A DNA stretch of 64,000 nucleotides from assembly GCA_022495995.1 (NCBI GenBank), contig JAFEMH010002557.1:1-64000 (forward strand), written 5' to 3'. Each line of letters starts with the position of its first letter. The first letter of the stretch is position 1. Origin of the DNA: Adenophora triphylla var. japonica. Lineage: Eukaryota; Streptophyta; Magnoliopsida; Asterales; Campanulaceae. Made by a program: the position numbers and the translations under genes. Of this stretch, positions 1-64,000 are shown one piece after another. The notes under the pieces are model-generated. The model saw only the letters and a program-made list of their open reading frames with translations, was not told the origin of the DNA and did no database searches.

Positions 1-590
1 TCCGGTCATCTTCCCAATGTAAAAGTGCCGGCCCCTACAAGGTCACGCATCCCCAAAGCCACCCAAGCGGCACCGGGCAATGATGTAAGCCCGAACTTCG
101 CCCACTTCAACGGCAAATAGCAAGCACCGCCCATCAAAGTAAGCCCTCCGAGCCTCTCCCCCTCTAACAAGTCAAAGTGGAAGTCACGCAGCATCGCATA
201 TCCTCAAAGACTTCACTATCCTTTTGCCCACTTCAACGGTGCAACTCAAGCACAGCTAGCCAACACCTCGTACAAGGCACCACTCCAGCACAACGCACCA
301 AAACGCCAAAGTCCGACCTTCTCCTACACTCAACATGCAAACTCAATCGGCAAGCCAACGTACAAAGTCTACACCAACATCAAACGATCAAAATGGCATC
401 TACGCCTCACCGAATCACAAGACGCCACCACGCCCTCCACCGACCGCGGCCGATGACGATTCAAAGTCCTCCCGACCGTACGGCCACCAACGCCGCCACG
501 CTGGGGACCGACCGATTCACCAAGTCCTCCGGGGCCGTGGCACCAACCGCCACTGTGATGACGATTCAAAGTCCTTATCACCAACCTATA
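1..590 (+). repeat. Degenerate short-repeat region of E, upstream of the 41-bp array
   Basis: Holds scattered copies of ACTTCAACGG-CAA and GACGATTCAAAGTCCTCC motifs. The same motifs occur at 39,340-40,160 in B and, reverse-complemented, at 7,240-8,640 in A. No gene is supported; the frames open here run through repeats. Confidence 0.6.
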
Positions 591-1660
591 TGGCACCAAC
601 CGCCATCCACGCCCTTATCACTGACTCTATGCGGTCACCCAGACGCTACCATCGCCTCTATCACCGACCTCGAAGGCGTGTCACCAGACGCCACCACGCC
701 CTTATCACCGACCTATGTCACCCAGACGCCACTACGTCTCTTATCACCGACCGACAGCGGCCATCCCAGATTTTCGCCACCACGCCCTTATCACCGACCT
801 TTCTATGCGGTTCACCCGTGACGCCACCACGGTCCCTTATCACCGACTCTATATTTGGCCACCTGTGACGCCACCACGCTCTATCACCGACGCTATGCGG
901 CCACCCAGACGCCACCACACGTCTCTTATCACCGACCTATACAGCGGGCCACCCAAAGACGCCACCACGCCTCTTATTTTCACCGCACTCGATAGCGGTC
1001 TACCCAGACGCCACCACGTCTCTCTATCACCAGACCTATACGTGGCCACCCAGTGACGCCACCACGCTCCTTACCACTGACCTATACGCGGGCCACCCGC
1101 AGACGCCACCACGTCTCTTATCACCGACCTATACGGCTACCCGGGTGACGCTGGCACCACGCTCTTATCACCGACCTATACTGCTGCCACCTGTGACGCC
1201 ACCACGCCCTTATCACCGACACTATACGGCCACCCAGACGCCACCACGCTCCCCACCACCGACCTATACGCGGCCACCCGTGACGCCACCACGCCCTTAT
1301 CACCGACCTATGCGGCCACCTGGTGACGCCACCACGCTCTATTATCACCGGACCACGCGGCCACCCAGTGATGCCACCACGCCCTAATATCATCAACCTA
1401 TACGGCATTACCCAGGACGCCACCACGCCCACACACTCGACCTATGCGCCACCAGACGCTACTACCACGCCCTTATCACCGACACTACGCGGCCACCCAG
1501 ATGTGCCACCACGCCCTGGCCTACCATCAACCTATACGGCCACCTGCAGACGCCTACCACGCCCTGGCCATCAACTTCCATATTTGGCCACCTGTGACGC
1601 CACCACGTCCTCACCACCGACTCGGCGGCCACACGACACTTCTGTGGCACCACCACGCCC
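590..1660 (+). repeat. 41-bp tandem array (3' region of E)
   Basis: About 25 degenerate units built on CGACCTATACGGCCACC, CAGACGCCACCACG and TCCTTATCAC. The same array, longer and more regular, is at 40,205-42,110 in B; element A was cut before reaching it. Open frames on both strands are products of the repeat (His/Pro-rich on +, Trp/Arg-rich on -), not genes. Tandem arrays just before the 3' LTR are a known habit of Tat/Ogre elements. Confidence 0.9.
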
Positions 1661-1691
1661 ATATTCACGTAACACTCACCCCACACCCGAA

Positions 1692-1731
1692 CTACGACTG
1701 TGCTTCGATTCCCGCCTTGTGAGATACGTAG
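1692..1731 (+). ncRNA. 3'-terminal hairpin motif (E)
   Basis: CTACG at 1,692-1,696 can pair with CGTAG at 1,727-1,731. The segment between holds the CTT-GATTCCC and GATA elements seen in every copy of this motif in the window. It lies between the 41-bp array and the 3' LTR. Function unknown; the call rests on recurrence in all four families. Confidence 0.55.
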
Positions 1732-1902
1732 GAATCCTATCACAGGTCCAAATTTATCGACCTAAACAGTCACCCAAAAGGACACCACCACGTCCTCACT
1801 TTGACCCTCACGGTCACTTCCTCTCCCAAAGCGCGATCCAGATTAGGACCCTTATCTTATCGGCGACCCCACTTCTTTCAAAGTGACGCCGTCGAGGGCT
1901 TC

Positions 1903-3369
1903 TGTAAGTACCCCAATCTGATCACTCCCTTTCAAACACACGGGAAACACCGTAGACTCATCCCACGCAGCCTCGTGGACCTCTCTCACTCAAAACCCTC
2001 TCAAAACCCTCTCAAACCCCCAAACAAAACAAGTGGAGGAGCCTTTCGGGATAAAAGGGACAAAAGGACCTTTGGGAATTTTCAGAAATCGTAGCAATTA
2101 AGGTCCGTACGGACCTCTTTGTTTCAATGATTACTAAATCCCCTTAAAGTCCACAATATTCCCTCAAATCCCGGAAGAAATGATGACTTCCTCACTGTGA
2201 GTTGGTCCGTGCGGACCTCTTTGCATGCAAGATGGTCCGTACGGACCTTATTGCATGGGGACATCATCATTCCAGAATATTCTCCATCATTGCAGATTCC
2301 CTCAAATCGAGGAAATCCAAAATTCTGGATAACCAAGAAGGTCCGTACGGACCTCTTTGCTCCGAAATTTTTACTATAAATAGAGGGCTCCCCCTCCTCA
2401 TTTTCACAGACCTCCCACTTCTCTCTTCCTCCCTAAGCCTTCTGGCTCCCCTTCTAAGACCTTTCGAGGCATTCCCGCCCCTTCGGATCCTTCCGAGGCC
2501 TTCCGAGCCCCTCGAGGTGCTCCGAAGCCTCTCCGAGCGCTCCCGAGACGCTCCCGCGCTGCCGAGGCACTCTCGAGGTACTACGAGGCCCTCGTGGTAC
2601 TCCGAGGCCTTGCCTGGTCTTTCCCACGGTGTCCCGGCTCTTTCCGAGTCAAACCGGCGATCCCAAACCTTGCCGAACCTCTGCCCGAATCCAACCAGCG
2701 ATTCCAACGCACGCCGAACCTCTGCCCGACTGATCCCGACGATCCCCACGCACGCCGAACCTGCCCAAACGCAGCCTACGCTTTCAACTCACGCCGAAAC
2801 TACTGTCCGCGGACCACCGGCATCCCCGAAGCAATCCGAACGCTTACTCCGACCTCAAACACTATTCCCTGCGGAAGATGCACACGAACCAACATTGGTA
2901 AGGCTTCCTTCCTATTCTATTTCAATACATTTCAATACAATGATAGACATCCGATACAAAGATGCATTTTTAAAAGCACACACACATCACACAACTTTTT
3001 AAAGGATATTCGGGGTATCCGGAAGCCCCGTTTTACGAGGCGACTCGGGTGAGCTCTAATATTCTAATATTCTCTTCTCGAGGAGTCATCTCGACCTCCG
3101 AACTCAAAATCTCATCACACAAAAATGCTTTAAAATTTATCTTTAAACCGATGCCCTTTTCAATGTTTTGGGCTTAATAAAACGGCGTGGCGACTCTACA
3201 AAATGCGAAAGCAAAACGGCGAGACACCTCCAACACGCAACGCTAAAACGGAATAAGCCAGATGCCGGGGCGCGATTGTGCTGCCTCTCGGATCCGGGCG
3301 ACTTCCCGAACAGCGACGAATGCGAGATGCCGGGGCCTCCGCGCGCGAGCCGGATCCCGGGTAATTTCA
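1903..3369 (+). repeat. 3' LTR of element E
   Basis: Starts TGTAAGTACC right after a purine-rich tract and ends TTTCA. It aligns along its length with the B LTRs (24,502-25,880 and 42,399-43,779) and the inverted A LTR (21,981-23,384). It is about 90 bp longer than the B LTRs because of an extra GC-rich partial duplication near 3,270-3,340. Landmarks: four 14-bp palindromes, TATA box at 2,375, CT-rich leader with many TTCCGAGG units (2,460-2,650), donor-like CATTGGTAAGG at 2,893, U5 hairpins at 3,027-3,086, and a PBS-like TGGCGACTCT at 3,188 inside the LTR. Confidence 0.9.
2102..2382 (+). promoter_or_regulatory. LTR promoter of E: four palindromes and a TATA box
   Basis: The perfect palindrome GGTCCGTACGGACC stands at 2,102, 2,234 and 2,340, with a one-base variant at 2,204; 2,204 and 2,234 are 30 bp apart. 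TATAAATA follows at 2,375-2,382, 21 bp after the last palindrome. Most palindromes are followed by CTCTTTG. Position before a good TATA box suggests binding sites for a dimeric factor; that is inference. Confidence 0.75.
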
Positions 3370-3745
3370 GCGCCGTAAGCTTTAGTCTCCGTTATTTCCG
3401 TCATAAAGAAATAACGTCATCTAGCTTTAGCTCCCTCTATCTCTGTCAAAAAGAGATAGCGCCGTAAGCTTTAGTCTCCGTTATTTCCGTCATAAAGAAA
3501 TAACGTCATCTAGCTCCCTCTATCTCTGTCAAAAAGAGATAGCGCCGTAAGCTTTAGTCTCCGTTATTTCCGTCATAAAGAAATAACGTCATCTAGCTTT
3601 AGCTCCCTCTATCTCTAAGAGATAGCGCCGTAAGCTTTAGTCACCGTTATTTCCGTCATAAAGAAATAACGTCATCCAGCTTTAGCTCCCTCTATCTCTG
3701 TCAAAAAGAGATAGTACCCTAAGCCTTAGCCTCCGTTAGAATGAA
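3370..3745 (+). repeat. 82-89-bp tandem array of family F, copy 1
   Basis: About 4.3 units beginning GCGCCGTAAGCTTTAGTC. Each full unit holds two inverted repeats: GTTATTTC/GAAATAAC and TATCTCT/AGAGATA. The same array (about seven units) is at 23,385-24,010. E's LTR abuts the first unit directly, so the array was the insertion target of E. Confidence 0.9.
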
Positions 3746-4092
3746 ATAATGTCAGGTGACAACCTCCATTAATTGTCAAAACTTCAAGGATCCTAGACAT
3801 CGTTCTTAACCTATCTAGTGATGCTCGAACTACGACCTGGCTTGATTCCCCCGGGATACGTAGGTAGCCTCCTGTAGGTTCAGCCAATTTGTCACATATG
3901 ACGCCCCCTTTCCCCAGTGGATTCTGAACTACGATTATGGCTTGATTCCTCCGGGATACGTAGGTAGCCTTTCATAAAAGGTCCAGCCACTCGACCACTT
4001 TGGTCACCGAATCCATCTCGGCATTCGCTAGATTGGATCCTTTTCTATCGACAACCCCACTCGCCTTGCAAGTGACGTTGCCGAGGGGCTTC
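3746..4092 (+). other. 3'-terminal noncoding region of F, copy 1
   Basis: No gene. Holds two copies of the CTACG...CGTAG hairpin (3,840-3,873 and 3,929-3,963), each followed by GTAGCCT and a GGTTCAGCC or GGTCCAGCC segment, then a C-rich stretch and the purine-rich GCCGAGGGGCTTC just before the LTR, the expected polypurine tract. Near-equivalent sequence is at 24,011-24,365. Confidence 0.75.
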
Positions 4093-4331
4093 TGTAAGTA
4101 CCCAAATCTGGCTCATGCCTTCCGGTTAAATTTCCCGGCAATTTCGGTAAGTTTCCCGGTAATTCCCCGGACCTTCCTAGTGTTCCGGAAATATTCCGGA
4201 ACAGTTCCAAATCAAATATGGACTGAAAGGGAAGCTTCCCAATTAAGAAACACGTTTTTCTTAATTGGGAGGAGAGTTCTAGAATGTGCCACCTTGCATG
4301 TTTCTAGAAATGCTGAGTCACAAGGGATAAT

Positions 4332-4404
4332 GCCGCACGGCTGCATTAGCTCGAGGTCTCTGGCCGCACGGCTTCATTAGCCTTATCCAGACTGTCTATA
4401 AATA
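4332..4404 (+). promoter_or_regulatory. LTR promoter of F: palindrome pair and TATA box
   Basis: GCCGCACGGC occurs at 4,332-4,341 and 4,363-4,372, 31 bp apart, each followed by a T/C-TGCATTAGC-like or TTCATTAGCC segment. TATAAATA is at 4,397-4,404. The layout (CG-rich palindrome pair about three helical turns apart, then TATA) matches the E/A/B and C LTRs although the palindrome sequence differs. Confidence 0.65.
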
Positions 4405-5422
4405 GAGCCCTCCTCTACCCATTTTAATCATCCACAAAAGGCATCACTCACTCATAATACGAAGGAGTCCTCCCAAGGAGCTACTGGAAGTCAAAGAAGG
4501 TGAAGAAGAAGGCCAAGAAGCTACCTCCCTCCTCCTTGAAGATCCCAAGATCAAGTCCTCCTCCTAGCTCCGTCCAAAGAATAAGAAGGAAGCCATTGGT
4601 AACCTCGCACGCCCTAACCTTGCATCTTAAATTGCTATATGTGATTCTACTTGCTCATTGCATTCATATATAGCTATTATCTTGCTTGGGACTTGGTAGT
4701 TTATCATAAAGATCATATCTTTATCCCCCTTTCCCCCTTTGCAAGCATTAGGCATATTTAAATTCCAATTTCTTCATAAAAATGCATCATTTGCATAAAA
4801 ATCATGTCTTTATGCATCCTTTGCAATAAAGATCATTTCTTTAAAATTAAATGCATCCTTTGCAAATTAAAGATCATTTCTTTAAATCAAATGCATCCTT
4901 TGCAATCCAAAAATATCATCTTTTCATTAAAAATGTCTTTTTTACATGCATTCCCCCATGTCCCCATTAGCAACCTCGGAACGGACCGGTGTAAAAGATC
5001 CTATCTTTACATCGTTCCTTCCATAAAAGGTTTCATAATTTCTTTAGAAAGGGACACCCTTGAACCCTATATCTCCGATTATCGCTTAAGATGAGTATGA
5101 AGCATCTATATGAGCTCGACCGTCTTAAAGCGTAGGATTGATGGGCTAAGGACCCTCCTTTTCTAAAGAACCTCATCTTTGACTATAAAGGGAGTCATTC
5201 TCTCGATCACGCAAGTCCCAAGGTCCAAAAATGCGATGATCACAAGTCCAAGATTAGGACGGGATCATAATCCCGAACACATAAAATCCAAGAAATCCCG
5301 AGCGACAACCAACAAATGGTTAGTACGTCCGAAAGACGACTTGGGACATTCCCTCCTTTACTTCCAAACACATGCACACAAGAAAGTACGCAAGCAAGCA
5401 CGATTAATGGGATCTTGGGAGA

Positions 5423-5472
5423 CTTGCTCCGGCAAGGCACTTTGGGTGAACGACGATCCGTTCTTCCCAAGG
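5423..5472 (+). ncRNA. U5 double hairpin of F
   Basis: Hairpin 1 pairs CTTGC (5,423-5,427) with GCAAG (5,432-5,436). Hairpin 2 pairs CTTTGGG (5,440-5,446) with CCCAAGG (5,466-5,472), with an inner GAAC/GTTC helix. The same two hairpins with different stem bases occur in the B, C and D LTRs. It would lie in U5 of the genomic RNA. Confidence 0.65.
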
Positions 5473-5623
5473 GGTAACTTAACCTCCGAACCCATAAAAC
5501 CTTTTTTTCAAAGTTTTGAGGTAATCAAAATGGCGTGGCGACTCCGTTTTTTCAAATTAAACCGGATGTCTTCAAACTCGCGTGAATTTCCAAAAATAAA
5601 CAAAAATTTGGGGCACACATTCA

Positions 5624-7218
5624 CAACGGTGGGGCTTATGGCTTTTGACGTGCTCTGGGAGATTCAGGTAGGCGTGGACTTTTCCGTCTCGATCCTGCTT
5701 TGAAGGGCAATCTTTGAGGTTCGGTGATGCTTAGTTGGCTATTGGACTTGCTGGGGTAGATGTGGCTGCCGGAGGGTCTTAGGCTATAACTGCTTGTTGG
5801 GAGGTAGCTGTCTAGTGTCTTATGCTACCATTGGTTCTGCTGGGAAGGTTGTAGCTGTCGGAGGATCTCATGCTACTGCTTGATGACCGTGGCTGCCGGA
5901 GGGACCTATACCACTTGTCGACGCTTGCTGGGTGGCCGTTCACGGGGCGGTCTTTGCAAAATAGTCTTTGGAATCGTCAAGGCTGGTGAGCTTTATTGCC
6001 TGGTTTCTGGGGCAGCTGGGGCTCTTTTCTTCGACAAACATTGCTTGGGGGCTGAGGCAACTGGGGCTCTTTTCGACGGTGCTGATGAGTCCGGGCCTTA
6101 CGAAGATAATAAAGGCGGGGTCTGCCACCTGCAGGGTTTGGAATCCCTGTCCAAGATTACGATCTGAGGGGCCGTCCTCACGATCACATCATGATCACCT
6201 GATTATTGTACTCTGCGGGGGAGACACAACACTCTAGATACTTAGCATTTTATTCGACTCTTTACTTATGCATTATTAATCTTTTGTTGCACAAGTCCAT
6301 CTCAGCTGGGGAGAATAGGAAGTAGGGATTTGGCACGACTTCACGAACAAATATGTCTGTATCGGTTGCTCTATGGGGGATCGTGTATGGGGCGAAAGTG
6401 TTTATAATGAGGAGGTCCCTCTCCCACGAGGTGGAAAAATGTATGAGTGACAGATGGTACGGTGTAGCTTAGGCAAGTTGGGGACGCTTCCGAGAGTTCA
6501 GATTGCAGCAGGTCCATTGGTGGTGAGGACAAAGTATATCGCGCGCCTAGGGCAGCAATCATAAGAGGGGGCAGAGAGCAATCCCGGCTTGGGGAAGCCC
6601 CAGTTGACAGTACAAAGCAAACCTAGAGGGAAATCTGGTAAGGAGAGCCGGAGGGGTATCTTAACCAAAGCCCCAGCTTGAGGACATTCCTTGCAGCTTC
6701 ATCGCAGGCAGAGTCATCTTGTGGCCGAAGAAGCAACCCATCATTTCAAACCGCAGTCAATCAGTCGCTGGACAAGACTCGGAAGTGTTTACGTGCAGGG
6801 GCATATCTTTCGAATGGCGGAAAATGAATCCCGAACTTCTGTATGACGCTCTCGCTTTTTGGTTTGACTCTTTTGGGAGAGTATAAGCATCACAAGGTGT
6901 GGAGAGGTGAATGGAAGCCCCTGCTGACCGAAACAGTGTTTAGCTCTATCTTCCTATGATGTAGAAATAGAAGACTTGTCGAGACACTTGAAAACTTGTC
7001 TTATTCGTGATGATCACAAACTGCTTAAAACCCTTTATTGATCTTCGGGTTATTCAACCAACAAAACTGACATGAACAAATATTTTTATCAATCCTGAGG
7101 AGAAAGCCCACTAATATCGAGATCGAATTCGGGAAGATGAACAGTGTATGGGCATGGTCCTTGAGGAGACCGAATTTTCTGAGATTTGTTTGTGATTTCG
7201 ACCGGACCAGTTATGGTT
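5624..7218 (-). mobile_element. Interior fragment of family D, duplicate copy 1
   Basis: Nearly identical to 45,177-46,776 in the same orientation; I see only scattered substitutions and a few short indels. In the longer copy this is the noncoding part of a - strand element 3' of its gag remnant. It includes several CTGGGGCT repeats also found in C at about 56,590-56,960. Small open frames (for example 5,880-6,167 on +) have no recognisable domain and I do not call them genes. It ends abruptly at 7,215-7,218 (GGTT), where element A sequence begins. Confidence 0.75.
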
Positions 7219-7239
7219 TAAGGCCTTCCGGGCCGGAGA

Positions 7240-7715
7240 TAGAGTGAGGACTTGAATCGTCTTCTGATTGCGGTTGGTGCCACGCTGGAGGACTTTGAAT
7301 CGTCATCTGGCGGCGGTTGGTGCCACGCTGGAGGACTTTGAATCGTCATCTGGCGGCGGTTGATGTAACGCGGGAGGACTTTGAATCGTCTTCTGGTTGC
7401 GGTTGGTGCCACGCTGGAGGACTTTGAATCGTCATCTGGCGGCGGTTGGTGCCACGCTGGAGGACTTTGAATCGTCTTCTGGCGGCGGTTGGTGCCACGC
7501 GGGAGGACTTTGAATCGTCTTCTAGCCGCAGTTGATGTTATGCGCGAGGACTTTGAATCGTCTTCTAGCCGCAGTTGATGTTATGCGCGAGGACTTTGAA
7601 TCGTCTTCTAGCCGCAGTTGATGTAATGCGCGAGGACTTTGAATCGTCTTCTAGCCGCAGTTTGATGTAATGCGCGAGGACTTTGAATCGTCTTCTAGCC
7701 GCAGTTGTGGAGGCG
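7240..7715 (-). repeat. 43-bp tandem array in A
   Basis: About eleven 43-bp units (+ strand: GGACTTTGAATCGTC, then GCGGTTGGTGCCACGC or CGCAGTTGATGT). Two unit types alternate early; the CCGCAGTTGATGTAATGCGC type dominates after 7,520. B keeps only two or three units, at 40,060-40,140. Confidence 0.8.
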
Positions 7716-7734
7716 TGGCTGCCTTGTGCTTCGA

Positions 7735-8640
7735 GAGGCGTAGATGCCTTTGTGTTTTTGCATGTTGAGTAGAAGGTTGGACTTACGATGACTGCCGGTG
7801 CTTGCGTTGCCGTTGAAGTGGGCGAGGATGACGGCCGGTGATAGCTTCCCCATTTGGCATTTTGGAGGCGCTTCGTGCCTTGGGACTTGTACTCGGAGGT
7901 GTTGGCTCCTTCTTGTGCTTGTTTTGCCGTTGAGTGGGCAAGGATGATGGCCGGTGCTGGGGATATGCAGTCCTGTATGACTTCCCTTTCGACTTGTTGG
8001 GGGAGGAGCTCGGGCTTACTTTGATGGCCGGTGCTTGCGCTGCCGTTGAAGTGGGCGAAGTTCGGGCTTACATCTGACTGCCGGTGCTTGAATTGCTGGG
8101 GATGCATGACCTTGTAGGGGCCCTTTTCTGTTGGGAAGATGACTTCGGACCTCTTTTGAGGGCCAGTGGTTGAGTTGTCGTTGAGCGTTTGGAGGCGTCT
8201 TGTGCCTTGGGATTCGTGCTGGGAGGTGTTGGCTCCTTCTTGAATTGCCGTTGAGCGGGCGGTGGTTGAATTGCCGTTGGAGTGGGCGAGGACCGGTCTT
8301 ACGTTGATGGCCGGGGATTGAATTGCCGTTGAAGTGGGCGAGGACCGGTCTTACGTTGATGGCCGGTGGTTGAATTGCCGTTGAAGTGGGCGAGGACCGG
8401 TCTTACGCTGACGGCCGGGGATTGAATTGCCGTTGAAGTGGGCGAGGACCGGTCTTACGCTGATGGCCGGTGGTTGAATTGCCGTTGAAGTGGGCGAGGA
8501 CCGGTCTTACGCTGACGGCCGGTGGTTGAATTGCCGTTGAAGTGGGCGAGGACCGGTCTTACGCTGACGGCCGGTGGTTGAATTGCCGTTGAAGTGGGCG
8601 AGGACCGGTCTTACGCTGACGGCCGGTGGTTGAATTGAAG
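7735..8640 (-). repeat. Short-repeat region with a 50-60-bp array in A
   Basis: From 8,230 to 8,635 there are about seven units of GAATTGCCGTTGAAGTGGGC plus GAGGACCGGTCTTACG and a GGCCGGTGGTT segment. Before that the same words are scattered (7,780-8,230). It corresponds to 39,340-40,030 in B. No gene is supported. Confidence 0.75.
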
Positions 8641-8744
8641 GGTTAGGGACCATTCTGCACTTGGATTTGCTGGAAAAGGCCTTAGGACAGCCAGGGGCAA
8701 AGATTATAAGGGCAGGAAAGTAATTTGGCCACCCTTTGCAAAGA

Positions 8745-8788
8745 GGTCCGTACGGACCAACCTGGATGCAAAGAGGTCCGTACGGACC
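8745..8788 (+). promoter_or_regulatory. Palindrome pair upstream of antisense gene 1 (A)
   Basis: Two perfect GGTCCGTACGGACC palindromes at 8,745-8,758 and 8,775-8,788, 30 bp apart and each preceded by TTTGCAAAGA. They lie about 160 bp before the first ATG of the antisense PMD gene. The same palindrome pair is in the U3 of this family's LTR. B has the pair at 39,187-39,230. Confidence 0.7.
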
Positions 8789-8945
8789 ACTTTGGTTTTT
8801 CACAGTTCCCAGGTTTTGACCGGGTTTAAATTCCGAGGCAACCTCTTCATTTCCCATTTCCAGTGCGTGAACCAGCGAGAGAGAAAGAGAGAAAACTCCA
8901 TTTTTGTCCAAAATCTTCCATTTTTCTTAGCTTGAATTGCTTGCA

Positions 8946-11712
8946 ATGGCGGAGGGATCTCGAAGGAGTCGTCGTCAACGCAGCCGAAGTGGTTGAGCAA
9001 CGAATGGAGCTTCAAAGGAATTGGATTTCGTCTGCTCCATCTTCGAAGAACCCGGATGTCTTGTATCCGAATCCGGAGGTGCACAATCGTCGCTCCATGA
9101 ACGTCGGGGAGGTAAGAAATCTGTTCCGTTTTGATTCCCTGCTCGAATTTTTGAATGCTAGAACTAGGTTTTAGTTTTTTCGCATTTTTGAATTTTTTTT
9201 GTTATTTTTTTATGCCTTTTTGTGAAATTCTTTGATGAATTATTGAAAATGGACATGTAAAAATTGTGGGTATGTGTATTTTGTGCAGAAATGTGTAGAT
9301 TAGCTCTTATTTGTGAAAATAAAGTGCCTATCTAGTGAATTGCATGCTTTGGTGTTTTGTACCTAATGCTATTTATGTATGTACATTGTGAGAAAAATTA
9401 TCGTGTGGTGATAATTTTTGTGAAAAAATGTGACATGTGCCGTGTTTTGTGACGGGTTATATGTGAAAGTGTGTGCCGTGTAGGGACGGATTTTTCTTTT
9501 AAAAATGTGCTATATAGTGTGTGCCGTGTTTTTGGGTGACGGACTCTGTGGGGAAAATATGTGCAATATGTGCCGTGTTTTTGTGACGGGTTATATGTGA
9601 AAGTGTGTGCAATATATGTGCCGTGTTTTGTGACGAGTTATATGTGCCTTTATATTAAGTACTGTGATTGACGTACCTTTGCTGTGTTTACCTGCAGGAT
9701 GCGGGGCTTATGGCCGGGAAGGCCAAGAGGATGAAGACTCGGGGATCGCTCGAGGCCGTTGCTGAGCCGCGGCAATGATGCCCGATATTTCCGTGGACGG
9801 TAGGCCGAGTCCCCTGAGGCCGGTTTATGCTTCGGCCCGGGGTGTGTTCTGTTGAGAACCCGGGCCGGAGTTTCGACACGAGGAAGAACAAGAGCGTCTT
9901 CCTTGGCCTTTCTCGAGTACCGGTGGGATACCACCCACACCTTCCATCCGAGCCGGGAGAGGTGACGGTGACGCCGACCGACTTTGCCGCGATCACCGGC
10001 TTTCCTTCAAAGGAGGGCCGGTACGGTGGAGGGATATGATCTCCGATGATGTGTTGACCGAGCCGCCGGGCTTGAGCCTCGTCCTCGCAGGCCTGGGCAT
10101 GCCGTATAGCGACGTGGAGCCGAGGATCACGGCCGCATTGGGGCCTACATCCGGTACCGGCCAGTGACATGAGCAGCTTGGCGCGCTCCTTTTTGTGGTA
10201 TGCACCGTCCGAGACTTTGTTCTCGAACCACGCGACCGCGGCTCCCTTTGCTTTGTTGGAGAGCTTGATTGACTCGGGATAGGGTCTCGCGATATTGCTT
10301 GGGGCGAGGCGTGCCTGGCCGAGCTCTACTTCTCCTTGGACCGGTTTAGCCGGGTGGCCGCCTCGTTGGCCCGTTTGACTTTGCTCGGAGGTATGAGTTT
10401 ATTGCCGTTTTTTTTTTGATTTAGCAACTTGTCATTTCTCCATTGTCTTTTGCACCGAGCCTTCTCTCGTTTTTGTCACAGTGTGTGGTTTTATGAGGTT
10501 TTCCAAAGGCTTCCCGTGGGATAGAGATCCGGGCCGTTGCCGCGCACCCCGCTATGCCGGGCTGGGCTCGTACGGCGAGGAAGAGGAGGACCAGCCGGGG
10601 GAAGCTCACCATCGCCTACGGGGATGTGCAGGAGCGTCTGGAGAGAGATAGCCGTGAGGGGTTCGTCTTGTTCCCGTGGGCTCGGTATGAGGGGGATGAG
10701 TTTGAGGGGGCTCCCGAGGTGACAGCGCGGCGGAAGATGCCGCGGGGCTCGACTTGTGATGTCATGTATCCGGGAGAGCGGGTCTTCCGGGCAAGATGGC
10801 CCCGGTGTGCTTCCCGTGGCTCCGAGGGACCCTCCCTTTGGGATGCTTGATTCCCGGGACATGGACGTGCTCGATTTCGAGAGGTACCTCGCGGTGTCGG
10901 CGCCGAGGAGTTCATCTTTGTATGGAGAGGAGTACGGGGCCTTCGTGAGGAGGAAGCCGAGGACGCCGCAGTACCGGCGCGGAGAGAGAGGCTGGCCCGC
11001 AGCTCCCCTGCAGGTTCCGATGCCGGACCGGATTTCACGTACGTCCGCGGGGACGGATCGAGGAGGAGGGTGTCTCAGACCTGCTCCCGAGCAGTGCTCC
11101 CGCCGCATACAGAGCGGATCCCGATAGATCGGTGAGTGTGCCGACTCTTTTCCATCTTGGCATCTTTTCCGTATTTTTCTTTTTGTTGTCGAGTATAACC
11201 GCATTTGATGAGCGTTTCCTTGGCTTCTTGTTGGTGCAGTCCCTGGGAGAGCCTATGATATGCCGACTCGCCGTTACGTGGCGATGAGGTCGTTTCGCGA
11301 AGAAGATGGCGTCGAAGATATCTTGCCGGTCTTCGCGACGCGTGCCGGCGCACGAGCCTATGCCTTCGAGGCACTCGTAGACGTTCCTCCGCCTAGAGCC
11401 GAGCCTGAGCCGCAGCAGAGGGACCTTTGAGGGGGCGGCATAGCATGGATGCCGGACATCTTCGGAGCCGCAGGCCTTCGAGGGAGCAGCCTTTTATCGC
11501 TCATGCCTCCGCACGGCGCACAGGTGAGGGTTCCTCGTGAGCCTTCCTTCTTTGATCCTTTCGCCGGATTTGATCCTTCCGAGTACTTTTCGTGGGAGCC
11601 TCAGCGGGTGCTCGGTATTCGACGACGAGGATGTGACGGGCGAGTTCGCCGGGATGCCCGACTTTTCTTTGGAGGACCTCGCGAGGATGATGATGCCGAG
11701 GATTCCGATTAG
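8946..11712 (+). pseudogene. Antisense gene 1 of A: spliced PMD (MAIN-like) gene, frame-damaged
   Basis: I read four exons with GT-AG introns: exon 1 8,946-9,111; intron 9,112-9,697; exon 2 9,698-10,390; intron 10,391-10,481; exon 3 10,482-11,131; intron 11,132-11,239; exon 4 to the TAG at 11,710-11,712. Exon 2 carries TVTPTDFAAITGFP-like and SETLFSNHATAAPFALLE-like blocks; exon 3 opens with VWFYEVF. All three are typical of the plant mobile domain family, whose members are transposon-linked or act in meristem maintenance. The splice at exon 2/3 keeps VWFYE in frame. Exon 1's frame is uncertain: the first ATG soon meets a TGA, and the ATG at 9,004 gives an open frame to the donor. Frameshifts break exons 2-4. 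Intron 1 holds degenerate repeats of GTGCCGTGTTTTGTGACGGG. Its direction is opposite to the element's own RNA. Confidence 0.65.
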
Positions 11713-12214
11713 TATTCATTTGCTTTCCCTCTTTTCATATCCCTCTTTTTTTTTGTTTAGCAACATACATTTATTGGTACCGTAATAAAACACATGTATT
11801 TGCATGGCAAACAAAGATTTTATTTTAAGATGTAATGTCATTTTTGTGATTCCCTGATTTGTCCTAGAAATTGTTGCTATTATTATTTTTTATTTTGTGC
11901 ATGCCACGTGAGCCGAGAGTGCATTTGTGGGTAGTGTATGTTTGCCGGGAATGGCTTTGGCCGTTGTTTGGGCGCTTTGGAGCAAGGTTTTGGCCGAGGA
12001 CAAAGGGCTTTTGTACCGTTTGCCGAGGAAATGGGTTCTGCTTTGCAAGGAGGTCCGTACGGACATACTTAGCATGCAAAGAGGTCCGTACGGACCAACC
12101 TTGCTTTTGGGAAGGACATAAATGCTTTCCAAAGGTCCGGTTCTTCCTCATTTCCCCATTTGCACCATTTTCGAGCTTTCTTCCCCATTTTCTCTAGGAA
12201 CCTCCATTTTTGCC
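11713..12214. promoter_or_regulatory. Spacer between antisense genes 1 and 2 with a palindrome pair (A)
   Basis: AT-rich after gene 1's stop, then upstream sequence of gene 2. Palindromes at 12,052-12,065 (last base changed: GGTCCGTACGGACA) and 12,083-12,096 (perfect), 31 bp apart, about 120 bp before the gene 2 ATG. B has the pair at 35,735-35,779. No other gene is seen. Confidence 0.65.
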
Positions 12215-13726
12215 ATGGATTCTTCGTACGTCCCTAGAATTTTGCCGAGGCTTTCGCAGAGAGGCAAGCACACTTCCTTGAGCAAATGAAAACGTGGATG
12301 CGGCGCCGTATGAGGCATCGTAGACGGGCTTTCGAGGTAAGGTTTCGTCTTTGCTCGGCTTGGTCTTTTAAGGAGTTGGTTCCCGATTGGGATTTGTTGC
12401 GGGCCGCCGCGAAGTTCGGGATGTTAGGAGGCACGTGTACCGTTTCTCCTACAATGAAATGGTGCCCACTTTTGAGGATTTTCGGGCTTTGATTGGAGGA
12501 CCTGAGGTGGAGGCCATCTCGCTTCCTTTCGATTGGTGGTCTGCGGTGAGCGTGAAGCTTGCGACTTTCTTCGTACTTCGTTGGAAGAAGTGCAGGCATG
12601 ATCCTTGATTCGGGTCATATCGACATTTCCGAGCCGCCGGAGCGGTTCATGGTTGATGATGAGAGTGACGTCTCTTGGGATGTATTTGCCTTGTGCGTGA
12701 TGGCGACGCTTTTCCGGGTCGCCTCGCATTTGTGATGGCGCTTTGCTAGATGTGGTAGGGCACCGCAGAGCCGGGAGAGGATATTGTCCCGTTGGTGCCG
12801 GGGGAGACTCTTCATGGTATCGACCGTCCGGCGACCGGGGATCGTTTTATGAGAGGGGGAAGCCCCGCTTTGCTCACCTTGTGGCCGCGAGAGAGACTTC
12901 GTGCCATGTCCGAGGCTCCGACGTCGTTTAGCCCGTGGTCATTTGCTCGCCGACCTCTTGTGTTGGATATGGATCACCCGCCCGGGAGAGATGGATGGCA
13001 CAGCCTTGGTACGCATCGATCCGCCGGTGGGTTCCGCACCGGAGGATTGAGACCAGGAGGATCTGCAGAAGGGTCCTACGTTGTCGAGTTCCAGTTTGTC
13101 TTGGTCCTCCTTCTATATTCCGTCGCTTGTTTCCTGCTAGCTTGGGATGAAGCAGAGCCTTTGTTGGGCCGGGATGACCTTGCTACCGCGGAGGTAGTTC
13201 CTCTTTGTATGGCGCCTTCCAGTGCCTTCTTGTATTTTCTCGAGGGTATGGAAGTATTCCGCTTTCCCTCCCGCGGTACTCCTTAGACGTCTGGGAGCGT
13301 CAGATTGACGACTCGCATCCGGCCCGGTATGAGCAAAGAGTCGGGCAGTCCCAAGTGGTCTTGGAGAGCAGCGTGTAGCGATTCTCGGGACCCGCTGCCG
13401 TAGTAGCTATTGCCTTAGGAGTTCCGAAGCCCGGTCTCGACCCTTCGATGTGACGGAGACACTTTGTTTGACTACGAGACTAGAGTTGACCGACCGACAG
13501 GAGAGGTCCTCTTTACTGTACTCGCAGGAGGAGATCCGAGCCGAAGCACGGCGAATGAAGCCCCGAGAGCTACCGGATTGTTTGACTCTACTGGGAGGAC
13601 CCCGCATCTCTGACCGAGAGACGCAGAGTTGGTTCACGTGAAGCGAAAGAAGACTCGCCTGGGACGAGGGAAGAAAGGAAAGAATGGCGAGGGGACAAGC
13701 GCAGATGGCGCGGAATGACCTCCTAG
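12215..13726 (+). pseudogene. Antisense gene 2 of A: second PMD-like gene, frame-damaged
   Basis: Starts ATGGATTCTTCGTACGTCCC and ends TAG at 13,724-13,726; the B copy starts and stops at the same places. Diagnostic block: FSYNEMVPTFEDFRALIGGP (about 12,440-12,500), the PMD counterpart of the GEMTPTLEDVAALLGLP motif. Next come DVFALCVMATLF and a His/Leu-rich block, also PMD-like. The C-terminal third (13,150-13,726) is charged, with many REER/EA runs and a KEDS-like segment; I do not recognise it. No convincing intron, though GAG-GTAAGG at 12,333 looks like a donor. At least four frameshifts as read. Only a very distant relative of gene 1. Confidence 0.65.
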
Positions 13727-14539
13727 GTATCCATTCATTGCATTGCAAACACATTATTAGTTAAATGTATTAAGTCAGTCTTTTAGCATGTTGTGAACTT
13801 GAGAGTAGACCGTGCTTGAACTCATCAAGAAATGTTGTAACCGTTAGTGATTTGTGATTTACTTTTAAAGCTTTATCGAGACGCAAGATCTCTTGTTTGC
13901 CTTTGCTTCGTTGTGCACTTTGTCGGCGTCCATCTTTGACTTTTCTCGTTGCATTTGCGGACCGAAGCGCCCGGGCCATGACGGCAATCCCCTTTGCCGA
14001 GGCTTTCAGGCTTGGCCGAGAGGTTGAATGCTCCCCGACAAGTCGTTTTGACGGTCTTTTTCGTAGCTTCCTTGCCTCTTGTTGGCGTCGGGCTCTTGAC
14101 CTCAATTTTTTTGCCTTCGCTTGAGCTTCTTTTGTTTTTTTTTTTTTTTTGTGAGCCCTTGCTCGAGCTCTCTTTTTTTTTTTTTTTTTTTGTGAGCCCT
14201 TGCTCGAGCTCTCTTTTTTTTTTTTTTTTTTTTTTGAAGCGCGTGAGGGCGAAGACAAGCCCCCGGCTTGGAAGCATACGAGTCGGGCCGCTTGATGCCG
14301 AGTGACCCTCGGATGTCCTTTGATGTTGCCGCCGTCGTTTGACTTGGTCAAGGTGACCGCTGGGCGTGTTCTTGAAAAGTGCGTAGCTTGATGGAGGTCT
14401 TGATTGACATTCAAACTTTTGACTTTTTGTGTATTTTTAGACCGGACCAATTAAGGTTGCCTACGTTCCTGACTAGAGGGCTCAGTGTCCGCGTAGTTCG
14501 ACACTACATGGAGTGCCAAGAGATGCACACTGCTCTTCT
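13727..14539 (-). other. Post-pol noncoding region of A with hairpin and three T tracts
   Basis: On the + strand, T tracts at about 14,136-14,151, 14,173-14,190 and 14,214-14,235 are separated by GTGAGCCCTTGCTCGAGCTC, that is, a roughly 50-bp unit repeated. A hairpin of the recurrent family (CTACG 14,461 to CGTAG 14,496) sits 43 bp after the pol stop. Open frames here (Lys-rich on -) come from the homopolymers and are rejected as genes. B has the same module at 33,285-33,680. Confidence 0.65.
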
Positions 14540-15720
14540 TCAGCGAAGTATCTCGCGAAGTTTGCTTCCGTTGACCGGATTCATGAAGGGATTGCCGTCT
14601 AGGTCTCTAGCTTCATGGCGCCTCCGGAGAAGATCTTTGAACCACGAAAGGGCCGATCCATGTGGGTTCCCATTTTCCCAGTGGGTTGGTTCGAGTGGGA
14701 GGCTTTTCTTTGAGTACAAGGTCACCTTCCCCGATGTCTCGGGATTTGACTTTCTTGTCGAAAGCTCTAGCCATCCCGCTTTGATAGGCTCGGACGTGTT
14801 CCATGGCCTTTAGTCGTCGCTCGTCTAGCGTGAGCCAATTCGTCATGTCGGCTTCGAGCCATTCGACTTCGTTGATGTCATTTTCCAGCAAAGACTGGAG
14901 TGAGGGAATTTCTAGCTCGATGGGAAGGACTGCTTCCATCCCGTACGTCGTGGCAAATGGGGTTTCTCCCGTGGTCGTTTCCGACCGATGTGCGGTAGCC
15001 CCAAAGTGCAAGGTGCAGCCTTCTCGCCAATCTCGTCCTCGGGTGGTCATTTTTCTGATGATCCGTTCGAGGGTTTTGTTTGCCGCTTCCACGGCGCCGT
15101 TTGTTTGTGGCCGGTAGGGAGAAGATTTGTGACGTGTGATCTTGAATTCAGCCAAGAGCCTCCGTCGAATTCCCTTCGAAGTGTGAGCCGTTGTCCGATA
15201 TGACCTCATTTGGGATGCCGTATCGGCAGATGATGTTTTCCTTGAGGAAATGCGCGACCTTCTTGGAGGTGAGTACCTTGTAGGACTTGGCTTCGACCCA
15301 TTTGGTGAAGTAGTCGATGGCTACTAAGATGAACTCGTGACCGTTGCCGCTCGGGCGGAGCGATTTTCCCGATGACGTCAATTCCCAAGTGGCAAAGGGC
15401 CAAGGTGTAGTCATGCAAGAGAGATCGTGGGGTGGTAGATGATTGAGGTTGGAGAACCGCTGGCACTTGTCGCAGCTCTTTCTGACAAAGTGGATGCAAT
15501 CCGCTCCATGGAGATCCAAGAGTAGCCCATCCCGAGAATGATTTGCATCGTGGCTCGGGCGTTCATGTGGGGACCGCAAGCCCCATTGTGGACTTCGTTC
15601 ATGAACTTGTTTGCTTCTTCTTGGCCGATGCAGCCGTAGGAGTGGCCCATGGTAGCGTTTCTTGTATAGCATGTCCCCGAGGATGACGAAGTGAGAGGCG
15701 AGGCGTTTAGGGCCATGATG
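14540..15720 (-). pseudogene. Integrase of A (end of pol), frameshifted
   Basis: Inserts the cDNA into the genome. Read on -: an H/C zinc region around HNGACGPHMNAR and CDKCQ, then the core: FILVAIDYFTKWVEA (first Asp), VISDNGSHFEG (second Asp), PQTNGAVEAANKTLE (Glu). All three catalytic residues are present. C-terminal GKWEPTWIGPFVV is the GPY/F-type module. pol ends KLREILR-stop at 14,540. At least one frameshift joins the two main pieces near 15,150-15,210. Of the two integrases in the window this is the better preserved. Confidence 0.85.
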
Positions 15721-16800
15721 CTCTTGGTTTTGACCCCTTCGTGTGTGGGTCTTCCTTGTTCATGAAGGTGGTTTCCCGCTCTTGAGGTATTGGAAGATCC
15801 GGGTTATACCATGGCTCATCGACGGGCTTAGGTTCTCGGTTCGATCTCACAACAAGAGGCGTGAATTTCCTTTCGTCCGACTTTGAAGGGTTTGATTGCT
15901 TTTCCTTCGTGGATTTCCACAAGGGAAGCCAAGGTGGCTAAGGCATCCGCAAACCCGTTTCGGTCTCTTGGCAAGTAATGGAAGGTGACCTCTTCGAATT
16001 GTGTGATGAGGTCCTCCATGCAGCATGGTATTTTTGCAAGCCCTGGTCTATGGTTTTCCACTTGTTGGAGACTTGGTTGATGATCAAGGCCGAGTCCCCA
16101 TAAACTTCGAAGTTTCTCGGACATTCCTCTCGAGTGCGGCTTGTAGTCCAAGAAATAAGCAGCTTCATATTCGGCGGCATTGTTGGTTACCTCGAAATTG
16201 AGCTTTATAGCAATTGGGGTGTGCTCGTCCTGGGATCTACCAAGAGCATACCGATGCCGTTTCCCTTTTGTTGGCCGCTCCGTCGAAGAACAAGCCATCG
16301 ATTTTCGCCTTCGATTGCGAAGATTCCCTCGTCCGGAAATTGTGGTTCGGGCCTCGAGCCTCGCTTCGGTTGGGAAATCACCCGCTTGTTCACCCATGGC
16401 CCGTCCTTGATTGACTTTTGGTTTACGTACTTGATGTCAAATTCCGCTAGGAAGAAAGACCATTTGGCGAGCCTCATTGACAGAGATGGTTTGTCGAAGA
16501 GGTACTTGACTCGGGTCCATTTTGGAAACCAAGTGTACCGTGTGCGACCGCATGTAGTGCCGTAGTTTCCCGACAACCCATACCAGAGCCGCGCAGTTTT
16601 CTCGAGGGCCGAGTAATTGAGTTCGCCGCCTTGAAACTTTCGACCGACGAAGTAGATGGCGTTTCGACCCGTGACTCCTTCTTTTCTTGACAGAGCATGG
16701 CTCCAACCGCGTGTCTGGCCACGCTAGGTATAGCAACAAAGGGCTTTTCCTCGTGGGGAGGACAGAGAATCTGAGGACTCACAAGGTATGCTTTTATTTT
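15721..16800 (-). pseudogene. RNase H and second (archaeal-type) RNase H of A
   Basis: The first RNase H (about 16,400-16,790) shows VARHAVGAMLCQEKKESR and AKWSFFLAEFDIKYVNQKS. It is followed by the second RNase H (about 15,830-16,350) with KGNGIGMLLVD, IAIKLNFEVTNNAAEYEA and FADALATLAS. Two RNase H domains in a row before integrase mark the Tat lineage. The FFDGA catalytic start, readable in B, is frame-shifted here. Confidence 0.8.
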
Positions 16801-17760
16801 TTCAAAGGCATCTTGGCATTCTCGAGTTCCATTCGATGTCGGCGTTCTTCTTCATCGCCTTGAAGATTGGCTCGCATATAGAGGTCAATTGGTTGACGAA
16901 GCGGCCGATATATTGCAGCGGCCCATGAAGCTTTTCACCTCTCGTCTCGAGTTTGCGGTGGTCTCATTTCGATGATAGCTTTGATCTGAGGATCCACCTC
17001 GATGCCTCTCTCGGTGACCATGTATCCCAAAACCTTGCCTCGCTAACCCCAAATGTGCATTTGGCGTGGTTAAGCCTCATTGAGTGTTTTCTGAGGCGAT
17101 TGAAGAATTTTCTCAGTCTCGTGAGGTGTTGTCCGTCCGATCCCTTTGAGTGAACGATCATGTCATCGACGTACACTTCGATCTCTTTGTGGATCATATC
17201 GTGGAAGAGGGCGGTTGCCGCCCGTCGTAGGTAGCCCCGCCGTTCTTAGTCCGAACGGCATTACGTGTAGCAAGAGGTTCCCCAGGGGTTGTGAAAGCCG
17301 TCTTTTCTTGGTCTTCTTCGGCCATCTTGATCCGATTGTAACCGGCAAAACCGTCCACGAAGGACTTGACTTCGAAATTGGTCAGAGTGTCTACCAACAT
17401 GTCGATGTTGGGTAGTGGAAAATCGTCCTTGGGACTTGCTTTGTTGAGATCTCTAAGTCCACGCAACAGCCGTACTTTTCCATTGGCCTTGGTGACCGTG
17501 ACGATATTGGAGAGCCATGTGGGGTACTCGATCACCCCGATTGAAGCCGACGCGGAGCATTTTTTCGATCTCCTCTTTGACTTGTAAAGACCATTCTCGG
17601 CTTGATTCGGCGTAGCTTTTGCTTGATGGGCTTAGCCTCGGGATTCAAGGGGATCCGGTGCTCTACAATGTTAGGATCTAATCCGGCATGTCTCTAAGAC
17701 CAAGCGAACACATCCACGAACTCTTTGAGCAAAGGCAGCCAATGCGTCTTGCTCGTGCCG
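16801..17760 (-). pseudogene. Reverse transcriptase of A, frameshifted
   Basis: Copies the element RNA. Fingers and palm on -: EYPTWLSNIVTV, KVRLLRGLRDLNKASPKDDF, FPLPNIDMLVD, FVDGFAGYNRIKMAEED, then the catalytic YVDDMIVHSK (about 17,146-17,178). The N-terminal DMPGLDP-type block is at about 17,680. Broken at 17,190-17,200 and elsewhere. Confidence 0.85.
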
Positions 17761-19100
17761 GTGAAGAAACTTCCGATTTGCGTCTCTTTTGGCTCTTCGC
17801 CAGCCTCCCAAATTCACTTTGGTTAAAACCTCCTCGGCACTTGGGCCCGGTTTTTCTCTCGTTTGACAACATGCTTAAAGATGTGCTTAATGTATTGTTC
17901 GCTTAATGTGTCTCGCTTCTTTATCAAGTGAATCGTTATTAACCTGCTTGTGTGTTAGTTAATTTATCGCTTGTTAAAGATGCAATGAGAGGATACTTAA
18001 AGATCGAAGCATTCATTAAGAGCATACGGAATACATTATTGGCAATGAGTTCGTAATCTTCCGGCGTGAGGCCATCGATGACTCGAGAGACTCAAATTCA
18101 AAGCTAATGGACTCGTGGATGAGTTTTGACACTAGACTCTAGGACTCGAGGGGTCGACCAAGTTGTTCGATCATGTCCTTTTTGGCCGGGCGTAGGTCCG
18201 AGAATGTGGCCCAGCTTATTGAGTGGCAATGAGCTTGATAGGAGATGGGGCTTGAAAGGCTTTATGTCACCGTTCCCGATCATTGCTATCACAGAGTTAT
18301 CGAAACAAAATCGATTAGATCCGGCATCTCGATTTCTTCTTTGAAGAGCAGTGGAGCAAAGGTTCGTCCCAAGCATCGTCTCGCGGAGTCTTTTGCTTTT
18401 GTCTTGGGCATTGCTAGCTCGAATGCAGACTCGTACCGCTTGTTGAGGGCATGAGTGTTGACAGAGAGTTTTTCGAGTTCTTCTGCCAAAGAGGGGGTTT
18501 TCCCGAACCAAAATTCATTGTGAATAGTGGTGGTTGTGGATCCCGGCAGGGGCGGTGTGTCGAGGAATGCTCTTCGGACAGGATTTGGCTTGAGGCCTCC
18601 GAATCTTGCCAGTTCTCGCCGGAGCTTGTCCATGGTTGTCGGCCGCCTTTGTTTGGCGCCGACGCCTCGTTCCTTTTCTCGATCTTCTTCCAAGTTGCCG
18701 GCCTTCCTTGTGAAGTACTTGGTCATGTCGAAGCCGTAAGGACGAAGATCGGAGATTGCGTGCAAGCCTCTTTGTTATCTCGTGGAGCGTTCGTGCAGCT
18801 CGCTTGTCCTCCGCAATGTGTTCGGGAGTAGGAGAGTATCCTGTGCCGTGCAAGGTATTCTCGTTCTTTGATATTGATGATCCGTTGAGTGCCCCGATGG
18901 CGTTTCCCAAACCGAGCCCCGGATGTAGTTCATGTGCTTCATCATTTTCATCGGGGAGGAATCTTGTCCCAAATCAAAGGCAAATCTATGTGGCACACCT
19001 GGGCCTTTGGGGCTCTCGATGGTGAACCCCGTGAGCATCATGCCGTCATCATCGTGTTTGATCTCTAAAACCGGGACGCCGTTGGTGTCGGTCCTTTCAG
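17761..19100 (-). pseudogene. Protease-RT linker region of A
   Basis: Contains MMKHMNYI and a YSPTPEHIAEDKRAAR block, then FDMTKYFTRKAGNLEED, LKPNPVRRAFLDTP and an ELEKLSVNT segment. It is the usual long linker between protease and RT in Tat elements. The stretch 17,900-18,200 has few recognisable residues; Ogre-type elements carry an intron in this part of pol, but I cannot show splicing here. Confidence 0.6.
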
Positions 19101-19470
19101 CGACTATGCCGTCGCCGTAGATGATGGTCGATCTGCTCCTTGGATGAACTTTACGCATTGATGGAGAGTAGATGCCACCCCATTGATCCGATGTAGCCAA
19201 GGGCGTCCCAAAATGGCAACAAGGTGATCGGGATGTCGATGACTTGGAAGTCTGTCGGGACCATTTGTTTTCCGAACCACAAGTTCAAGGTGGCTATTCC
19301 CAAGACTCGGGCGGGATGTTGAGTCGTATGCCTTGATTGCCCGAGTCGAGGGTTTTAGATCGCTTGCTTTGATCCCTAGCAAATCCATCATTTTGGCCGG
19401 AAGGACGTTCATGGATGATCCCCCATCTACCAACACCCGAGGGAGACGGCGCTCGTCCGCCTTGAACTAT
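19101..19470 (-). pseudogene. Aspartic protease of A
   Basis: RVLVDGGSSMNVLP is the active-site block (D-G-G-S rather than D-T-G-S, in line with the D-N/G-G-S seen in Tat elements). AILGRPWLHR is the matching flap-side/ILG block. One frame is open over most of the domain (19,104-19,436). Confidence 0.8.
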
Positions 19471-20834
19471 GTAGAGAGGCTCGTTGTGGTCGCCCCAAAT
19501 TTTGGAAGATCGAGCTCGCGAAGGTGATGATATTGCCGTAATTGACGTTGCCAATCATCTCGAACCGCTTCATCGTGTGTCACCGTGATGGGAACCATGG
19601 TCTCGGGCCGTGCTTTCTTCCAACTTGAGCTTGTGCGGGTAAGATGAAGTGAGTAAGGACCAGAGCGAGATGTTAGCCTCGAGTGCGCTGAAGCCGTGTC
19701 AAGACAGATCTTCAACCTTTCGGGGTCCAAGGTTTCACCTTCTTTGGCGTAGTGGTCCCTTTTCGCCCGTGGCTCTGTATGGCCGGCCTTTGTCCGTCCG
19801 TGGAGGATTCACCGGGATTTGACCGAACGTGTCGAACATTCACCTCGGACTTATGGTTTTGCTTGTCTCTCCCGTTTCTCGTAGTGGGAGGAGCCTCGAT
19901 TGGCGTAAGGCCGACCGCGCATTTCAATTCGTTCACCGTCATGGCTTTTACCGAAGCATCAATAGTGGCTTTGAGATCTTCCCAAGACAGGGGTTGGATT
20001 ATCTCGACCTTCGGGCCTTCGGTGGCGGTGCGAAGCTCGTCCCACTGATCATGGAGCAAACATTGCCGTGGCCCCGTGCGTAACTAGGCCGGGAGATTTT
20101 CCGGAGTAGATGACATAGTAGTCAAACTTTCCCGAGGGTTCTCCAAGGGTTCCGACCGTGGGATCACCAGATTCATACCTCTTTTTCAGTTTTTGTCGAG
20201 AAGATAGCTTCTTCTTTCGTCGAGGACGGCCCTCGTTCATCGCATCCTCGGGAATTCCATTTCCGCACAAGCACCGCAATCGCAGACGTCCCACCGTATG
20301 TGTTCGTTGTTCGGCGGTGGTACCGGACCTCAGGAGGCCGGATGGGCAAGCTTTCCTCTCGAAGGTCTTGTGGCCTTACGTCATAACCGCATGGCTCGTA
20401 CGAGGGTAACAGTTGACTTCTCGGGAGACAATGAGAGATGTTAGAGGCCGTAGGAGCAAGCCATGGCTTGGGAAGCCCAGTAGTTGGGTGGCTAAGGTTC
20501 CGAAGTGGTGCATGGCACCTTCGATCCGTGCTTGTTGCTCACCTTGACGTTTCTCAATAGCCATGAGGACCTCGCCAAACTTCTTCCAATGTTGGGAAAT
20601 TTCTTGGGGGTAAGGTCCCGTTCTCATCGTTGTTATCCACCGACTCTGGCCATGGGAATTGACGGACCGTCCCGGTGACAGAGGTGGGAAGGAGGTAGGA
20701 CCTTGTCGTTTTGACACCGGGAGACGGGTTCCCGGTACTCTCGACCACTCTCTCGTTAGCCGGAGGGGGTGATGGGCAAGGTTTAGACACGGGAATGGCC
20801 TAACGGGATAAAAGGGGGAAAGCTCACGTGGCAT
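19471..20834 (-). pseudogene. gag remnants of A; no gag core found
   Basis: N-terminal piece (20,834-20,376) starts MPREL and has a YPQEISQHWKKFGEVLMAIE block. Middle pieces are basic (NEGRPRRKKKLSSRQKLKKR). A later piece has WEDLKATIDASVKAMTVNEL. I do not see the Retrotrans_gag core that C shows (LKSGALKWFFRL, FTDKYKANMEW) in any frame here, and only about 120-150 bp separates the N-terminal piece from the basic piece. B lacks it too. Confidence 0.6.
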
Positions 20835-21980
20835 GCGGTTTCCGTTTCTTTTATTTTTGATTTTTTTTGTTGTTTTAATTTACTTAAAACATGTTTTCTC
20901 GTAATCCTAGGTAGGTTGGAAAAGATTGCTCTTCTTTTCGCAACTATGCTAGATCCCGGGTCACCGGAGACCATCTCGTGCGGCTATAAGCCCCTCGTTT
21001 TGCACCCGTATTTCGACATCCCAGGGTGGACAACCCTGTGCGAGGGTCCTATAGTGCAAGCGGTTTCCACCGGCCTAAAAGAAAATCGAACCTAAGGACC
21101 GAGCCTGTCATGTTCGTTTTGATGCGTTAGCCATGTGAATAGTGAACCGAGCCGGCCACCGAGTCAAGATCGTGTCAAGAGTTCGGCATGACCTTCTCTT
21201 TGCCTTGCTTGCGCAAGGGATCCGTGACGTTAGGCGTTGGCCGGGTCATATCGTCATGGCCGACGTATCAAAGGCGTGATGACATGGTGTCATGCGAGCA
21301 TGGATGTATATCCGGACGGAACATCGTTCGGGTGTAGCTTCGAAATCAAGATCGTGTCAAGATTTTAGCATGACCTTTTCATCGCTTTGCTTGCGCAAGG
21401 GATCTTGAGTTCCGAGCCTTGACTCGTAAAATGGCCGGCATGGTATATGTATCCAGGCCGTATGACACCGGACCGGGTAAAACCAACCGAGTCCGGACAG
21501 AGTGTGACTCAAGACTCAAACGTGCGGTGGTTGACGCTGCTAGGATGGGATGTTTGGAATGATCCCGCGCGCGTCCAAGAGGCCTAGGAAGACCTAACGG
21601 ATCGCAACCGAGACCACTCCGGTTAAGGGTTGTAGTGTGCGCTGTATCCGAGGCAAAGAGTAGCGTGCGGTGTAACCGAGGCAGCAGTAGAGTGCGGTGT
21701 AACCGAGGCAAGAAGGCGCGTAGTGTGCGGTCTCTAAAATTCTTTTTCGAGTAAAACAGAAGTTTTTGAAGAATTTTAAATGTATGCACACGTATGTATA
21801 TTGATGCATTTTTTTTGTATTTTTATTTTTTTTTGTAAAATAAAAACGAAGCACGTGCACACACACACAACAGCTTAAAGGAAGGGGTAAAATGAAAGTT
21901 TGACCCTCATCATCGTTTTAAAATCTTTTGTTTTGTTTAAAAGTTTTTAAAACAAAATTTCCTCAAATGAGTCGCCAACC
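20835..21980 (-). other. 5' leader and PBS of A
   Basis: The PBS reads GTTGGCGACTC on - (21,970-21,980), directly after the LTR. The rest is noncoding leader with three direct GGTGTAACCGAGGC-like units (21,650-21,715), a T/A-rich part near 21,730-21,850 and (AC)n. Just before gag is GCGAAAAGAAGAGCAATC, also found in B (26,873) and C (51,891), so the leader is shared between families. Confidence 0.65.
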
Positions 21981-23384
21981 GAAATTACCCGATCCGAGCA
22001 GCCTCGCGCCCGCATCCGGCATCTTTCGCTTGCGGAGCGGGTGTCTCGCCGTTTTTGTTTTTGTAGAGTCGCCACGCCGTTTTTATTAAGCCCAAAACAT
22101 TGAAAAGGGCATCGCTTAAAGATAATTTTAAACTCGTTTTTTGTGTGATGAGATTTTTGAGTTCGGAGGTCGATGACTCCCGGAAGAGAATATTAGAATA
22201 TTAGAGCTCACCCGAGTAGCCTCGTAAACGAGTCTTTCTGATACCCCTAATATCCTTTAAATGTTGTGTGTGTGTGTGTGTGCTTTTAAAAATGCATGTC
22301 AGACGGATGTCTACATTGTATGCTATGTATGGAAATGTATTGAAATAGTATAGGAAGGAAGCCTTACCAATGTTGGTTCGTGTCCTGTCTTCCGCCGGGG
22401 AATGGTGTTTGAGGTCTGAGTAGCTCCTGCATGGATCGGGATTGCTTCGGGAGGGACCGGTTGTCCGCGGACGCAGTTTCGGCGTGAGTTGAGGTTGTAG
22501 GCCGCGTCGTCGGCAGCAGGTTCGCGTGCGTGGGGATCGTCGGGATCACTCGGCGCAGGTTCGGCGTGCGGCGTTGTGGTGGCAGGAGTCACTCGGCGTA
22601 GTTTCGGCGTGGTTTGGGATCGCCGGTTTGACTCGGAAAGAGCCGGACACCGTGGAAAGACCTGTGCAAGGCCTCTGAGTACCACGAGGGGCCTCGTAGT
22701 ACCTCGAGAGTGCCTCGGCAGCGCGGGAGCCGTCTCGAGCGCTGGGAGGCTTCTGAGCACCACAAGGGAGCTCAAGGCCTCAAGGATCCGAAAGGGGCCG
22801 GAGTGCCTCGAGAGGACTCTAGAGGGGAGCCGTAAGGCTAAGGGAGGAAGAGAGAAGAGGGAGGTGTGTGAAAATGAGGAGGGGGAGCCCTCTATTTATA
22901 GTAAAAATTTCGGAGCAAAGAGGTCCGTACGACCTTCTTGGTTATCCGTAATTTTGGATTTCCTCGATTTGAGGGAATCTCGCAATGATGGTGAATATTC
23001 TGAATGATGATGTCCCCTATGCAAGAAGGTCCGTGACGGACCATCAAGCATGCAAAGAGGTCCGTACGGACCAACTCGCAGGAAGTAATCATTTCTTCCG
23101 GATTTGAGGGAATATTGTGGACTTTAAGGGGATTTAGTAATCATTGAAACAAAGAGGTCCGTACGGACCTTAATTGCTTTTCTGATTTCCTCGAAAATTC
23201 CCAAAAGGTCCTTTTGTCCCTTTTATCCCAGAAGGCTCCTCCCTTGGTTTGGTCAGGGCTCGAGAGGGTTTCGAGAGGGTTTTTGAGAGGGTTTTGAGTG
23301 AGAGAGGTCTCCGAGACTACGTTGATGAGTCTGCGGTGTTTCCCGTGTGTTTGAAAGGGGGTGATCCAGATTGGGGTACTTACA
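21981..23384 (-). repeat. 5' LTR of element A
   Basis: Reverse complement of the E/B LTR; begins (-) TGTAAGTACC at 23,384 and ends near 21,981. Palindromes at 22,922 (one base lost), 23,029 (one base extra), 23,059 and 23,156. TATAAATA lies at about 22,893-22,900 on -, and CATTGGTAAGG at about 22,372. The U5 hairpin 1 pair is 22,221-22,232. The right flank is F's array (ATAGCGCCGTAAG), so A inserted in F copy 2's array. Confidence 0.85.
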
Positions 23385-24010
23385 ATAGCGCCGTAAGCTT
23401 TAGTCTCCGTTATTTCCGTCATAAAGAAATAACGTCATCAAGCTTTAGCTCCCTCTATCTCTCGTCAAAAGATAGCGTCGTCAGCTTTAGTCTCCGTTAT
23501 TTCCGTCATAAAGAAATAACGTCATCTAGCTTTAGCTCCCTCTATCTCTAAGAGATAGCGCCGTAAGCTTTAGTCTCTCGTTATTTCCGTCATAAAGAAA
23601 TAACGTCATCCAGCCTTTAGCTCCTCTATCTCTCGTCAAAAAGAGATAGCGCCGTAAGCTTTAGTCTCCGTTATTTCCGTCATAAAGAAATAACGTCATC
23701 TAGCTTTAGCTCCCTCTATCTCTGTCAAAAAGAGATAGCGCCGTAAGCTTTAGTCTCCGTTATTTCCGTCATAAAGAAATAACGTCATCTAGCTCCCTCT
23801 ATCTCTCGTCAAAAGAGATAGCGCCTGTAAGCTTTAGTCTCCGTTATTTCCGTCATAAAGAAATAACGTCATCTAGCTTTAGCTCCTCTATCTCTAAGAG
23901 ATAGCGCCGTAAGCTTTAGTCACCGTTATTTCCGTCATAAAGAAATAACGTCATCCAGCCTTTAGCTCCTCTATCTCTCGTCAAAAAGAGATAGTACCCT
24001 AAGCCTTAGC
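23385..24010 (+). repeat. Tandem array of F, copy 2
   Basis: About seven units of the 82-89-bp repeat with GTTATTTC/GAAATAAC and TATCTCT/AGAGATA inverted repeats. It carries many more one-base indels than copy 1 (for example CTCTCGTC for CTCTGTC and GCGCCTGTAAG for GCGCCGTAAG). Confidence 0.88.
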
Positions 24011-24501
24011 CTCCGTTAGAATGAAATAATGTCAGTGACAACCTCCATTAATTGTCAAAACTTCAAGGATCCTAGACATCGTTCTTAACCTATCTAGTGA
24101 TGCTCGAACTACGACCTGGCTTGGATTCCCCCGGGATACGTAGGTAGCCTCCCGTAGGTTCACCCAATTTGTCACATATGACGCCCCTTTCCCAAATGGA
24201 TTCCGAACTACGATTATGGCTTGATTCCTCCGGATACGTAGGTAGCCTTTCATAAAAGGTCCACCACTCGACCACTTCGTCACCGATCCATCTCGGCATT
24301 CGCCGATTGGATCCTTTTCTATCGACAACCCCACTCGCCTTGCAAGTGACGTTGCCGAGGGGCTTCGTAAGTACCCAAACCGGCTCATGCCTTCCTAAGC
24401 AAATTTCCCTAAGCAATTTCGGTAAGTTTCCAGAATTCCCGATCTTCCTAGTGTTCCGGAAATATTCCTAACAGCCTCCAAATCAAATATGGACCGAAAG
24501 G
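24011..24501 (+). mobile_element. 3'-terminal region and first 136 bp of the LTR of F, copy 2
   Basis: Hairpin motifs at 24,109-24,143 and 24,208-24,241, polypurine GCCGAGGGGCTTC, then the LTR start at 24,366 (first T missing). The LTR is interrupted at 24,501 by B and resumes at 43,785. The last five bases, AAAGG (24,497-24,501), are the target duplication. This 136-bp piece differs from copy 1 at 20 or more positions. Confidence 0.8.
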
Positions 24502-25880
24502 TGTAAGTACCCCAACTGGATCACTCCCTTTCAAACACCCGGAAACACCGCAGACTCATCCACGCAGCCTCGTAGACCTCTCCCACTCAAAACCCTCTCA
24601 AACCCCCAACCAAACCAAGGGAGGAGCCCTCTCGGGATAAAAAGGGACAAAGGACCTTTCGGGAATTTTCAGAAACCGAAAAGCAATATAGGTCCGTACG
24701 GACCTCTTTGTTTCCATAATTACCGAATCCCCTTAAAGTCCACAATATTCCTCAAATCCCTGAGAAATGATTACCCTAAATGCATACTTGGTCCGTACGG
24801 ACCTCTTTCGCATGTCAAGATGGTCCGCACGGACCTCTTTGCAAGGGGACATCATCATTTCCGTAATATTCACCATCATTGCATATTCCCTCAAATCGAG
24901 GAAAACCAAAATCCTCCGGATAACTAAGGAGGTCCGTACGGACCTCTTGCACCAAATCTCGAGACTATAAATAGAGGGCTCCCCCTCCTCATTTTCGACA
25001 CTTCCCACTTCTCTCTTCCTCCCTAAGCCTTCTCGGCTCCCCTCTAAGACCTTTCGAGGCATTCCCGGCCCCTTCGGATCCTTCCGAGGCCTTCCGAGCC
25101 CCCTCGAGGTGCTCCGAAGCCTCTCCGAGCGCTCCCGAGACGCTCCCGCGCTGCCCCGAGGCACTCTCGAGGTACTCCGAGGCCCCTCGTGGTACTCCGA
25201 GGCCTTGCTCGGTCTTTCCCACGGTGTCCCGGCTCTTTCCGAGTCAAACCGGCGATCCCAAACCTTGCCGAACTCTCTCGCCCGAATCCAACCAACGATT
25301 CCAACGCACGCCGAACCTCTCGCCCGAGTGATCCCGACGATCCCCACGCACGCCGAACCTCGCCCAAACGCAGCCTACAACCTCAACTCACGCCGAAACT
25401 CGTCCGCGGACAACCGGCATCCCCGAAGCAATCCGAACGCTACTCCGACCTCAAACACTATTCCCCTGCGGAAGACAGACACGAACCAACATTGGTAAGG
25501 CTTCCTTCCTATTCTATTTCAATACATTTCAATACAATGTAGACATCCGATACAAAGATGCATTTTTAAAAGCACACACACACACACAACTTTTTAAAGG
25601 ATATTAGGGGTATCCGAAAGACTCGTTTTTACGAGGCGACTCGTGAGCTCTAATATTCTAATATTCTCTTCCCGAGGAGTCATCTCGACCTCCGAACTCA
25701 AAATCTCATCACACAAAAACAGCTTTAAAATTTATCTTTAAACCGATGCCCTTTTTCAATGTTTTGGGCTTAATAAAACGGCGTGGCGACTCTACAAAAT
25801 GCGAAAGCAAAACGGCGAGACACCTCCAACGCGAAAGAATGCCGATGCCGGGCCGCGAGGCCTTCTGATCCGGTAATTTC
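24502..25880 (+). repeat. 5' LTR of element B
   Basis: TGTAAGTACC to GGTAATTTC; the final A is missing compared with the 3' LTR. Palindromes at 24,691, 24,790, 24,822 (one base changed) and 24,931; TATAAATA at 24,966-24,973; ATTGGTAAGG at about 25,491; PBS-like TGGCGACTCT inside at 25,794, 77 bp before the end. Confidence 0.92.
24691..24973 (+). promoter_or_regulatory. LTR promoter of B: four palindromes and TATA box
   Basis: GGTCCGTACGGACC at 24,691, 24,790 and 24,931, and GGTCCGCACGGACC at 24,822. The 24,790/24,822 pair is 32 bp apart. TATAAATA follows 22 bp after the last palindrome. The 3' LTR repeats the pattern at 42,591, 42,690, 42,722 and 42,837, with a damaged TATA (TATAAAATG). Confidence 0.75.
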
Positions 25881-26992
25881 TTGGCGACTCTCATTGATAT
25901 TTTGTTTTAAAACTTTTAAACAAAACAAAAGATTTTTAAAACGATGATGAGGGTCAAACTTTCATTTTACCCCTTCCTTTAATCGTTGTGTGTGTGTGTG
26001 CACGTGCTTCGTTTTTATTTTACAAAAAAATTAAAAATAAAAATGCATCAATATACATCTCGTGCATACATTTAAAATTCTTCAAAAATTTCTATTTTAC
26101 TCGTAAAAGAATTTTAGAGACCGCACACTACGCGCACCGCCGCTTGCTACACCGCACACTACGCGCACCGCCGCCGGATACACCGCACACTACAACCCTT
26201 AACCCGGAGTGGTCTCGCCAGCAGTCCGTTTGGTCTTCCTAGGCCTCTGGGCGCGCACGGGATCATTCCAAACATCCCATCCTAGCCAAGCGTCAACCCC
26301 GCACGTTTGAGTCTTGAGTCACACTCGTCCGCACTGCTGGTTTTTACCTGGCCCGTGTCATACACACTCGGGATATATATACCATGCCGGCCATTTTTCG
26401 AGTCAAGGCTCTAACTCAAGATCCCTCGCTAGCAAAGCGATGAAAGGTCATGCTAAAATCTTGACCTCGATCTTGATTTTCGGCTACACCTGCACGATGT
26501 TCCGTCCCGATATACATCCATGCTTGCATGACACCATGTCATCACGCCTTTGATACGTCGCCATGACGATATGACTCCACCCAACGCCTAACGTCACGCA
26601 TCCCTTGCGCAAGCAAGGTAAAGAGAGGTCATGCCGAACTCTCGACTCCGATCTTGACTCGGGCCGGCTCGGTTCACTATTCACATGGCTAACGCATCAA
26701 AACGAACATGACAAAGCTCGGTCCTTAGGTTCGATTTTTCTTTAGGCCGGTGGAAACCGCTTGCACTATAGGACCCTCGCCCGGGCCGCCCACCCCGGGA
26801 TGTCGAAATACGTGCAAAACGAGGGCTTATAGCCGCACGTATGGTCTCCATCGACCCAGATCTAGCATAGTTGCGAAAAAGAAGAGCAATCTTTTCCAAC
26901 CTACCTAGGATTCTCGAGAAAATACTGCTTTTAAGTAAATTAAAACAACAAAAAAAAAAAAAAAAAAATAAATAAAAGAAACGGAAACCGCA
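25881..26992 (+). other. PBS and 5' leader of B
   Basis: TTGGCGACTCTCATTGAT at 25,881 is the primer-binding site, matching the TGGCGACTCT start of D's PBS. The leader holds a (GT)n tract, ACCGCACACTACGCGCACC direct repeats near 26,120-26,190, an A tract at 26,950-26,968 and the shared GCGAAAAAGAAGAGCAATC. No gene. Confidence 0.65.
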
Positions 26993-28300
26993 TGCCACGT
27001 GAGCTTTCCCCTTTATCCCGTTAGGACATTCCCGTGTCTAAACCTTGCCCATCACCCTCCACCTAACGTAGAGTGGTCGAGAGTACCCGGAACCCGTCTC
27101 CCAGTCAAAACAACAAGGTCCTACCTCCTTCCCACTGTCACCAGACACCGTCAAATCCCCATGGCCAAGTCGCCGGATAACAACGATGAGAACGGACCTT
27201 ACCCCCAAGAAATTTCCCAACACCGGAAGAAGTTTGGCAGTCCTCATGGCTATCGAGAAACGTCAAGGTGAGCAACAAGCTCGATCGAAGGTGCCATGCA
27301 CCACTTCGAACCTTAGCCACCCAACCACCTGGGGCTTCCTAAGCCATGATCGCTCCTACAGCCTCTAACGTCTCTCATTGTCTCCCGTAAGTCAACCCGT
27401 TACCCTCGTACGAGCCATGCAGCTATGACGTAAGGCCACAAGACCTTCCAGAGGAAAGCCTCGCCCATCCAGCCTCCCGAGGTCCCGTACCACCGCCGAA
27501 CAACGAACACATCCGGTGGGACGCTCAAGCGACAGTAGTGCTTGTCCTGGAAATGGAATTCCAGGATGCAATGAACGAGGGCCGCCCTCGACGAAAGAAG
27601 AAGCTATCTTCTCAACAAAAGCCGAAAAAGAGGTACGAATCTCGGTGATCCTACGCCGGAACCCTCGAGAACCCTCAGAAGGTTTGACTACTATGTCATC
27701 TACTCCAAGAAATCTCCCCAAATTTAGTTCTCGCACAGGCCACGGCAATGTTTGCTCCATGATCACCGGGACGAGCTTCGCACCGCCACCGAAGGCCCGA
27801 AGGTCCGCATAATCCAACCCCCGTCTTGGGAAGATCTCAAAGCCACTATTGATGCTTCGCAAAGCCATGACAAATAACGAATTGAAATGCGCAGCCGCCT
27901 TACGCCAACCGTGCTCCTCCCACTCCGTAAACGGGAGAGACAAGCAAAACCACAAGTCCAGAGGTGAATGTTCTCGACACGTTCCTGGCCAAATCCCCGT
28001 GAATCCTCCGCGGACGTACAAAAGGCCACCATACCTCGAGCCACGAACCGAAAAGGGACCCTACGCCAAAGAAGCCGAAACCCCGGACCCAAAGGTCCGA
28101 AGATCCCCGTCTTGACACAGCCTCAAGCGCACTCAGCTAACATCTCACTGTCCTTTACTCACTTCATCTTACCCGCACAAGCTCAAGTTGGAAGAAAGCC
28201 TCGGCCTGCACTATGGTTCCCATCACAAAGAACACCCGATGAAGCAGCTTCGTATGATTGGCAACGTCAATTACAAAGCAATATCATCACCTTCACGTAA
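26993..28300 (+). pseudogene. gag remnants of B
   Basis: ATGCCACGTGAGC at 26,993 starts the N-terminal piece (PYPQEISQHRKKF). A basic piece (EGRPRRKKKLSS) is near 27,580, a FAPPPKARR piece near 27,780, and a KGTLRQRSRNP piece near 28,050. As in A, the Retrotrans_gag core is not recognisable in any frame. Several frameshifts. Confidence 0.6.
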
Positions 28301-28369
28301 CTCGATCTTCCAAAATTTGGGGCCGACCACAACGAGCCTCTCTACATAACAGCTCAACCGGACGAGCGC

Positions 28370-29510
28370 CGTCTCCCTCGGGTGTTGGTAGATGGGGGAT
28401 CATCCATGAACGTCCTTCCAAACCAAAATGATGGATTTGCTAGGGATCAAAGCAACCGATCTAAAACCTCGACTCGTGCAATCAAGGCATACGACTCAAC
28501 ATCCCGCCCAAGCCTTGGGAATAGCCACCTTGAACCTTTGGTTTGGAAAACAAATGGTCCCAACAGACTTCCAAGTCATCGACATCCCGATCACATTCAT
28601 CGCCATTTTGGGACGCCTCGCTACATCGATCAATGGGGTGGCATCCACTTCCATCGCCGCGTAAAGTTCGTCCAAGGAACAGATATGACCATCATCTACG
28701 GCGACAAAGATAGTCACCGAAAGGACCGATACCAACGGCGTCCCGGCCTTAGAAATCAAACCCGACGATGATGGCATGATGTTAACAGGTTCACCATCGA
28801 AAGCCCAAAGGCCCAAGTGTGCCACATAGACTCCGCTTTGATTTGGGACAAGATCCCTCCCCGATGAAAATGATGAAGCACATGAACTACATCCCGAGGC
28901 TCGGTTTGGGAAAACGCCATCGTGGCACTCAACGTATCATCAATATCAAAGAACAAATACCCCGCACTCTACCCGGGATACTCTCCTACTCCCGAACACA
29001 TTGCTGAGGACAAGCGAGCCGCACGTAAACGCTCCACGTATAACAAAAGAGGCTTGCACGCAATCTCCGATCTTCGCCCTACAGCCTTCGACATGACCAA
29101 GTACTTCACAAGGAAGGCCGGCAACTTGGAAGAAGATCCGTAAAAGGAACAGAGCCGATCGCGCCAAACAAAGCCGGCCGACAACCATGGACAAGCTCCA
29201 GCAGAACTCGGCAAGATTCAGAGGCCTCAAGCCAAATCCCGTCCGAAGAGCATTCCTCGACACACCGCCTCGCCGAGATCCACAACCACCACTATTCACA
29301 ATTTTGGTTCGGAAAACTCCTCTTTCGCGGAAGAACTCGAAAAACTCTCTCGTCAACACTCCCGCCTTCAACAAGCGGGAAGAGTCTCGCATTCGAGCTA
29401 GCAATGCCCAAGACAAAAGCAAGAGACTCCGCAGACGATGCTTGGGACGAACCACCGCTACACTCGCTTCTTCAAAGAAGAAATCGAGATGCCGCATCTA
29501 ATCGATTTTG
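28370..29510 (+). pseudogene. Aspartic protease and start of the protease-RT linker (B)
   Basis: RVLVDGGSSMNVLP at about 28,379-28,420 is the active site; FIAILGRLATSI (about 28,600) corresponds to A's AILGRPWLHR with damage. The linker carries MMKHMNYIPRLGLGKR, YSPTPEHIAEDKRAAR and FDMTKYFTRKAGNLEED, with a weak G-patch-like LGLGK. Confidence 0.75.
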
Positions 29511-29940
29511 TTTCGATAACTCGTGGTAGCAATGATCGGGAACGGTGACATAAAGCCTTTCAAACCCCATCTCCTATCAAGCTCATTGCCCCCTCAATAA
29601 TCCGGGCCACATTCTCCGGACCTACCGCTAGCAAACAGACATGATCGAACAACTTGGTCCGACCCTCGAGTCCTAGAGTCTAGTGTCAAAACTCATCCCG
29701 AGTCCATTAGCTTTGAATTTGAGTCTCTCGAGTCATCCGATGGCCTCACGCCGTAAGATTACGAACTCATTGCCAATAATGTATTCCCGTATGCTCTTAA
29801 TGAATGCTTCGATCTTTCCGAGTATCCTCTCATCGCATCTTTAACAACCGATAAATTAACTAACACACAAACAAGCTAATAACGATTCACTTGATAAAGA
29901 AGCGTACACATTAAACGAACAATACATTAAGCACATCTTT
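29511..29940 (+). other. Poorly conserved linker in pol of B
   Basis: Corresponds to 17,900-18,300 of A. I see no domain in any frame. It could be an intron or degenerate linker; nothing decides. Confidence 0.4.
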
Positions 29941-31000
29941 AAGCATGTTTGTCAAACGAGAGAAAACCGGGCCCAAGCCGCCGAGGAGGTTTTAACCAAA
30001 GTGAATTTGGGAACCGCCAAGAGCCAAAAGAGACGCAAATCGGAAGTTTCTTCACCGGCACAGAGCAAGACGCATTGATCGCACCGCTCAAAGAGTTCGT
30101 GGACGTGTTCGCTTGGTCTTACCGAGACATGCCCGGATTAGATCCTAACATTGTAGAGCACCGGATTCCCTTAAATCCCGAGGCTAAGCCCATCAAGCAA
30201 AAGCTACGCCGAATCAAGCCGTAATGGTCTTTACAAGTCAAAGAGGAGATCGAAAAAATGCTCCGCGCTTCGGCTTCATCGTGGTGATCGAGTACCCCAC
30301 ATGGCTCTCCCAATATTGTCACTGGCCACCAAGGCCAATGGAAAAGTACGCCTGTTGCGTGACTTCCGAGATCTCAACAAAGCAAGTCCCAAGGACGATT
30401 TTCCACTACCCAATATCGACATGTTGGTAGACACTACACCAATTTCAAGTCAAGTCCTTCGTGGACGGTTTTGCCGGCTACAATCAAATCAAGATGGCCG
30501 AAGAAGACCAAGAAAAGACAAATTTTCACAACCCCTGGGAACCTACCGCTACACGCAATGCCGCTCGACTAAAGAACGCTCGGGGCTACCTACCAACGGC
30601 AAAGAACCGCCCTCTTCCACGATATGATCCACAAAGAGATCAAGTGTACGTCGATGACATGATCGTTCACTCAAAGGGATCGACGGACAACACCTCACGT
30701 ACACCGAGAAAATTCTTCAATCGCCTCCGAAAACACTCAATGAGGCTTAATCCCGCCAAATGCACATTCGGGGTTAGCCGAGGCAAGGTTTTGGGATACA
30801 TGGTCACCGAGAGAGGCATCGAGGTGGATCCTCAAAAGATCAAGGCTATCATCGAGATGAGACCACCGCAAACTCGCAGAGGTGAAAAGCTTCATGGGCC
30901 GCCCGCAATATATCGCCCGCTTCACAACCAACCGACCTCTATGTGCGAGCCAATCTTCAAGCCGATGAAGAAGAACGCCGACATCGAATGGAACTCGTAA
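29941..31000 (+). pseudogene. Reverse transcriptase of B, frameshifted
   Basis: FAWSYRDMPGLDPNIVEHRI at about 30,110-30,170 opens the RT region. KVRLLRDFRDLNKASPKDDF, FPLPNIDMLVD and DGFAGYNQIKMAEEDQEK follow; the catalytic YVDD is at 30,647-30,658 within YVDDMIVHSKG. Fingers and palm are in different frames. Confidence 0.85.
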
Positions 31001-31990
31001 TGCCAAGATGCCTTTGAAAAATAAAAGCATACCTTGTGAGTCCTCCGATTCTCTCGTCCTCCCCACGAGGAAAAGCCACTGCGTTGCTATACCTAATCGT
31101 GACCGACACCGCAGCTTGGAGCCATGCTCGTCAAGAAAAGAAAGAGTCACGGGTCGAAAACGCCATCTATTTCGTCGCCGAAAGTTTCAAGGCAAATAAC
31201 TCAATTACTCACCCTCGAGAAAACCTCCGCAGCCTCCTCGGTATGGGTTGTTGGGAAACTACGGCACTACATGCGCCGCACACGCACACTTGGTTTCCAA
31301 AATGGACCTGGCCAAGTACCTCTTCGACAAACCATCTCTCGTCAATGAGGCTCGCCAAATGGTCTTTCTTCCCGGCGGAATTTGACATCAAGTACGTAAA
31401 CCAAAAATCAATCAAGGGACGGGCCATGGCTGAACAACTGGCCGATTTCCCAACCGACGAGGCTCGAGGCCCTGAACCACAATTTCCAGACGAGGGAATC
31501 TTCGCAATCGAAGGTGAAAACCGATGGCAACTATTCTTCGACGGAGCGGCCAACCAAAAAGGAAACGGCATCGGTATGCTCTTGGTGGATCCCAAAGACG
31601 AGCACACCCCAATTGCTATAAAGCTCAATTTCGAGGTAACCAACAATGCCGCCGAATATGAAGCTCGCGCTCGCCGGACTACAAGCCGCACTCGAGAGGA
31701 ATGTCCGTAAACTCGAAGTTTATGGGGACTCACTTGATCATCAACCAAGTCTCCAACAGTGGAAAACCATAGACCCGGCTTGCAAAATACTATGCTCGCA
31801 TAGAGGACCTCATCACACAATTCGAAGAGGTCACCTTCCATTACTTGCCAAGAGACCGAAACAGTTTGCAGATGCCTTAGCCACCTTGGCCTCCCTTGTG
31901 GAAATCCCCGAAGGAAAAGCAATCAAACCCTTCAAAGTCGGACGAAAGGAAATTCCCGCCTACCGTTGTGAGATCGAACCAACCTAAGCC
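31001..31990 (+). pseudogene. RNase H and second (archaeal-type) RNase H of B
   Basis: A long open frame (31,036-31,710) covers both: EKKESRVENAIYFVAESFKA, LAKWSFFPAEFDIKYVNQKS, then NRWQLFFDGAANQKGNGIG (Asp of the second RNase H), KLNFEVTNNAAEYEA. The C-terminal QFADALATLASLVEIPEG lies past a frameshift, ending near 31,984. This is the clearest lineage marker in the window. Confidence 0.85.
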
Positions 31991-33284
31991 CGTCAATGAG
32001 CCATGGTACAACCGTATCTTCCAATACCTCAAGAACGGGAAACCGCCTTCATGAACAAGGAAGGGCAACACACAGAGGGGTCAAAACCAAGAGCATCATG
32101 GCTCCTAAAACGCCTTGCCTCTCACTTCGTCATCCTCGGGGACATGTTATACAAGAAACGCTACCACGGGCCACTCCTACGCCAAGCGTCGCCCAAGAAG
32201 AAGCGAACAAGTTCATGAACGAAGTCCACAATGGGGCTTGCGGTCCCCACATGAACGCCAGAGCCCCGATGCAAATCATTTCTCGTGATGGGCTACTACT
32301 GGATCTCCATGGAGGCAGACATTGCATCCACTTTGTCCGAAGCCGCGACAAGTGCCAATCTGGTTCTCCAACCTCAATCATCTCGCGCCCACGATCTCTA
32401 CCGCATGACTACACCTTGGCCCTTTGCCACTTGGGGAATTGACGTCATCGGGAAAATCGCTCCGCCAAAAAGAATCTGGTCACGAAGTTCATCTTAGTAG
32501 CCATCGACTACTTCACCAAATGGGTCGAAGCCAAGTCCTACAAGGTACTCACCTCCAAGAAGGTCGCACATTTCCTCAAGGAAAGCATCATATGCCGATA
32601 CGGCATCCCAAATGAGGTCATATCGTACAACGGCTCACACTTCGAAGGAGAATTCGACTGCATCGCCGGGCTGAATTCAAGATCACACGCCACAAATCTT
32701 CTCCCTACCGGCCACAAACAAACGGCGCCGGAGTTGGAAGCAATAACAAAACCTCGAACGGATCATCCGAAAAATGACCACCCGAGGACGAGATTGGCCC
32801 GAGAAACCGCACCTTGCACTCGGGGCTACCGCACATCGCCGTAATGCCCACGGGAGAAACCCCATTTGCCCCGACGTACGGGATGGAAGCAAATTCTTCC
32901 CATCGAGCTAGAAATTCCCTCACTCCGAGTGCCGCTGGAAAACGACATCAACGAAGTCGAATGGCTCCAAAGCCGACATGACGAATTGGCTCGCTAGACG
33001 AGCGACGACTAAAGGCCATGGAACACGCCCGAGCCTATCAAAGCAGATGGCTAGAGCTTTCGACAAGAAAGTCAAATCCCGAGACATCGTGGAAGGTGAC
33101 CTTGTACTCAAAGAAAAGCCTCCCACTCGAACCAACCCACTCGGGAAAATGGGAACCCACATGGATCGGCCCTTTCGTGGTTCAAAAGATCTTCTCCTGA
33201 GGCGCCATGAAGCTACCGTACCTAGACGGCAATCCCTTCATGAATCCAAATAACGGAAGCAAACTTCGCAGATACTTCGCCTAA
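31991..33284 (+). pseudogene. Integrase of B with a changed catalytic residue
   Basis: HNGACGPHMNAR region (about 32,235), then VAIDYFTKWVEA (first Asp; about 32,500). The second catalytic Asp, present in A as ISDNGSHFEG, is Tyr here (TAC at 32,626-32,628). The PQTNGAG-VEA region (Glu) near 32,710 is damaged. C-terminal KWEPTWIGPF-type residues occur in pieces to the stop at about 33,282-33,284. Several frameshifts. Confidence 0.8.
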
Positions 33285-33589
33285 AGAAGAACAATCAGGC
33301 ATCTCTTGGCACTCCATGTAGTGTCGAACTACGTGCACTCGAGCCCTCTAGTCCGGGGAACGTAGGCAACCTTAATTGGTCCGGCCTAAAAATACACAAA
33401 AAGTCAAAAGTTTGAATGTCAATCAAGACCTCCATCAAGCTCCGCACTTTTCAAGAACACGCCCCAGCCACCTTGACCAAGTCAAACGACGGCGGCAACA
33501 TCAAAGGACATCCGAGGGTCACTCAAAGATCAAACGACCGACTCATGTCTCGCTTCCAAGCCAGGGCTTGTCTTCGCCTCACGCGCTTC

Positions 33590-33621
<32 letters not shown>

Positions 33622-34087
33622 TCGAGCTCGAGCAAGGGCTCACAAAAAAAAAAAAAACAACAATAAAAAAAAAAAAAACAAAAGAAGCTCAAGCGTAAGC
33701 CGCGAAATTGAGGTCAAGAGCTCCGACGCCAACGAGCGGCAAGGAAGCTACGAAAAGACCGTCGAACAACTTGTCAAGGGAGCATTCAACCTCTCACCTA
33801 AGCACAAAGCCTCAAAGAAAGGGGATTGCCGTCATGGCTCGCATCGTCTCACCCGCAAATGCAATGTAAAAGTCCAAAGATGGACGCCAACAAAGGGCAC
33901 AATGTAAGCAAAGGCAAACAAGAGATCTTGCGTCTCGACAAAGCTTTAAAAGTAAATCACAAATCACTAACGGTTACAACATTTCTTGATGAGTTCAAGC
34001 ACCGGTCTACTCTCAAGTTCACAACATGCTAAAAGACAACTTAATACATTTAACTAATAATGTGTTTGCAATGCAATGAATGGATAC
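33285..34087 (+). other. Post-pol noncoding region of B: hairpin and A tracts
   Basis: Hairpin CTACG 33,329 to CGTAG 33,365, followed by GCAACCTTAATTGGTCCGGC. A tracts at 33,590-33,617, 33,641-33,656 and 33,665-33,678 flank GAGCTCGAGCAAGGGCTCAC. The related A-tract/CGAGCAAG module in C is at 55,168-55,220. No gene. Confidence 0.6.
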
Positions 34088-35617
34088 CTAGGAGGTCATT
34101 CCGCGCCATCTCGCGCTTGTCCCTCGCCATTCTTTCCTTTCTTCCCTCGTCTCCCTAAGGAAGTCTTCTTTCGCTCCACGTGAACCAACTCTGCGTCTCT
34201 CGCCCGAGATCCGGGGTCCTCCCCGTAGAGTCAAATAATCCAAGAGCTCTCGTGGCTTCATTCGCCCGTGCTTCGGCTCGGATCTCCTCCCCGCGAGTCC
34301 GTAAAGAGGACCTCTCCCCGTCGGGCCGGTCAACTCTAGTCTCGTAGTCAAACAAAGCGTCTCCCGTCACATCCAAAGTGGTCGCACTGTGCTTCGGCAC
34401 TCCTAAGGCAATAGCCGCTACGGCAACCGGGTCCTGTAATCGCGCACGCCTCGTTTCCAAGACCACTTGGGATCGCCCAACACGCCGCTTCATACCAAAG
34501 CCGTATACCGAGTCGTCAACACGACACTCTCCCGACGTCTAAGGAGTACCACAGAGGGAAAGCGGAATACCTCCATACCTCGTACAATACAAGAAGGCAC
34601 CCGGAGCCGCCATACAAAGAGGAGCTATCTCCGCAAAGAGCAAGGTCATCCCCACCCCAACAAAGACTCCCGCTTCATCCCAAACCGCCGGAAACAAGCG
34701 ACGGAACATAGAAGGAGTGACCAAGACAAACCCGGAACTCGACAACGTAGGACCCTTCCCGCAAGATCCTCCCGTCTCAATCCTCCAAAGGCGGAACCCA
34801 CCAAATGGATCTCGATGCGTACCAAGCCGTGCCATCCATCTCTCCCAGCGTGACCGATCCATATCCAACACAAGAGGTCGCCGAGCAAATGACCACGGCT
34901 AAACGACGTCGGAGCCTCTGGCATGGCCTCAAGTCTCTCTCGCAGCCACAAGGTGAGCAAAGCGGGCTTCCTCTCATAAAACGATCCCTGGGCCGCGACG
35001 GCCGATACCATGAAGAGTCTCTCCCAACACCAACGGGACAATATCCTCTCCACTCGCAAAGGCCCTACCACATCTAGCAAAGCGCCATCACAAATGCCAA
35101 GTGGAGCCGACTGTAAAAAAGCGTCGCCATCACGCACAAGGCAAATACATCCCAAGAGACGTCACTCTCATCATCAACCATGAACCGCTCCGGCAGCTCG
35201 TAAATGTCGATATGACCCGAATCAAGGATCATGCCCCGCACTTCTTCCAACGAAGCACGAAGAAAGTCTCGCAAGCTTCACGCTCACCGCAAAGACCACC
35301 AACCAAAGGAAGCGAGATGGCCTCCACCTCCGGTCCTCCAATCAAAGCCCGAAAATCCTCAAAAGTGGGCACCATTTCATTGTAGGAGAAACAAGACACG
35401 TGCCTCCTAACATCCTGTAACTTCGCGGCCTCGCAACAAATCCCAATCAGAACCAACTCCTTAAAAGACCAAACCGAGCAAAGACGAAACCTTACCTCGA
35501 AAGCCCGTCTCGATGCCTCATACGGCGTCTCATCCACATTTTCAACCGCTCAAGGAAGTGTGCTTGCCTCTCCCGCGAAAGCCTCGGCAAAATCCTAGGA
35601 ACATACGAAGAATCCAT
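34088..35617 (-). pseudogene. Antisense gene 2 of B: PMD-like gene, frame-damaged
   Basis: ATG at 35,615-35,617 (MDSSYVPRILPRLSRERQAH), stop TAG at 34,088-34,090. FSYNEMVPTFEDFRALIGGP (about 35,330-35,390) is the PMD block; SWDVFALCVMATLFYSRLHL follows. The C-terminal part keeps VVLETRRARLQDPVAVAAIA and an acidic/Arg-rich tail. The first 41 codons are intact here but shifted in A. Frameshifts occur near 35,530, 35,230, 35,080, 34,650 and 34,490, mostly at different sites from A, as expected of independent errors or decay after a functional ancestor. Confidence 0.65.
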
Positions 35618-35734
35618 GGCAAAAATGGAGGTCCCTAGAGAAAATGGGGAAGAAAGCTCGAAAATGGCCGCAAATGGGGAATGGGAGAAAGTCCAGACAC
35701 CGGAAAACATTTAAGTCCTCCCGAAAGCAAGGTT

Positions 35735-35779
35735 GGTCCGTACGGACCTCTTTGCAATGTAGGTCTGTCCGTACGGACC
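35735..35779 (-). promoter_or_regulatory. Palindrome pair upstream of antisense gene 2 (B)
   Basis: GGTCCGTACGGACC at 35,735-35,748 and a variant, TGTCCGTACGGACC, at 35,766-35,779, 31 bp apart, each followed on + by TCTTTGCAAT. They lie about 120-160 bp upstream of the gene 2 ATG. Confidence 0.65.
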
Positions 35780-36134
35780 TCTTTGCAATCGTGAGCCCAT
35801 TTCCCGTAAAACAAGATAAAACCACCGTCCTCGCAAGAAACCTTGCTCCAAATGGGGCCCAAACACTCGGCCAAAGCCATTTCCGGCAAACCGACACTAC
35901 CCACAAACGCACTCTCGCCTCGCGTGGCATGTACAAAAAAAAAAAAATAATAATAGCAACAATTTCTAGGACAATTCCCTGAATCACAAAAATAAATGAC
36001 ATTACATCTTAAAATAAAATACTGTTTGCCATGCAAATACATGTGTTTTATTACAGTACAAAATGTCTCGTTGCTAAACAAAAAAAAAAAAAAAAAGGAG
36101 AGAGGGATATGAAAAGAGGGAAAGCAAATGAATA
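35780..36134 (-). other. Spacer between antisense genes 1 and 2 (B)
   Basis: Downstream of gene 1, upstream of gene 2. Two A tracts (35,934-35,947 and 36,079-36,096) and AT-rich sequence; no gene. Confidence 0.5.
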
Positions 36135-39035
36135 CTAATCGTAGCCCTCGTCATCATCATCCTCGCCAAGATCCTCCAAAGAAAAATCGGGCATCCTAAA
36201 TAACTCGCCCGTCACGCCCTCATCATCGAGTACCGAGCCCCTCCCGAGCTCGCCACTCAAAATAACTCAAGGATCAAATCCGGCGAAAGGGTCGAAGAAA
36301 GAAGGCTCGAGAATCCTCACTCTCGAGCGGCATGCGGAGGCATGAACCGATAAAAGGGCCGCTCCTCGAAGGCCCCGCAGCCTCGAAGACGTCCCGGCAT
36401 CCATGCTATGCCGCCTCTCGAAGGTCCCTCCCGGCTGCGGCTCCGGCTCGGCCCTCGGTGGAGGAACATCCACCGAATGCCTCGAAGGCATCGGCTCATA
36501 CGCCGGCATACGACGCGAAGACCGGCAGACATCTTCGACGCCATCTTCTTAGCAAAGGATCTCATCGCCACATAACGGCGAGCCGCCGCATCATAGGCTC
36601 TCCCCGGGACTCCGCACAAGCAAACACCCAAAGAAACGCTCATCAATGCAAGATACTCAACAACAAAAAGAGAAAAATACGTAAAAGATGCCAAGATGGA
36701 AAAGAGTCAAGCACACTCACCGATCCGTTTGGGGTCCACTTCAGAGGGCAAGCAGGAGCTCAAGCTCCGAACGGGCAGCATACACCCTCCTCCGCGATCC
36801 GTCCCCACGGACATAAGTGAAATCCGGCCCCCGCATCGGAACCTCTCGGGGGAGCTCGCGGCCACCTCTCTCTCTCCCGCGCCGCACTGGGCGTCCTCGC
36901 CTTCCTCCTAACGAAGGTCTCGTACTCCTCACCAAACAAAATAAACTCCTCGGCACCCACACCGCCAAGGTACCTCTCAAAATCCAAAGACATCCATATC
37001 CCGGGAGTCAAACATCCCAAACGGAGGGTCCTCTGAGCAACGGGAAGCACACCGGCCATGCCGCTGTAAGACTCGCTCCCCGCATACATGGCGTCGCAAG
37101 TCAAGCCCCGCAAAGATCTTCCGCCGCCGTCACTCCTGAGCTCCCTCAAACTCATCACCCTCATACCGAGCCCATGGGAACAAGACGAAACCCTCACGGC
37201 TATCTCGCTCCAAACGCTCCCGCACCTCCCCGTAGGCAATGGTGAGCTTACCCCCGCCGGTCCTCCTCCTCCCGGCCGTACGAGCCCTGCTCCAGCATAG
37301 CAGATACGCAAAGCAATGCCCTGTGATCTCTATCCCACGGGAAGCACCGAAAGACCTCATAAAACCACACTCGCGACAAAAGCAGAGAAGAGCTCAAGAA
37401 AAAAAAAAATGGAGAAACGACAAGTTGCTAAATCAAAAACAAAGAATAAACTCATACCTCCAGAGCAAAATCAAAGCAGGCCAACGAATTGGCCACCCCC
37501 CGGCTAAACCGGTCCAGAGAAAAGTAGAGCTCGGCCAAGCCTCGCCTCGCCCCAAGCAATGTCGCACCCTATCCAGATCACCAAGCTCTCCAACAGAGCA
37601 AAGGGAGCTGCGGTCGCGTGGTTCGAGAACAAAGTCTCTGACAAAGTGCATACCACAAGAAGGAGCGCGCCAATCGCTCCGCTGCCACCCGGCCGGTACT
37701 CGGATATAGGCCCCACATCGGCCGTGATCCTCATCTCTACGTCGCCAGACAAAGATCCCTGTGCCCTCGCGAGGACGAGGCTCAAAGCCCAAATGCTCGG
37801 TCACAAGACATCATCCGAGATCATATCTCTCCACCTCACGTGCTCCTTTGAAGGAGAGCCCTGTAATAGCAAAGCAAAATCAGCTGGCGTCACCGTCACC
37901 TCGCCCCCACTCGTGGAAGGTGTGGGTGGTATCCCACCGCACTCGTAAAGGCCCAGAAGACACTCTTGTTCTTCCTCGTGTCGACACTCCACCTGTGTTC
38001 TCAACGAACACACCTAGGCCAAGCATAAACCAACCTCCGGGACTCGGCCTACCGCCCACGGAAATATCGTGCATCCGCCGCCATAGCTCCACAAATGTCT
38101 CGAGCGATCCCCGAGTCTTCATCCTCTTGGCCTTCCCGGCCGTAAGCCCAAAGATCCCGCAGTAAACACAAAGAAAGGTACGTCAATCACAGTACTTAAT
38201 ATAAAGGCACATATAACCCGTCACAAAACACGGCACATATTGCACATATAATTTTTCCATATAACCCGTCACAAAACACGGCACACAATGCACATAATTT
38301 TCACATATATCATGCATAAAATTTCTCCCATGCAGCCCGTCACAAAACACGGCACACACCGTATACATCTTTCTCAAAAAAAAAAAAAAAAAAAGGGGGA
38401 TTAAACCCTACACGACACATATTGCACATATTTTCCCCACAAAGTCCGTCACCCAAAAACACGGCACACACTACATAGCACATTCTCAAAAGAAAATCCG
38501 TCCCAACACGGCACACACTTTCACATATAACCCGTCACAAAACACGGCACATGTCACATTTTTGCACAAAAATTATCACTACACGATAATTTTTCTCATA
38601 ATGTACATACATAAATAGCATACGGTACAAAACACCAAAGCATGCAAATTCACTAGATAGGCACTTTATTTTCACAAATAAGAGCTAATCTACACATTTC
38701 TGCACAAAATACACATACCCACAATTTTTACATGTCCATTTTCAACAATTCATCAAGAATTTCACAAAAAGGCATAAAATAATAACAAAAATTCAAAAAT
38801 GCGAAAACTAAAACCTAGTTCTAGCATTCAAAAATTCGAAAGCAGGAATCAAAACGGAATGTATTTCTTACCTCCCCAACGTTCATGGAGCGACGATTAT
38901 GCACCTCCGGATTCGGATACAAAACATCCGGTTCTTCGAAGACGGAACGAACGAGGTCCAATTCCTTCAAGCTCCATTCGCCGCTCAACCACTTCGATCG
39001 CGTTGTCTACGGCTCCTTCGAGATCCCTCCGCCAT
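36135..39035 (-). pseudogene. Antisense gene 1 of B: spliced PMD (MAIN-like) gene, damaged
   Basis: Same gene as 8,946-11,712 in A. ATG at 39,033-39,035; stop TAG at 36,135-36,137. Donor GAG-GTAAG at 38,871-38,874; exon 2 carries EVTVTPADFALLLQGSP and VRDFVLEPRDRSSLCSVGEL-type pieces; donor GAG-GTATGAG near 37,455; exon 3 starts near VWFYEV (about 37,365); donor CGGTGAG near 36,720. At the end of intron 1 the expected CAG acceptor reads TGCGG (about 38,157), so splicing would fail if the base is right; CAG to CG is also the commonest apparent error in this region. Intron 1 (38,200-38,560) holds GTCACAAAACACGGCACA repeats. Confidence 0.62.
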
Positions 39036-39186
39036 TGCGAGCAAATCAAAGGAAAAATGGAAGATTTTGGTGCAAAAATGGAGGTTTTCTCCTTCTCTCT
39101 CTACTGCTTTCGTAACTCAAGAAGAAGAAGTGAAGGAGCCTCTGCTTTAACGCCCGGTCAAAATCTGGGAACTGTAAAATCAACTT

Positions 39187-39230
39187 GGTCCGTACGGACC
39201 TCTTTGCAACCCAGTTGGTCCGTACGGACC
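39187..39230 (-). promoter_or_regulatory. Palindrome pair upstream of antisense gene 1 (B)
   Basis: Two perfect GGTCCGTACGGACC at 39,187-39,200 and 39,217-39,230, 30 bp apart, each followed by TCTTTGCAA on +. About 150 bp before the gene 1 ATG, as in A. Confidence 0.7.
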
Positions 39231-39339
39231 TCTTTGCAAGGGGTGCCCAAATGACTTTTTCTCGCCTTACAAACTTTGCCCCCGGGCCGTCCTAAGGCCT
39301 TTTTCAAGAAATCCAAGTGTAATGGTCCCTAACCCTTCA

Positions 39340-40160
39340 AATCAATCCCCGGCAATGATGTAAGCCCGAATCTCGCCACTTCAACGGCAAATCAACCACC
39401 GGCAGCCGATGTAAGCCCGAACTTCGCCACTTCAACGGCAAATCAACCATCGGCCATCAAACGTAAGACCGAATCTCGCCCACTTCAACGGCAAATCAAC
39501 CATCGGCCATCAAACGTAAGACCGATCCTCGCCTACTCCAACGGCAATTCAAGAAGGAGCCAACACCTCCCAAAGACGAATATCAAGGCACAAGACGCCC
39601 CAAACGCTCAACGACAACTCAACCACCGAAGGTCCGAATTCATCTTCCCAACGTAAGAGGGCCCATACAGGTCATGCATCCCCAAGCATTCAAGCACCGC
39701 AGCCGATGTAAGCCCGAATCTCGCCCACTTCAACGGCAAATCAACCATCGGCCATCAAAGTAAGCCCGAGCTCCTCCCCAACAAGTCAAAGGGAAGTCAT
39801 ACAAGATCGCATATCCTCAAAGACCGACCATCATCCTCGCCACTCAACGGCAAAACAAGCACGCGAAGGAGCCAACATCTCCGAGTACAAGTCCCAAGGC
39901 ACGAAGCGCTCCCAAAACGCCAAATGGTGAAGCAATCATCGCCATCATCCTTGCCTACTTCAACGGCAACTCAAGCACCGGCAGCATCGTAAGTCCAACC
40001 TTCTACATCAACATGCAAAACACACAAATGGCATCTACGCCTCTCGAATCACAAGGCAGCCCACGCTCCACACTGCGGCTAGAAGACGATTCAAAGTCCT
40101 CCAGCCGTGGCACCAACCGCAATCGAAGACGATTCAAGTCCTCACAACTATTCTTCCCCT
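39340..40160 (+). repeat. Short-repeat region of B
   Basis: Scattered CACTTCAACGGCAAATCAAC, GTAAGCCCGAA and CATCGGCCATCAAA units, then two or three GACGATTCAAAGTCCTC units. Counterpart of 7,240-8,640 in A and 1-590 in E. No gene. Confidence 0.7.
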
Positions 40161-40204
40161 AAGGCCTTAAACCACCCGATTAGGAAAATCGTAAAATTTC
40201 CATC

Positions 40205-42110
40205 CCAGACGCCACCACGTCTTATCACCGACCTATACGGTCACCCAGACGCCACCCAGACGCCACCACGCTCCTTATCACCGACCTATACGGGCCACCT
40301 GTGACGCCACCACGTCCTTATCACCGACCTATACGGCCACCAGGACGCCACCACGCCCTACCATCCGACCTATACGGCCACCCAGACGCCACCACGTTTA
40401 TCCGACCTATACGGCCACCCAGACGCCACCACGTCTCTACCATCCGACCTATACGGTCACCCGACGCCACCACGTCCTTATCACCGACCTATACGGCCAC
40501 CAGACGCCACCACGTCTACCATCCGACCTATACGGCCACCCAGACGCCACCACGTTCCTATCACCGACCTATACGGCCACCCAGACGCCACCACGCTCCT
40601 TATCCGACCTATACGTCACCCAGACGCCACCACGTCCTTATCATCCGACCTATACGGCCACCCAGACGCCACCACGTCCTTATCACCGACCTATACGGCC
40701 ACCAGACGCCACCACGTTCCTTACCATCCGACCTATACGGCCACCCAGACGCCACCACGTCTCTACCATCCGACCTATACGGCCACCCCGACGCCACCAC
40801 GTCCTTATCATCCGACCTATACGGCCACCCGTGACGCCACCACGCCCTACCATCCGACCTATACGGCCACCCCGACGCCACCACGTCCTTATCACCGACC
40901 TATACGGCCACCCAGACGCCACCACGTCCTTACCATCCGACCTATACGGCCACCCCTGTGACGCCACCACGTCCTTATCATCCGACCTATACGGTCACCC
41001 AGACGCCACCACGCCCTTATCATCCGACCTATACGGCCACCCTGACGCCACCACGTCCTTATCACCGACCTATACGGTCACCCAGACGCCACCACGCCCT
41101 TACCATCCGACCTATACGGCCACCCCGGACGCCACCACGTCCTTATCATTCGACCTATACGGTCACCCAGACGCCACCACACGTCCTTATCATCCGACCT
41201 ATACGGCCACCCAGACGCCACCACGCCCTTATCACCGACCTATACGGCTACCCAGACGCCACCACGTCCCTTATCCGACCTATACGGCCACCCAGACGCC
41301 ACCACGCTCCTACCATTCCGACCTATACGGCCACCCAGACGCCACCACGTCCCTTACCATCCGACCTATACGGCCACCCAGACGCCACCACGTCTCTACC
41401 ATCCGACCTATACGGCCACCCAGACGCCACCACGTCCTTATCACCGACCTATACGGCCACCCAGACGCCACCACGTCCTTACCATCCGACCTATACGGCC
41501 ACCCAGACGCCACCACGCCTACTATCACCGACCTATACGGCCACCTGTGACGCCACCACGTCCTTATCATCCGACCTATACGGCCACCGACGCCACCACG
41601 TCCTTATCACCGACCTATACGGTCACCAGACGCCACCACGTCCTTACCATCCGACCTATACGGTCACCCCGGACGCCACCACGTCCTTATCACCGACCTA
41701 TACGGTCACCCAGACGCCACCACGTCTCTACCATCCGACCTATACGGCCACCCGTGACGCCACCACGTCCTTATCACCGACCTATACGGTCACCCAGACG
41801 CCACCACGTCCTTACCATCTCGACCTATACGGCCACCCAGACGCCACCACGTCCTTACCATCCGACCTATACGGCCACCCAGACGCCACCACGTCCCTAC
41901 CATCCGACCTATACGGCCACTCCGACGCCACCACGTCCCCATCACCGACCCATACGGCCACCCGTGACGCCACCACGCCCTTATCACCGACCTATACGGT
42001 CACCCAGACGCCACCACGCCTTACCACCGACCTATACGGTCGCCACCCAGACGCCACCACGTCCTTATCACCGACCTATGCGGTCACCTAGACGCCACCA
42101 CGCTCCTCAC
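40205..42110 (+). repeat. 41-bp tandem array of B
   Basis: About 46 units of CGACCTATACGGCCACC, CAGACGCCACCACG and TCCTTATCA with one- to three-base length changes. Frames of up to 377 codons (40,958-42,091) are repeat products and are rejected as genes. It lies directly before the 3'-terminal hairpin and LTR. Confidence 0.92.
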
Positions 42111-42186
42111 CACCGACCTCGGCGGTCACACGACACTTCAGGCACCACCACGCCCGTATTCACGTAACACTCACCCCACACCCGAA

Positions 42187-42398
42187 CTACGACTGTGCTT
42201 GGATTCCCGCCGTGGATACGTAGGAATCCTATCACGTGGTCCACTTATTGACCTAAACGGTCACCCAAAAGGACACCACCACGTCCTCACTTTTGACCCT
42301 CACTTCGGCCACTTCCTCTCCCAAAGACGCGATCCAGATTAGGACCCTTATCTTATCGGCGACCCCACTTCTTTCATAAGTGACGTCGTCGAGGGCTT
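42187..42398 (+). other. 3'-terminal hairpin and polypurine tract of B
   Basis: CTACG (42,187-42,191) pairs with CGTAG (42,219-42,223), then GGTCCACTT. The purine-rich GTCGAGGGCTT before 42,399 is the probable plus-strand primer. Confidence 0.65.
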
Positions 42399-43779
42399 CG
42401 TAAGTACCCCAACTGATCACTCCCTTTCAAACACCCGGAAACACCGCAGACTCATCCACGCAGCCTCGCAGACCTCTCCCACTCAAAACCCTCTCAAACC
42501 CCCAACCAAACCAAGGGAGGAGCCCTCCCGGGATAAAAAGGGACAAAGGACCTTTCTGGGAATTTTCGTGAAACCTGGAAAAGCAATATAGGTCCGTACG
42601 GACCTCTTTGTTTCCATAATTACCGAATCCCCTTAAAGTCCACAATATTCCCTCAAATCCGGAGAAATGATTACCCTAAATGCATACTTGGTCCGTACGG
42701 ACCTCTTTCGCATGTCAAGATGGTCCGTACGGACCTCTTGCAAGGGGACATCATCATTTCCGAATATTCACCATCATTGCATATTCCCTCAAATCGAGGA
42801 AAACCAAAATCCTGGATAACCAAGGAGGTCCGTACGGACCTCTTTGCACCAAATCTCGAGACTATAAAATGAGGGCTCCCCCTCCTCATTTTTGACACTT
42901 CCCACTTCTCTCTTCCTCCCTAAGCCTTCGGCTCCCCTTCTAAGACCTTTCGAGGCATTCCCGGCCCCTTCGGATCCTTCCGAGGCCTTCCGAGCCCCTC
43001 GAGGTGCTCCGGGCCTCTCCGAGCGCTCCCGAGACGCTCCCGCGCGCCCGAGGCACTCTCGAGGTACTCGAGGCCCCTCGTGGTACTCCGAGGCCTTGCC
43101 AGTCTTTCCCACGGTGTCCCGGCTCTTTCCGAGTCAAACCGGCGATCCCAAACCTTGCCGAACCTCGCCCGAATCCAACCAACGATTCCAACGCACGCCG
43201 AACCTCTGCCCGACTGATCGCGACGATCCCCACGCACGCCGAACCTTCGCCTAAACGCAGCCTTACGGTTTCAACTCACGCCGAAACTCGTCCGCGGACA
43301 ACCGGCATCACCGAAGCAATCCGGAACGCTACTCCGACCTCAAACACTATTCCCTGCGGAGAGGCTGGCATACACGAACCAACATTGGTAAGGCTTCCTT
43401 CCTATTCTATTTCAATACATTTCAATACAATGTAGACATCCGATACAGCATGCATTTTTAAAAGCACACACACACACACAACTTTTTAAAGGATATTAGG
43501 GGTATCCGAAAGACTCGTTTTTACGAGGCGACTCGGGTGAGCTCTAATATTCTAATATTCTCTTCCCGAGGAGTCATCTGACCTCCGAACTCAAAATCTC
43601 ATCACACAAAAACAGTTTAAAATTTATCTTTAAACTGATGCCCTTTTTCAATGTTTTGGGCTTAATAAAAACGGCGTGGCGACTCTACAAAATGCGAAAG
43701 CAAAACGGCGAGACACCTCCAACGCGAAAGAATGCCAGATGCCGGGGCCGCGAGGCCTTCTCGGATCCGGGTAATTTCA
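42399..43779 (+). repeat. 3' LTR of element B
   Basis: CGTAAGTACC (first T lost) to GGTAATTTCA at 43,779. Palindromes at 42,591, 42,690, 42,722 and 42,837; TATAAAAT at about 42,863; CATTGGTAAGG at about 43,383; U5 hairpin 1 CTCGT 43,514/ACGAG 43,523; hairpin 2 CTCGGG 43,532/CCCGAG 43,565. Followed by the AAAGG target duplication. Confidence 0.92.
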
Positions 43780-45176
43780 AAAGGGAAGCTTCCCAATTAA
43801 GAAACACGTTTTTCTTAATTGGGAGGAGAGTTCTAGAATGTGCCACCTTGCATGTTTCTAGAAATGCTGAGTCACAAGGGATAATGCCGCACGGCTGCAT
43901 TAGCTCGAGGTCTCTGGCCGCACGGCTTCATTAGCCTTATCCAGACTGTCTATAAATAGAGCCCTCCTCTACCCATTTTAATCATCCACAAAAGGCATCA
44001 CTCACTCATAATACGAAGGAGTCCTCCCAAGGAGCTACTGGAAGTCCAAGAAGGTGAAGAAGAAGGCCAAGAAGCTACCTCCCTCCTCCTTGAAGATCCC
44101 AAGATCAAGTCCTCCTCCTAGCTCCGTCCAAAGAATAAGAAGGAAGCCATTGGTAACCTCGCACGCCCTAACCTTGCATCTTAAATTTCTATATGTGATT
44201 CTACTTGCTCATTGCATTCATATATAGCTATTATCTTGCTTGGGACTTGGTAGTTTATCATAAAGATCATATCTTTATCCCCCTTTCCCCCTTTGCAAGC
44301 ATTAGGCATATTTAAATTCCAATTTCTTCATAAAAATGCATCATTTGCATAAAAATCATGTCTTTATGCATCCTTTGCAATAAAGATCATTTCTTTAAAA
44401 TTAAATGCATCCTTTGCAAATTAAAGATCATTTCTTTAAATCAAATGCATCCTTTGCAATCCAAAAATGTCATCTTTTCATTAAAAATGTCATTTTTACA
44501 TGCATTCCCCCATGTCCCCATTAGCAACCTCGGAACGGACCGGTGTAAAAGATCCTATCTTTACATCGTTCCTTCCATAAAAGGTTTCATAATTTCTTTA
44601 GAAAGGGACACCCTTGAACCCTATATCTCCGATTATCGCTTAAGATGAGTATGAAGCATCTATATGAGCTCGACCGTCTTAAAGCGTAGGATTGATGGGC
44701 TAAGGACCCTCCTTTTCTAAAGAACCTCATCTTTGACTATAAAGGGAGTCATTCTCTCGATCACGCAAGTCCCAAGGTCCAAAAATGCGATGATCACAAG
44801 TCCAAGATGAGGACGGGATCATAATCCCGAACACATAAAATCCAAGAAATCCCGAGCGACAACCAACAAATGGTTTGTACGTCCGAAAGACGACTTGGGA
44901 CATTCCCTCCTTTACTTCCAAACACATGCACACAAGAAAGTACGCAAGCAAGCACGATTAATGGGATCTTGGGAGACTTGCTCCGGCAAGGCACTTTGGG
45001 TGAACGACGATCCGTTCTTCCCAAGGGGTAACTTAACCTCCGAACCCATAAAACCTTTTTTTCAAAGTTTTGAGGTAATCAAAATGGCGTGGCGACTCCG
45101 TTTTTTCAAATTAAACCGGATGTCTTCAAACTCGCGTGAATTTCCAAAAATAAACAAAAATTTGGGGCACACATTC
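43780..45176 (+). repeat. Remainder of the F LTR, copy 2
   Basis: 43,780-43,784 is the AAAGG target duplication of B. From 43,785 the sequence follows copy 1 (4,228-5,623) almost without change: palindrome pair near 43,888 and 43,919, TATAAATA near 43,953, donor-like CCATTGGTAA near 44,149, U5 hairpins at 44,977-45,026. Confidence 0.85.
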
Positions 45177-47189
45177 ACAACGGTGGGGCTTATGGCTTTT
45201 GACGTGCTCTGGGAGATTCAGGTAGGCGTGGACTTTTCCGTCTCGATCCTGCTTTGAAGGGCAATCTTTGAGGTTCGGTGATGCTTAGTTGGCTATTGGA
45301 CTTGCTGGGGTAGATGTGGCTGCCGGAGGGTCTTAGGCTATAACTGCTTGTTGGGAGGTAACTGTCTAGGGTCTCATGCTACCATTGGTTCTGCTGGGGA
45401 TAGGTGTAGCTGTCGGAGGATCTCATGCTACTGCTTGATGACCGTGGCTGCCGGAGGGACCTATACCACTTGTCGACGCTTGCTGGGTGGTCATTCACGG
45501 GGCGGTCTTTGCAAAATAGTCTTTGGAATCGTCAAGGCTGGTGAGCTTTATTGCCTGGTTTCTGGGGCAGCTGGGGCTCTTTTCTTCGACAAACATTGCT
45601 TGGGGGCTGAGGCAACTGGGGCTCTTTTCGACGGTGCTGATGAGTCCGGGCCTTACGAAGATAATAAAGGCGGGGTCTGCCACCTGCAGGGTTTGGAATC
45701 CCTGTCCAAGATTACGATCTGAGGGGCCGTCCTCACGATCACATCATGATCACCTGATTATTGTACTCTGCGGGGGAGACACAACACTCTAGATACTTAG
45801 CATTTTATTCGACTCTTTACTTATGCATTATTAATCTTTTGTTGCACAAGTCCATCTCAGCTGGGGAGAATAGGAAGTAGGGATTTAGCACGACTTGACG
45901 AACAGATATGTCTGTATCGGTTGCTCTATGGGGGATCGTGTATGGGGCGAAAGTGTTTATAATGAGGAGGTCCCTCTCCCACGAGGTGGAAAAATGTATG
46001 AGTGACAGATGGTACGGTGTAGCTTAGGCAAGTTGGGGACGCTTCCGAGAGTTCAGATTGCAGCAGGTCCATTGGTGGTGAGGACAAAGTATATCGCGCG
46101 CCTAGGGCAGCAATCATAAGAGGGGGCAGAGAGCAATCCCGGCTTGGGGAAGCCCCAGTTGACAGTACAAAGCAAACCTAGAGGGAAATCTGGTAAGGAG
46201 AGCTTCTGAGGGAGTATCTTAACCAAAGCCCCACTTGAGGACATTCCTTGCAGCTTCATCGCAGGCAGAGTCATCTTGTGGCCGAAGAAGCAACCCATCA
46301 TTTCAAACCGCAGTCAATCAGTCGCTGGACAAGACTCGGAAGTGTTTACGTGCAGGGGCATATCTTTCGAATGGCGGAAAATGAATCCCGAACTTCTGTA
46401 TGACGCTCTCGCTTTTTGGTTTGACTCTTTTGGGAGAGTATAAGCATCACAAGGTGTGGAGAGGTGTATGGAAGCCCCTGCTGACCGAAACAGTGTTTAG
46501 CTCTATCTTCCTATGATGTAGAAATAGAAGACTTGTCGAGACACTTGAAAACTTGTCTTATTCGTGATGATCACAAAGCTGCTTAAAACCCTTTATTGAT
46601 CTTCGGGTTATTCAACCAACAAAACTGACATGAACAAATATTTTTATCAATCCTGAGGAGAAAGCCCACTAATATCGAGATCGAATTCGGGAAGATGAAC
46701 AGTGTATGGGCATGGTCCTTGAGGAGACCGAATTTTCTGAGATTTGTTTGTGATTTCGACCGGACCAGTTATGGTTGCCTACGTTCCCCTCCTTGGGAGG
46801 AGCTCAGGTCGCCGTAGTTCGGGCTTATCCCGAATGAAGAGAATGAACGTTAGAATTCAAGGATATGAGGACTTTTGAGGATTCTGAGAATTGAAAGAAC
46901 ATGTCCTCTTGGAGTGTCGATGGGGGACACGGATGTGAAGCCCCAGTGGGACGTTCACGGCAGGTGTTTGCGGAGGAGAAATGAAATATGCTCACATAAA
47001 ATGTCGAATGAACGAAGGGAATTTGCACGATCTTCGCTTGACGGTCCTTTGAGCCGGGATGGATTTGGCTCCGCTTTAAGCAATAATTTGTTTTAGATCT
47101 CGACGATATTGGAATGAAACTGCTATCCGGTAGGAACTGCGACTGGGTCTCGGGGTTTCGATCGGCCCTTGGGTGATTTAGGATATCAT

Positions 47190-47406
47190 GACCTCTTAAA
47201 ACGAGAGGTCGGCTAGGCTTTTTTGCTGACTGAACCTCTAAAGATGAGAGGTTGGCTCTTGGGAAGTGTTTGGGATTTCTAAGGTGAGGGAAATCTGCGA
47301 TTATATCTTTAACGCCTCTAAGAATGAGAGGTCAATCTTTTGACTTTTGGTCAAGGTCAAAGGTAAGGGTAACGGTAATGGGAATGTCCTCTAAAATCGA
47401 GAGGAC
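47190..47406 (-). ncRNA. Cluster of four CCTCT/AGAGG hairpins (D)
   Basis: On +: GACCTCT/AGAGGTC (47,190-47,210), AACCTCT/AGAGGTT (47,233-47,253), GCCTCT/AGAGGTC (about 47,314-47,333) and GTCCTCT/AGAGGAC (47,386-47,406), each with a 7-base loop. Outer base pairs change together. C has five at 55,438-55,682. Confidence 0.6.
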
Positions 47407-48216
47407 GGCTTGGGATCGGTTAGAGGTAATGGTGAGGGGACATCCATGCTGTCTCTTTATTCACTTTGAGGCTCCTCTTGAGTAACGACCGGCTTCCTTG
47501 ACTTTTGCTTTTGAGAGAATCGCTGGGGACTATGCTCTCTTTCTTTTCTTCTTCTTTCTTTCTTTTTTTTTTTCTACTTTGTTTTGAGAGGATAATATCA
47601 GCCAGTCCCCAGGATGGATCATTGCCTTCTGTCATTCTTGAGCTTGGAAACGGTCGATCTTCTTTTGAATGACGGGAGCCTCGAGGATAGTCCCTCTTCT
47701 TCTTGAGATGGTTAAATGGGTTTCAAATATGCCGATCTTGAAATGAAGGGGTATGATTTAGTGAGGGTAAGGTAACGGTTTTCCTAAGGGTGAAAGGTTT
47801 CAACCGCAGCCCCTACCGGATGATCCGAACGAGATTGAGTCTTCACTTGCTTGCTTAAGCTTACTCTGAGAAAGATCCGTGCAAATTCATCGAACAATGA
47901 GATAGCGAGGACGAAGGAAGGTATGTGAGCATATGGGAATCGAGGTGGGGAGTTGATGAGCCCCACTTTGGGAAGGATATCAGTCGATTTTCTCGCTCCG
48001 ATCAATTTAAACATTAGTCATTTCAAAGCATTAGTCGGTGAGCAGCACAAGTGATCAGTTGGAATAAGACCATTTCAATCGAGTGTAACGCAGGTGTACT
48101 AGTAATGTCTCGAGTCTAGCAAGAAGAGAAACAAAGATTTTATCACTGCAAAGCAAAACTGGTCCAACTTGGACTCGACTGCATGACTCATGTCCAGACG
48201 GTGGACATTCTAGACC

Positions 48217-48592
48217 CTACGGGGCGATCGACTGCATCAACTTCTTCAACATTGGATGGGAGGAGGAGCATTGTTGCCATTGGTGGGATGAGGACTCTTC
48301 TCCATCTTTCTGTCCTTCACAAGTCATCCTCCTTATCTTTAGCAATCTGAGCAAACAACCGGGCCTCCCGCTTGCGAGGAAAAATGTCTTCAAGTGTAGC
48401 CCACAACTTTTCGATGGACGCACCATTTGCACTCTGCCGACCCATGGGATATGAATTTCCAGATTGGTGGGCCATAGTCTTCTCTGCACCGAGCGTTTTG
48501 GATTCTGAATCATATGGACGACTGCTCGGGCACTTGAACTGCTTCCGCCTTGAGAATATGGACCTATGAGCACCGGGAACGAGAGCGCACAC
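48217..48592 (-). pseudogene. Unrecognised frame near the gag end of D
   Basis: Two overlapping - frames of 91 and 118 codons. One holds EKLWATLEDIFPRKREARLF; I do not recognise it. Near 48,250 a third frame reads SNVEE, also the last residues of C's gag, so this is probably where D's gag ended. Low confidence in any product. Confidence 0.3.
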
Positions 48593-48599
48593 CCAACTT

Positions 48600-49817
48600 G
48601 CCTTATCTGGAGAGGAAAGAGCGTGTATAGACGGAGGGTAGAGAACTTTGAGAAGGTACGGGAGAGGGAAGAACGGGAAAGGAGACGGACTCGTGCAACA
48701 CTTTATTAATCTTCAAGTAGAAATCGGTGTCTTTTAAGTCCTATGAACGGTTGGGAAAGGCTAATCCTTTATTTCACGCAATCTAGACATCGGGGGAACC
48801 TAGGGACACATCATCCAAAAATACACCAAACGTATTGGTTCAAAATTAATAATAGGCAATAGTACCTAAATAAAACCAAAGCATTTATGGGACGGACGAG
48901 CAGCCCCAATTTCTAGGGAAATTTGGGCAGCATAACGGGTATCCCTGAAGAATTTCAAGGAAAAATCCGGCATGACCTCTCGTCGGTGCACGTTGACAAA
49001 GCGACATGATCTCTCGTTAGAACATGCCGTGGGAACGACATGTCCTCTCGTGAAACCATGTTGCGATGGCAACATGCCCACACGTGCTAGGTTTTGGGGT
49101 AGGTACGAAAGCTTATTAGAAATTTTGAAACAATTCATTTTAGTGTATTTGAAAAATGGCGTGTCAAAAACCAACCGTTTTGGGTAAGGTTTAAATGTGT
49201 GGTGCCACCTATAACGCGCTAGGGGGATAGGTTTGACATTAGGCGCTCAAACGTAGGCGAATATTATCACCGTCCGCGATGCCGTCAATCGCACCCGAGG
49301 GTTCTAGATCTACGTGAAGTAGTGTGCGGGATGGCTATGTTCCTTTATTTTGCGAAAAATGATTTTTTTTAATTTGAAAAAGGGGGGATAAAAGAAAAAT
49401 AACACATACACACAATCCCACAGAGATACAATAATCAGAGATCAAGAATTTAATTATGGGGGACTGCCCCACATCACATGTATCAGAGAAATCAAGTCCT
49501 GCAAAATTACCACCTTCTGTCGCGCGACACAGGATATCAAAGGTACGCTTTGTCGCGTGACAGAAGGAGTCACATATCCAGAATCCTGAACAAAGATCAA
49601 AACAACCCCAGCCTCCAAGCACAATGCAAATGACTCAGCCCCAAGCCCCAGGCAACAGCACAACACACAAGAAGCAAGAAAAGGGGAGGGAACAAAACAA
49701 AGCAATAAGATGCATTTATACACATATGATGTCACAAAAAATGCACACACAAGTGAATGGAATAAATGTTGAACAATCACGAAAGTCTGACCCACTTTTG
49801 AAAAACCAAGTTTCAAG
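48600..49817 (-). other. 5' leader of D
   Basis: No gene. Contains an ATGTTGC/GCAACAT inverted repeat and three CATG-A/T-CCTCTCGT units (48,960-49,075), and a palindrome pair TGTCGCGCGACA (49,518) and TGTCGCGTGACA (49,551), 33 bp apart. Confidence 0.5.
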
Positions 49818-49836
49818 TCCCCAGCAGAGTCGCCAC
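49818..49836 (-). other. Primer-binding site of D
   Basis: On -, TGGCGACTCTGCTGGGGAC follows the LTR end directly. A 3'-terminal tRNA complement starting TGG is expected here. Tat/Ogre elements are reported to use tRNA-Arg; I cannot confirm the tRNA without a search. Confidence 0.8.
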
Positions 49837-49918
49837 TGAATGAACGCTCGCCCGAAAAAAATAAAGAGGAAACATTGAAAACCTTTTGTAAGAGAAAATG
49901 GGTTCGGGGGTCAAGTTA

Positions 49919-49969
49919 CGTGTTGGGAAGAACCGAGAGTTCACCCAACACGCCTCGTCCGTAGACGAG
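49919..49969 (-). ncRNA. U5 double hairpin of D
   Basis: Hairpin 1: CTCGTC (49,954-49,959) with GACGAG (49,964-49,969). Hairpin 2: a perfect 9-bp stem CGTGTTGGG (49,919-49,927) with CCCAACACG (49,944-49,952), with an inner GAAC/GTTC helix. Read on -, order and loop residues match B, C and F. Confidence 0.7.
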
Positions 49970-50179
49970 TCTTTCAATTGTTCAACATCAAAATCATTCA
50001 AATATGTGTGCAATTGTGTGTAACAAGATATGTGTAAAAATGCATAAGAGTGCTTTGTTTTATTGCTCAACAGGGGAAATACAACTTGTAAGCCATTGAC
50101 TCTGGGAGGCTACATCCCACTTTACATCGAGGACAAACAGATTACAATTGGAAATATGACTTCTGCATACTGACAACTA

Positions 50180-50441
50180 GTGTCGCGTGACACAGGATCT
50201 ACAGTGTAAATTGTGTCGCGTGACACTAAATATCATATGCAGAAACCTTACAATAATAAGCACAGAACCAACTGAGATTTATCCAATCACTCAAATGAGT
50301 GTGGATATTGAAGATCCACACTCTGCTTTGAGTGACAAAGAGATGGGGAACAAACTTACAAGCTGAAATTGATCAGGTGCGGACGGAGTTACATGTGTCG
50401 CGTGACACAGACCTTGGATGGTCAGTTGTGTCGCGTGACAC
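50180..50441. promoter_or_regulatory. Two palindrome pairs in the D LTR
   Basis: GTGTCGCGTGACAC at 50,180, 50,213, 50,395 and 50,428. Spacing within each pair is 33 bp. A further, weaker pair (TGTCGCACGGC 51,547; TGTCGCACGACGG 51,587; 40 bp apart) lies just upstream of the TATA-like box on -. Another pair is in the leader at 49,518/49,551. Confidence 0.6.
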
Positions 50442-52087
50442 ATCGATACCAATCTGCAGGGACCTTACAATTCGAAATCAGGAACAACAGAAATTAAATC
50501 AAGTCCCAAACAACAACAACCAAACAATTTAGAAACCAACGATTTCACAATGGATTGACCAAGGGGATGTGGATATAGGGAGATCCACGCTCCCTTGGCC
50601 AATAAACAACAAGTCCCACAAAAATCACATTATGAACATCAATGAAACTAAACAATGACAATTAAATAGAGAGATCTGCAGTTGGGACTTGATAATTGAG
50701 GACGGATGGAGTCCAATTATCAAGTCCGGGAACAATTATGCAATGAGGCAAATAAACTGTAAATGAGAGATAAAAGTGAGGAAATCGTTACCCTCGTAGT
50801 CCACGCTCCTTCAACCACGTTAGGTGGAAGGATCTTCAATCAGCTTCGGACTCGGAACGGAACAAACTCAGATTTCCAGATTGAGCACGACTTGGGCAAT
50901 TTCCAATACGTGCGTTTGGACGGGGGCTTGAAACGGACTTGGACTTTGGAAGCGGGAAGGGAACGGCAATTGATTTTGGTCGTCGGCGTGAGTGCACGAC
51001 GGCAAGCGATTGAGGATTGGATTAGGGATGGTGGTGATTGGCGGCTTCAGACTGGAACAGAGGAGCGGTATTGTAATCGGACTTGGAGGAAATTGAGAGG
51101 GACGGTAGAGGCAACTGTGGATTTGGCCGGAGAAGACGGTGGAGAAGTTGCCGGTGAATGGGAGATACAGAGGTGGTGGTTAACGGCTTAGATTGACGTT
51201 GTTGGGAAGCGGTTTAGAGGGGGAAGACTGGTCGGGAAGGAGCTTGGTTGAGGAAGGATTGGTGTTGGGTTTGATTTGGGTGAGATCGCTGGTTGATTGG
51301 GGTGGAATTTGGGTGAGGATTTGGTAAAGAAGGTTGAGGTTGGTGATGGAGGTTGGCCGGTGAATTGGTTGGAGGAGGAAGACGATCCAGGGATGGGGAA
51401 ATTGCGTATAGAGAGAGGGTATGGATTTTAGAGAGAGAGAGAGAGAGACTGAGAATGAGTGTGTGTTGTGTGTAAAATCTGTGAGAGGCCCCCTTGACAA
51501 ATGAGCTGATTTGGTATTTAAACGTAAATTGGGAATGGGATTATTTTGTCGCACGGCCAAACGCTTCCAATTTCTACGCTTCAAGCTGTCGCACGACGGG
51601 CCACGTCCATAACCGATTCTGGCCCCAAAACCAGATTCTAGAACATTTCGGGTTAATTTCCAAGAGGTCCAAACTGATTTATTCCTTCTAGGTCCTTTTG
51701 TCCGGGAAAAATACTAAAACATACTTCCTTCGCGGGAAACTTATGAAAAGTTCCCGGAAGCCTCGGAACGGACCGGGAATTTACCAAAACGCCCCTTAGT
51801 GCAATTTTATCATTTAAAATGCACCTAAAAAGGGATCGCGAATTGGATTGGCGTACTTACAGGCCCACTGATCCAGGAATCAGAGTAGTTTGCGAAAAAG
51901 AAGAGCAATATTTTTCAACCGCTTAGGTTTTAATAAAATACGTTTTAAGTAAACAAGAACAAATAACTGCTTGTTGCATGAGCCCTAAGCCCAACCACCT
52001 ACCCTCCTTCACTCCCAAATATCTGAACCCTCGTGTCTTTCCCCCGCAGCTCCTCACAAAGCTTGGTTTCGTGCACCGGGCCACCGT

Positions 52088-54398
52088 TTGATCAGTTGGG
52101 AAGAGTCAAGCGCATCGTCAGCTTCACCATTTGTTTCGACTCCGGGTTTCAGAATGTCTGCATCAGCTGGTAACGATGGGGACAACATCACTCCGCCTCC
52201 CGGGACTCCCCAGACAGAACAACAGTGGAATCAGTTGGCTGAACAAATGAGACTGCGACAGGAAGCACCGCTGAATAGCCTTATGGAGGCTATTAGGAGC
52301 CATGGTTTGGCCGCCAGTCTCAATCCTGATGGCACCTTCACCGTGGAAGAAGAGGAAGACCCGAATCCCACTCTTGGTCGCCCTGACTACTCCAGGATGC
52401 CACCACCAACCTCCTACGATACTACTACCAGAGCCCATGCTCCTCGGTCTCTGGGTCAGCCAGCTCCTCAACCACAGACTACTGGATCCATGCAGCCTGA
52501 CGGGACAAGTCAGTTCCCAGTTTCTCAGTGGGGACAAAATCAGTACAGAATGTCTTCCCATGGTTGGGGGTACCTCGGAATGCCACAGCAAGTCGGGATC
52601 TCGCCTCAGTTTGGAACCGATCAGTCCGGACCTTCACAAAGAACAGCCTGTGGTACCACAAAGAATAGCTCGGAATGCCGCTACCACAGTTTGGTTTAGG
52701 GCAGCAGTCATGAGCCCCTCTTCTAAGTAATGTTGGTCCAGCTGCCACTAACACCTCTCTCGGCTTCCGAAACCCATTTCTCACTCGGGGTCCAATGGGC
52801 CGGCCAAGCCCCTATCCCGGTTTCATCGAATCACCAGACCGCGATACCCTCCCGGTTATACACCCTCGCCACGCTGGGCATGCGGTTCAACAACCAGGGC
52901 AAGAACCCGCATTTAAGCCTACTTATGAGTCTCACTCTGGAAACCCGAACTATCCGGCTACCTCAGGTCTGCCTCCACCTTCTCTGCCCCTTGGAAACCC
53001 ACAGCAAGCCGCTGGGTTCTATCCCTTTGCCCAGGCTCCTACCTACACTCCTCAGGGTAATTTGGGCCAAGGACAGGTTTTCACCTATGCCCCCGGACCG
53101 GCCATTCCTTCCACCAGTGCACCACCAACGGCTAGCCCTCTTCCTAGCTCAAATGTAGGCTTAGGTATTCCCGCTCCATCTTCGGATCCCCATTTGGCCT
53201 GGTTTATGGAGCAGCACAAGGAAATGAAAGCGCAGCTTGCTGAGTTGACTGTCAAAAAGGACACTGCTCTTCGGCCTACATACCCAACTCAATTGTACCC
53301 CTGCCTCACAAGTTCGTGATGCCCAATCTCGACTTGTTTGACGGGAGTGCGTGCCCTAAAACTCACTTGGACACCTATACTTTGGCAATAAAAGCTAAGG
53401 GATGCACAAACCAGCAGTTGGCCGACTACGTCAGCCTCTCTTTGAAGTCAGGAGCTTTGAAATGGTTCTTTCGATTGAAGCCTGAAGTTAGGGCTACTAG
53501 GGAACAGATTACCAGTACTTTCACAGATAAGTATAAAGCCAACATGGAATGGGAGACAAACAGAGTTGACCTGCAGACGACGATGCAGCGCCCTGATGAG
53601 AATATTGGGGATTTTTATAAAAGGTGGAACTTGAAGCTCAGTGAAATGGCCATCCCTCCCTCTGACGAGGAGCAGTTAGACATCTTCCAGTTATGCTTGA
53701 AGCCGCATTTAAGGGCCTCACTTAGCAATTTCCCCTATCCGGATCTGCGGGCAATGGTCAATTTCGGGGCTAAATTTTAGAGGGCTTACAATCAGCAGCA
53801 AGTTGTTGCATCTGCTTACAGATACCAGGCTTCTTCCACCTCCAACACGACTCCTGCCCAGCCCTATTCGGGACAGGACTGTAACAATGCCACTCCCTTT
53901 GTTCCCAAGAAACCTGATGCGTCCAGATCCTGATTCCAAGGCTTGGGAGACTTTGGAATGCCTTTGAGTGATATCTTCAGGGGTTTGGTAAAAGAAGGTT
54001 TGCTCCGGCCTTTAGATAATTATCAGCCTAGAAACCCCAATGCTCCTTTGGATACCTCCAAGCATTGTGCCTTTCATCAGTACCATGGGCACCTGACAGA
54101 TGATTGCGTCCCCTTGAAAAAGGCCATCCAAAGGTTGATTGATTAAGGGAGGTTAGAGATGCCTGAAGGGCCTAATACTATCAATAACCCGTTCCCTAGA
54201 AATAACAACATGAGTGTCAACATGGTCGAGTTTGGTGATTCAAGCCTTGTGAGCATAATGAAATTTGACTCGCCCCTGTGTGAGGTCGATGAACCAGTCA
54301 TCGCAGGCAATGAAAATAGTTGGATTGAGAAAGAGATTGCCAAAGAAATCCTGATGGAAAGATCTGCAATAGCTCCCATCTCCAACGTCGAAGAGTAG
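52088..54398 (+). pseudogene. gag of C with stops and frameshifts
   Basis: Structural capsid protein. N-terminal Pro/Gln-rich part (52,088-52,699, and 52,795-53,319 in another frame). Core domain at 53,316-53,780: LFDGSACPKTHLDTYTLAI, LKSGALKWFFRLKPE, FTDKYKANMEWE, RPDENIGDFYKRWNLK. C-terminal SKHCAFHQYHGHLTDDC (about 54,060-54,110) is the Cys/His block of Tat gags. From 53,316 one frame continues to 54,398 but is cut by a TAG (53,778-53,780), a TGA (about 53,931) and a TAA (54,144-54,146). Two frameshifts lie upstream. It ends SNVEE-stop with no protease after it. Confidence 0.85.
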
Positions 54399-57300
54399 AT
54401 GCATGGTCCAACAGCAAAGAGCGGCTAGACTAGGGGCTACCTATCTTTAAATTAAATTGCAATGTTAAAATAGTCTTTTAGTCAACCTTCGTAGGTTCTA
54501 GTACTTCTCTTTCACCTAAGTCCGTCTTGGGAACTTGTTGGTTTAGTCCACCTCAAATGTTGAGGTAAGAAGTTTAACTATCATTTAAAATTTCAATGTA
54601 TATATGTCTTCTTTCTTTTCTTACTAGACTCGAGACATCATTTGCACACCCGCGTTACATTTAATTGAAATAGTTTTATCCTAGATGATCACTTGTGCTG
54701 CTCAACCACTAATTATTTAAAATGACTCATGTTTAAATTAATCAGAGTGAGAAAATCAATTGATACCCTTCTCAAATTGGTGCTTACCAACTCCCCATCT
54801 TGCATCTCATATGCTCACATCTCTTTCATCATCCTCATCATCTCGCTGCTCGATGAATTGGCACGGATCTTTTCTCATTTAAATCTTAAGCAAGCAATGA
54901 AGACTTAATCTCGTTTAGGTCATCCGGTAGGGATTGCAGTTGAAGCCTTTCACCCATAGGAAAGCCATTACCTCACCCCCGCTAAACAATACCCTTTCAT
55001 TTCAAGATCGGCGTGTTTTGAAACCCGGTTTAGCCATCATTTTTGCTCCATGCTAAGAGAAGTCCAAGCAAGCCCAAGAAGTTAGCTTCGAGAGTCGGCG
55101 ACGCGCAAAATATCTCAAGCCATGAAGGAAGGACAAAGATAATCCTCAACTCCTCAGGAGGCCTTCCAAGTTATTAAAAAAAAAAAGAAAAGCCCGAGCA
55201 AGAGCTTCAAAAAAAAAAAAGAGAAAAGGATTTTAAATCCTCACAATTCAGCAAGAATTCTCAACGTCTCAGGAGGCTTTTTAAAAGAAGGACTGTCGGT
55301 CCTCACAATTCAGCAAAAGTCCCCGACTCCTCAAGAAGCTCTCCGATGATCAAAAAGGAGCCCGAATTCTCGCAAGTTATCAAAAGTTCTCGATAGCTTG
55401 GACTTACTCTCACCATTTCCTTAATCAATCCCAAGCCATCCTCTTGATTTTAGAGGATACTCCCATTTCCTTAACCAATCCCAAGCCATCCTCTCGCTTT
55501 TAGAGGATATTCCTGTTACCATTACCCTTGCCTTTGGTCAAAGTCAAAATTTGACCTCTCATTCTTAGAGGCAATCAATCTTCCCCGCCATAGATTTCCC
55601 AAACACATCCCTGCAAGCCAACCTCTCATCTTTAGATGTTCAGTCAGCAAAAGGCCCAGCCGACCTCTCACTTTAAGAGGTCATGACTTCCAAAATTACT
55701 CGATTGCTGATCAAAGCCCGGAAACCCAGCTACAGTCCCTACCGGATAGTAATTTCATTCCAATATCTTCGAGGTTTAAATCAGATTAATGCTTCATTGC
55801 TCGCTTAAATTGGAGCCAAATCCATCTCGGCTCAAATGATCCTCAATCAAAGATTGTGCAAATTCAATCCTTCCCTTCGACACTTCATGTGAGCATAATT
55901 CATTTCTACTCCACAAACACTTGCCGTGGATGTCCCACTGGGGCTTCGCATCCGTGTCTTTCATGGACACTCCAAGGGGACATGTTCTTCAACTCTCCAA
56001 TTCCCAGAAAATCCTCAAAGGTCCTCGAAATCTCGAATTTTCACATTCATTCTCTCTTCAATCGGGAAAAAGCCCAAACTACGGCGACCTGAGCTCTTCA
56101 TAATGGAGGGTATGTAGGCAACCATCACTGGTCCGGTCGAAATCACAAAAAAATCTCGAAAAATACGGTCTCATCAAGGGCCGTCCCCATACGCAAATCC
56201 TCTTTAACTCTCGATATCAGTTGACTTTCTCCTCGTGACTAATCAAAATATTTGTTCATATCAGATTTAGGGGTTGAATAATCCGAACATTAACAAAGGG
56301 TTTTAAGCAGCTTTGTGATCATCATGAATAAGACAAGTTTTCAAGTGTCTCGACAAGTCTTCTCTTTCTACATTATAGGAAGATAGAGCCAAACACTGTT
56401 CTCAAAAGAGTCAAACCCAAAAGCAAGAGTGTCATACACAAATTCGGGAGACATTCCCACCTTTCAAAAGATATGCCCCTGCACGTAAACATTTCCGAGT
56501 CTTGTCCAGTGACTAATTGACTAAGGTCTGAAAAGATGGGTGCCTCCTCGGCCACATAATGACTCTGTCTGCAATAAGACTGCTCTGAATTTCTTCACGC
56601 TGGGGCTTTGCTAAGCGGTTCTCCCAGGTTCTCCTGTATCAGCTCTTCAAGCTGGGGCTTCTATAGTCATCTTTGGGTCCACATTGGGTTCTTCACTACG
56701 ATATAGATTCGATCTTTATCAGATTATTTTCAGGATCGCTTTGCATTACCAATCAGATTGGGACTCTGCTAATTATGTCGGAATCACAACAAGGTTATAA
56801 GATTGGGGCTTCGCCAAGTCACTTCTTCAAAATCTGGACTTTGCCTACTCAGTTTTTCAAACCGAGGCTTTGCCAAAGAAGGGATCTTTCCTCGTTTTAA
56901 TAGGATCCGGGGGCTTTGTCAAGCTGGTCCTTTGGACCTGAATTTTATCAAGTCACAAGAAAGGTCTAGTCACATCAACAACTAGATTTTCAGCTTCAGA
57001 ACTTGGTACATAGCATCTTCCCGTATCATCGGAATTTAAGATCTGGGTTTCTCCCGGCATTAGCAATTTCATCAAATCATTCTCCGAACAAGGTTTCGGC
57101 CAAAGTCACAGCTCACCCAAATGAAAGAAGTTTCACTCATATCGACGTACTCTAGAGCCTGTCGGCATCAGCTTCAAATGAGGGAAAATTTCAACCAAGA
57201 CCTGAGATCCGAATCCAATCTCATCAAAAATGAGGTCCATGTGATACTGTTAACAAAACCTCATTAACAACCGTTGTTTAAATCGCGATCGAGGGCTCTT

Positions 57301-57775
57301 ACCCCCCACTTGCTCAAAATCTGTTCCAAACAGTTTCCAGACACATACATCCCAATACATCCCCTCTCATCACCATGCATCCCCACAAAAATCTCCCCAG
57401 GGCTCATGTAGCATGCGCAAAACTTGAATCAATAGGAACAATCCTAAGTGATTGGAGATCATAAATCATAATTTCCCTGCCAAAAGCTTAGGCTAAGTGC
57501 ATCTCCAAAAGCAAGTAAATGCATCATCTCGCGAACATATGCAGTGATACTCTCATAATCATTTTGGTTCTATGCATGCATCTGTCATCATGAATGTCAT
57601 ATATGCATCTTCCTCTCTACTAACAAATGCAGCAAATCGCCAACAAAGACCGCCCCGCGAACGGCAATCCAACAACTCTTCATCACCATCAGCCGTAGCC
57701 TCAGTCCTTCCGGCAGCTACAGGTAAGCACAGCACAGGTATGAAAGCATATCTTAGTCAACTACTTTTCTAAAGA
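54399..57775 (+). other. Noncoding interior of C
   Basis: Homologous in parts to D's interior in inverted orientation (for example 54,620-54,800 against 47,960-48,110). Holds an A-tract module (55,168-55,220), the CCTCT hairpin cluster (55,438-55,682), a CTACG/TGTAG hairpin (56,089-56,117) and degenerate GGGGCTTTGCCAAG-like repeats (56,590-56,960). Short frames such as 55,856-56,092 recur in D but have no domain; I treat them as chance frames in conserved noncoding DNA. Confidence 0.65.
55438..55682 (+). ncRNA. Cluster of five CCTCT/AGAGG hairpins (C)
   Basis: ATCCTCT/AGAGGAT (55,438-55,458 and 55,488-55,508), GACCTCT/AGAGGC (55,553-), AACCTCT/AGATGTT (55,620-55,640), GACCTCT/AGAGGTC (55,662-55,682). 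Loops are 7 bases. Counterpart of the D cluster. Confidence 0.6.
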
Positions 57776-58935
57776 ACATTATCATCAAACCTCGGGTGAC
57801 TCCCAAAAATAGTCAAATCCTCGGGTGACTCCCAGATAACATTCAAATCCTCGGGTGACTCCCAAATACAGTCAATCCTCGAGTGACTCCCAGATAACAG
57901 TCAAACCTCGGGTGACTCCCAGATAACAGTCAAAACCTCGGGTGACTCCCAGATAACAGTCAAATCCTCGGGTGACTCCCAGATAACAGTCAAATCCTCG
58001 GGTGACTCCCAAATACAGTCAATCCTCGGGTGACTCCCAGATAACAGTCAAACCTCGGGTGACTCCCAGATAACAGTCAAAACCTCAGGTGACTCCCAAA
58101 AATAGTCAAACCTCGGGTGACTCCCAAAACAGTCAAATTCGCGGGTGACTTCCCAAAGAAAAAACAGTCAAATTCGAGGGTGACTCCCAAAAATAGTCAA
58201 ACCTCGGGTGACTCCCAGATAACAGTCAAATCTTCGGGTGACCCTCAAAAACAGTCAAAACCTCGGGTGACTCCCAAAAACAGTCAGACCTCGGGTGACC
58301 CCCAAAAACAGTCAAACCTCGGGTGACTCCCAGATAACAGTCAATCCTCGGGTGACTCTCAGATAACAGTCAAATCCTCGGGTGACTCCCAGATAATAGT
58401 CAAATCCTCGGGTGACTCCCAAATACAGTCAATCCTCGGGTGACCCCCCAGATAACAGTCAAATCCTCGGGTGACTCCCAAATACAGTCAATCCTCGGAT
58501 GACTCCCAGATAACAGTCAAATCCTAGGGTGACTCCCAGATAACAGTCAATCCTCGGGTGACTCCCAGATAACAGTCAAATCCTCGGGTGACTCCCAAAT
58601 AACAGTCAAATCCTCGGGTGACTCCCAAATACAGTCAATCCTCGGGTGACTCCCAGATAACAGTCAAATCCTAGGGTGACTCCCAGATAACAGTCAAATC
58701 CTCGGGTGACTCCCCAAAGAAACAGTCAAACCTCAGGTGACTCCCCAAAAACTGTCAAAACCTTGGGAGACTCCCAGATAACAGTCAAATCCTCGGGTGA
58801 CTCCCAAATACAGTCAAATCCTCGGGTGATTCCCAGATAACAGTCAAATCCTCGGGTGACTCCCAAATTCAGTCAAACCTCGGGTGACTCCCAAATACAG
58901 TCAAACCTGGGGTAACTCCCCTAAGAACAGTCAAT
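57776..58935 (+). repeat. 25-30-bp tandem array of C
   Basis: About 42 units of CCTCGGGTGACTCCC followed by AGATAACAGTCAAAT or AAATACAGTCAAT or AAAAACAGTCAAA. Two unit lengths alternate in places, suggesting a higher-order pattern. GGG-TGACT-CCC can fold back in each unit. Immediately before the terminal region. Confidence 0.92.
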
Positions 58936-58984
58936 CTTGGGTACAAAGCCCGTGGCCTCTCGTTATCGCCACCTCTTTGATGAA

Positions 58985-59020
58985 CTACGTCCAGGCTTGA
59001 TTCCCATCCGGGATACGTAG
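58985..59020 (+). ncRNA. 3'-terminal hairpin motif, C copy 1
   Basis: CTACG 58,985/CGTAG 59,016, inner TCCC/GGGA, followed by GTAACCT and GGTCCAGCCACTTGACC. Further C copies are at 59,994-60,029 and 60,407-60,441; the last has a longer inner stem, TCCCA/TGGGA. Confidence 0.6.
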
Positions 59021-59109
59021 GTAACCTACCATAGGTCCAGCCACTTGACCAACACGGTCACCCTTTTCCCCGACAGTTCTCGTAAGATCGAATCTTCCTC
59101 AGCAAGAAG

Positions 59110-59935
59110 ACCTTCAAATAGTCTCCCTCAGGTACAAAACCTCGACTTAGGATCATACTCCTGAACTAAGTCCCCATTCAGGTTCATACTCCTGAACCAG
59201 GTCCCCACTTAGGTTCATACTCCTGAACTAAGTCCCCATTTAGGTTCATAATCCTGAACTAAGTCCCTATTTAGGTTCATACTCCTGAACCAAACCTCGA
59301 CTTAGGATCATACTCCTGAACTAAGTCCCCATTTAGGTTCATACTCCTGAACCAAACCTCAACTTAGGTTCATACTCCTGAACTAAGTCCCCATTTAGGT
59401 TCATACTCCTGAACTAAGTTCCCATTTAGGTTCATACTCCTGAACCAAACCTCAACTTAGGTTCATACTCCTGAACTAAGTCCCCATTTAGGTTCATACT
59501 CCTGAACTAAGTCCCTATTTAGGTTCATACTCCTGAACCAAACCTCGACTTAGGATCATACTCCTGAACTAAGTCCCCATTTAGGTTCATACTCCTGAAC
59601 CAAACCTCGACTTAGGTTCATACTCCTGAACTAAGTCCCCATTTAGGTTCATACTCCTGAACCAAACCTCGACTTAGGTTCATACTCCTGAACTAAGTCC
59701 CCATTTAGGTTCATACTCCTGAACCAAACCTCGACTTAGGATCATACTCCTGAACTAAGTCCCCATTTAGGTTCATACTCCTGAACTAAACCTCAACTTA
59801 GGTTCATACTCCTGAACTAAGCCCCCATTTAGGTTCATACTCCTAAAATAAATCTCAACTTAGGTTCATACTCCTGAACTAAGTCCCCATTTAGGTTCGT
59901 ACTCCTGAACTAAACCTCAACTTAGGTTCGTCCCT
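59110..59935 (+). repeat. 30-31-bp tandem array of C
   Basis: About 27 units of TTAGGTTCATACTCCTGAAC with alternating tails TAAGTCCCCATT and CAAACCTCGAC, giving a 60-bp dimer. Each unit holds the inverted repeat AGGTTCA/TGAACT, so the RNA could form a row of hairpins. Confidence 0.92.
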
Positions 59936-60129
59936 GGCAAAAGCTAACGGAATTCTGTTTCTTTCCTCGTTTCCATCCCCAGCAGCTTCCGAGCTACGTA
60001 TAGGCTTGATTCCCACTCGGGATACGTAGGTAGCCTACCATAGGTCCAGCCACTTGACCAATACGGTCATCCTTTTCCTCGACAACAAACGTAAGACCGA
60101 TCCCTCCAAGTGAAGTCCACCCAGGGACC

Positions 60130-60265
60130 ATCTATCCCAAACCATCTCCAAGGTTTGAGGCACCTAAAACGCCATCTTTAAGGTTTGAGGCACCTAAAAC
60201 GCCATCTTTAAGGTCCGAGGCACCTAAAAATGCCATCATCAAGGCTTGAGGCACCTAAACGCTAT
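60130..60265 (+). repeat. Four copies of a 29-30-bp repeat
   Basis: Units of AAGGTTTGAGGCACCTAAAA followed by CGCCATCTTT, the last two degenerate. Lies between two terminal hairpins of C. Confidence 0.8.
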
Positions 60266-60794
60266 CATTTCAGTTTCGACACGAAACACGAGGAAAGCGA
60301 TAAATCGCAATCATCCTCTGATTCGACAAATCGAAATCGTTACCAGGTTGACATCCTAAAATAGTCACTCTAGGGTCGACGTCTGAAGATAGTCAAAAGA
60401 CCCGAACTACGAGCGGCTTGATTCCCAAATGGGATACGTAGGAATCCTTTCATTGAGGGTCCAGCCATCCGACCGTCTCGGTCACCTCCTCGCCCATCTT
60501 GACAACGTTTGCCAGATTGAGGTCCTCATCTTTTTCGACGACCCCACTTCCCCTGGAAGTACCGTCGCCGAGGGGCTACTGTAAGTACCCCAATCTGAGT
60601 CGTTAATGTTCCATCAGCCCAAATTAATGATTTATAATCATCTAGGGGCATTTTAAATGAGGAAGGGCATTTTAGGAATAAAAAATAGACAAAATCTCAC
60701 GGATATTTGTCATTTCCAATAAAAAAGGGAATATTGATCAAAGACAAAATGCCAAAATAGCTTTTCTGCAAAAAGCAGTCACACCTACGTTCCC

Positions 60795-60870
60795 ATCCGC
60801 GCGGATGAAAATGAGGACCTCAGTCCAATCCGCGCGGACATTAATGCAATCTCGCATGTACCTATAAATT
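60795..60870 (+). promoter_or_regulatory. LTR promoter of C: palindrome pair and TATA box
   Basis: ATCCGCGCGGAT at 60,795-60,806 and ATCCGCGCGGAC at 60,828-60,839, 33 bp apart. TATAAATT at 60,863-60,870, 24 bp after the second. Confidence 0.7.
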
Positions 60871-62097
60871 GAGCCCTTCTCTCTCAGTTTAGACATCAAC
60901 AATTCACTACTGTTACATTGCCGAAATACTCTCTCAATACAGCCTTCAAACACCCTACAAATACTCATCCAAACACTCATCTAAACACAAATCCAAACAC
61001 CAAATCTTGATACTCCTCAAGTCAAATTCTAACCCAAGAAGATAGGGTGTCACCATTGGTAAAACCCTCCTTCTTTTGGCACCAAATTTATCTTTGTTCA
61101 AGCAATCATTTTCATTAAATCTTGTTATTTTCTCTATATTTGTCTAGATCTTGTTTATCTACTTGTTGAACCTTCATTATCTTGTGCTTTACTTATTAAT
61201 TGTTGTTCTTCTTGCATATTGTCCTTGGATCTAGGGAGATCTCCATGGAGTTCATCTCCATGGATGATCTTCCATGAAGATCTACATCTTTTCTTATGTT
61301 ACTTCCAAATGTCCCTTGTTTTTACATAAATTTGCTTTATTTGACCTAAGAGGGTTACCTTGGAGCTAATCTCCATGGATGACCACCTTAATGGTCAACA
61401 TGTTATTTTCTTATAAATTGTCTTTTCTTGAAGCCTAAGATCTTCACCTTGGAATCCTTTCCATGGATGAAGGACATCAAGGCTAATATTTTGGTCATCA
61501 CAAGATGTATAAGATACACTTGAGTTTAAAGATCTCAAGGATGGTCATCTTAATGACCACCTTAGAAATCCACTCTAAAGTTGATACATCTTGACCTACT
61601 TCTTGTTTTATCAAATTTACTTTCATGTTAAACCCCCATCCCAAGCAAATGAAGTGCTTCAAAGTCCTAATGTACCCTAATGATGGCTTGATATAGTAGA
61701 TCACCACTAATCATGTTTAGTGATCACTAATCAAAGCCTAAGGAAAGTGGGGACAAGCATGGATGCCAAATTCAAAATTTCTCTTATTTGACATTTTCTG
61801 TCGCAACTCCAGTTCTGGTTCTGTAAATCCAGTTGACTTTCTGGAAATTACGATCGGATCGAAAGCCGCAAAAATGAAACTTACTGTCCCATCCGCGCGG
61901 ACAGGAATGAACCTCGGCCTGATCCGCGCGGACAGAAATGTAAGGGACAGACATTTTGTTTTTTCAGTCATTTTTCACTCACAGAAGCACACTGTTTTGG
62001 TAAATTTCAGTTCAGTTCAGTTAAAACTTTTATTTTAGAAAACTCCTTTTGCAAAACACACACACACACACACACAAATGGTTTTAAATTAGGAAGA

Positions 62098-62146
62098 CTC
62101 GTTTTACGAGGCATTCCGGGTGAACCCTAACGTTCTTCCCGGAATG
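62098..62146 (+). ncRNA. U5 double hairpin of C
   Basis: Hairpin 1: CTCGT (62,098-62,102) with ACGAG (62,106-62,110). Hairpin 2: perfect 9-bp CATTCCGGG (62,112-62,120) with CCCGGAATG (62,138-62,146), with an inner GAAC/GTTC helix. Confidence 0.7.
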
Positions 62147-62267
62147 TAACGTGACCTCCGAACTCAAATCTCTCAATTTTGGGCATTTTTCAAAGTTTTG
62201 GCCCTTAAACTAAAAACGGCGTGGCGACTCCGTTTGATTTTTCAAAAAAAATTGAAAATCGGGTACA

Positions 62268-63752
62268 TCACAACAGGCGAAGAATGCCTATATACAATGC
62301 TCATTCTGGATCAGGGAAACTACCTGGTACCAGCTGCATTAAACACATAATTATATTGTTAATTTGTCTCAAATTATAGCAGAGAGTGTTATAATGGATA
62401 TGATACTTACAATCGCAATATTGTTTACATTAATTAAAATTTGATTGTGTATGTGTGTATTGGTTGAGGTGTGTATAATCTCATTCAGCAGAGTGTTATC
62501 ATTTTTTTATTTTATTTTTTTAAAACCAGGACGACACCTGGGCAAATATATTAATGAATAAAAATACATCAATGCATCAATGAGTGGGAATAAATTGCCC
62601 AACTCTATCACCAAAATTAAACCAAGCCAAAAAAAACCCCAAAAAGCCAACAAATTGGGCTGGTCCATGCAACAAATCAACCCAGAATAAACAACCACAA
62701 GCCCAGCGCAAAAGCAGGCCCAATCCGGCCCAAAAATTAGCCCAAACCGCAGCCAATATGCCTTGATTCGGCCGCATACCGTCAAGCTGAATGAAAGTCT
62801 TGAGCGCCTACCCAAGGCAACGACGTCAGCCCAAAACAGGCCGTGGCACTTACGCGGCCGCACAAGCCTTTTGGGCGATCACCCTAAACCAAATGCCGCA
62901 CAGCACGGGCGTGCAAGCCAAAGGCCTCGGCCGTGCACATCAGTCCCTGCAGCCAAACACCAAAAAACCAACAAATCTGCGGAAACCAGAAAATACAAAT
63001 TGAAACCCCAGCACTTGCACATCAGCCAGCAACCAAAAATACAGAAAAAATTAGAAGATCAGATTAACCATTAGCCACCTCAGCACTCTACAATAAAACA
63101 ACTGGCACTATATATAAATTGCAGAAACCAAAAACCAACCAAGGCCAACAGAAGACCCAAATCAATTACGAACCACATAGAATCCGAAATCATCATATGG
63201 TGTCGATGCATAATCTGTAAATTTGTTCAAATAACCTCATTTAGCTCTTCAAATGGAAACAGAAGCATACCATGGTAAAGCTAAAAAACAAAAACACAAA
63301 AAATAAAAAATAAATCAGTTTAAATAACCTCATTTAGCTCTTCAAGCTTTAGCTTTCTTAAGCAATGCAAATATTCATGCATAATCTGTAAATTTGCCAT
63401 AACTTCTTCTTGCTCCATTTTTCTTGTCTTAACACGAATCATAAGCATTCTTCTTCAACAATAACGGACAAGCCCCAAAGCATCCAGAGCATCTCTGTAC
63501 AACAACAAATTCAAAGTCAGGATAGGATAGGAGATGAGGAGATGCAATAAGCCAATTGCACAACACTCACAAGTAACAGGAAATATATTTGTGGTATTCA
63601 AAGTTCATAAATGGAAGAATGTGTTTTCTTCACCGTCCACCAACAAATGTGTAACATAAGCAGTAAATCAAATTACATTCAAAAACTGTAATACTCTAAC
63701 CGTCCCTAAATGAATTAATGCAACGGTTAAAGGTCATAAATTTTGGATTACC
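62268..63752. other. Unassigned sequence right of element C
   Basis: AT-rich. Short frames (62,507-62,863 on -, 62,763-63,074 on +) overlap on opposite strands and show no domain. A direct repeat of AATAACCTCATTTAGCTCTTCAA-like sequence occurs at about 63,231 and 63,323. It may belong to the Helitron-like element whose helicase end follows, but nothing here proves it. Confidence 0.4.
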
Positions 63753-64000
63753 TCATAATTTGTGAAAAACTTCTTTATAGACCACATTAGTAGTAAACTC
63801 GCTCGTTTCACCATCCTTTTCACAAATCAAAACTTTGAGCCCATTTTTGCTTGTAACTCTCGAGATTGCCACATACAACTGCCCGTGACTGAATACAGGT
63901 CGAGGAAGGTAAAGCCCAACATTTGAAAGTGATTGTCCCTGACTCTTATTTATAGTCATAGCGAAGCAAACATTAATGGGAACTGCCTACGTTGGAATTT
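63753..64000 (-). pseudogene. C-terminal fragment of a Helitron/PIF1-type helicase
   Basis: The last 68 codons read [20 protein letters not shown], then [20 protein letters not shown] and [10 protein letters not shown]. These are the final motifs (V-VI) of PIF1-like helicases, and the [16 protein letters not shown] wording is typical of plant Helitron RepHel proteins. Stop follows at 63,753. Upstream residues VPINVCFA continue the family pattern, but an in-frame TAG at 63,987-63,989 precedes them (stop or acceptor-like CGTAG). The rest is beyond the window. Confidence 0.8.

Follow-up and report, generated by a model that had tools for sequence, protein, structure and literature searches.

Two adjoining hairpins with compensatory stem changes in the LTRs of four retrotransposon families: a candidate leader RNA domain

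The window analysed here (the whole stretch of DNA, 64,000 nucleotides) contains LTRs of several families, and the question that they raise is whether four of these families keep the same two hairpins at the same place while the letters of the stems change, and what such a structure could serve for. A reading of the letters alone had predicted this arrangement and had ascribed it to selection on RNA structure. Reading all copies on both strands rendered a block of about 75 nt common to four LTR families (C; D; F; and A/B/E), with eight copies within the window. Two adjoining hairpins are followed by a fixed tail ending in CGAAC(C/T)CA and then, in all four families, by the primer-site sequence TGGCGACTC, which in D opens the primer site. 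Located by the base that opens GACTCG, or by the corresponding base, the copies are at 62096 (C, plus strand), 49971 (D, minus), 5421 and 44975 (F copies 1 and 2, F1 and F2, plus), 43512 and 25620 (3' and 5' LTRs of the B element, B3 and B5, plus), 3025 (E, plus) and 22234 (A, minus). The presence of the two-hairpin block at a matching place in the LTRs of four families was confirmed in these eight copies, and the coordinates and stems given for hairpin 1 in C, D, F, B and A by the original prediction were all recovered upon re-reading. The features are the following:

62098..62110, plus strand: hairpin 1 of family C, stem CTCGT/ACGAG
62111..62147, plus strand: hairpin 2 of family C, outer stem GCATTCCGGG/CCCGGAATGT, U/UU internal loop, inner stem GAAC/GUUC
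62159..62166, plus strand: invariant CGAAC(C/T)CA block of family C (CGAACTCA)
62222..62230, plus strand: primer-site-like TGGCGACTC of family C
49954..49969, minus strand: hairpin 1 of family D, stem CTCGTC/GACGAG, cUACGg loop
49918..49953, minus strand: hairpin 2 of family D
49899..49906, minus strand: CGAACCCA block of family D
49818..49835, minus strand: primer binding site of family D, 17 of 18 nt complementary to the 3' end of the plant tRNA-Arg(ACG) taken as reference
5423..5436, plus strand: hairpin 1 of family F, copy 1, stem CTTGC/GCAAG, cUCCGg loop
5437..5475, plus strand: hairpin 2 of family F, copy 1
5487..5494, plus strand: CGAACCCA block of family F, copy 1
44977..45029, plus strand: hairpins 1 and 2 of family F, copy 2 (identical to copy 1 across the model)
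43514..43527, plus strand: hairpin 1 of family B, 3' LTR (B3), stem CTCGT/ACGAG
43528..43574, plus strand: hairpin 2 of family B, 3' LTR, CTCGGG/CCCGAG, inner stem GAG/CTC
25622..25680, plus strand: hairpins 1 and 2 of family B, 5' LTR (B5), two G of GGG missing
3027..3086, plus strand: hairpins 1 and 2 of family E, hairpin 1 damaged
22176..22232, minus strand: hairpins 1 and 2 of family A (A5), 3' arm of hairpin 2 damaged
22221..22232, minus strand: hairpin 1 of family A, stem CTCGT/ACGAG

Hairpin 2 consists of an outer stem of the form GC-N5-GGG/CCC-N5'-GT and an inner stem, GAAC/GUUC or, in A/B/E, GAG/CUC, with an unequal internal loop in which one U faces UU. Its fixed feature, GGG-U-GA(A/G) facing (U/C)UC-UU-CCC, is intact in C, D, F and B3. 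The five variable positions read ATTCC/GGAAT in C, GTGTT/AACAC in D, ACTTT/AAGGG in F and GACTC/GAGGA in B3, and form 5, 5, 4 and 3 pairs, respectively. Hairpin 1 is capped by cUNCGg tetraloops in D and F, and the apical loops are not conserved across families. A/B/E match the outer stem of hairpin 2 in part only, two positions being unpaired, and some pairs have been lost in A5 and E. The stems predicted for hairpin 2 stand in C, D and F, and the outer stem of B carries two A/G mismatches. In the same way, the segments GGG-TGA and TTCTT-CCC, which had been described as fixed, are so in C, D and F, but CTCTT replaces TTCTT in A/B/E, a change compensated by GAG/CTC in place of GAA/TTC, and B5 lacks two G of GGG. 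The predicted inner GAAC/GTTC helix was found together with its GAG/CTC variant in A/B/E (with pairs lost in A5 and E), and the block expected after the hairpins corresponds to the fixed tail, which ends in CGAAC(C/T)CA in all four families.

That the stems differ between families yet stay paired goes beyond what chance would give. RNAalifold, run unprompted on C, D and F, rendered the same 20 pairs as the fold proposed originally; 7 of them are changed on both sides, a number reached in none of 500 shuffles, and sliding the 3' arms gave at most 2 double changes versus the 7 real ones. When all eight copies (seven distinct rows) were placed in an alignment fitted to the model, 8 of the 20 pairs were changed on both sides (1 of 500 shuffles) and 87.4% of the cells paired (0 of 500 shuffles), figures to be read knowing that this alignment favours the structure. 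The count of further pair types was unexceptional, since it was reached in 29 (C/D/F) and 49 (eight copies) of 500 shuffles. In the MAFFT alignment (A1) the 3' arm of A/B/E lies one column out of register, and the pair counts come instead from A2, which comprises three families, and from A4, the alignment fitted to the model. Column shuffles preserving the gap pattern and the number of letters per column gave z values of -8.2 for four families, in an alignment placed by hand with the structure in mind, and -8.7 for three families; the energy was reached in 0 of 2000 shuffles in each case, and the double changes were matched in 0 and 2 of 2000, respectively. When the five variable pairs of hairpin 2 are taken from C, D, F and B3, the true assignment of arms tops 24 swaps with 17 of 20 positions paired (16 for the next), the true register is the best of 13 arm slides (14 for the next), and 17 of 20 was reached in 5 of 200000 letter shuffles. 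Arm swaps, shuffles, RNAalifold and column shuffles all support the selection on RNA structure that had been proposed, and in the four independent families available, all from one window, the sequences support a model in which the pairing of the stems would be maintained by selection while their letters change, with the internal loop and the tail fixed.

The antisense consensus fold is weaker (-20.3 vs -24.9 kcal/mol for the sense strand) yet has as many double changes (7), so that the strand call rests on energy and on G-U pairs; the sense fold is the better one in all eight copies, by 0.3 to 6.3 kcal/mol. A covariance model built from C, D and F recovered the other five copies in the window (F2, B3, E, B5 and A5), including the clade A/B/E, which it had not seen, with E-values of 3e-18 for B3, 8e-11 for E, 9e-11 for B5 and 3e-9 for A5; the sole other match in the window up to an E-value of 10 was the antisense of C's own hairpin 2 (E 0.11). 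Single-sequence z values were -3.7 for C, -4.5 for D and -3.1 for F, and unremarkable for B3 (-1.0), A5 (-1.5) and E (-0.8). Hairpin 1 is part of the minimum-energy fold in three of six longer stretches (D, F and B3), C and A5 pairing otherwise and E forming a variant, and in five of eight shorter ones (C, D, F1, F2 and B3), where E again forms a variant and A5 and B5 pair otherwise. The best folds of C, D, F, B3 and E contain hairpin 2; that of A5 has it in altered form, and that of B5 lacks it. The damaged copies A5, B5 and E fit the two-hairpin fold less well.

The B element, which has paired LTRs with TG...CA ends and, as seen for B only, a 5-bp AAAGG duplication, is an LTR retrotransposon, and its hairpins lie inside the LTR, with 205 nt separating them from the end of the 3' copy:

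24502..25880, plus strand: 5' LTR of the B element, starting with TGTAAGTACC and preceded by AAAGG
42400..43779, plus strand: 3' LTR of the B element, ending in TTTCA and followed by AAAGG

TG opens the 5' LTR and CA closes the 3' LTR; the 3' LTR lacks its first T, and the 5' LTR has a changed final base. An RVT_1 domain was found in this element at 30431-30997, with relatives of 39-52% identity among the 120 of 1736 matches listed, the three with a named organism being plants. An additional archaeal-type RNase H is expected of the Tat lineage, and an RVT_3-type RNase H match with a score equal to the Pfam cut-off is present in the A element (15831-16436); there is also a gag match slightly under the cut-off at 53244-53777. 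The elements are probably Ty3/gypsy of the Tat lineage, as judged from sequence.

Several other traits of these elements were observed. The stretch bearing the F LTR is present twice (3369-4230 vs 23648-24501, 95%; 4226-7218 vs 43780-46776, 99%), one copy being interrupted by the B element with AAAGG on each side and the other representing the B-free site; a related LTR lies near the left edge of both stretches, in opposite orientations. Tandem arrays at 59034-60046, 40472-42131, 7166-7705 and 8205-8689 have units of 31, about 42, 43 and 52 bp, respectively, the 31-bp array being upstream of the C LTR and the ~42-bp array upstream of the B 3' LTR. The A/B/E, C and D LTRs each have a repeated palindrome or near-palindrome of their own with a CG-rich core, and these may be family-specific factor sites or methylation targets:

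GGTCCGTACGGACC, 18 in the window: 12 in the E/A/B LTRs (2102, 2234, 2340, 23059, 23156, 24691, 24790, 24931, 42591, 42690, 42722 and 42827) and 6 elsewhere
TCCGCGCGGA, 4 in the window, C LTR: 60796, 60829, 61892 and 61923
GTGTCGCGTGACAC, 4 in the window, D LTR: 50180, 50213, 50395 and 50428

Where the block lies within the LTR bears on what it could do. A TATA box is found upstream of hairpin 1 at -1233 in C, -1025 in F1 and F2, -651 in E, -667 in A5 and -655 in B5, and B3 has one, CTATAAAATG, identified by eye, so that TATA boxes lie 0.65-1.2 kb upstream of the hairpins in seven of the eight copies; D has only a weak candidate, TTTAAATACC, seen by eye near -1550. As seven of the eight copies thus have a TATA box 5' of the hairpins, transcription of the block is probable and, to judge from these positions, it probably lies well inside the leader. 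In A5, B5, B3 and E, hairpin 1 is followed by AATAAA at 147-152 nt, and in F at +174; none was found within 330 nt downstream of hairpin 1 in C or D, and in D one lies, by eye, about 93 nt upstream. The predicted location is, accordingly, probably right in placing the hairpins in the transcribed part of the LTR; with AATAAA on either side of hairpin 1, they may belong to U5 or to R, a label that hinges on the poly(A) site. Local alignment of the region from -1000 to +700 showed that the C, D, F and B3 LTRs are alike only from about -57 to +173 of hairpin 1, CA repeats contributing to the upstream part of the likeness in C-B and D-B. Beyond this segment, LTR starts are also common to families, with TGTAAGTACCCCAA in C, E, A5 and B5 and, by eye, a near copy in D. 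A 99% match between F (-1000 to -763) and B3 (+463 to +700) was discarded as not inter-family, because there F is compared with itself, the LTR of F2 being the one that has B within it. A TAR-like transcription start beside hairpin 1, suggested by the likeness starting near this hairpin and by TTTAAA at -27 of it in A/B/E, was dropped in view of the strong TATA boxes 0.65-1.2 kb upstream.

As reference for the primer site we used a plant tRNA-Arg(ACG) sequence, which ARAGORN reads as tRNA-Arg(acg). Complementarity to it amounts to 17 of 18 nt in D, 12 of 18 in B5 and 14 of 18 in A5, the last two having TGGCGACTC after the LTR. In A/B/E, TGGCGACTC also occurs within the LTR, some 100 nt short of its end, and it recurs past the LTR end in A5 and B5 (B5, 25785 and 25883; A5, 22073 and 21976, minus strand; B3, 43678), as if the A/B/E LTR had been extended beyond an earlier primer site, which D still has at the old place. 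Besides, the 5' arm of hairpin 2 in B and E holds GGCGACTC, which is 8 nt of the primer site (43527-43534, 3039-3046 and 25635-25642); because of this identity, the end of the primer tRNA could pair there too.

We propose that the block is a cis-acting leader RNA domain for packaging, for the start of reverse transcription, or for both, an explanation to which we give even chances. It would be a structured RNA domain of the Ty3/gypsy leader, with the promoter-proximal part of the LTR on one side and the primer binding site on the other. Paired change in a stem around a fixed internal loop is a usual mark of a protein-binding RNA element. Since here the stems vary in pairs and the internal loop is kept, the stems may serve to display the loop to a protein. 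Pairing, conservation and position within the LTR are what the sequences show; the partner and the step served are inferred: the displayed loop would be bound most likely by the Gag of the element (packaging) or by the reverse transcriptase complex, and the domain would act in cis to mark the genomic RNA for packaging and the start of reverse transcription; its tail, CGAAC(C/T)CA, may touch the T arm of tRNA-Arg, the primer. For a retroelement leader structure that precedes the primer site, packaging or reverse-transcription start is the likeliest service. Dimerisation by loop-loop contact, another of the roles put forward originally, is not favoured, and a kissing loop was set aside, because the apical loops vary and, in two cases, namely D and F, a cUNCGg tetraloop closes hairpin 1. 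A more elaborate version, in which plant elements of this lineage would have in common a leader module made of the hairpins, the fixed U/UU loop and a tail pairing with the T arm of tRNA-Arg, and in which this module would mark the genomic RNA for packaging and reverse transcription from inside a leader intron, the spliced and translated RNA being without it, seems improbable.

Other services of the same block can be considered. The tail could be the active part: it would be a primer activation signal that base-pairs with the tRNA-Arg T arm, and the hairpins would do no more than position it for reverse transcription to start. It is present in the seven copies tested (F2 has the same sequence as F1) and can form eight pairs with positions 50-57 of the reference tRNA-Arg(ACG), of which C/A/B/E have one as G-U, but the 8-nt run gave, against shuffles, P values of 0.11 (D) and 0.045 (F) with Watson-Crick pairs and of 0.84 (F) with G-U, and most tRNAs share GGTTC in the T arm, which counts against a specific pairing. 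In C, A, B and E the tail is not the longest tRNA-complementary match. Pairing of the tail with the primer tRNA is a weak lead on these sequences, and we regard this explanation as unlikely. By eye, the inner GUUC of hairpin 2 could offer the CCGAAC of the tail another partner in C, D and F, a pairing that A/B/E do not allow. The hairpins might also work in the 3' LTR and control the use of the poly(A) site, as R-region hairpins of some retroviruses do. The AATAAA signals located 147-152 nt past hairpin 1 in A5, B5, B3 and E could put the block in R there; however, with none in the 330 nt downstream in C and D, one at +174 in F and one upstream in D, the signal moves among families, which would leave the fixed internal loop unexplained, and such a role is rather unlikely.

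A structure serving leader splicing or translation, with the block being intronic or a splicing regulator, appears quite unlikely. A donor-like CATTGGTAA precedes the block in C (-1038 from hairpin 1), F (-823) and B (-126 in B5) and is the sole 9-mer common to three of the four leaders, but 485 of 2000 simulated sets also share a 9-mer in three of four, so that it was rejected as a leader intron donor for not being significant; moreover, D lacks it and the distance from GGTAA to hairpin 1 ranges from 126 to 1038 nt. Finally, the block might be an inherited DNA element, a promoter or a binding site, whose arms pair by chance. The four blocks are clearly homologous and the single-sequence z values of A/B/E are weak, in agreement with this, but the arms differ among families and yet pair, and strong TATA boxes are found far upstream in six matched copies, which makes a DNA element very improbable.

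Counterparts of the block were sought among described structures and other sequences. Rfam 15 at gathering cut-offs gave no match in the window, and around the C and D blocks only sub-threshold ones (E 1.8 or worse). Pattern scans rendered 62, 0, 14, 15 and 0 stretches in viral contigs and at least 119 in genome contigs. None of 181 sites of the first pattern combined GGCGACTC within 400 nt, a nearby CCGAAC and paired arms (one had GGCGACTC, with unpaired arms), and none of 30 sites of later patterns had GGCGACTC within 400 nt; these sites outside the window were judged to be chance matches. Querying the viral contigs with a reverse transcriptase gave no relative. Judged by title and opening of the abstract, none of the papers listed in a literature search, mostly from freely accessible journals, dealt with a conserved leader hairpin of plant Ty3/gypsy LTRs, and no such domain appears in passages of PMC3601003, PMC3485330, PMC11963269, PMC12786077 and PMC3735527. 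As far as searched, this two-hairpin domain is new.

Among plant elements, BARE (PMC3735527) is described in the relevant passages as an LTR element with separate RNA pools for translation and replication; it differs in being Ty1/copia with a small gag intron, and the terms 'stem-loop' and 'packaging signal' are absent from that text. Passages on Retrosat2 of rice (PMC3485330) report a TATA box early in the LTR and long R and U5 regions, like the present LTRs; in them LTR RNA structure is not mentioned and 'secondary structure' refers to proteins. In the LTR models of Benachenhou et al. 2013 (PMC3601003), a passage ties residual conservation in longer R regions to stem-loops; it names retroviral groups, and 'Tat lineage', 'Retand' and 'Athila' are absent from the text. 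A 2025 review (PMC12786077), in the passages concerned, names no cis RNA signals and presumes the plant mechanism from the yeast Ty1 model. The cis RNA signals of plant LTR retrotransposons for packaging and for the start of reverse transcription seem, in short, poorly known. A covarying domain of about 75 nt represents a precise target for probing and mutation, its covariance model could reveal LTRs that a sequence search may miss, and it lets one ask which non-autonomous elements use the packaging system of autonomous ones.

As a kind, RNA structure in the leader of retroelements is well known from retroviruses and yeast elements. Retroviral leaders include the TAR and poly(A) hairpins and the U5-PBS of HIV-1, and the U5-IR and the U5-T-arm contact of RSV. 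The present block resembles them in having stable tandem hairpins and a candidate contact with the primer tRNA upstream of the primer site; unlike TAR and the poly(A) hairpin, the plant hairpins would lie 0.65-1.2 kb past the TATA box and not at the 5' end of the RNA. In Ty1 and Ty3, leader RNA structure is needed for packaging and for primer use, with extended tRNA contacts, and the Ty1 leader has a pseudoknot and uses initiator tRNA-Met as primer. The block described here is likewise a structure in the putative leader of an LTR retrotransposon, made up in this case of two plain hairpins and accompanied by a tRNA-Arg-type primer site.
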